Assembly: GCA_949285785.1 (NCBI GenBank)
Contig: CASEAG010000010.1
Location: forward strand, 1 to 32,279
Direction: 5' to 3'
Length of the DNA: 32,279 nucleotides
Source of the DNA: an uncultured Spirochaetales bacterium
GTDB lineage: Bacteria > Spirochaetota > Spirochaetia > Sphaerochaetales > Sphaerochaetaceae
In this document: piece after piece, positions 1-32,279 of the stretch
How the letters are laid out: each line of letters starts with the position of its first letter
How positions within the stretch are numbered: the first letter of the stretch is position 1
Notes under the pieces: generated by a model
What the model saw: only the letters and a program-made list of their open reading frames with translations
The model's database searches: none
Told to the model about the DNA's origin: nothing
Made by a program: the position numbers and the translations under genes

Positions 1-117
1 ATAATTGCCATTGTCCAGGTTCACACCGGCGCCGATGCTCGCCTTGCCGCTGAACGCTGCGAAGACCGAGCTGACTGCCAGGATTGCAACCAGAAGAATT
101 GCAATAGTCTTTTTCAT
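1..117 (-). CDS. Secreted outer-membrane-type protein, N-terminal fragment
   Basis: Only the first 39 codons lie in the window, and the gene runs off the left edge. Translation from the ATG at 117-115 begins MKKTIAILLVAILAVSSVFA, a typical Sec signal peptide with a probable cut after VFA. It continues FSGKASIGAGVNLDNGNY, whose alternating polar and small/aromatic residues suit a first beta-strand of an outer-membrane barrel. A strong ribosome-binding site (TGGAGGAATT before the ATG) fixes the start. A near-consensus promoter and a 5' UTR hairpin lie upstream. Too little is visible to assign a family. It resembles the other secreted barrel-type proteins in this window only in its leader. Confidence 0.75.
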   Translation of the reverse strand, partial: MKKTIAILLVAILAVSSVFAAFSGKASIGAGVNLDNGNY

Positions 118-139
118 AATTCCTCCATAAAATTCGGGT

Positions 140-157
140 GTGACTCACAGGAGTCAC
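140..157 (-). promoter_or_regulatory. 5' UTR hairpin of the left-edge secreted protein gene
   Basis: Perfect 7-bp inverted repeat GTGACTC (140-146) and GAGTCAC (151-157) with a 4-nt loop. It lies in the predicted leader between the promoter (-10 at 196-191) and the ribosome-binding site near 122-126. There is no U-run after it, so it is not an obvious terminator. A role in mRNA stability or translation control is inference. Confidence 0.5.
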
Positions 158-190
158 GATATCCCCTTTTTTATTCGTAATTTGTACACA

Positions 191-219
191 ATTCTAGATT
201 CAGCTTGTGTAACTGTCAA
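191..219 (-). promoter_or_regulatory. Sigma70-type promoter of the left-edge secreted protein gene
   Basis: On the minus strand TTGACA (219-214) is followed by a 17-bp spacer and TAGAAT (196-191). That is a perfect -35 box and 5/6 of the -10 consensus at ideal spacing. Predicted +1 is near 184, giving a leader of about 67 nt. A highly expressed surface protein would be consistent with this strength. Confidence 0.75.
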
Positions 220-556
220 GATAAATTCATAAACGCTACAAAGGTTACACACTTTTCATACAAATATTGTAGAGTTTTGGTTAACGCCTTCAATTCTACA
301 CTAAAAGATGATTTATTTTACTCTTAGTCATGTATTTTTGTTATATTTTCACTTTTAATGGGCAGAAACACATAAAACTGTTCGAAAGCGATTCTGCAAA
401 ACCGATGTAAAATCGGCTTATGTCCTCTCCCCTTGTCATACATGCCTGTTCCAATATGTAACGCGCGTGCGTTGAAAGGTCGGGAAACTACAAGAACCGT
501 ACGCCATTCATGATGGCCTGGAAAGCCTCAAGTGCAGACGAAAGTGCAGAAAACGC
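220..556. other. AT-rich intergenic stretch, no gene recognised
   Basis: This stretch separates the left-edge gene promoter from the enolase terminator. It is AT-rich up to about 420, with runs such as the T-rich block near 330-350. I find no ORF with a ribosome-binding site and recognisable product. The one small structure is a 5-bp hairpin CCGAT (402-406) / ATCGG (412-416), too weak to call. Confidence 0.5.
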
Positions 557-584
557 GGAGAGCAGGCCGTCAAGCCTGCTCTCC
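557..584 (-). terminator. Rho-independent terminator of enolase
   Basis: Perfect 11-bp inverted repeat GGAGAGCAGGC (557-567) / GCCTGCTCTCC (574-584) with a 6-nt loop. It lies about 30 bp past the enolase stop. Read on the minus strand the stem is followed by GCGTTTTCTGC, a short and imperfect T-run, so termination is likely but the U-tract is not ideal. Confidence 0.75.
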
Positions 585-615
585 AGTGTCTTTCATCAGC
601 AGTCGCCTGTGACTG

Positions 616-1978
<1,363 letters not shown>

Positions 1979-2130
1979 GGAAACAGTCATGATGGAATAT
2001 CTGCACAACCGACAAGAGCTGTCTCCTTGATGACGGTACTACATGGTACTTCACACCAATAATCTGCTTTGAATCCGTCTGCGAGAACACCGCTCGCCTG
2101 GTATTCATGACTTTTTTCTCATCCACCCGC

Positions 2131-2160
2131 TTGACAAAAAGTATAGTTATTTGTGACTAT
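2131..2160 (+). promoter_or_regulatory. Weak candidate promoter of the 2232 secreted protein
   Basis: TTGACA at 2131-2136 with GACTAT at 2155-2160 (18-bp spacer). A second TTGACA at 2171-2176 lacks a clear -10. The rest of 1979-2231 holds no recognisable gene. The ribosome-binding site of the downstream gene is AGGAG at 2216-2220. Confidence 0.35.
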
Positions 2161-2231
2161 CCTTTACAGTTTGACAGAAAACGTAATTCTGTCATGAACA
2201 ACACTTTCAACATTCAGGAGTTCTGAGAAAA

Positions 2232-3059
2232 ATGAAGAAAACCGCAATCGTACTCATCACCCTCATCGTCGCCCTCTGCCCGCTGGCTGCGGCTGAGAGC
2301 TGGATCGGCATCACCACTGGCCCCTCGTTCGACATCCAGAAGAACGGAGACGAGCCCGTCTTCACGGACTTCGGCTGGGACGTGAACGTCGAGGGGGCAT
2401 ACTACTTCGACCAGGCAGAGACCCTCGGACTCGGTCTCAAGCTCGGTGCCGGATTCAACTACGGCTCGACCTACAGCATCGACATGGCCGACATGGCGCC
2501 CGCTCTTGTCGCTGGACTTCTGTCCGGTACCAAGCTGGCACCGATGGCAGACGATATTCTTCCGACTGTTGTATCGGCTGTCGACTTCCCTGTCGTCAAG
2601 AACCCCAGCGCAGGCATCAAGATCGCCCCGGCCGTGACATTCCAGTACAGACTCGCAGTCACCGACAGCCTCTCGCTCAGACTCGGTGCAGGTGTCCAGT
2701 ACATCCACACCTTCGGCCAGGGAATGAACGAGACGGTGGACCTGAGAGCTCTCAAGTCAGCACTTGCCCAGCCCGGATTGGCTAGTGCACTTGCTGGCGA
2801 GAGCATCCCCGACAGTCTCAGCATCAAGTCCTCCGTCTCGCTCGATGCAATCGAGATCATCGCCAACGCAGATGTTGTCTACTCGCTTGGCGACATCCAG
2901 ATCTTCGGCGGTGTGGACCTGGGCTTCACGGTGATGACCTACATGAAGCAGACCACGGAAATCGCGGAGCTCGGCATGAAGACCAGCGAGGGCGAGTTCA
3001 TCACGGACGGTTTCGGCTTCTCGATCACACCGAGAGTCGGTTTGTCCTACGCATTCTGA
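2232..3059 (+). CDS. Secreted outer-membrane beta-barrel-type protein, unknown function
   Basis: A 275-residue protein with signal peptide MKKTAIVLITLIVALCPLAAA, cut probably before ESWIG. It is followed by many short amphipathic strands (for example GLGLKLGAGFNYGS, LSLRLGAGVQYIHTF, IFGGVDLGFTVMTY, GFSITPRVGLSYAF). It ends in an aromatic residue (YAF), as expected for substrates of the BAM machinery. A central hydrophilic/helical insertion covers roughly residues 90-120. AGGAG lies 11 nt before the ATG. It is monocistronic, with a strong terminator just downstream. The family is not recognised beyond an OmpA/OmpW-like small barrel. The barrel is inferred from pattern alone. Confidence 0.8.
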   Translation: MKKTAIVLITLIVALCPLAAAESWIGITTGPSFDIQKNGDEPVFTDFGWDVNVEGAYYFDQAETLGLGLKLGAGFNYGSTYSIDMADMAPALVAGLLSGTKLAPMADDILPTVVSAVDFPVVKNPSAGIKIAPAVTFQYRLAVTDSLSLRLGAGVQYIHTFGQGMNETVDLRALKSALAQPGLASALAGESIPDSLSIKSSVSLDAIEIIANADVVYSLGDIQIFGGVDLGFTVMTYMKQTTEIAELGMKTSEGEFITDGFGFSITPRVGLSYAF

Positions 3060-3084
3060 GTCAGGAAACAGAAATAAAGGGGAG

Positions 3085-3122
3085 CATGCCCGGTCTGCAG
3101 ATCCGGGCATGTTCTTTTTTTC
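3085..3122 (+). terminator. Rho-independent terminator after the 2232 gene
   Basis: Perfect 9-bp stem CATGCCCGG (3085-3093) / CCGGGCATG (3103-3111), followed by TTCTTTTTTT to 3122. It separates the secreted protein from the nucleoside kinase, so the kinase needs its own promoter, which is visible immediately downstream. Confidence 0.92.
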
Positions 3123-3124
3123 CA

Positions 3125-3154
3125 TTCACACCTGCGCAAATACATTGCTATACT
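3125..3154 (+). promoter_or_regulatory. Extended -10 promoter giving a near-leaderless mRNA
   Basis: TTCACA (3125-3130), 18-bp spacer, and an extended -10 TGC-TATACT (3146-3154). With normal spacing +1 falls near 3161, only two nucleotides before the ATG at 3163. No Shine-Dalgarno sequence precedes that ATG, which supports a leaderless transcript. Confidence 0.65.
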
Positions 3155-3162
3155 TGTCTTCA

Positions 3163-4827
3163 ATGGACAAAGTGACGGTTGCATGCAACGGAAAGACATA
3201 TGAAGTGGCGAAGGGGACATCTCTGATGGACTTCCTCTCGATGTCGGAGACTCTGGTCTATGAGGACGACCCTTTCGTCGGAGCCCTGATCAACGGCGAG
3301 TACAAGAGCCTGCACTACAGCTTCAACTACTCGTACACCACGATAGAGCCCATCAGGCTGTTCTCAGGTCTGGGCAAGAGGATCTACCGTCACTCGATCT
3401 GCTTCCTGCTCTCGTATGCGGCATCAAGGCTCTATCCGGACAACCATCTCGAAATCGGACACAGCCTCGGCGACGGCTTCTACTTCCATTTCACCGACAG
3501 GGATGTCACTGATGACGACATCGATGCGCTCGAGTCCCTGATGAAGGGGGCTGTAGAAGCGAACATGCAGATCCTCAAGGAGAAGATCCCCTACACCGAA
3601 GCCCTGAGGATATTCTCGGATAGACGCTTCAGCCACACGGGCGAGCTTCTCGATTCACGCAACGACGGCGACATCACGGTCTACACGCTCGACGGCTATA
3701 TGGACAGTGCGTACGAGCCCCTCGTCCCCCGCACCGGCGTCCTTTCGAAGTGGGGCCTCATGAAATACGAAGACGGCATGCTTTTGCGCTACCCCCAGTC
3801 GCGGGACGTGATGAACATCAGGGACTTCGTCGACAACCCTCTGCTCTACTCGGTGTTCAAGCGCAGCAGGAAGGAAGGGGACACGCTCGGCTGCCAGGCG
3901 CTCGGTCAGCTCAACAGCCTGATTCTCAAGGGGAAGGCGATGGACCTCATACAGATGTCCGAGAGCATGTTCAACGACCGGATCTTCGAGGTCGCCCAGG
4001 ACATCCGCTCCCGCAGGGGCGTGAAGTTCATATTCATCTCCGGGCCATCGTCGTCAGGCAAGACCACGTTCTCCCTGAAGCTCTCGCTTCAGCTCAGATG
4101 CATGGGCTTCCGTCCGGTGAAGATATCGCTGGACAACTACTACTTCACACGGGACCTCGTGCCCGTGGACAGCGACGGGAACAAGGACTACGAGACGCTG
4201 GAGGCCCTGGATCTGGAGTTCTTCAGGGAGAACCTGGACGACCTGCTGAAGAAGGGCAGGACCACGCTCCCCCGCTTCTCGTTCAGGGACAACAGACGCT
4301 ACATGGACGATCAGGAGACGGTCATGGACGAAGACACGGTGTTCGTCGTGGAGGGCATCCACGGACTGAACCCCGCCCTGGCCCCCGACGTGGATGGAGA
4401 GATCGCGTACCGCATCTACATCTCCGCCCTGACCAGCATGATCATAGACGACCACAACAGGATCAGCACCACGGACTACAGAATGATCCGCCGTGCGGTG
4501 CGCGACTACCGCACACGCGGCGTCGTTCCCGAGGAGACGTTCAACATGTGGCCATCAATAGAGCGCGGGGAGAAGAACCACATCTTCCCCTACCAGAACA
4601 ACGCAGATGCGATGATCAACAGCGCCCTCGCCTACGAGCTGCCGGCGCTCTCGGGCCAGGCTACGAACCTCCTGCGTTCGGTCAAGCCGGATACGGGACT
4701 CGCCTATGCCACGGCAAGAAGACTGCTGAAGTTCCTGGACCTCTTCTACACGATCCCCACGGGCTGCATACCATCCGACTCGATAACAAGGGAGTTCATC
4801 GGCGGTTCGGTGTTCGGGGCGATCTAG
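3163..4827 (+). CDS. TGS-domain nucleoside (uridine-type) kinase
   Basis: A 554-residue protein. The N-terminal TGS domain (about residues 3-62, VTVACNGKTYEVAKGTSLMD) and the following segment resemble the editing/second domain of threonyl-tRNA synthetase (HSLGDGFYFHF). The C-terminal half is a uridine-kinase/PRK-type P-loop kinase with Walker A GPSSSGKTT at about residues 294-302. Next come SLDNYYF, a phosphate-binding region with RFSFRDNRRY, FVVEGIHGLNP, and arginine-rich RMIRRAVRDYRTRG. This TGS-kinase architecture is known from spirochaetes, Thermotoga and Firmicutes and is annotated nucleoside or uridine kinase; the true substrate is uncertain. The ATG at 3163 is preferred because an upstream in-frame ATG at 3109 lies inside the terminator. 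The 3' end overlaps the convergent HAD gene by 32 bp. Confidence 0.9.
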   Translation: MDKVTVACNGKTYEVAKGTSLMDFLSMSETLVYEDDPFVGALINGEYKSLHYSFNYSYTTIEPIRLFSGLGKRIYRHSICFLLSYAASRLYPDNHLEIGHSLGDGFYFHFTDRDVTDDDIDALESLMKGAVEANMQILKEKIPYTEALRIFSDRRFSHTGELLDSRNDGDITVYTLDGYMDSAYEPLVPRTGVLSKWGLMKYEDGMLLRYPQSRDVMNIRDFVDNPLLYSVFKRSRKEGDTLGCQALGQLNSLILKGKAMDLIQMSESMFNDRIFEVAQDIRSRRGVKFIFISGPSSSGKTTFSLKLSLQLRCMGFRPVKISLDNYYFTRDLVPVDSDGNKDYETLEALDLEFFRENLDDLLKKGRTTLPRFSFRDNRRYMDDQETVMDEDTVFVVEGIHGLNPALAPDVDGEIAYRIYISALTSMIIDDHNRISTTDYRMIRRAVRDYRTRGVVPEETFNMWPSIERGEKNHIFPYQNNADAMINSALAYELPALSGQATNLLRSVKPDTGLAYATARRLLKFLDLFYTIPTGCIPSDSITREFIGGSVFGAI

Positions 4828-5515
4828 ACAGCAGAAGGTCGGCCACGTGCCTGATCACGCCGTGCCCACCTGGTGCCGGAACGACGTAGTCCACACAATC
4901 CCTGACCGCCTCGACGGCATCAGCCGGGCAGCATGAGAATCCGACCTCCTTCAGCAGTGGAAGGTCGATCAGGTCGTCACCGATGTACAGCACGTTCTCA
5001 AGCCCGATTCCCTCGGCAATACAGATGCGTCTCACGCACTCAAGCTTGTCGCGGCAGCCCGGTTCATAATAGTCGGACTTCAGCTTGGCAAAGCGCCTCC
5101 TGTTGAGCTCCACGTCCTCGCCAGTGATGACGCCGACCTTGTAGCCGGCGCCACGGAGGAGAGCGAAGGCCATGCCGTCCTTCGTATCGAAGCGCTTGAG
5201 CTCATCACCCTTCTCCGAGTAGTACATCCCGCCATCTGTCAGACAACCGTCGCAGTCCGTGAGAAACAGTCTGATGTTATCCAGCGCATCGAAACCATTC
5301 CGTCCGCCATTGGAGACGATGTCCCTGACACAGCTCTGGTCCGACAGCCCGCCAAGCACCAGATCCTGCACTTCGTCACGCTCCAGGAGGGCGACGATGC
5401 GCATCGCCTCATCGACGACGAAGACGATTCCGCGGCCATTGGCCTCCATCCGGGCGATGGCGGTGTGGAGACTGTCCTCGCCCGTGACGATGAACGCACC
5501 GATATCGTCGCTCAT
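4796..5515 (-). CDS. CBS-HAD fusion: KdsC-like sugar-acid phosphatase
   Basis: A 239-residue protein. Residues about 1-72 look like a single CBS-type module (AIARMEANGRGIVFVVDE, then a RDEVQDLVLGGLSDQ stretch). From about 80 onward it is a class-C0 HAD phosphatase of the KdsC / N-acylneuraminate-9-phosphatase type. The nucleophile motif is DCDGCLTDG (D87, D89), motif II VITGE (T131), a lysine near 157, and motif IV GDDLIDLPLL (179-188). KdsC proteins are normally about 170-190 residues without a CBS module, so the fusion is unusual. Its ATG overlaps the NeuB stop by one base (TGATG), implying translational coupling. The likely role is dephosphorylating the product of the adjacent NeuB-type synthase; the exact sugar is unknown. 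Confidence 0.85.
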   Translation of the reverse strand: MSDDIGAFIVTGEDSLHTAIARMEANGRGIVFVVDEAMRIVALLERDEVQDLVLGGLSDQSCVRDIVSNGGRNGFDALDNIRLFLTDCDGCLTDGGMYYSEKGDELKRFDTKDGMAFALLRGAGYKVGVITGEDVELNRRRFAKLKSDYYEPGCRDKLECVRRICIAEGIGLENVLYIGDDLIDLPLLKEVGFSCCPADAVEAVRDCVDYVVPAPGGHGVIRHVADLLLSRSPRTPNRR

Positions 5516-6387
5516 CAGTGCGCCCTGTACTTCAGCTTGTCACGCTGGACGCGCTCGATCGGGAGGACATCGTCCTTCTTGTAGGAGAGTGCGTCATGGA
5601 CATCGTTCAGGTCCCTGACGAGGCTCCTGATGCCATAAGGCTCCAGGGATGCGGCATGGTCGGTGCCCTTCCAGGTCCTGTCCAGGGTGTAGTGGCGCTC
5701 GATGATGTGAGCACCCAGCGTGTATGCGGCCACATCCACGGCGGTGCCGAGATGATGGCCTGAGAAGCCGATCGCCTTCACTCTCGAACCGTACTTTTCG
5801 CGAAGGCGGAGTATCTCCAGCAGACACACGTCCTCATACGGCACGGGATAGCCCGAAGTGCAGTCGAAGATGACGAGGTCAGAAGCTCTGCCACACTCCT
5901 CGAAGAGGGAGACGATACGCTCCTCCTCTTCATGCGTCGTCATGCCAAACGAGAGCTGTATCTCGCCTTTATAATTGGCGCAAAGCCACCTGAGCATCTC
6001 GTAGTGGGTGTTGCACGCCGAGGGGATCTTGATGAATTCAGGCTCGAGGGAGGCGATCTCCTTCGCGCTGGTCATGTCCCACACAGAAGTCGAGTAGACG
6101 ATTCCCGCCTCCTCGCACCACTTCTTCAACTGGGCATGCTGCTCGAGCGTGAACTCGAGAGCCTCCCTGTGCTCTCCATATGTCCTTCCATAGGAGTTCT
6201 CCGGATGGGGATGCGGAGCATCGTACTGCTCAGGGGTGAGCAGCTCCCTGGGGCACCTCTTCTGGAACTTGATCGCATCCGCCTTGCAGTAGATGGCGGC
6301 GGTCATGATCATCTCATGGGCGATCTGCATGTCCCCCTTGTGGTTGCAGCCGGCCTCGGCTATGACGAACGGCTTCTCGTAATCCAT
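5515..6387 (-). CDS. NeuB-family sugar-acid synthase lacking the SAF domain
   Basis: A 290-residue TIM-barrel protein of the N-acetylneuraminate synthase family, which condenses PEP with an aldose or aldose phosphate. Visible family blocks are FVIAEAGCNHKGD, DAIKFQKR, STSVWDMTSAKEI, FIKIPSACN, DCTSGYP, GFSGHHLG, GAHIIERHYTLDR and KGTDHAASLEP. Classical NeuB/LegI/PseI enzymes are about 340-350 residues with a C-terminal SAF (antifreeze-like) domain. Here the protein ends soon after the barrel, so the SAF domain is missing. It lies 13 bp after the cytidylyltransferase gene, with ribosome-binding site AGGTGGAGGGAGT, and is coupled to the CBS-HAD phosphatase. The synthase-plus-phosphatase pairing suggests a phosphorylated substrate, as in 9-phosphate sialic-acid routes. 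The product identity is inference. Confidence 0.85.
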   Translation of the reverse strand: MDYEKPFVIAEAGCNHKGDMQIAHEMIMTAAIYCKADAIKFQKRCPRELLTPEQYDAPHPHPENSYGRTYGEHREALEFTLEQHAQLKKWCEEAGIVYSTSVWDMTSAKEIASLEPEFIKIPSACNTHYEMLRWLCANYKGEIQLSFGMTTHEEEERIVSLFEECGRASDLVIFDCTSGYPVPYEDVCLLEILRLREKYGSRVKAIGFSGHHLGTAVDVAAYTLGAHIIERHYTLDRTWKGTDHAASLEPYGIRSLVRDLNDVHDALSYKKDDVLPIERVQRDKLKYRAH

Positions 6388-6400
6388 ACTCCCTCCACCT

Positions 6401-7117
6401 TCACTCGTCCACGATGCCCGAGTCGAACTTCAGCAGGGCTTTGCTGAGGTAGTAGTCCTTGGGCGTCGTGACCTTTATGTTGTCGCTTGAGCAGATGACC
6501 ATGTGCAGTCTGTATCCGTAATGGTCCATCATCGAACACGAGTCGATGAAGCTGGTCATCCCATCGGCCATGGCCTTCCTGTGGCAGGCGATGATGTCGT
6601 CGAGACGGAACGTCTGCGGAGCCTTTGCATGGAAGCATGAGGAGCGGTCCTCGATTTGTCTTATCTCATGCGAGCCGTCGACGAGGAGCACTGTCTCCGT
6701 GGCCGGCGCGCAGGAGATCGCATTGCCCTTCTCCCTTGCACAGGCGATGTTCCCGCTTATTAGGTCCTCGTCTATGACCGGACGCACCCCGTCATGAATC
6801 AGCACGACGTCATCCGGACCCTGCCGGTGCTTCTCGGCCTCCACGAGGCCGTTGTAGATGGACAGCTGCCCCGTCGCCCCTCCGGCCACCACAGAGACGA
6901 CCTTGGCAAGCGAATACTTCTCGACGAGACTCTTCATGAAGTCGATCCAGTCGGGATGGCATGCTATGTATATGGCATCGATCCCGGGATGCTCCTGGAA
7001 CTTCTCGATCGTGTATACGATGATCTCCTTGCCTTCCAGCGTCAGGAACTGCTTGGGGCGGCTCTGCACCCCCATCCGGGAACCGACGCCACCGGCGAAT
7101 ATGACGACATGGTTCAT
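6401..7117 (-). CDS. IspD/TarI-family cytidylyltransferase
   Basis: A 238-residue CTP-dependent nucleotidyltransferase. It begins MNHVVIFAGGVGSRMGVQSR followed by PKQFLTL, the IspD/TarI nucleotide-binding signature. Later blocks are GGATGQLSIYNGL, VLIHDGVRPVIDEDLI, PQTFRLDDI and NIKVTTPKDYYLSKALL. The HDGVRP and TPKDYYLS variants, and a location among surface-glycan genes, favour a TarI/Bcs1-like alditol-phosphate (for example ribitol-5-phosphate) role over housekeeping MEP-pathway IspD. The substrate is not decided by sequence alone. I chose the ATG at 7117 because AAGGA lies about 11 nt upstream and it matches the family N-terminus. An in-frame ATG at 7144 would add nine residues and sits 2 nt after the predicted +1. 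First gene of a three-gene operon. Confidence 0.85.
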   Translation of the reverse strand: MNHVVIFAGGVGSRMGVQSRPKQFLTLEGKEIIVYTIEKFQEHPGIDAIYIACHPDWIDFMKSLVEKYSLAKVVSVVAGGATGQLSIYNGLVEAEKHRQGPDDVVLIHDGVRPVIDEDLISGNIACAREKGNAISCAPATETVLLVDGSHEIRQIEDRSSCFHAKAPQTFRLDDIIACHRKAMADGMTSFIDSCSMMDHYGYRLHMVICSSDNIKVTTPKDYYLSKALLKFDSGIVDE

Positions 7118-7131
7118 GCTTCTCGTCTTCC

Positions 7132-7160
7132 TTGATTCGTCCATCTTTGCACAGTATAAA
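7132..7160 (+). promoter_or_regulatory. Promoter of the SDR epimerase gene
   Basis: TTGATT (7132-7137), 17-bp spacer, TATAAA (7155-7160), giving +1 near 7167. The -10 overlaps the -10 of the opposite-strand promoter (7153-7158), so polymerase binding in the two directions should be mutually exclusive. Confidence 0.6.
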
Positions 7161-7181
7161 ATAAAGGCGGTGGTGATGAAA
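7153..7181 (-). promoter_or_regulatory. Promoter of the cytidylyltransferase-neuB-HAD operon
   Basis: Minus-strand TATACT at 7158-7153 with a weak -35 TTTCAT at 7181-7176 (17-bp spacer). Predicted +1 is near 7146, two bases before the in-frame ATG at 7144 and about 29 nt before the Shine-Dalgarno-supported ATG at 7117. Confidence 0.5.
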
Positions 7182-7202
7182 GCCGCCTTCGGGAGGACGC
7201 TG

Positions 7203-8270
7203 ATGAGATGCATTCTTGAAGAGGACCTAAGGTGCCTCGAGAGTCAGGACTACATACCATTCGACTGTTTCAGGGGGAAGTCCTTCCTGATCACGGGAGC
7301 CACGGGGCTTCTGGGACATAACATAGTCGAAGCCCTGGTACACATCTCGCTACGCTTCTCTCTCGACATCAGGATCGTCTGTCCGGTGAGGAGCGTGGCG
7401 AAGGCCGCGCAGATCTTCTCGGACAAGGTGCTCTCGTACAGTGGAATCGTCTTCCAGGAAGCCGATATGGCATCGTACGAATGCAAAGAGGAGCACATCG
7501 ACTACATCCTGCACATAGCCAGCCCCACCGACAGCGGCTACTTCGTCACCCACCCGGTCGAGATGATAGACTTCACCTTCTCCACCACACGCAGACTGCT
7601 TGAAGCTGCACGCTCATGCTCCTCTGCCTTCGTCTACTTCTCATCCATGGAGGTCTACGGAACACCGGGCGATGACGGGAAGATAGCGGAAGACCATATC
7701 ACGAGCTGTCCCGACACGATGAGCGCACGCTCCAGCTACAGCGAGGGCAAGAGGATCGCGGAGACGATGTGCCGGTCTTGCTTCGAGGAATATGGTACAC
7801 CGGTGTTCATCCTCAGGCTCACCCAGACCTTCGGTCCCGGCGTCGGGAAGGACGACGGCAGAGTGTTCGCACAGTTCGCAAGGGCTGCACTCGAGGAAAA
7901 GGACATCGTCCTTAAGTCCAGAGGTGAGACGAAGAGATCATACCTCTACCCCATGGACATGGTGTCGGCGCTGTTGACAATCCTTGCAAAGGGAGAGGCG
8001 GGAAAGGCCTACAACGTCGCCAACGAGGACACATACTGCTCGATTCTGGACATGGCCCACATGGTCGCCCATGACATCGCCCACGACCGGATCGGCGTGG
8101 TCTTCGACCTCGACGACGAAGGAGCCTCGAAGTACCTTCCGACGCTGCACATGAACCTGGACACATCCCGGCTCAAAGCCTTGGGCTGGAAGCCTGGCCA
8201 TGGCCTCAAGGACATGTTCACGAGGATGATCGACAGCTGGGAAGAAGACTCCTCGTCACCTATCAGGTAA
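7203..8270 (+). CDS. NAD-dependent sugar epimerase/dehydratase (extended SDR)
   Basis: A 355-residue extended short-chain dehydrogenase. The Rossmann glycine motif TGATGLLGHNIVEAL is at about 31-45. HIASPTDSGY and YFSSMEVYGTP follow, with the catalytic pair YSEGK near 179-183, then FILRLTQTFGPGVGKDDGR and a substrate-binding half including YPMDMVSAL. This is the nucleotide-sugar 4-epimerase / 4,6-dehydratase / UDP-glucuronate decarboxylase superfamily; the particular reaction cannot be read from sequence. GGGAGGA at 7191-7197 fixes the ATG at 7203, although the frame stays open further upstream. It is divergent from the cytidylyltransferase-NeuB-HAD operon with overlapping promoters, so it probably acts on the same glycan. 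Confidence 0.88.
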   Translation: MRCILEEDLRCLESQDYIPFDCFRGKSFLITGATGLLGHNIVEALVHISLRFSLDIRIVCPVRSVAKAAQIFSDKVLSYSGIVFQEADMASYECKEEHIDYILHIASPTDSGYFVTHPVEMIDFTFSTTRRLLEAARSCSSAFVYFSSMEVYGTPGDDGKIAEDHITSCPDTMSARSSYSEGKRIAETMCRSCFEEYGTPVFILRLTQTFGPGVGKDDGRVFAQFARAALEEKDIVLKSRGETKRSYLYPMDMVSALLTILAKGEAGKAYNVANEDTYCSILDMAHMVAHDIAHDRIGVVFDLDDEGASKYLPTLHMNLDTSRLKALGWKPGHGLKDMFTRMIDSWEEDSSSPIR

Positions 8271-8343
8271 GCGAAGAAGGCAGTACAGGAATCGCATCTG
8301 CACGGACGGGCTGTCAAAGAGGAGAAAAGAGCCCGCAAGGGAA
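8271..8343. other. Spacer after the epimerase gene
   Basis: It contains a 6-bp inverted repeat CGGGCT (8307-8312) / AGCCCG (8330-8335) with a 17-nt loop. There is no T-run, so I do not call a terminator. The downstream 8344-8628 stretch is covered by the BrnA-like fragment and otherwise holds nothing I recognise. Confidence 0.3.
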
Positions 8344-8586
8344 ATGGTCTTGGGAGAGGTTGGATCATGCAGACCGTCACAAGATCAGATCAAAGGTGAA
8401 AGAGAGTGGGCTACAGCTGCAAGCCTCATGAGGAATCGTGTTACCTTCGGGTTTGACACCGATGACATTGCGCTTTTCAAGGCATCTGGAAGTGGATACC
8501 CGCAGAAGCTGATGAGAATCCTCATTGAACATATCCCAGATCCTCCAGGAATGATCGTGGCCTGCGACGTCATTATAGCCCTATGA
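8344..8586 (+). pseudogene. BrnA-like antitoxin fragment (possible)
   Basis: An 80-codon frame (ATG at 8344, or 8428) containing EWATAASLMRNRVTFGFDTD and IALFKASGSGYPQKLMRILI. This matches the pattern of the BrnA-type ribbon-helix-helix antitoxin end: a tryptophan segment, then V-T-x-x-x-D, FKA-x-GxGY, and a final helix. The tail after EHI (PDPPGMIVACDVIIAL) is not typical. No BrnT toxin precedes it, and the ribosome-binding site is poor (AAGGG too close to 8344). I read it as a decayed or orphan antitoxin in an accessory island. It could instead be a chance ORF. Confidence 0.35.
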
Positions 8587-8628
8587 AAATTGCAAAAGAT
8601 GGCGGGATGGTCTCTTACGACACCCTTC

Positions 8629-9021
8629 TCAACTTTTCCCAGGATTGTCTTTTGTCAGATACTTTCTGAACAGGTTGGTTGTCATTTTCGATTTCAGGGC
8701 ACCGTCTATGACCCTTTGCAAAACGGAATCCTCAAGACGCTCTTTGATTGTGATCTGCCCGTTTTCGACCATTCTGGTCAGATGATGCACATCAAAAAGC
8801 TGCATCTTGTCGTACACGACATAGGACGGATGCCTGATGAAGCTGCAATCTCCTGCATTCAACACGCAACTGGCATCATAACCCTTGCCGCTCCTGATGG
8901 AGCTCACAAAGACGCATAAGCACACATTCTTGTCGATGATCTTCTCGATGATGATATGCAAATGCTTTCTATCGCCGGGATATGGATATAGAAAAGTGTC
9001 TCCGGGTTCTATTGTCGTCAT
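8629..9021 (-). CDS. Partner of the Panacea protein, candidate toxin
   Basis: A 130-residue protein I do not recognise. The N-terminus EPGDTFLYPYPGDRKHLHII resembles the opening strands of PemK/MazF-like SH3-barrel toxins or other small barrels; this is only a motif-level likeness. The rest (SFIRHPSYVVYDKMQLFD and a basic, helical C-terminus ending around LFRKYLTKDNPGKS) gives no family. Its ATG overlaps the stop of the upstream Panacea gene by four bases (ATGA), so the two are translationally coupled. Stoichiometric coupling to a Panacea-domain antitoxin is the main reason to suspect a toxin. AT-richer codon use than neighbouring genes suggests transfer. Confidence 0.7.
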   Translation of the reverse strand: MTTIEPGDTFLYPYPGDRKHLHIIIEKIIDKNVCLCVFVSSIRSGKGYDASCVLNAGDCSFIRHPSYVVYDKMQLFDVHHLTRMVENGQITIKERLEDSVLQRVIDGALKSKMTTNLFRKYLTKDNPGKS

Positions 9022-9599
9022 GACCGAAGCGCCTGCATGTTCATGTAGTTGTTCTTCTGGATACTGGCCGCGAGGCCCATTTCCTCAATGCATTCATCCC
9101 TATCCTTGTCGGACTTCACGACCTTGACTATATCCTCGATCGTTATGGGGATTGATGAACCCGCAGGATTCTGCCACTCAGCCAGATTCTCGTGACAGTA
9201 TTTGACGACATCCCATGCACTGGCTGATTCGAACCTGTTGCTGATCTCGGCTATGACCTCCATCTCCATAGGGCTGAGCCGGTCATATTCCCCAGGCTCC
9301 TTCATCAGAAACACATCGTATCCGTTCGTCCTGATGCAGGATGCCCAGTAGGAGCCGTTGTCGGTCTTGCTGTCCTTTATCAGATCGTAGATCCTGCTTG
9401 TCACAGGACCGTTGTCCATGGAGACATAGCAATCGGTTGTTATCGAATTGCTCCAGTCGGTTATGTACTGTCTGTCAGCAAGATACAGAAGCTTGATCAT
9501 CTTCAAGTAGTTCATACGCCCTGCATTCAGGCTGAGTAGATAGCAGGCAGCCTGAGTCGCTTTCATTTCATCAAATACGAAAGATATCGAGTACTGCAT
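9018..9599 (-). CDS. Panacea-domain (DUF4065 / SocA-like) protein, probable antitoxin
   Basis: A 193-residue protein with the features of the Panacea/DUF4065 domain (SocA/GepA family). These are an N-terminal helix leading to LKMIKLLYLADRQYITDWSN, the YVSMDNGPVTSRIYDLI block, LSPMEMEVI with a helix after it, and the C-terminal AWDVVKYCHENLAEWQNP segment. Panacea domains are known as promiscuous antitoxins paired with many unrelated toxins, and also as the SocA adaptor and as phage GepA. This gene is first in a two-gene operon with its own near-consensus promoter. AGGA lies about 9 nt before the ATG. The downstream partner overlaps it by 4 bp. Family call confident; antitoxin role inferred from context. 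Confidence 0.85.
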   Translation of the reverse strand: MQYSISFVFDEMKATQAACYLLSLNAGRMNYLKMIKLLYLADRQYITDWSNSITTDCYVSMDNGPVTSRIYDLIKDSKTDNGSYWASCIRTNGYDVFLMKEPGEYDRLSPMEMEVIAEISNRFESASAWDVVKYCHENLAEWQNPAGSSIPITIEDIVKVVKSDKDRDECIEEMGLAASIQKNNYMNMQALRS

Positions 9600-9625
9600 T
9601 TGTCATCTTCCTGCTTTCCGTCTGA

Positions 9626-9654
9626 ATTATCATGATGCATTTCCGATTCGTCAA
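9626..9654 (-). promoter_or_regulatory. Promoter of the Panacea toxin-antitoxin-like operon
   Basis: Minus-strand TTGACG (9654-9649), exactly 17-bp spacer, GATAAT (9631-9626). Predicted +1 is near 9619, a 20-nt leader carrying the AGGA ribosome-binding site. A self-contained strong promoter fits an independent toxin-antitoxin module. Confidence 0.7.
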
Positions 9655-9918
9655 TATGGAAATCTTGACTGCTTGATCACATCAAGGGCCGTGGAAAAAT
9701 CGCTTGCCCTTGGCAATCTGTCCCTGCCAGCGGATATGACCAATAATCCAGGCATTCAAAACGCATACACGCGGCTTGAGCTCCGCCATGGGCTTCGGCC
9801 ATACTGCATCGGGCACTGACATAACGGTGGACGATAGCCTCTCGAAGAATTCGGTAGACGGATGTCGTGAGGCGTTGCTTCCCGACTCGTCGGAAGAGGA
9901 TGAAGGAGGTGATGTCAT
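9655..9918. other. Intergenic part of the accessory island
   Basis: I see no recognisable full gene here. A plus-strand frame around 9680-9830 reads like a short protein remnant but has no start signals and matches nothing I know. A minus-strand 136-codon frame at 9682-10092 has biased composition and no ribosome-binding site. Confidence 0.3.
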
Positions 9919-9987
9919 ATGAGCGACTATGAGACTCTGATGATCGTGATCGCGATTATCACGCTTGTGGTTTCGGTTATAAGATAA
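9919..9987 (+). CDS. 22-residue holin-like toxin (Hol-Tox-like) small membrane protein
   Basis: The ORF encodes 22 residues, MSDYETLMIVIAIITLVVSV followed by IR: a short polar head, then one hydrophobic helix. This closely follows the pattern of the 'putative holin-like toxin' family (M-x-x-YE-x-L-x-x-MI-A-x-x-TLVV...), small peptides related to type I toxins. An exceptionally strong ribosome-binding site (AAGGAGGTGATG, core at 9905-9909) lies 9 nt before the ATG, so translation is very plausible despite the size. No promoter or antisense RNA is clear. Location in an island with a Panacea pair and an antitoxin fragment fits a toxin. It could instead be a fortuitous micro-ORF. Confidence 0.55.
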   Translation: MSDYETLMIVIAIITLVVSVIR

Positions 9988-10177
9988 GCCCCCTTGCTTG
10001 ATGGCCAGACGGATTTCCCAAGGAACATGTCTCAGCAAAGACGGACAGAGCCTCAGGCATGAAGGTTGGAAAAAGTTGTCACCTTGCATCAATACATATC
10101 CTCACGGCAGGTTGCCGAACACTTTATATGCAATATGATCGACAACCTGACATGATGAAACTACATATTCACGTATC
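9988..10177. other. Non-coding stretch with a widely spaced inverted repeat
   Basis: No gene recognised. CAGGTTG (10108-10114) and CAACCTG (10143-10149) form a perfect 7-bp inverted repeat separated by 28 AT-rich bases. This could be an operator or hairpin upstream of the 10260 gene, or related to the small ORF. Function unknown. Confidence 0.3.
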
Positions 10178-10207
10178 TTGTTCATCTGCTGTGATTTGTT
10201 CTATGAT
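10178..10207 (+). promoter_or_regulatory. Candidate promoter of the GT28-type gene
   Basis: TTGTTC (10178-10183), 18-bp spacer, TATGAT (10202-10207). Predicted +1 is near 10214, a leader of about 46 nt that contains GGGAGG at 10242-10247. Confidence 0.4.
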
Positions 10208-10259
10208 GGATAGGAATTTGCTCTGATGAGATAAGGAATGTGGGAGGCTGCGTAGACTG

Positions 10260-11396
10260 ATGCGTGGTGCAATGTTATATGTCAATGCCGGCAAGGGACA
10301 CTATGTACCTGCAATCGCATTGGCGGAAAGCTTCAACAAGGCTGGGCACACCGCGATAGTCGAGGACCTCTTCATAGCCATGGGCACCCCGTTCTGGGAA
10401 TGGTTCTGCAAGTACGACTGGCGCTTCCTGCTCCACCACCCGCACTTGGAAGGCGTCGCCCACTACATGACCGACAACAGGCTCAGCACACAGCTGATCA
10501 AGGGCCAGGGCCTTACAAAGGGCCATCTTGCCTCCCTCGAGGCATGGTACAGGAAGATGAAGCCCGACTTCGTGGTCTCCACGAACTTCCTCGGAGGCAT
10601 CATCCTTCCCGCCGCATTCAGAAAGCTCGGCATCACCATCCCCGTCTACCAGTACGCCGCGGACGTCTTCGACACGCCACGCTCCGGAATCAACAAGGAC
10701 ATCACCAGGATGTACCTGCCCACGGAGCTTGGCGTAAGGAACGCCATCAGGAAGGGCCAGCCGGCCGAGACCGTGGCGCTGTGCCCCTTCCCTCTGCAGT
10801 CATACATCCAGGAGTACAAGCCCATCAGCCAGCAGGAGGCCAGGAAGAAGCTCGGCCTCAAAGACAAGTTCACGATCCTCTTCGCACTTGGTGGAGAAGG
10901 CATCGGACACCCGGACTTCCTCTACAAGATGGTGGACAGGGGCTACAACTGGCAGATCGTCGCGATCGGAGGCATGAGCAAGTCGACAAACAGCGCGTTC
11001 GACAAGTTCTGCAGGGAATACCCATACGTGGACTTCCACCGCCCGGGCTTCGTCAACAACGTCAACGAGTATCTCATCGCATCCGACATACAGATCGGCA
11101 AGGCCGGAGCTAATGCGCTGATGGAGTCGATATACCTGCACCGCCCATGCATCATCTCGGACCTGCTGTATGCAGCCAGAGCGACGAAGGACTTCTTCGC
11201 GGAGAACGAGGTCGGCTGGTGCGAAGGCAGGGTCTCGAAGCAGGTCAGCATCGTCGAGTCATACTTCAACAACTCATCCCTCCTCAACGACATGGCGGAG
11301 CGTTATGCGAAGTTGCCTGTCGAATTCAGTTCAGACCGCTTCAGGGACCAGATCATAAAGGATACGGAAGACTTCTACAGCAGGAACGCCAGGTGA
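10260..11396 (+). CDS. Diacylglycerol glycosyltransferase, MGDG-synthase/UgtP type (GT28-like)
   Basis: A 378-residue glycosyltransferase of the MGDG synthase / processive 1,2-diacylglycerol glucosyltransferase group. The N-terminal domain carries YVNAGKGHYVPAIALAESF (sugar-acceptor/lipid lobe). Then come PDFVVSTNFLGGIILPAAF and DVFDTPRSGINKD. The C-terminal GT28-like lobe has FALGGEGIGHPDFL, VDFHRPGFVNNVNEYLIASD, and the nucleotide-sugar site IGKAGANALMESIYLHRPCI. It acts at the cytoplasmic face of the membrane, adding glucose or galactose to (glycosyl)diacylglycerol. GGGAGG is 12 nt before the ATG at 10260, rather far, so M4 at 10269 is possible. It is convergent with, and 3 bp from, a GT4 gene of the alpha-glucosyl-diacylglycerol type. 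The pair probably builds a diglycosyl lipid. Confidence 0.85.
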   Translation: MRGAMLYVNAGKGHYVPAIALAESFNKAGHTAIVEDLFIAMGTPFWEWFCKYDWRFLLHHPHLEGVAHYMTDNRLSTQLIKGQGLTKGHLASLEAWYRKMKPDFVVSTNFLGGIILPAAFRKLGITIPVYQYAADVFDTPRSGINKDITRMYLPTELGVRNAIRKGQPAETVALCPFPLQSYIQEYKPISQQEARKKLGLKDKFTILFALGGEGIGHPDFLYKMVDRGYNWQIVAIGGMSKSTNSAFDKFCREYPYVDFHRPGFVNNVNEYLIASDIQIGKAGANALMESIYLHRPCIISDLLYAARATKDFFAENEVGWCEGRVSKQVSIVESYFNNSSLLNDMAERYAKLPVEFSSDRFRDQIIKDTEDFYSRNAR

Positions 11397-11406
11397 CGTT
11401 CACCTG
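11390..11406. repeat. Inverted repeat spanning both convergent stop codons
   Basis: CAGGTGA (11390-11396), 3-nt loop CGT, TCACCTG (11400-11406): perfect 7-bp arms that include the TGA of the plus-strand gene and the TGA of the minus-strand gene. No T-run on either side. It may be a weak bidirectional terminator or an RNA-end stabiliser. It also means the last codons of the two genes are reverse complements. Confidence 0.5.
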
Positions 11407-12569
11407 TCCACTTCGTCCATCCTCTTCTCGATGACAGAGCGGAACACCCTCATCAGATTGTCTGCAAAGCGCACCAGCGAGAACTTGTCCACGCTCTCGA
11501 GTGCGGCGGTACCCATCTTTTGGCGTAGCAGAGGATCGTCTATGAGGGGGACGACGGCCTCCTGGAACTCCTCGTCAGAGGTGAAATCGTATCCGTTGAT
11601 GCCACGGATCAGCGACATGTCCAGGGCGGGATCCCTTCTGCAGACGATCGGGAGCGAACATGCCAGCGCCTCGATGTAGGTCAGGCCCTGTATCTCGCTC
11701 ATCGAGCTGCTTATGTATACGTCGCCGACCTTGAAGTACTTCCACACGTCGTCCATCGGGACGTTGCCGGTGAACTTCACCCTGTCCTGGATGCCGAGAT
11801 CCGAGACCATCGTCTCCAGGCGCTGGCGGTCGGTTCCGTCCCCTACGATCAGGAGCTTGACCGCCGGGCGGACCTTCAGAAGCGAGCGGAAGTGCTCGAT
11901 GCTCTCGCCCACGTTCTTCTCCTCGCTCAGGCGACATACAGATACCAGCACGACATCATCGACGCCGAAGCCGTATGATCTTCTCAACGTAGCTCGCTCA
12001 TCTGCTTCCAGGATTCCGTCCAGATGCCTGAGGTCAAGGCCGCAGGGGATGACCTCCATGGGGTTGCGCGTCCCATAGCGCATCAGCAGGTCGTAGTTCT
12101 TCTGCGTCGGGCAGATGATGTAGTCGACCTTCTTCAGTATTCTTGGGATGAACGTGGAGGTTGCCCATGACCACAGCCTGTCGCTCTTCGTGAAGTGTAT
12201 GCCATAGGCGTCGAAGTCGGTGTGGCAGGTGTGGACGAGCGGGATGTGCAGACGACGGGCTATCTTCTTGGCATAGACCATGGTGAAGAACTCGCACTGG
12301 GAATGGACTATGTCAGGAGCCCATTCGTAGATCTGGTCAAGCAGCGGATCTGAAAAGGCAAGAGTGGCATAGGAGTCCTTGTAGAACTGGGGAAGGTTGC
12401 TCCTGAAATAGTACACCCCGCCCTCGTACGTCGACGTCTTTCCGTCATGGATCGTGAGGATGCGCACCTCATGGCCCTGCTCCTCAAGACACTTCCTCTC
12501 GTTGAGGACCGCCGTGGTCACTCCGCACTGGAATGGAAGATAGAATTCGGTGGTGATCAGAATCTTCAT
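11400..12569 (-). CDS. GT4 glycosyltransferase, probable 1,2-diacylglycerol 3-alpha-glucosyltransferase
   Basis: A 389-residue GT-B enzyme of family 4. It begins MKILITTEFYLPFQCGVTTA and has VHTCHTDFDAYGIHF and IICPTQKNYDLLMRYGT in the acceptor lobe. It also carries the typical VSVCRLSEEKNV, LLIVGDGTDRQRLE, VKFTGNVPMDDVWKYF and the EX7E-type block SSSMSEIQGLTYIEALAC. The arrangement (GVTT head, HTDFDAYG, E-GLTYIEALA) is that of bacterial alpha-monoglucosyl-diacylglycerol synthases. ATG at 12569 is preferred over TTG at 12575; the Shine-Dalgarno is weak (GAGTGAG). It has its own promoter at 12594-12622. With the convergent MGDG-synthase-like gene it probably makes mono- then diglycosyl-diacylglycerol. 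Confidence 0.83.
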   Translation of the reverse strand: MKILITTEFYLPFQCGVTTAVLNERKCLEEQGHEVRILTIHDGKTSTYEGGVYYFRSNLPQFYKDSYATLAFSDPLLDQIYEWAPDIVHSQCEFFTMVYAKKIARRLHIPLVHTCHTDFDAYGIHFTKSDRLWSWATSTFIPRILKKVDYIICPTQKNYDLLMRYGTRNPMEVIPCGLDLRHLDGILEADERATLRRSYGFGVDDVVLVSVCRLSEEKNVGESIEHFRSLLKVRPAVKLLIVGDGTDRQRLETMVSDLGIQDRVKFTGNVPMDDVWKYFKVGDVYISSSMSEIQGLTYIEALACSLPIVCRRDPALDMSLIRGINGYDFTSDEEFQEAVVPLIDDPLLRQKMGTAALESVDKFSLVRFADNLMRVFRSVIEKRMDEVDR

Positions 12570-12593
12570 CGGCAAAGCTCACTCGACCATTCA

Positions 12594-12622
12594 AGTCTAC
12601 CCGGGATGTCACTGTCAGGCAA
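12594..12622 (-). promoter_or_regulatory. Candidate promoter of the GT4 gene
   Basis: Minus-strand TTGCCT (12622-12617), 17-bp spacer, TAGACT (12599-12594). Predicted +1 is near 12587, an 18-nt leader. Just upstream, over the end of the GT2 gene, lies the palindrome GAGAATTCTC (12627-12636), a possible operator. Confidence 0.5.
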
Positions 12623-12633
12623 GAAGAGAATTC

Positions 12634-13659
12634 TCACATCACCCTGCAGTACAGCCAGGCGAGAAGATACATCAGTCCATAGCGCCGCTTCGACATGGCG
12701 CCCAGAATCCAGCGGTTGTAGAAGAACGCGTGCGAATAACGTCTTCCAGCCAGTCCCCTGGCATGGAAGTCGTCGCATACGCATCTCATGGCCTCGAGTC
12801 TGGCGGTCCTCGTACCATGACTGCCGTATGCCGACACGATTCCGTAGGCGGCCACATGGCACCAGTTCTGGAACAGCGCCTCGTCTATGCTCAGCCTTGA
12901 CAGGTGCATTTCGTCATTCACATCCCTGACGAAGTCGTATATCCTGGTCGCCTGCTGGTAGTAGTCGGCATAGTAACGTCTGGTCATCTGCCCTTCGTGG
13001 AGGACATAGCAGTAGGAGTTGTCTGGGATGACGGCAAGCGATGATGCCGCCAGGAAGGCGGGATATGTCCTCACCGCATCCTCGCCCAGATGCAGGTCCT
13101 CGGCAATCCGGCCAAGGGATATCTCCAGCAGCTCCTTCTTCATGACCTTCGGCCAGAGATTGGGCGATACGTTGCGGTTGGTCTTCTTCCTGTTGAAGCG
13201 GAAGATCTCAGGCTTGATCGCCTCGTACTCGCCTCCTTTGTAGACGCCGCATGGGAGAGAGTCATTCACGTTCCATGTCCTGCCGTTGGACTTCTGGCAA
13301 CGCCAGCCCGTGAGGACGATGTCGACATCATCCCCCACGATGACATCATGGATCCGCTGGAGTCTGCCATCGTCTATATAATCGTCGGCATCCACCCAGA
13401 CTATGTAACCACCACTTGCCGCCCTAAGACCTTCGTCCCGGGCGACGACGACGCCTCTGTTGCGGCTGAAGTGGATGACCTTCACCCTGTCGTCCTGTCT
13501 TTCGTACCTCTGGCAGATTGCAAGACAGCCATCCGGGCTGCAGTCGTCGACGAGGATCAGTTCGAAGTCGCCGAAGCTCTGGCCGAGGATGCTGCCTATG
13601 CATTTGTCCAGATGCCGCTCTGCCTTGTAGATGGGGACTATGACGGAGAAGAATGCCAT
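12634..13659 (-). CDS. GT2 glycosyltransferase (second of a tandem pair)
   Basis: A 341-residue family-2 GT-A enzyme. It shows SVIVPIYKAERHLDKCIGSI, LILVDDCSPDG, RNRGVVVARDEGL and the metal-binding DXD-like VDADDYIDDG. A C-terminal variable region follows with KVMKKELLEI and many aromatic residues. No transmembrane segments are evident. It starts 4 nt after the stop of the upstream paralogue at 13664, with AAGGTGG inside that gene's end, so the two are co-expressed. It shares the block SILGQSFGDFELILVDD exactly with its neighbour, showing a tandem duplication. It probably adds sugars to a surface polysaccharide or lipid-linked oligosaccharide; donor and acceptor unknown. Confidence 0.88.
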   Translation of the reverse strand: MAFFSVIVPIYKAERHLDKCIGSILGQSFGDFELILVDDCSPDGCLAICQRYERQDDRVKVIHFSRNRGVVVARDEGLRAASGGYIVWVDADDYIDDGRLQRIHDVIVGDDVDIVLTGWRCQKSNGRTWNVNDSLPCGVYKGGEYEAIKPEIFRFNRKKTNRNVSPNLWPKVMKKELLEISLGRIAEDLHLGEDAVRTYPAFLAASSLAVIPDNSYCYVLHEGQMTRRYYADYYQQATRIYDFVRDVNDEMHLSRLSIDEALFQNWCHVAAYGIVSAYGSHGTRTARLEAMRCVCDDFHARGLAGRRYSHAFFYNRWILGAMSKRRYGLMYLLAWLYCRVM

Positions 13660-13663
13660 CGCT

Positions 13664-14728
13664 TCATACCACCTTCTGTGAAATATATAGGACAGGTCGC
13701 CGAAGGAGCGAAATCAGATCCCCAACGAAACAGACGAGCCGGGGACTCGGTCTCCTCATCAGGCCCAGCAGCATACGGTTGGGATTGCGGACCTCCCTCA
13801 TGCAGATACGGCTCACGGCATCGGTGAACTCGGGAGATGACAGCATCCTTGACACTGTCTCTCTTCTCTGGGCTCTGGTCCTGTCGTTTTTCATAAGGTA
13901 TTCGTTGTAGTAGGCGTTTATCGTGAAGAAGCACACCTCATAGTCCATTTCGCGCTGGAAGAGGTCGTCATGACGGACCTCGGGAATGCTCCTCAGGCTG
14001 TTGCACAGCTTCATCGAACGGGCGAAGAGATCCTTCTTGTACACCCAGGATACCGAACTCTGATTCAGACGGTACATATAGCCGACCTTGTCCCGTGGAA
14101 GTATGGAGATCGACGAGGCCTTCACCACGCACGTATAGGTGCACAAAAGATCCTCCCCCATCTGTACATCTGACGGGACGCCGTGTATCACCTCGGAAAA
14201 CAGCTGACGTCTGAACAGCTTGAGCGCCTTGGACGAATGTATCCCGCGCTGGCCATACAGGCTGTGGTTGGAGAACATATTGGGGATTATGTACGACTCG
14301 ATCGCCTTTCGGTCGTAGAATCCAGGCTCGAGCTTGTCGGCATAGGATTTCATCCTCCTGGTGCCGAAGGAGCATCCGGCGATGGTGACTATGTCGGAGT
14401 GGTTGCGCCCGACTTCCTCCATCATGGTCTCGTACATCCCCTGCCTTATATAGTCGTCGCTGTCTATGAAGCTCAGATAATCGCCGCTGGCGGCATCCAC
14501 CCCGTTGCGCGTCGCGACCATCTGTCCCTGGTTCTCCTGATGAATCACCTTCACCCTGTCATCTCTGGACTCGTAGGAGCGGCAGATGGACAGGGAATCG
14601 TCCGACGAACCATCGTCGACCAGAATCAGCTCGAAGTCGCCGAAGCTCTGGCCCAGGATGCTCGATATGCATTCATCAAGATACTGCCGGGTATTGAATA
14701 CCGGGACGATGACCGATAGCCGTGCCAT
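13664..14728 (-). CDS. GT2 glycosyltransferase (first of a tandem pair)
   Basis: A 354-residue family-2 GT-A enzyme. It shows LSVIVPVFNTRQYLDECISS, LILVDDGSSDDSLSICRSYE, HQENQGQMVATRNGVDAASG and the DXD-like FIDSDDYIRQG. The C-terminal part has QMGEDLLCTYTCVVKASS, as in capsule and O-unit transferases. GTAGGAG lies 6 nt before the ATG. A near-perfect promoter lies upstream, divergent from licD. It is paralogous to the 12634 gene. The pairing with LicD suggests a glycan that is later decorated with phosphocholine or a similar group. The precise substrate cannot be read. Confidence 0.88.
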   Translation of the reverse strand: MARLSVIVPVFNTRQYLDECISSILGQSFGDFELILVDDGSSDDSLSICRSYESRDDRVKVIHQENQGQMVATRNGVDAASGDYLSFIDSDDYIRQGMYETMMEEVGRNHSDIVTIAGCSFGTRRMKSYADKLEPGFYDRKAIESYIIPNMFSNHSLYGQRGIHSSKALKLFRRQLFSEVIHGVPSDVQMGEDLLCTYTCVVKASSISILPRDKVGYMYRLNQSSVSWVYKKDLFARSMKLCNSLRSIPEVRHDDLFQREMDYEVCFFTINAYYNEYLMKNDRTRAQRRETVSRMLSSPEFTDAVSRICMREVRNPNRMLLGLMRRPSPRLVCFVGDLISLLRRPVLYISQKVV

Positions 14729-14765
14729 GTACAGCTCCTACTCCGCCTTCCTGTTCATGGTCGAC

Positions 14766-14794
14766 ATTATAGCCCCAGAACGCTCTGGCATCAA
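14766..14794 (-). promoter_or_regulatory. Promoter of the GT2 pair
   Basis: Minus-strand TTGATG (14794-14789), 17-bp spacer, consensus TATAAT (14771-14766). +1 is near 14759. The spacer holds an inverted repeat CCAGA (14775-14779) / TCTGG (14784-14788) between the two hexamers, a possible repressor site. Confidence 0.75.
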
Positions 14795-14820
14795 ACCAGG
14801 TGCCAATCATCCTCATTACA

Positions 14821-14829
14821 TGCTAATAT
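14821..14829 (+). promoter_or_regulatory. Extended -10 of licD, predicted leaderless
   Basis: TGC-TAATAT, an extended -10, with a weak -35 (TGCCAA at 14801-14806). Standard spacing places +1 at 14836-14837, at or one base before the ATG at 14837. No ribosome-binding site precedes it. Confidence 0.6.
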
Positions 14830-14836
14830 TCGTCAT

Positions 14837-15658
14837 ATGCCACGCACCGAACTGACGATTGAAGACAGGAAGAGGATCGGACTCGACATCCTGGACGAGG
14901 TCCAGCGCGTATGCCGACTGCTCGATCTGGACTTCTACCTGGCCTATGGAACCCTGCTGGGTGCGGTGAGGCACAAGGGTTTCATCCCCTGGGATGACGA
15001 CATCGACATCTGGATGTTCAGAAAGGACTTCGACGTTTTCGTGGAGAAGTTCAATTCGCTGTGTCAGCCTGATTTCAGACTCTGGTTCTACACGAACAGA
15101 GAGGACTATCCCTTCAACATGCCAAAGGTCTGCTACCTGAAGACCGAGATCAGGGAGAAGAACATGAAGAGGATAGAGGGCATAGGCATCTGGGTCGACA
15201 TCTTCCCGATAGACTATCTGAGCGAGGAGTCGAAAGCCGCCACACCGAGACTCGTGCAGCTTGAGAAGCAGCGCTGGATGGGCCTGTACAGGCAGTCCAA
15301 CATATCAGGGAAGCTCAAGCTGTTCTTCTATGGGCTCTTCAGCAGGGATGTATCCCTTTCCGACAGGAAACGGCCTGCAGCCTATTACACGAAACGGATC
15401 CATGAACTGCACTCATGCACCGAAGAGCATGACCAGGTCAGGTCGCCGACAAGCGTCAACAGCTACAGGCTGTTCTATGATGCATCCGCATTCGACTCCG
15501 TGCTGGAAGTGCCATTTGAAGACAGGACATATCCGATTCCCGCAGGCTATGACAGTCTGCTACGGACCGTATATCACGACTACATGCGCATTCCACCGAA
15601 GGCGAAGCAGAAGATGGACAGCCATCTCAAACAGGCGCGCTTCATAGACCAGGCCTGA
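14837..15658 (+). CDS. LicD-family phosphotransferase
   Basis: A 273-residue LicD/FKRP-type nucleotidyltransferase-fold protein. The signature is at residues 37-60: YGTLLGAVRHKGFIPWDDDI then DIWM, with the catalytic D-x-D. A second block, GIGIWVDIFPIDYLSEES, follows near 115-130. LicD enzymes move phosphocholine (from CDP-choline) or other phospho-alcohols onto surface glycans. No licA, licB or licC is in this window, so the phospho-donor is open. CDP-ribitol-like donors from the IspD/TarI-like gene at 6401 would be a speculative alternative. It is divergent from the GT2 pair and probably leaderless. Identification of the family is firm. Confidence 0.9.
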   Translation: MPRTELTIEDRKRIGLDILDEVQRVCRLLDLDFYLAYGTLLGAVRHKGFIPWDDDIDIWMFRKDFDVFVEKFNSLCQPDFRLWFYTNREDYPFNMPKVCYLKTEIREKNMKRIEGIGIWVDIFPIDYLSEESKAATPRLVQLEKQRWMGLYRQSNISGKLKLFFYGLFSRDVSLSDRKRPAAYYTKRIHELHSCTEEHDQVRSPTSVNSYRLFYDASAFDSVLEVPFEDRTYPIPAGYDSLLRTVYHDYMRIPPKAKQKMDSHLKQARFIDQA

Positions 15659-15712
15659 ATCGTCAGGCATACGGTTCGGCCAGGCATGTCCACAGCGACA
15701 GGTCGTCCGAAG

Positions 15713-17551
15713 TCAGAACGCCCACTTCACTCCGAAGAGCATCATGGGCTGGAATTCAGTCGTGCCGACAGAGCGCTGATAGTTGAAATACAGGTTTCCA
15801 CCAAGAGCCGTATAGAACGTCACCTGACCCCATACATACTGGGGAAGGCTGTACTTGCCATATGCGCTCAGCTTTACCAGATGTTCCGCCCTGTCCCATC
15901 CACCTGATGGGGTGTCGACACCCATGAAGCTGTCGGAATCCGATTCGATATGGGCGTTTGACATGTCGATCTCGGTCAGCTGATGATCACCTGCATAATG
16001 GCTGATGCCCTTTGCCCCCTTGACGCGATAAAGCAGATTCCAGCCGACCGTATAACGGTCATCATATGACGTGAAGTCGCCGCCGGTGGACAGGACGAAC
16101 GAGTCGGGGCCATAGATATACCCCGAGTAGCCATAGTCGTCCAGATACTGCATGTGATAGCCGACCACGTAATCCAGATTGTAGTCGATCCAAGAGACGG
16201 TCAGGCCCGCTTTATCAACAGTGCTGTCCGTCTTGCCGTTCAGATAGAGATACGGGCTTGTATATACCGTCTCTAACCAGACGTTCAACACGCTGTCATC
16301 ACCAAGGGCGGTCGAGTATTTCAGATTGGCAAGAGCTCCATATGCCGGAGGGACGGAATCGGCACCCTCGAAGAACATCTGGAACTGATCGATGGCGACC
16401 TGGGCGGAGAACGACAGTCCGTCTACAATCACGAACTCGGTCTCGAGACTGATGAGATTGTTCGCCTCGTCGAAGTATGTCTTCTCGATGTCGTTCGTGT
16501 AGTTATAGTAGTTGTGACCTATGACGAATGGATAGAAGAACCTCATGTCGAGGCCATATGTGGAGTTGTAGATCGTCGCAAGATTCACGGCGAAGCGGAA
16601 CCTGTCGAAGAGATTGAGGTCGAAGCGGTGCACGACACGGAACTGCTGGAGGCCGTCGAACTCGCTCCTGGAGAACGTCGTCCTGTCGCCACCGGAACTT
16701 CCATCGGTGGCAGGGACGACGGTTCCGTCCGCCTGCCTGACATAATACATCTGCTGGTCGAAGCGGGTGACGGAGATGTTGTAGGTGAACCAGTTGCTCA
16801 GGAAGGACAGGTTTGCGATCTCCTGGTAGACGAAGTTGTCGCCGACTGCGAGATTGCCCGTGATTCCACCGCCCATGCCATGAGGATAGCGTCCGAGGAT
16901 GAAGCTGATGTAGTCGTTTCCAAAGCTTCCTCCCGCCCTGAACGGCATTTCAGGTGCGAAGGTCGAATAGAAGCCCTGTCTGTCGGTCCTCTGGTGAGAA
17001 TACAGCCAGCCGAGGCTGCTCTCATACATCATCTGCGGGTTGTTGCGTATCTCGTACTCGACCTCAAGCGCGACATTGTCGAAGAAGTCCACCTTTGCAC
17101 CCAGAAGAAGGAAGGGATCTTCATAGCGGTATGGAACGAGACTCTCGTTCCTCCTGTCAGGAGCAAATCCCGTGCGGTCGTTGGCATAGTCGAAATCATC
17201 ATAGTCGGCCAGGAATCCTTCCAGGTTGACCATTGTCTCCAGATCGAAGGCGAATCCGTCATCCTCGAAGAGATAGCTCTCGCCCGTAAGCTGTCCATAC
17301 AGCCTTCCGTATTCAATCCTGTCGCCCTCTCCAAGCGATGACGGATCTATCCTCTCCAGTGCGATGACAAGCACCCTTCCGGTGACCGGTGAGAACGTGC
17401 TCGGACCGATGACCCCTGCCCTGCGGCACAGCTCATCTACTCTCTGATAGATTTCGTCACGCACCGTGTATGTCGTCTGCATGTTGACGCCGAAGAGCGT
17501 CATGGATGCAACGGCAAGCAGAATCAGGACAAACGTCAGGCATCTTCTCAT
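15713..17551 (-). CDS. Large outer-membrane beta-barrel protein, Wzi-like (tentative)
   Basis: A 612-residue protein with signal peptide MRRCLTFVLILLAVASMTLF. The short N-terminal helical segment (VDELCRRAGVIGPSTFSPVT) resembles the 'residues-LA-x-G-x-P-x-T-x-P' opening of capsule-assembly Wzi proteins. Many amphipathic strands follow, ending in GVKWAF. Shared blocks with the 23436 protein (YGALANL, VYTSPYLYLN, GPDSFVLSTGG, YAGDHQ) show they are paralogues. It is the last gene of the fkp operon, after a 98-bp gap with its own ribosome-binding site (GGGGGAG) and a possible promoter. If Wzi-like, it would bind or export the surface polysaccharide made by this cluster. The Wzi assignment is from pattern only. 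Confidence 0.75.
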   Translation of the reverse strand: MRRCLTFVLILLAVASMTLFGVNMQTTYTVRDEIYQRVDELCRRAGVIGPSTFSPVTGRVLVIALERIDPSSLGEGDRIEYGRLYGQLTGESYLFEDDGFAFDLETMVNLEGFLADYDDFDYANDRTGFAPDRRNESLVPYRYEDPFLLLGAKVDFFDNVALEVEYEIRNNPQMMYESSLGWLYSHQRTDRQGFYSTFAPEMPFRAGGSFGNDYISFILGRYPHGMGGGITGNLAVGDNFVYQEIANLSFLSNWFTYNISVTRFDQQMYYVRQADGTVVPATDGSSGGDRTTFSRSEFDGLQQFRVVHRFDLNLFDRFRFAVNLATIYNSTYGLDMRFFYPFVIGHNYYNYTNDIEKTYFDEANNLISLETEFVIVDGLSFSAQVAIDQFQMFFEGADSVPPAYGALANLKYSTALGDDSVLNVWLETVYTSPYLYLNGKTDSTVDKAGLTVSWIDYNLDYVVGYHMQYLDDYGYSGYIYGPDSFVLSTGGDFTSYDDRYTVGWNLLYRVKGAKGISHYAGDHQLTEIDMSNAHIESDSDSFMGVDTPSGGWDRAEHLVKLSAYGKYSLPQYVWGQVTFYTALGGNLYFNYQRSVGTTEFQPMMLFGVKWAF

Positions 17552-17587
17552 ATGGACAACACTCCCCCTTTCTTACCTGTCAAGAAG

Positions 17588-17627
17588 ACTATAGCGTGCC
17601 GGCCTGCAAGGCAAGAGCGACGCCGGC
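17588..17627 (-). promoter_or_regulatory. Possible internal promoter and inverted repeat before the Wzi-like gene
   Basis: Minus-strand TATAGT at 17593-17588, with a poor -35. Just upstream GCCGGC occurs at 17598-17603 and again at 17622-17627 and can pair. This may be an attenuator or operator within the operon. Weak evidence. Confidence 0.3.
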
Positions 17628-17649
17628 ATATTGCATAGGAAGGACAACC

Positions 17650-18513
17650 TCATACGGGTTGCCAGCCTGTGGCGATCCGCACCCAGCTGGACGGATAGTC
17701 GTAGTCGACGGTCTCATGGGTATAGTACCGGTCCGGTACAAGTAGCATCCTGTCATCCTTCCCCAGCAGACCGCCCCACCAGCTGAAGGTGGAATTGGCG
17801 ATGATTCCACCGACGGTGCATCCCGCCATCAGGAGCATGTCACCAATCGGATTCTGCGAGGGGTATTCCACAAACGTCGCATCTTTCACAAGCTCTCCCA
17901 TGTGCTCAAGACACCAGGGGATATCATCGGAGAAGATGAACCATGAAATGTCATTCCTCCTCTCCAGAACATGATTGACAGCGTTGCGGTAATAGTCGGT
18001 GGAGGACAGGTCCAGGTATTTCCCGTGTCCGACATAATCGCCGCGACGCACATGGATGAAGCATGAATTGCAATCGACGATTCTCCTGTAGATGTCAAGG
18101 TCATGGACACCGGCCAGCACCGATGCCTTGAACGATGCATTGAACTCGTCACGGACCTGCTCATAGTATCGGCATGACACCCAGTAGCCATCGTAATACC
18201 CGGCAGGGCGAGACATGTCGCTGCAGGTCTCGTCGAAATAGACACCACGTTTCAGCAGGAACCGATACAGGGGCCGAATGCCCCTTGCACACAGGTGAGG
18301 TAGCGTATAAAGGTCACGCCTGTCCATCTGGTCCTCACCTATGTCGAAGAGATTGTCGAGCTCGAAGCCCGTGTGCTTGCTATAGCGCTTGTAGTATGAG
18401 GCGTTCATCACAAAGCGCACATCAGGAAAGCGCTTGCGCAGATACAGATAGAAACAGTATTCGAACAGCTGGTTGCCAAGCCCACCGCTGATCAGGACGA
18501 CGGATCCATGCAT
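17650..18513 (-). CDS. GT11 family, alpha-1,2-fucosyltransferase-like
   Basis: A 287-residue GT11 enzyme of usual length (about 290). The motifs are GGLGNQLFEYCFYLYLRKRF (9-28, the start of the donor-binding fold), the HxRRxD box HVRRGDY (154-160) that binds the GDP-sugar pyrophosphate, FSDD (194-197), and NSTFSWWGGLL (240-250). Characterised GT11 members transfer L-fucose from GDP-fucose to O-2 of galactose. GGAGGTG lies 7 nt before the ATG. It sits in one operon with fkp, which makes GDP-fucose from L-fucose, and with a kpsF-type isomerase and a HAD phosphatase. The donor may therefore be GDP-L-fucose or the close analogue GDP-D-arabinopyranose (see findings). Confidence 0.9.
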   Translation of the reverse strand: MHGSVVLISGGLGNQLFEYCFYLYLRKRFPDVRFVMNASYYKRYSKHTGFELDNLFDIGEDQMDRRDLYTLPHLCARGIRPLYRFLLKRGVYFDETCSDMSRPAGYYDGYWVSCRYYEQVRDEFNASFKASVLAGVHDLDIYRRIVDCNSCFIHVRRGDYVGHGKYLDLSSTDYYRNAVNHVLERRNDISWFIFSDDIPWCLEHMGELVKDATFVEYPSQNPIGDMLLMAGCTVGGIIANSTFSWWGGLLGKDDRMLLVPDRYYTHETVDYDYPSSWVRIATGWQPV

Positions 18514-18548
18514 GCCACACCTCCTTCCAAAGACAATTCCTCCTCCAT

Positions 18549-19358
18549 TCAGACGAGAACGAAATTGTCGATTGCATAAGCCACACCATCCTCGTCGTTC
18601 GACCTGGTCACGAGATCGGCGCGGCTCCTTACCTGGTCATATGCATTGCCCATGGCTATCGAGAGCCCCGCATACGACATCATCGGCAGATCGTTCAGCC
18701 CGTCCCCTATCGCGACGAGAGACGACCTGTCACAACCCAGCCTCTCCAGCAGGATTGACAGGGCGTTGGCCTTCTCCACGCCCTTCGGGACCACCTCCAT
18801 GAAATACGGCTCGGACAGATAGACGTCGAGTTCATCTTCAAAGGCGGCGGAGATCGGAGCAAGCGCTCGGGAGACAGGATCCGGCTCCCCCACGATCATG
18901 AACTTGACGGCATCCCACTGGACGGCACGCTCGAGACACTCGACACGCCTGAGAGGAATGGAGTTGTTGTACCCCTCCTTGATGACATACGGGTCGTCTA
19001 TGTTCTCCGCCATGACCCCGGATCCATCATAGGTCAGGGCAGTCAGCCCATACTCCCGGGCAAGGGCAGAGATCGTGCCGTAATGGCGACGGTCGATGAC
19101 CTTGCGCATCACAGGGCTCCAGCTACGGCATGAGAGGATCTCTCCTCCGTTGTAGGCGATGATGTACCCGCCCATATTCCCAAGCCCCAGATCCTCGGCA
19201 AGAGGCCTTATGCCCAAGACGGGGCGACCTGAGGCAAGCACGATCGTCATGCCTTCGTCAGCGGCCCTCGAGAGGGCACGTCTCGTGACTTCAGTCACCT
19301 TCTTCTCGCTGTTGGTCAGCGTCCCGTCAAGATCCAGTGCCAGAACCCTGTAGCGCAT
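18549..19358 (-). CDS. Cof-type HAD sugar-phosphate phosphatase
   Basis: A 269-residue class-IIB (Cof/YidA) HAD hydrolase. The nucleophile motif is LALDLDGTLTNSEKKVT near the N-terminus, motif II VLASGR, and a cap domain with the typical AYNGGEI. The C-terminal signature is VPKGVEKANALSILLERLG and motif IV AIGDGLNDLPMMSYAGLSIA. These enzymes remove phosphate from sugar or nucleotide phosphates, with broad specificity. AGGAGG lies before two adjacent ATGs (19361, 19358); I chose 19358 because the spacing is better. It lies 16 bp after kpsF and 35 bp before the GT11 gene, in the fkp operon. Substrate unknown; arabinose-5-phosphate is a context-based guess. Confidence 0.87.
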   Translation of the reverse strand: MRYRVLALDLDGTLTNSEKKVTEVTRRALSRAADEGMTIVLASGRPVLGIRPLAEDLGLGNMGGYIIAYNGGEILSCRSWSPVMRKVIDRRHYGTISALAREYGLTALTYDGSGVMAENIDDPYVIKEGYNNSIPLRRVECLERAVQWDAVKFMIVGEPDPVSRALAPISAAFEDELDVYLSEPYFMEVVPKGVEKANALSILLERLGCDRSSLVAIGDGLNDLPMMSYAGLSIAMGNAYDQVRSRADLVTRSNDEDGVAYAIDNFVLV

Positions 19359-19374
19359 CATGCCTCCTCCATCA

Positions 19375-20337
19375 CTACAGGTAGATCCCATAACCGGTTA
19401 TCCTGTCGCGGGAGATTATGCCGATCACCGAGTCGTCCTTGACGACGGCGATCGAATCGATGTCCGCCTTCAGCATCACGCGAAGCGCATCGAGCGCCAT
19501 CGAGTCGCTGTCGACGTAATAAGGATAATCCTGGACAAGGGAGGCGATGTCTTCACTGGAGATGTCCACACCATCGGAAAGAGCCTTGGCGACATCCTCC
19601 GACCTGATGATCGCACAGAAACGGTCATCGTCATCATAGACGGGGAGTATGCCGCTGTTGGAGCCGACGAATCCGACCACGGCCTCACGGATCGTGGATG
19701 AGGCATGAAGATGTGCATTGGTCTTCAATGGCTGCATGAGGTCCACGCTCCGTGTCATGAGCTTCTTCCCAAGGGAGCCCGCCGGATGGAACATGGCGAA
19801 GTCGCGCTTGTCGAACCTCTTCATCTCGGCCGCGGCGACGGCAAGCGCATCCCCGTAGACCAGGACGGATGTGGTGCTCGATGTCGGGGCCAGGCCCATG
19901 TAGCAGGCTTCATGAATCCCCTCCAGGACCTGGACGATGGGACACGACCTGGCAAGAGTCGAATCGGGATTGCATGTTATGCATGCGATCGTGGCCCCGA
20001 TTGCACGGATGTTCGGAATGATCCTGATCATCTCGTCACTCTCTCCGCTGTAGCTGATCATGATGACGAAATCCTGCTTCTGGATCATGCCAAGGTCCCC
20101 ATGCATGCACTCCGCCGGACTGATGCTTATGGCGCACGATCCAAGACTGGACATCGTCGCGGCGATCTTGCCGGCGATGTGTCCGCTCTTGCCCATGCCT
20201 ATCAGAATGGTCTTGCCCTTGCAGGAGACGATCGACTCGAGGATGTCCAGAAAAGGACGCCCAAGGGAGGCCCTGGTGGCCTTCAGAGACTCGATCTCTA
20301 TATCGAACACGTTCTCAGCTCTTTCAATTGCAGTCAT
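19375..20337 (-). CDS. kdsD: KpsF/KdsD-type arabinose-5-phosphate isomerase
   Basis: A 320-residue protein: an SIS domain (about 35-170) followed by two CBS modules (about 200-320), the usual layout of D-arabinose-5-phosphate isomerase. Diagnostic blocks are GMGKSGHIAGKIAATMSSLG, SPAECMHGDLGMI, ISYSGESDE, EACYMGLAPTSST, VYGDALAVAAAE and DFAMFHPAGSLGKKL. It interconverts ribulose-5-phosphate and arabinose-5-phosphate in the cytoplasm. Normally this feeds Kdo synthesis, but no KdsA or KdsB is seen here. Instead it lies 12 bp after fkp (ribosome-binding site GGAAGGTG) and just before a phosphatase and a GT11 gene. This context points to a different use of arabinose-5-phosphate. Confidence 0.92.
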   Translation of the reverse strand: MTAIERAENVFDIEIESLKATRASLGRPFLDILESIVSCKGKTILIGMGKSGHIAGKIAATMSSLGSCAISISPAECMHGDLGMIQKQDFVIMISYSGESDEMIRIIPNIRAIGATIACITCNPDSTLARSCPIVQVLEGIHEACYMGLAPTSSTTSVLVYGDALAVAAAEMKRFDKRDFAMFHPAGSLGKKLMTRSVDLMQPLKTNAHLHASSTIREAVVGFVGSNSGILPVYDDDDRFCAIIRSEDVAKALSDGVDISSEDIASLVQDYPYYVDSDSMALDALRVMLKADIDSIAVVKDDSVIGIISRDRITGYGIYL

Positions 20338-20349
20338 TCATCACCTTCC

Positions 20350-23340
20350 TCAGATGAATTGCGAGTCCCATACGGCGACGCCGGTGTCCTCGAGCTCCTG
20401 TCCGATGCGCTCCTCGAGTTCAGCCCTCGAGAGGCCCTGCTTCAGAATCATCATCAGGAAACCTCCACCTCCGGCACCGCATATGCTCTTGCCATCGATC
20501 AGGTCATCACATACATCGAAGATGTAGTCAAGACATGGGTTCGAGGCCCCCTCGTCGAGACGGCGGACAAGCGAGAACTGCCGGCTCAGCAGATGTGCGA
20601 ATCCCGTGACATCCCCGCTCTCCAGTCGGTAGCGCATCAGTGCACATATGTCCTTGATATCGGCTATAGCGTCAAGCGACTCACGGTCGTTGCGGATGCA
20701 CTGGTTCATCTCCCCGCGCAGCACGCCTCTGGCGAGTCTCTGCTGCCCCGAGAACACGAGAACGAACCGGGACTGCAGCTCCTGCAGAGTATCCTCGGGG
20801 ATGTCCATGTACCTGACATCGATCTTCTGTCTGAGGCCGGGGCGTGAGGTGAAGAACTTGAAACCCGGAGTCAGCCCTCCTACCTGGTCCTGCCATCCTC
20901 CACCAGTGCCCATCAGCTGCTCGACTATGAACACCAGCGTATAGATATCGTCTTCATCGTATTCATGTCCGAAGATGTCGAAGATGGCCTGTAGGCAGGC
21001 TGCAGCGACGATGCTGCTGGTTCCAAGCCCGGAGCCCTTCGGCACATCCACCGATGTGGACAGTTCGAGACCTCCGCCTATGTCGTGCAGTATCTTATCA
21101 AGCGTCCAGTCGCCATCCATTGGCACCAGCCCGCTTGCGACCAGCACCGCCTTATGAAGGGCGAAGGTGTCATGCGGATCGCCACATGCCCTGATCTGGC
21201 CGATGTCACGGACGTCGAGACTGGCATGCAGATCTGAAGAGCTGAGCCTTATGACAGGCTCCTCGATTCTCGTCACACGTGCCTGAATCGGCATCCTGCC
21301 CTTGAGCAGTATGGTTCCATCCAGCATCGCGCCACCATGCTCGATGCAGTAAGGGGCGGCATCAGAGGGGCTTCCGCAGAAGTTGATTCTGACAGGAAGG
21401 TTCCTGACGACCTCGTCGGTGACCATGGGACAGGAATACAGGGCCGGGATGGCATCGCCACTGCTTGCGAGTATCGCATCCTTCAGAACTTCGTATGCCC
21501 TGTCCTCGAAGAGCTGGGAAGATGAGGAGTCCAGCTCGGACAAGGCCAGATTCACCCTCATGTTCACAGGGAATGGCAGTTCTGATGTCCTTGATGAGAG
21601 ATACTCCAGCGACAGTCCGTCTCCTGAAACCATGTCCAGGGATTCTGCCATCGGACGGTCATCGGACAAGAGCTGGATGAGGCGTTCACATGCCGTGGTT
21701 CTTCTGAGGCCATCCTCCCAGTCGAGCAGATCGTGGACGGAACTCGAGTTGAAGCTAGAGTCAAGACTGTACCTTTCGCTCTCGAGCCAGCCGGCCACCT
21801 CATTCTTATCAGCCTGCCCGCATGCTATGCGATACAGGAGCAGAGCCTTGCCGACAGCCTCGACTTCATCATCGCACGCCTGGTATATCCGGGCATTCCA
21901 TATGGATGCAGGTCTCTGGTCCCATATCATGGCGCGGTCAATCGAATAGCGCCTGGTCATCTCCTCGAGAGAGGAGCCGAGGAACTGGCCGTTCGCCGAC
22001 TCCTTTGGGTTGTCGGCTATGCCGTATATCCTGCAAACGAACCTTCCGTTCTGGAGTTTGAGCGTATGCAGGACGACACCATCGGGAATGGTCTGGCCCT
22101 GGACATGCACATGCGACAGGATCGTCCGCCTTCCGATCGATGTACCCTTTCCCTCCACTATGCTGCTCTCTATGAAGCTTTCATAGGGAACGGACACCGA
22201 CCTGTCGACATAGGAGCAGATGATGCTTCCCTGCGCATCATCGTCATCCCTGTTGGAGAGAAGCTGTCTTCTCCACCCGGGCAGGGAGTCGTCATCGACA
22301 CTCGTCATGAGATCGTATGTCTCCCTCGTGCTGCCGAAGTGTATGTATCTTGCTGGAGCGAAGCTCACCATCTGGAGGCTGAGTGACGACAGGCTGTTCC
22401 AGATTGCCTCGCGACAGGCCTCCAGAGCCTTGGAGAACGAAGTCTCGGGGAGCTCTCCAAGGTATTCCTCCCTTGTGGAGTCTCCTGCAAGAGGATAGAC
22501 GAAATCGGTGTAGAAGTTAAGGCAGACCTGTGGGTTCACAAACTTCTCGAAGAGGGCCTCGTCCACCATGCCATCTGATGAAATCAGAGAAAAGAGCCTC
22601 TCGACCACTCTGGTGGATAGCCAGATCGCTCCCGTGTCTATGTCGACGAGGTTGTTCCCGTTCACGGCCCCGTTGGCACGTAGCACGCTCTCAGGCTGCT
22701 TGTGAAGGAAGCGGCTCACTACACCCCCACCCGAGACGAAGACGCCATGATCCACGCCTTCTGCAACAGGAGCCTTCATCGAGAGAGCCACGGCATCCGC
22801 CTGCGAGACGTTGAGCTGCAGCGGGTTGAAGACCAGAGCGGTGTCACCGGGAAGCACCATGATGCCTCTTGGAACCCGGGCAGGAAGCCCGGAGAACGCC
22901 GTCAGCAATTCGTCGAAGATCGATGAAACGGTATCAGGGCATAGCATCCTTGGAACCGGCGCGAAGAGCTTGCCGCATGTCGAATACTGGGGTATGCGCT
23001 TGCTGTCTCCACCCGAGTGGATCAGCAGCATCCTCATGGAAAGCACCTTCTCAAGCCCTTCGGCCTCTACCAGTGCCCTGAGGACGTTCAGCGTCGAGCC
23101 GCCCGAACCGATGCGCCTGCCATCGATGTCAGGGATGACCAGATACCGTGAACGGGCACATAACCTTCCTGCAGCCAGCCGATGCTCTATCTGTGCACGA
23201 TATATCTCCGCCTGTCTCTCGTTGGATGCGGTTATCACGACGCAGTCCCACACGGGGTACGACGAATCGTTCACATACGATTCGTAGTTGAGGATGTTGT
23301 TTTCATAGCTCTGATGAACAAACCGCTTCTTCCTATCCAT
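20350..23340 (-). CDS. fkp: Bifunctional fucokinase / GDP-fucose pyrophosphorylase (Fkp type)
   Basis: A 996-residue protein; Bacteroides Fkp is about 950. The N-terminal nucleotidyltransferase has GSGGSTLNVL (about 78-87) and LLIHSGGDSKRIPQYSTCGK (about 105-124), followed by LFAPVP. The C-terminal GHMP kinase has PVRINFCGSPSDAAPY, the ATP loop VPKGSGLGTSSIVAAA (about 765-780) and CGAGGGGF (about 950). Fkp phosphorylates L-fucose at C1 and then makes GDP-fucose; the homologous enzymes also accept D-arabinose. I chose the ATG at 23340 (AAAGG 8 nt upstream) over a GTG at 23370 with no ribosome-binding site. First gene of the operon fkp-kdsD-HAD-GT11-Wzi-like. Confidence 0.93.
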   Translation of the reverse strand: MDRKKRFVHQSYENNILNYESYVNDSSYPVWDCVVITASNERQAEIYRAQIEHRLAAGRLCARSRYLVIPDIDGRRIGSGGSTLNVLRALVEAEGLEKVLSMRMLLIHSGGDSKRIPQYSTCGKLFAPVPRMLCPDTVSSIFDELLTAFSGLPARVPRGIMVLPGDTALVFNPLQLNVSQADAVALSMKAPVAEGVDHGVFVSGGGVVSRFLHKQPESVLRANGAVNGNNLVDIDTGAIWLSTRVVERLFSLISSDGMVDEALFEKFVNPQVCLNFYTDFVYPLAGDSTREEYLGELPETSFSKALEACREAIWNSLSSLSLQMVSFAPARYIHFGSTRETYDLMTSVDDDSLPGWRRQLLSNRDDDDAQGSIICSYVDRSVSVPYESFIESSIVEGKGTSIGRRTILSHVHVQGQTIPDGVVLHTLKLQNGRFVCRIYGIADNPKESANGQFLGSSLEEMTRRYSIDRAMIWDQRPASIWNARIYQACDDEVEAVGKALLLYRIACGQADKNEVAGWLESERYSLDSSFNSSSVHDLLDWEDGLRRTTACERLIQLLSDDRPMAESLDMVSGDGLSLEYLSSRTSELPFPVNMRVNLALSELDSSSSQLFEDRAYEVLKDAILASSGDAIPALYSCPMVTDEVVRNLPVRINFCGSPSDAAPYCIEHGGAMLDGTILLKGRMPIQARVTRIEEPVIRLSSSDLHASLDVRDIGQIRACGDPHDTFALHKAVLVASGLVPMDGDWTLDKILHDIGGGLELSTSVDVPKGSGLGTSSIVAAACLQAIFDIFGHEYDEDDIYTLVFIVEQLMGTGGGWQDQVGGLTPGFKFFTSRPGLRQKIDVRYMDIPEDTLQELQSRFVLVFSGQQRLARGVLRGEMNQCIRNDRESLDAIADIKDICALMRYRLESGDVTGFAHLLSRQFSLVRRLDEGASNPCLDYIFDVCDDLIDGKSICGAGGGGFLMMILKQGLSRAELEERIGQELEDTGVAVWDSQFI

Positions 23341-23368
23341 ATCCCAAGCCTTTCCGATTCCTTCATTC

Positions 23369-23397
23369 ACTATAAATCATTCGGGCGGCAATATGAA
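23369..23397 (-). promoter_or_regulatory. Promoter of the fkp operon with flanking inverted repeat
   Basis: Minus-strand TATAGT (23374-23369) with TTCATA at 23397-23392 (17-bp spacer), +1 near 23362. The -35 lies in the 15-nt loop of a perfect 7-bp inverted repeat GGGCGGC (23383-23389) / GCCGCCC (23405-23411). The repeat could be an operator, or a terminator of the upstream barrel-protein operon without a good T-run. Confidence 0.5.
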
Positions 23398-23435
23398 ACA
23401 CATCGCCGCCCTTATGACCGATCACCGGTCCGCCA

Positions 23436-25106
23436 TCACTTGAAGAAAGCCATCGGATCGATGGTGAAGCCGACAGTCCACTGCAGATTCTGCCAACTGT
23501 CGCCTTCGATGTTGTCGTAGTTCAGCTTCACCTGGTATGTGAGACCTGTGGAGATGCTGAACGCCCTGTGCGGGGAGTAGGCGACACCGATGTTGGCAAG
23601 GAACGTATGCTCGATCACCCCGGTGAGGGCGAAGTCATAGACATGGTCCTTGCCAGCGATGGACTGCGGAGTCTGGTTCTGACCTGCGGAATACCTGATG
23701 CCCCTGTCACCATGCAGGCGGTACATCAGCTCGTACGTGAGGTCGAACGAGCCGTCGTAGGCAAGCCAGTTGCCACCATAGGAGAAGACGATAGAGTCAG
23801 GGCCGTACTGATAGCCGGTATAGGAGAGGTCGCTGCCATAGGAGAGGTAATAGCCCAGGATCATGTCCATGTTCTCGTTGTCCTCATCAAGATCGTTGAG
23901 ATACAGGTACGGACTCGTGTAGACGATCTCCATATGGTTCTCCCAGAACGAGTTCTCGAGGGCCTCGACCCTGCTGAGGTTGGCAAGTGCACCGAATGCG
24001 TTGGGGAACATGTTGGATCCATCCTTCATCTCGTTTGACAGCTGGATCTGGTCTATGACGAGCTGGAGGTTCATCCTGAAACCGCCACCGAGGGCCGCGG
24101 TTATGTCGAGTGCGGCATAGTTGTTCGCCCAGTAGCCCGACTCCTTCTCGAATCCCTGCCAGTTGTGCAGGAAGATGAACGGGTTGAACATTCTAAGATC
24201 GAGTGCGCTCTCCGTCTGGAGGATGGCCCCCTCCCTCAGAGTGAGCGTGACCTTGTCGAAGATGTCGAAGGCATATGAGTGCGTGATCCTGGACTGGTGA
24301 GGACCATCCATCCTCATCCACTGCTGCAGGGAGTTCACCCCGCCATTGTCCGCAATCGGGTTCTCCTGGTCGAAGTGGGTGTATGTGAAGTCGTAGCTGA
24401 AGAAGTCGTCGTAGAACGAGAGCTTCGCGAAGTCCTGGAACTGGAAGTTGTCGGCGACGAAGAGGTTCCCGGTGAAGCCCTTGCCCATGTTCAGCTGCCC
24501 ACGGCCGAGGAAGAAGTTCATGAAGGAGTTGCCGAGTGACACTCCTGCGTCGAACGGCATCACCCGCTGGTACGGTTCACTGCCAGACATGTAGGCGTTC
24601 TGGGCGAAGAAGTCATTGAACATGCCTTCCGAGAGCCTCAGCTTGAACGGGAGGGCAATCTGGCCATACACATACTCGGACCAGCCGAACTCGAACGAGA
24701 GCGTGGCGAGCGCCGCCCTCTCGTCATAGCCCTGGTACCAGTCGCTGCGCTTGGCATCATCACCGACCTTGAGATAGATTTCCGGGCTTATTGGCAGACC
24801 GAAGTCGAAGAACATCGTCTTCGAACGGTACAGCATATCGGGAGCACCGACCTTGCCAAGGACGTCATCATAGAGCTCCTTCACACCTGCAGGAAGCGAC
24901 TCCCTGTCGATACGTTGCAGATTGTATGAGAGGGCACTCCCCGTGACGGGAGTCGTGTCGTGGGGGCCGGTAACGCCCGCGACCTGAGCGATGTAGTCGA
25001 TTACCCGATACTCCCAGTCATCGTAGTCATAGGTCCTCTGGTCTGCGAAGATGTCAGAACACAGACAAAGTGCGACAAGCACAACAGCAACAGTCTTCTT
25101 CAACAT
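23436..25106 (-). CDS. Large outer-membrane beta-barrel protein, paralogue of the 15713 Wzi-like protein
   Basis: A 556-residue protein with signal peptide MLKKTVAVVLVALCLCSDIF and cleavage near ADQ. The N-terminal segment IAQVAGVTGPHDTTPVTG again resembles the Wzi opening. Long strand-rich region follows. Blocks in common with the 15713 protein are FNPFIFLHNW, FGALANL, EIVYTSPYLYLND, YQYGPDSIVFSYGG, LMYRLHGDRGI and SAGQNQ. It ends MAFFK, so the usual terminal aromatic is penultimate. It starts 10 bp after the 25117 gene, with only a weak ribosome-binding site, suggesting coupling. Last of five secreted genes in one operon and just upstream of the fkp operon. Possible role in surface polysaccharide display; inference. 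Confidence 0.75.
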   Translation of the reverse strand: MLKKTVAVVLVALCLCSDIFADQRTYDYDDWEYRVIDYIAQVAGVTGPHDTTPVTGSALSYNLQRIDRESLPAGVKELYDDVLGKVGAPDMLYRSKTMFFDFGLPISPEIYLKVGDDAKRSDWYQGYDERAALATLSFEFGWSEYVYGQIALPFKLRLSEGMFNDFFAQNAYMSGSEPYQRVMPFDAGVSLGNSFMNFFLGRGQLNMGKGFTGNLFVADNFQFQDFAKLSFYDDFFSYDFTYTHFDQENPIADNGGVNSLQQWMRMDGPHQSRITHSYAFDIFDKVTLTLREGAILQTESALDLRMFNPFIFLHNWQGFEKESGYWANNYAALDITAALGGGFRMNLQLVIDQIQLSNEMKDGSNMFPNAFGALANLSRVEALENSFWENHMEIVYTSPYLYLNDLDEDNENMDMILGYYLSYGSDLSYTGYQYGPDSIVFSYGGNWLAYDGSFDLTYELMYRLHGDRGIRYSAGQNQTPQSIAGKDHVYDFALTGVIEHTFLANIGVAYSPHRAFSISTGLTYQVKLNYDNIEGDSWQNLQWTVGFTIDPMAFFK

Positions 25107-25116
25107 GGCTCAATCA

Positions 25117-25752
25117 CTAGCCGAAGGCTATTCCTCCACCAACAGTCATTCCGTATCTGAAGGCAAACGTCTCCGTATTGCCAAGATCGTAATAGAAGTT
25201 TCCGCCTACCCTGAAATACGAGCCGTTGTGCTCCAGATAGGCGCCAAGATTAGCCGACAGTCCCCAATCGACGAAGCGGATGTAGTTCACAGGAGTCTTG
25301 TCGTTCTTCGTGTTGTCCAGAGCAAGCCGGTACCAGGAATAGATGATGCTGCAGTCTGCGAAGAAGCCCCAGGAGCCGAAGGCCTGCTGGTAATACAGTC
25401 CGCCTCCTACATCCTGCCTCAGGTCGACATTGCGGCTGAAATAACCCTTCGCATCACCTTTTGTCACATAGCCGATGTTGATCATCGTGGCGGCATTGAC
25501 GCCGATTCCGATGGGCACGTTGCCGAACGGGAAGAGCACGAGGTCGAACTTGGGGCCGACCGCCTGGACAGCCTCGATGTCTCCATTGTTGTAAAGACCG
25601 CTCCCCTCGAACGCCGAGAACTTGTCCAGGAGCGCAGGAGCCATGTAGTTCACGTCATAGTTGAACGAGACACCGGTGAAGAGCCTTGGCCCGGCGAATG
25701 CACATGTGGCGACGAGAATCAGCATCATTGTCAGTATTATCTTGCGCTTCAT
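25117..25752 (-). CDS. Secreted small barrel-type protein, unknown function
   Basis: A 211-residue protein with signal peptide MKRKIILTMMLILVATCAFA and a mature start near GPRLF. The mature part is strand-rich (FTGVSFNYDVNYM, PIGIGVNAATMINIGY, YFRVGGNFYYDLG, FRYGMTVGGGIAFG), as for an 8- to 10-stranded barrel, but ends FG without an aromatic last residue. ATG at 25752 is chosen because GGTGGGGGAA lies 6 nt upstream and the signal peptide begins there. It starts two bases after the stop of the 25755 gene. No recognised family. It is one of five co-transcribed secreted proteins, so it may be a subunit of an outer-membrane complex. Confidence 0.78.
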   Translation of the reverse strand: MKRKIILTMMLILVATCAFAGPRLFTGVSFNYDVNYMAPALLDKFSAFEGSGLYNNGDIEAVQAVGPKFDLVLFPFGNVPIGIGVNAATMINIGYVTKGDAKGYFSRNVDLRQDVGGGLYYQQAFGSWGFFADCSIIYSWYRLALDNTKNDKTPVNYIRFVDWGLSANLGAYLEHNGSYFRVGGNFYYDLGNTETFAFRYGMTVGGGIAFG

Positions 25753-25754
25753 GA

Positions 25755-26399
25755 TCAGTTCCCCCACCTGTATGTGATGCCCACGTATCCACCGACTGTG
25801 AGCAGGAAGTACCTGTCACGATAGATCTTTGCCTCGCTGTTAAGCAGGAAGTCGAAGAAATGGGCATCGTAGAGCAGTCCTGCGCTGAGCTTCCAGTGCT
25901 CACTTCCAAGCGGTACCATGATGTAGGGCTCGATCTGGAGTCCCAGATTCACGCTGCCCTTGAAGAGGTTGACCGAGCCCGCACTTGCCCTGACAGCGAT
26001 TCCGATGTCGACCCCGCCAAGCTTTCCACGGAACATGGGGCCGATGGCGAAATACAGCGACGGCTCCGTGTTCAGAACCCAGCGTCCAGCATCAAGATCA
26101 TCTCCTTTACCCTCCTCCACAAGCCAGGCCTCCGTCTTCACCGGTTGTGAATACAGGAACGAAATCGAAAGCCCCGTTCTACCGTTCTCTGCAAAGAAGA
26201 CGTCGCTGTCGAGATACAGCCCGAGGCCGGTCCTCTTGATCAGGCCGGTTTGCGTCGTGTACTTGGGAAGCGGATCCGAGAACACGTTGGTATCATACGT
26301 GACAAGGAAATTCGGTCTGAGGTAGAACTCCGCACCTGCGCTGAGCGAGGCGATGGAGAATACCACAAGCATAACAATTAGAAATAACCTTCTTTTCAT
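25755..26399 (-). CDS. Secreted small barrel-type protein, unknown function
   Basis: A 214-residue protein with signal peptide MKRRLFLIVMLVVFSIASLS and cleavage near AGA. The mature protein alternates strands and turns (YLRPNFLVTYDTNVFSD, GLGLYLDSDVFFAENG, RTGLSISFLYSQPV, VGGYVGITYRWGN), consistent with an outer-membrane barrel of about 8-10 strands. The ribosome-binding site AGGTGGA is directly before the ATG. It lies 15 bp after the 26415 gene. Its size and strand layout are like the 25117 protein, although I cannot show sequence homology by eye. Family unknown. Confidence 0.78.
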   Translation of the reverse strand: MKRRLFLIVMLVVFSIASLSAGAEFYLRPNFLVTYDTNVFSDPLPKYTTQTGLIKRTGLGLYLDSDVFFAENGRTGLSISFLYSQPVKTEAWLVEEGKGDDLDAGRWVLNTEPSLYFAIGPMFRGKLGGVDIGIAVRASAGSVNLFKGSVNLGLQIEPYIMVPLGSEHWKLSAGLLYDAHFFDFLLNSEAKIYRDRYFLLTVGGYVGITYRWGN

Positions 26400-26414
26400 T
26401 CCACCTCACCTCTC

Positions 26415-27542
26415 TCACACACCGAACGTGAATCCGATTCTGCTGATCGCCCTGCACTCCTCGTTGAAGACAGGGTTCGTGACGAAGCCCCACTGCCAGT
26501 ACAGCTTCGCGATGTCCAGAATCATGATCTCGGTCTCTATTCCATAGACGGCGACAAGCTCCGAATAATCCTTGTCGCTCGTGCTGTTCAGAGCCTGTCC
26601 CATAGACAGTCCTATGCTGTAGAATAACGATACCGCAGGATACGTATCATCAGTAATCTGCGGGCCATACCATGTGATGGCACTCCTGTTCGTGATGACA
26701 TGTGTCGTTGCCGGGGCCGCGACCTCGTCCCAGACATCACCACCCTGCAGGTACTGCGGAATCTTGTCGCCAATGATGTATCTGTATGTCGTGTCGTTGT
26801 CGAACACGAACGACATCCAGCTCTTTCCGCTTTCCCTTCTGACGCTGAAGAGCGTCTTGGAGATGTTCAGCGTGTTCCTGCTCAGAATATAATCTGCACT
26901 TCCATCGTTGAGCGGCATCCATGGTCCCGTGATCTTGAAATAAGACTCGAGCCTGGCACCATCGCGCCTGACGACCTGGTCGTCCATGAAATCGAGCTCA
27001 AGGCGCGCAGACAGGTGCGTCTGGAAGACGGACCTGTCTCCTCCAAGCTCCGGGGCTCCGATGAACGACGCTCCGGGGAAGCGCTCCTTGTCACCATCCC
27101 AGAACAGCCCCTGGTCGTTGTCATCGATCATGAAGTCGATGGCCTCGTATGCATTCTCGAATCTTCCGCCAAGCGAGATGCCTGCCGTGATATGGTTGTT
27201 CCATACCCCCTGTTCGAATATGAGGTTGAACTCGTCGTAGACAGTCATGTAATCGAGATCAAGCGACGGGTCGACCTCGGAATAGAACGAACCGTCATAG
27301 GGGCTCTGCTTCAGAGTTCTGAAATCGAGGCCATTGTCGAGCCTGAACGTAAGCAATGTACTGCTACCAGGTATGAAGTCCGGCATGGGGAAGTTGAACT
27401 GGTAGTTCAACGCAATCGGAAAGATTCCGGATGCGAACTCCATCTCGGCCTTGGCCTCGATGATGTGATAGCCGAATCCGATTGCAAAGAGGTTGGCGCC
27501 TATCACCAGAAGAGCAGCAATGATACAGATCGTCTTTTTCAT
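26415..27542 (-). CDS. Secreted barrel-type protein, paralogue of the 27558 protein
   Basis: A 375-residue protein with signal peptide MKKTICIIAALLVIGANLFA. The mature part is strand-rich, ends ISRIGFTFGV, and includes WNNHITAGISLGGRF, YIIGDKIPQ and WYGPQITDDTYPAVSLFYSI. The same layout (WNNH..., a GD-x-IP block, GPQ...YP) is seen in the 27558 protein, indicating divergent tandem paralogues. GGAGGGTG lies about 9 nt before the ATG, 15 bp after the upstream gene. Unknown function; outer-membrane location inferred from the leader and strand pattern. Confidence 0.78.
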   Translation of the reverse strand: MKKTICIIAALLVIGANLFAIGFGYHIIEAKAEMEFASGIFPIALNYQFNFPMPDFIPGSSTLLTFRLDNGLDFRTLKQSPYDGSFYSEVDPSLDLDYMTVYDEFNLIFEQGVWNNHITAGISLGGRFENAYEAIDFMIDDNDQGLFWDGDKERFPGASFIGAPELGGDRSVFQTHLSARLELDFMDDQVVRRDGARLESYFKITGPWMPLNDGSADYILSRNTLNISKTLFSVRRESGKSWMSFVFDNDTTYRYIIGDKIPQYLQGGDVWDEVAAPATTHVITNRSAITWYGPQITDDTYPAVSLFYSIGLSMGQALNSTSDKDYSELVAVYGIETEIMILDIAKLYWQWGFVTNPVFNEECRAISRIGFTFGV

Positions 27543-27557
27543 TATCCATCACCCTCC

Positions 27558-28742
27558 TCAAAGCGATACGTAGAAGCCGAGCTCGGCATCCTGCCACCAA
27601 CCGGGGTTGGATGTGCTGAAACCACGGATGAAGTCATATCCGACTCTATATCTGACGTGGACGAAACCGAACAGGCGAAGATGGATCTCGGCATTGAAGC
27701 CGCTTCTAAGCTCGATGCCATGTATCTTGCCTGTAATCTCGTTCTGCACTCCGCCGAAATAGAGATTGTTTGTCAAGTTGAGCTGAATGTATGGATAGCA
27801 GTCTGTGGCGATGAACTGCGGACCCGTTATCTTCAGATAAAGCGTATCGGAGAGATTTCCTCTCAGCCTGTCCGTATTGATCTTATGCTCGGGGATCACA
27901 TCGCCCCAGGTGTAGCTGACCGTATTTGTATGCCCAAGCTCCATATTGAGCCAGTTCCAGCCGTTGTCCTGTTCTATGACGAATATCGTAAGCCTCTCGT
28001 TGAGCTCCCAATATGCTCTGAAATAGTCGCTTGTGACGTTGTCGGGAAAGAGGTTGTTGCCCAACCACCAGGGAGCGTATTCGAACACCGTGGACATATA
28101 GACGCCATCATAATTGCTTGTCCGTGTCGTGGATCTACGGAAATACCAGTAGGTACTGAATGCAAGGTGGTTGTTCCACAACTGTCTACCACCTTCAAGC
28201 CAAGGATAGGCTACAATTTCTTCATTCGTGCTGAACGGAGGTTTGTTGAAAATCGCCCCGGATGGGCCTTTGGTTGACAGATTCAATGACTCTGACGAAT
28301 TGGCGAACCTGGAATACCAGGTCAACCGCAGATTCACCATGGCTCCGGAGCCCTGTACCGGGTTGATGCCGAAGCCCTGCTCCAGATACATATCCATCTG
28401 TGAAGCTATTCGGAAATAGCTCTTGCCTATCGTGTTCTCTGTGGGGCCATCTGACCAGTACGGTTTTCCTGTCTTATAGTCGTAGCTGCCCAGACTGCGG
28501 GATGACACATCGAATGACAAACCGACATAGAAAGTCGCTCCATTAGTAAGCGACTTGAAAGGATGGAACCCCTTGTTGTAGTCGAAATTCGTCCCGATTG
28601 GGAACAGCCCCCAGCCGAAATCACTGATTCCATAGCTTATGCTGTTTATGCTTGTACTCAAGGATAGTGAATCAGCAAAGCATGGCAACACTGACACCAT
28701 GACAATCACCAAGATGAGTGCCATTCTTTTCACTCGAGTCAT
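27558..28742 (-). CDS. Secreted barrel-type protein, first gene of the outer-membrane operon
   Basis: A 394-residue protein. The signal sequence MTRVKRMALILVIVMVSVLP ends at CFADS, with cleavage likely after FA. Strand-rich mature part rich in Trp/Tyr (YWYFRRSTTR, YVSL end), with LWNNHLAFSTYWYF, SYTWGDVIPEH and YLKITGPQFIATDCYPYIQL. It ends DAELGFYVSL. The ATG at 28742 is chosen because AGGGGG lies 4 nt upstream and the signal peptide starts there, not at 28796. Paralogue of the 26415 protein. First of five consecutive secreted genes. A promoter is not clear; TATATA at 28766-28761 is a possible -10 without a good -35. Confidence 0.78.
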   Translation of the reverse strand: MTRVKRMALILVIVMVSVLPCFADSLSLSTSINSISYGISDFGWGLFPIGTNFDYNKGFHPFKSLTNGATFYVGLSFDVSSRSLGSYDYKTGKPYWSDGPTENTIGKSYFRIASQMDMYLEQGFGINPVQGSGAMVNLRLTWYSRFANSSESLNLSTKGPSGAIFNKPPFSTNEEIVAYPWLEGGRQLWNNHLAFSTYWYFRRSTTRTSNYDGVYMSTVFEYAPWWLGNNLFPDNVTSDYFRAYWELNERLTIFVIEQDNGWNWLNMELGHTNTVSYTWGDVIPEHKINTDRLRGNLSDTLYLKITGPQFIATDCYPYIQLNLTNNLYFGGVQNEITGKIHGIELRSGFNAEIHLRLFGFVHVRYRVGYDFIRGFSTSNPGWWQDAELGFYVSL

Positions 28743-28832
28743 GATACCCCCTGCAATCGCTATATAAGCGTACCATGGTTTTGATATAGCTTTCAATGAA
28801 AAACGGAAAGCTTGTCTGTTACAACATCAGAT

Positions 28833-28846
28833 TTGTCACTTGACAA
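28833..28846. repeat. Palindrome TTGTCA-CT-TGACAA, candidate operator
   Basis: Perfect 6-bp arms with a 2-bp centre between the divergent outer-membrane operon and the lipoprotein gene. A further CTTGTC at 28811-28816 can pair with GACAAG at 28842-28847. Typical size for a dimeric repressor site; no regulator is identified. Confidence 0.4.
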
Positions 28847-28907
28847 GCGGAAAACACAATGAAGGTATTCTTCACGTGGCGAAAAACATCTGTTTTCTTC
28901 ATCTGGA

Positions 28908-28927
28908 CGTTTCAGATGCATGAAACG
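28908..28927. repeat. Inverted repeat CGTTTCA / TGAAACG, candidate operator
   Basis: Perfect 7-bp arms (28908-28914, 28921-28927) with a 6-nt centre, 17 bp upstream of the -35 of the lipoprotein promoter. The position suits an activator or repressor site; it is inferred only from symmetry. Confidence 0.4.
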
Positions 28928-28943
28928 CCTGTTCAGAAAAGCC

Positions 28944-28972
28944 ATGACAGCATCTTCATGACAATCTACTGT
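28944..28972 (+). promoter_or_regulatory. Promoter of the lipoprotein gene
   Basis: ATGACA (28944-28949; 5/6 of the -35), 17-bp spacer, TACTGT (28967-28972). +1 is near 28979, a leader of about 40 nt that contains AAGGAG at 29001-29006. Confidence 0.5.
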
Positions 28973-29018
28973 TCTCCTCGCCTCACAGATGTATGAGGCA
29001 AAGGAGATATGAAAAAAA

Positions 29019-29483
29019 ATGAAGAAGACTATGATCGTCATGATGACAGCAGCTGTCATCGCACTCACCCTCGCTTCATGCGGGATGGGCTTTCCCAGCT
29101 TTCCATCGTATGGCAGTGATGATGACATCACCATCGATGTACCGGACCTTATACCACCGTATACGGATGATGTCATCACAGCAGAAGACAGCGCGTTTGC
29201 AGATCTGGTAGGCAAGAAGATGACAAAGACAGGCGGAGACTACAGTCTTGTGCTTGGCTCAGGTTATGAGCGGATCAGGATATCAGAAGGACAGTCTTCA
29301 GTTTTCATTGTCATCAGCCAGGCCGATGGCGATGAGGAAACGACCATCAAGGTGACTGAAAACAACAAAGCCGCATCGGTTGGCACCGACACGGCTTACG
29401 TCTTCACGGTGAATGATGATGACACACTAAGCGTCAGCGATGCAGACACTGGGCTGGAGAACATCTATGGCGAAGCAGAATAA
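29019..29483 (+). CDS. Lipoprotein, unknown function
   Basis: A 154-residue protein. The leader MKKTMIVMMTAAVIALTLAS runs straight into C with lipobox LASC, so it should be lipidated at Cys21 and anchored. The mature part begins GMGFPSFPSYGSDDD, is acidic and low in hydrophobicity, with some repeated strand-like stretches (YSLVLGSGYERIRI, SSVFIVISQ). No domain recognised. AAGGAG is about 12 nt before the ATG. Its end overlaps the 29467 gene by 17 bp, so the two are coupled. Confidence 0.75.
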   Translation: MKKTMIVMMTAAVIALTLASCGMGFPSFPSYGSDDDITIDVPDLIPPYTDDVITAEDSAFADLVGKKMTKTGGDYSLVLGSGYERIRISEGQSSVFIVISQADGDEETTIKVTENNKAASVGTDTAYVFTVNDDDTLSVSDADTGLENIYGEAE

Positions 29484-29991
29484 GAAGCAGCAGGATGCGG
29501 CATCCACAGAGACAGTAGTCAAGAACAACCCACTGCTCAGAAACATTGTGATCGTTCTTGGAATCGCCGTCGTGATTGCAGTCATAGGAGCCTGCATCTA
29601 CTTCTCTTTTGAAACGGCTTCCCCTCTTCCTCCTTCTTCAGATGAGGAGGAGCGGGAGGAATGGCTCAGGCTGCTTTCGAAGCAGGAGTTCAGAATCGAC
29701 AAGGCGACGAAGAATGTGAAGCTTGAGGAGTTCTCGTTTCAGACCATAGAAGAATTTGAATTCGGCAGGTATTACACCGAGGGCAGCTTTCTCGAATGCA
29801 CCTTCACCTCCAAGAACGGAAGCGAATTCATGGGTGAGGTCTACATGGGAGACAACTCACTCACATGTGATCTGTCAGGGATTTGTCTATCTCTCTGGCT
29901 TGAGCTTGGAGACGACTATCCGATTCTGGTGCTGCAAGGCAGCGAGGAAAGACTGATCTTCAATCCAGTGGAACCTGATAACTTCAAGTAG
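29467..29991 (+). CDS. Single-pass membrane protein, unknown function
   Basis: A 174-residue protein: basic/polar cytoplasmic head (MAKQNKKQQDAASTE), one hydrophobic helix at about residues 26-47 (NIVIVLGIAVVIAVIGACIY), and an acidic, probably exoplasmic domain ending VEPDNFK. I chose the ATG at 29467 (GGAG 8 nt upstream) over the ATG at 29440 because the latter lacks a ribosome-binding site and adds a non-conserved-looking leader. It overlaps the lipoprotein gene by 17 bp. The pair may form a lipoprotein/membrane-protein unit. No family recognised. Confidence 0.7.
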   Translation: MAKQNKKQQDAASTETVVKNNPLLRNIVIVLGIAVVIAVIGACIYFSFETASPLPPSSDEEEREEWLRLLSKQEFRIDKATKNVKLEEFSFQTIEEFEFGRYYTEGSFLECTFTSKNGSEFMGEVYMGDNSLTCDLSGICLSLWLELGDDYPILVLQGSEERLIFNPVEPDNFK

Positions 29992-30007
29992 CAGACAATG
30001 GATAGTG

Positions 30008-30044
30008 AATGACCTCCACCGGTATTCGACCGATGGAGGTCATT
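30008..30044 (+). terminator. Strong hairpin after the lipoprotein/TM pair
   Basis: Arms AATGACCTCCA (30008-30018) and TGGAGGTCATT (30034-30044), 11 bp, with an inner CGGT/ACCG pairing after one mismatch. No T-run follows on the plus strand. It is positioned as a terminator 17 bp after the gene, but could also be a stabilising hairpin. Confidence 0.55.
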
Positions 30045-30247
30045 ACAACACTTCAGCGTCAATGGCGCCTTGATAAATCATGGTTCAGTAGCATTCCAAG
30101 GGGTTTGTTCTGCTATGAAATGTCTTTTTAGCTTGTTCGTAGTATTTTTCTGACTACCAGGGGGCTCCTGATTTGATTGAAAGAGAAAAGGAAATCGAAG
30201 AGTAGCATGACGGCATTCGTTGCCATCTATGGTAGATAGCAGGATCA

Positions 30248-31414
30248 GTGTTCAGCGGAAAGAAGGCCATGTTTACCAGCTGCGGACTTGCGATGGATAC
30301 GGCGTACATCGACGGGACGAAAATGGAGGCGGAGGCGAACAGGTACAGATTCGTATGGAAGCTTACAAGATGGCACGAGAACCTCGACGGGAAGACAAGG
30401 AGCCTGCTTGTCCAGATGGGGTTTGGAGACGATCTGCCGGCTGAAGGACTGCTACCATCATTGCTTGTTGCAAGGGAGACAGAGAAGAAAGCCGCTGGAC
30501 TCGCTGGCGAAGGAAAAGAAAGGGCAGGCATGCTCGACAGTCTCACTGGTTACCTGCTGAAGATCCTGGAATATGAGGAGAAGGAAAAGAACTGTGGGCC
30601 ATACTGGAACTCCTATTACAAGACGGACCATGACGCCACGGCGATGTGCCTGAAGCAGGACTACTACAGCGGACTCGGCTCAAGCATGCATGCGGCATAC
30701 TCGGCACAGTTCATTACAAGCCATGGCTTCATTGTGACGTATCTTGTCTCGCAGGATCGCAGTGACATGTATGTGTTTGCAAGAACAGTAGATGCATTCC
30801 ATTCGATGTATGGCATGCACCCTAAGCGGATCTGTGTGGATTCAGGATATGGATGCACCGAGAACTGGAGATACTGCCATGACCACGGCATAAAGGGTTT
30901 CATCAAATACAATTCCTGGGCCGGGGAGAGGAGCGGGCGCAATCCCGCGATCTATGAGCTCGAGGAAGATGGTACGATAACATGCCTCGGAGGGAGGAAG
31001 GGATACATCACCCAGATCCCTAGCCGCCATCCCAAGAGGAAGGGTGCAGTATTCTACCGCGTGGACGGATGCAAGGGCTGTGCCTTCATGCCTTATTGCA
31101 GGAGGTTCATGAATGAGCGTACAGGATCCTTCAAGATCTTCGAGGTCTCCCCTGAGTACCAGAGGTACAAGCAGGAAGCGAGGGATATGCTCCTCTCCGT
31201 CGAAGGCATTGAGATGAGTGTCAACAGGAACATACAGGCTGAAGGCTCATTTGGAGGCCTGAAGCAGGACATGGCTTACACGAGGCTCAGGCGGACCTCC
31301 CTTGAGAAAGCCTCGCTTGAGATCATGCTGACATGCCTGGGGTTCAACATCCGGAAATACCTGAGATTCATAGTGAAGCAGACCGGATTCAAGGAATGGA
31401 AGGCCCCTGAATGA
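30248..31414 (+). pseudogene. IS1182-like transposase, N-terminally truncated
   Basis: An open frame of 388 codons from a GTG at 30248, with an in-frame TAG just upstream (30233-30235). It carries the IS1182-family block AYIDGTKMEAEANRYRFVWK. A later DDE-core region includes CVDSGYGCTENWRYC, the Cys-rich CKGCAFMPYC, and the C-terminal GSFGGLKQDMAYTRLRRTSL. The usual N-terminal domain (about 100-150 residues, with an N-terminal helical region before the IDGTK block) is absent, and no remnants are seen in 30100-30247. So it is probably a 5'-truncated, inactive copy. The C-terminus looks complete (ends WKAPE). Clean terminal inverted repeats are not seen. Confidence 0.8.
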
Positions 31415-31643
31415 ACGAAGCCTGAGGCTTTCAGGAAGCCTTCTGCGATGCGGCTTGCAAACAGAGCAGCAAAGGTCCTGTTGGGGACGGGACCAAAACG
31501 CCAACCGAGGACGACACGATAAACCAAATCTGAGCCGGAACCCATAGCCAAAAGGAGCCTTTAGAATAAAGAAGGTCATTTCACTGACCACCAGTAATCC
31601 ATAGACTTGAGAAACGATCAACCAACAAGCCGAAGGAGGAAAG

Positions 31644-32279
31644 ATGGTCAATGAGAATGACCTTGGAGAGATTCTAGCACAGGAGCTGGAAAGGATTAAG
31701 GAATGCGGGGAGCGGATCAACCTCGCAGAGATTGAAAGGCGTACTGGAATCAGCAGGGCGGTACTACGCCGATGGCAGAGCAACGGTTATGTCATCCAAC
31801 CCTCAAGGAAAGGATGGCGATCCGGAACGAGCAAGCTTGATGATGTCTCCGAGACAGTTGATGCCCTTCTTCGGAAGGGGGTGGCGAACTCGTCGGTGAT
31901 CCTCGAGCGGATACGGGAGCTCGGCTATGACGGAGGGATCTCGATTCTGAAGGACTACATCCGTCGCCATCGCGATCTGGTGCCGGCCCCCAGACACATC
32001 GTGGCGTCCACGGGGAACCGTGGGCGCAGATACACCACCGGGCGCGGGGACTGCTACCAGATGGACTGGGGCTTCGTCAACGTGGTCGATGTCGCCGGCA
32101 ATGGATGGAGGTGCGCATGTTTCGTCATGGTGTGTCACCACTGCGGATTCAGATATGTGGAGTTCTTCCCGAACGCCAGGCAGGAGAACCTGTTCATAGG
32201 GATGATACACGCCTTCTCGGTGATGGGGATCCCGAAGCGGGTTCTCACGGACAACATGAAGAGCGTCACGCTGGGCAGG
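31644..32279 (+). CDS. istA: IS21-family transposase IstA, 5' part
   Basis: 212 codons are visible before the window ends. It starts MVNENDLGEILAQELERIKE with a helix-turn-helix region (AEIERRTGISRAVLRRW). The DDE catalytic domain has its first Asp in QMDWGFVNVVD and the second in VLTDNMKSV, the IS21 order. AAGGAGGA (31633-31640) is 3-4 nt before the ATG. IstB should follow outside the window. The element's left end would lie in 31415-31643; I cannot place its terminal repeat. GGTCA-TTTCAC-TGACC near 31575-31590 is a small inverted repeat in that stretch. Confidence 0.9.
   Translation, partial: MVNENDLGEILAQELERIKECGERINLAEIERRTGISRAVLRRWQSNGYVIQPSRKGWRSGTSKLDDVSETVDALLRKGVANSSVILERIRELGYDGGISILKDYIRRHRDLVPAPRHIVASTGNRGRRYTTGRGDCYQMDWGFVNVVDVAGNGWRCACFVMVCHHCGFRYVEFFPNARQENLFIGMIHAFSVMGIPKRVLTDNMKSVTLGR

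Follow-up and report, generated by a model that had tools for sequence, protein, structure and literature searches.

A spirochaetal fkp-kpsF-HAD-GT11 operon that probably encodes the synthesis and use of GDP-D-arabinopyranose

Introduction

Synthesis of GDP-D-arabinose has been established so far in trypanosomatids, where the phosphatase step is without a gene; Leishmania AFKP80 makes GDP-D-Ara in vivo. D-Arabinose is a side substrate of characterised FKPs, and the Bacteroides fragilis enzyme (BfFKP), which prefers L-fucose 10-25-fold, uses it with a tryptophan, W599, present in the sugar site. This residue stacks on C4-C5-C6 of fucose, and a W599A change cuts kcat/Km >3000-fold (PMC11982464). 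V137 and F270 of BfFKP face the fucose methyl group in a model rather than in a crystal structure (PMC11982464).

Here we describe an operon in a window of 32,279 nucleotides (the whole stretch of DNA analysed) from an uncultured Spirochaetales bacterium. We propose that its genes probably serve to make GDP-D-arabinopyranose de novo and to use it.

Results

Four enzyme genes, fkp, kpsF/kdsD, a Cof-type HAD, and GT11, lie consecutively and in the same direction on the minus strand of the window, between two barrel genes.

23436..25106, minus strand: outer-membrane-barrel-like paralogue on the opposite flank of the cassette (comparison with 15713-17551)
20350..23340, minus strand: fkp, Trp-less variant, bifunctional GHMP sugar kinase/GDP-sugar pyrophosphorylase (PF07959, GHMP, PRK13412, 5yys_A alignment)
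21346..21378, minus strand: changed kinase substrate loop of fkp, CGSPSDAAPYC, ORF residues 665-675 (usual form GGGW[ST]DTPP[YH]C)
19375..20337, minus strand: kpsF/kdsD, D-arabinose-5-phosphate isomerase with SIS and 2 CBS domains (TIGR00393, residue alignment to E. coli KdsD)
18549..19358, minus strand: Cof-type HAD-IIB phosphatase, candidate D-arabinose-5-phosphate phosphatase (TIGR00099, motifs)
17650..18513, minus strand: GT11 (alpha-1,2-fucosyltransferase family), candidate D-arabinosyltransferase (PF01531, HxRRGDY motif)
15713..17551, minus strand: outer-membrane-barrel-like protein (paralogue of 23436-25106)

With fkp starting at ATG 23340 and the HAD at ATG 19358, the intergenic gaps are 12, 16, 35, and 98 bp. 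The five genes, strand, and gaps that an earlier note on this DNA had listed are borne out once starts are shifted to these internal ATGs. The fkp ORF is open from GTG 23370, with ATG 23340 the likely start, and the HAD ORF is open from 19391. A purine-rich, ribosome-binding-like stretch precedes each of kpsF, HAD, and GT11. Promoter and terminator scans around the operon gave signal at chance level, which makes the possible promoter ahead of fkp (23397-23369) no more than suggestive. In base composition, the cassette shows no sign of foreign origin. The barrel protein at 15713-17551 has no Pfam or NCBIfam matches; it shares 31% identity over 538 aa with the barrel encoded upstream of fkp. The two are paralogous, and we therefore assign the former to an array of outer-membrane proteins flanking the cassette. 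Judged by this likeness, the barrel gene probably lies outside the pathway.

The close relatives of the window Fkp (39-46% identity) are from Clostridia. The fkp-kpsF-HAD order recurs in one of the 79 Fkp relatives examined, in a Eubacterium sp. MAG (Clostridia; L054). The cross-genome co-occurrence check that the earlier note had called for yielded a second bacterium with the three-gene set, and GT11 is missing there. The Fkps of the two loci are 47% identical and their KpsFs 44%, and each forms a sister pair in its tree (SH-aLRT 100 for Fkp; 100/99 for KpsF). None of 22 other genomes that carry the same Fkp clade has a KpsF that exceeds the family cut-off; the KpsF-labelled matches in L064 and L078 have the length and sequence of RpiR-type regulators. 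Since the order recurs in L054 and such a KpsF is missing both from these 22 genomes and from all other sampled genomes in the class of the window, the gene arrangement is not due to chance. In the window's own phylum, kpsF and this HAD are both absent from the neighbourhood of the six FKPs (24-27% identity). A single-protein search of viral contigs with the window Fkp gave no matches, and the changed Fkp motif, searched as a DNA pattern, was found in no viral contig; a scan of 394 genomes from the order of L054 yielded no additional carrier. The best plasmid matches contain no trio. Only two trio loci are known, from a survey of fkp-kpsF pairs outside Bacteroidota whose scan pattern favours the window's clade.

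The operon KpsF matches TIGR00393 at 230 bits (cut-off 203.7) and lies below the stricter PRK10892 equivalog cut-off (242 vs 505 bits). It has the SIS and CBS domains and keeps the residues aligned to K59, H88, E111, E152, and H193 of E. coli KdsD, which we take to be the KdsD catalytic set, and is thus a KdsD/KpsF family member. No other full KpsF is encoded in the window genome, and none of the other genomes sampled from its class has one over the cut-off. KdsA, KdsB, WaaA, and LpxC are all missing from the window genome (96% complete), and LpxC was found in none of 16 genomes of the genus. Two PF00793 matches are present, and by our reading both are DAHP synthases, not KdsA. A Kdo pathway, defined as KdsA, KdsB, and WaaA in one genome, is thus missing; the earlier note had named kdsA/kdsB in the same genome as evidence against its reading, and the search for them was negative. 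The window genome revealed no alternative role for KpsF, which we count in favour of the GDP-D-arabinose reading.

One other outlet for arabinose-5-phosphate would be a Kdo-like acid, made by a NeuB-family synthase and a KdsC-like HAD that are encoded in the same window (4796-6387). We regard this as highly improbable, because the KdsC-like HAD best matches KDN-9-phosphate phosphatase, NeuB is 81% identical in a genome without a KpsF match (L106), and the window genome has no KdsB/NeuA-type PF02348 cytidylyltransferase. On the first two grounds, the idea that arabinose-5-phosphate feeds the NeuB cluster was rejected.

Fkp matches PF07959 at 280 bits, together with GHMP kinase (PF00288), and lies below the NCBIfam equivalog cut-off (401 vs 721 bits). 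Alignment to 5yys_A revealed an N-terminal pyrophosphorylase fused to a C-terminal GHMP kinase, i.e., the FKP architecture. R592, D601, Q761, D762, H168, K187, H272, D136, R80, and K89 of BfFKP are kept, and so are its catalytic, phosphate, GTP, and C2-C4 contacts, except that T602 (which touches C3-OH) is Ala. The Trp stack on C4-C5-C6 and the hydrophobic methyl-facing residues of an FKP acting on L-fucose are gone. In BfFKP numbering, the window and L054 Fkps have W599 changed to P in the kinase part, and V137 to T and F270 to Y in the pyrophosphorylase part; the diagnostic residues of the window protein are T177, Y342, P668, A671, and A672 (numbered from GTG 23370). Loss of the stacking Trp and both methyl-facing residues was seen in 2 of 86 Fkps, precisely those of the window and L054. 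Both trio Fkps deviate in 25 of 201 near-invariant columns, and the W599, V137, and F270 columns are all among these 25 (hypergeometric p 0.0017, a value that ignores the common ancestry of the two sequences). Judged by its residues, the window protein is an FKP homologue, and because of W599P, V137T, and F270Y, we do not class it as an L-fucose enzyme. The variant likely prefers D-arabinose.

Since BfFKP takes D-arabinose although it has the Trp, an enzyme need not lose this residue to use D-arabinose, and the loss could signal a bulkier C5 group on the substrate. Fkp might then activate a different sugar that shares the C2-C4 configuration but carries a polar or larger substituent at C5 (L-galactose or a longer sugar), the substrate of KpsF having shifted as well. 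The V-to-T and F-to-Y changes add hydroxyls able to bind C6-OH, and W-to-P opens the pocket. We nevertheless consider this quite unlikely: all five positions aligned to the KdsD catalytic set are conserved in KpsF, and no common ketose phosphate is known to us from which this isomerase could make L-galactose-6-phosphate.

GT11 matches PF01531 at 77 bits (cut-off 23.9) and has the HxRRGDY motif, as expected of this family. It is the sole GT11 of the window genome; none was found in six congeners or in L054, either on its short contig or in the rest of the genome. Fkp together with GT11 is the usual pair for L-fucose, and animal guts, the presumed habitat here, supply this sugar in free form. 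Both points favour ordinary GDP-L-fucose salvage, with KpsF and HAD as accidental neighbours that serve something else. This is improbable, given that the kpsF-HAD neighbours recur in L054, that KpsF has no other visible use, and that just the two trio Fkps have lost the contact Trp along with both methyl-facing residues. A gmd over the cut-off is absent from both trio genomes (and present in two Trp-type comparison genomes), and the window genome has no fucose isomerase; both absences are counted for the D-arabinose reading, as is the confinement of GT11 to the operon. Against it, we count that only two trio loci are known, that L054 lacks GT11, and that the L054 genome has a fucose-isomerase-family protein.

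HAD matches TIGR00099 (Cof) at 176 bits (cut-off 137) and keeps all of the DLDGT, SGR, K, and GDGLND motifs, as Cof-type HAD-IIB phosphatases do; the closest solved structures are 3niw/4dw8. Its Bacteroides relatives adjoin cysS or menaquinone genes and have no kpsF beside them; family membership therefore gives no substrate hint, and the promiscuity of Cof HADs is counted against a substrate assignment. No enzyme named as a D-arabinose-5-phosphate phosphatase was found in the papers searched. We suggest that the operon HAD may act on this compound.

The proposed pathway builds on the content and order of the genes, the trio's reappearance in a second phylum, the lack of a Kdo pathway, intact catalytic motifs, and the methyl-facing losses; its substrates, step order, and acceptor are those that we infer. 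KpsF would convert D-ribulose-5-phosphate to D-arabinose-5-phosphate, which HAD would dephosphorylate to D-arabinose, a step that we assume to come ahead of the kinase. The Fkp variant would phosphorylate D-arabinose at C1 and couple it to GTP, giving GDP-D-arabinopyranose. From this donor, GT11 would transfer D-arabinopyranose to a surface glycan.

The order might instead follow the heptose pathway, with the kinase acting on D-arabinose-5-phosphate to give the 1,5-bisphosphate and HAD removing the 5-phosphate, leading to GDP-D-arabinose, probably as the furanose. This order mirrors GmhA-HddA-GmhB-HddC, and all four activities of that pathway are represented in the trio. Furthermore, the Fkp loop (SDAAPY) is nearer the heptose kinases 3k85/4usk (GGSDVSPY, GGTDVAPY) than FKP (GGWTDTPPY). 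However, arabinose-5-phosphate cannot form a pyranose, yet the residues that read pyranose C2-C4 are unchanged; the sequence is otherwise far nearer FKP (171 vs 84 bits), the isomerase matches KpsF and not GmhA, and the kinase is FKP-type. The heptose order is therefore unlikely.

Discussion

The GDP-D-arabinopyranose reading, first put forward in the earlier note, gains support from the L054 trio and from methyl-facing Fkp substitutions found in these two proteins alone. It stands overall, with the barrel protein removed from the pathway and the HAD-before-kinase order assumed. We lean, by a modest margin, towards a fuller account: a dedicated one-operon pathway in bacteria that lack LPS, an Fkp re-specialised from L-fucose to D-arabinose, a HAD that would be the first D-arabinose-5-phosphate phosphatase to be identified, and horizontal transfer across phyla.

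The operon would offer a complete gene set, including a candidate for the missing phosphatase of the trypanosomatid route, and our reading would explain a KdsD in a bacterium without Kdo. An FKP variant that likely prefers D-arabinose would be useful for enzymatic synthesis. With four proteins in hand, bacterial D-arabinopyranose glycans become a directly testable question.

The window Fkp resembles B. fragilis FKP, an L-fucose salvage enzyme, in domain order, GHMP and pyrophosphorylase motifs, and catalytic and C2-C4 contacts; it differs by W599P, V137T, F270Y, T602A, and P603A, and by having kpsF and HAD as neighbours. The window KpsF shares the SIS and two CBS domains, the aligned catalytic set, and 37% identity with E. 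coli KdsD/KpsF/GutQ, but it adjoins fkp and occurs without any Kdo or LPS pathway. The GDP-D-glycero-alpha-D-manno-heptose pathway (GmhA, HddA, GmhB, HddC) likewise combines a SIS isomerase, an anomeric GHMP kinase, a HAD phosphatase, and a GDP pyrophosphorylase, whereas the operon uses different subfamilies throughout, with kinase and pyrophosphorylase fused FKP-style. The trypanosomatid systems (Leishmania AFKP80 and the proposed Crithidia route) run alike from ribulose-5-P through arabinose-5-P and D-arabinose to GDP-D-Arap with an FKP-type enzyme (PMC11301363, PMC5481574). There, the proposed isomerase is GFAT and the phosphatase step has no gene, whereas the operon, in bacteria, places a dedicated KpsF and HAD beside fkp and, unlike the trypanosomatid system, has an Fkp without the fucose-contact Trp.

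The fkp cassette lies within an array of outer-membrane-like proteins

The earlier note described a minus-strand run of fkp, kpsF, HAD, GT11 and barrel genes with gaps of 12, 16, 35 and 98 bp, and we reproduced both run and gaps when internal ATG starts were taken:

20350-23340, minus strand: fkp, first gene of the run
19375-20337, minus strand: kpsF, second gene
18549-19358, minus strand: Cof-type HAD, third gene
17650-18513, minus strand: GT11, fourth gene
15713-17551, minus-strand run: barrel-like gene, after GT11

Ribosome-binding-like sequences precede all three enzyme genes downstream of fkp. The barrel gene adjoins GT11 as claimed; it is a paralogue (31% over 538 aa) of the barrel upstream of fkp and probably lies outside the pathway. 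Neither of these flanking barrels (15713-17551 and 23436-25106) has a Pfam match, and four further outer-membrane-like proteins lie beyond them, reaching 28796. With paralogous barrel genes on both sides, the enzyme cassette is thus set within an array of outer-membrane-like proteins. Elsewhere, the window holds a SocA/Panacea antitoxin-like gene (9018-9599) and, at its right end (30248-32279), pieces of transposase or integrase.

A second fkp-kpsF-HAD trio occurs in a clostridial genome

Fkp exceeds the family cut-off in 7 of 393 genomes of the phylum and, among seven sampled genomes of the genus, in the window genome only. The other six Fkps of the phylum are distant (24-27% identity), and kpsF and HAD are absent beside them. 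A truncated Fkp (47% identity) on L041, a contig in a viral collection, made possible a sharper search of 84,980 genomes, from which the best 80 of 343 relatives were kept (79 with a readable gene). These 80 belong to Clostridia or unclassified bacteria and share 39-46% identity across most of the protein. One of the 79 readable genes, in a Eubacterium sp. MAG (L054, JAISVH010000029.1), begins an fkp-kpsF-HAD trio in the same order as the window's. Its genes overlap by 4 bp and are followed by a TagH-like polysaccharide-export ATPase. KpsF exceeds the cut-off in 1 of 23 genomes examined from this Fkp clade, that of L054. On long branches, the window and L054 sequences come out as a pair for Fkp (SH-aLRT 100 in a quick-method tree) and likewise for KpsF (support 100/99).

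Three genomes of the window's class (L037, L038 and L040) carry Trp-type fkps near nucleotidyltransferase-like genes, with phosphonopyruvate-decarboxylase-like genes also nearby in L037 and L040; this reading of N-termini suggests a glycan setting different from the window's.

Both Fkps are altered at the methyl-facing positions

In Bacteroides fragilis FKP, Trp599 stacks on fucose C4-C5-C6 (W599A causes a >3000-fold loss), Asp601 and Thr602 bind the C3-OH, Gln761 and Asp762 bind the C4-OH and C2-OH, and Val137 and Phe270 are modelled as facing the methyl of fucose-1-P (PMC11982464). We carried this numbering over to the window Fkp by alignment to 5yys_A. Position 599 is Trp in 84 of 86 Fkps and Pro in the window and L054 only; two Bacteroidales Fkps likewise carry Trp there. 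Positions 137 and 270 are Val and Phe in 78/78 clostridial relatives (from the best 80 of 343) and Thr and Tyr in the two carriers, which also have Ala at positions 602 and 603. Residues for phosphate, GTP, metal, catalysis and C2-C4 are unchanged in both, T602 excepted. Near-invariant columns number 201; both carriers depart from the common residue in 25 of them, including all three methyl-facing positions (p 0.0017 assuming independent columns, a value weakened by shared ancestry). Our best reading is that both Fkps would bind a sugar with a fucose-like C2-C4 arrangement that differs at C5.

Use of D-arabinose does not demand loss of the Trp, and the altered loop resembles heptose-7-phosphate kinases. 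A real rival is therefore a kinase that acts on a phosphorylated sugar, with the HAD working afterwards, an order that we consider improbable.

KpsF has no visible role in Kdo synthesis

The earlier note had held that its proposal would be refuted by kdsA/kdsB in the same genome with kdsD serving Kdo only. In the window genome, apparently that of a spirochaete (2.05 Mb, 96% complete), a profile search with PF00793 matched two proteins, which read as a fusion of DAHP synthase with prephenate dehydratase and an AroG-type DAHP synthase, so that neither appears to be KdsA; PF02348 (KdsB) and PF04413 (WaaA) had no match, and LpxC was found in 0 of 16 genomes of the genus. The operon KpsF is the sole full KpsF of this genome. 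Of 393 genomes examined from the phylum, 91 carry a KpsF above the cut-off, and no other of these belongs to the window's class. KpsF thus has no visible Kdo role here.

A separate cluster (4796-8270) encodes a NeuB-family synthase, a CBS-fused HAD resembling KDN-9-phosphatases and an enzyme of the IspD family that scores as a D-ribitol-5-phosphate cytidylyltransferase; the PF02348 search likewise yielded no CMP-sugar synthetase for it in this genome. On L106, from an Oscillospiraceae MAG, a NeuB 81% identical to the window's is paired with a fusion of CMP-sugar synthetase and KDN-9-phosphate phosphatase (5273-6442); gmd, fcl and a Trp-type fkp lie close by. One possibility is that the IspD-type enzyme of the window activates the nonulosonate; another is that the genes of 4796-8270 serve separate pathways.

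A candidate bacterial GDP-D-arabinose operon

D-arabinopyranose is fucose minus the methyl. KpsF keeps the KdsD catalytic set and should make arabinose-5-phosphate. The HAD would be the candidate phosphatase, and GT11, which the window genome has nowhere outside the operon, would transfer the sugar. Salvage of external fucose by the window bacterium is possible; against an L-fucose economy, however, gmd over the cut-off is missing from both trio genomes and fucose isomerase from the window's. The GDP-D-arabinose reading is weakened by the small number of trio loci, two, and by the promiscuity of the HAD's family; this HAD's nearest annotated relatives carry no assigned role. Neither an arabinose-5-phosphate phosphatase nor this operon is named in the literature searched, of which coverage was partial.

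FKPs use D-arabinose weakly (Km 1.3-2.5 mM versus 34-91 µM for fucose); in Leishmania, AFKP80 produces GDP-D-Ara in vivo. A route that starts from ribulose-5-P and passes through arabinose-5-P has been proposed in eukaryotes, with a phosphatase step that has no assigned gene and that the operon HAD might supply here. As a candidate for making GDP-D-arabinose in a bacterium, the operon is in our view well supported: its enzyme families are already known, and what is new is their assembly into a pathway.
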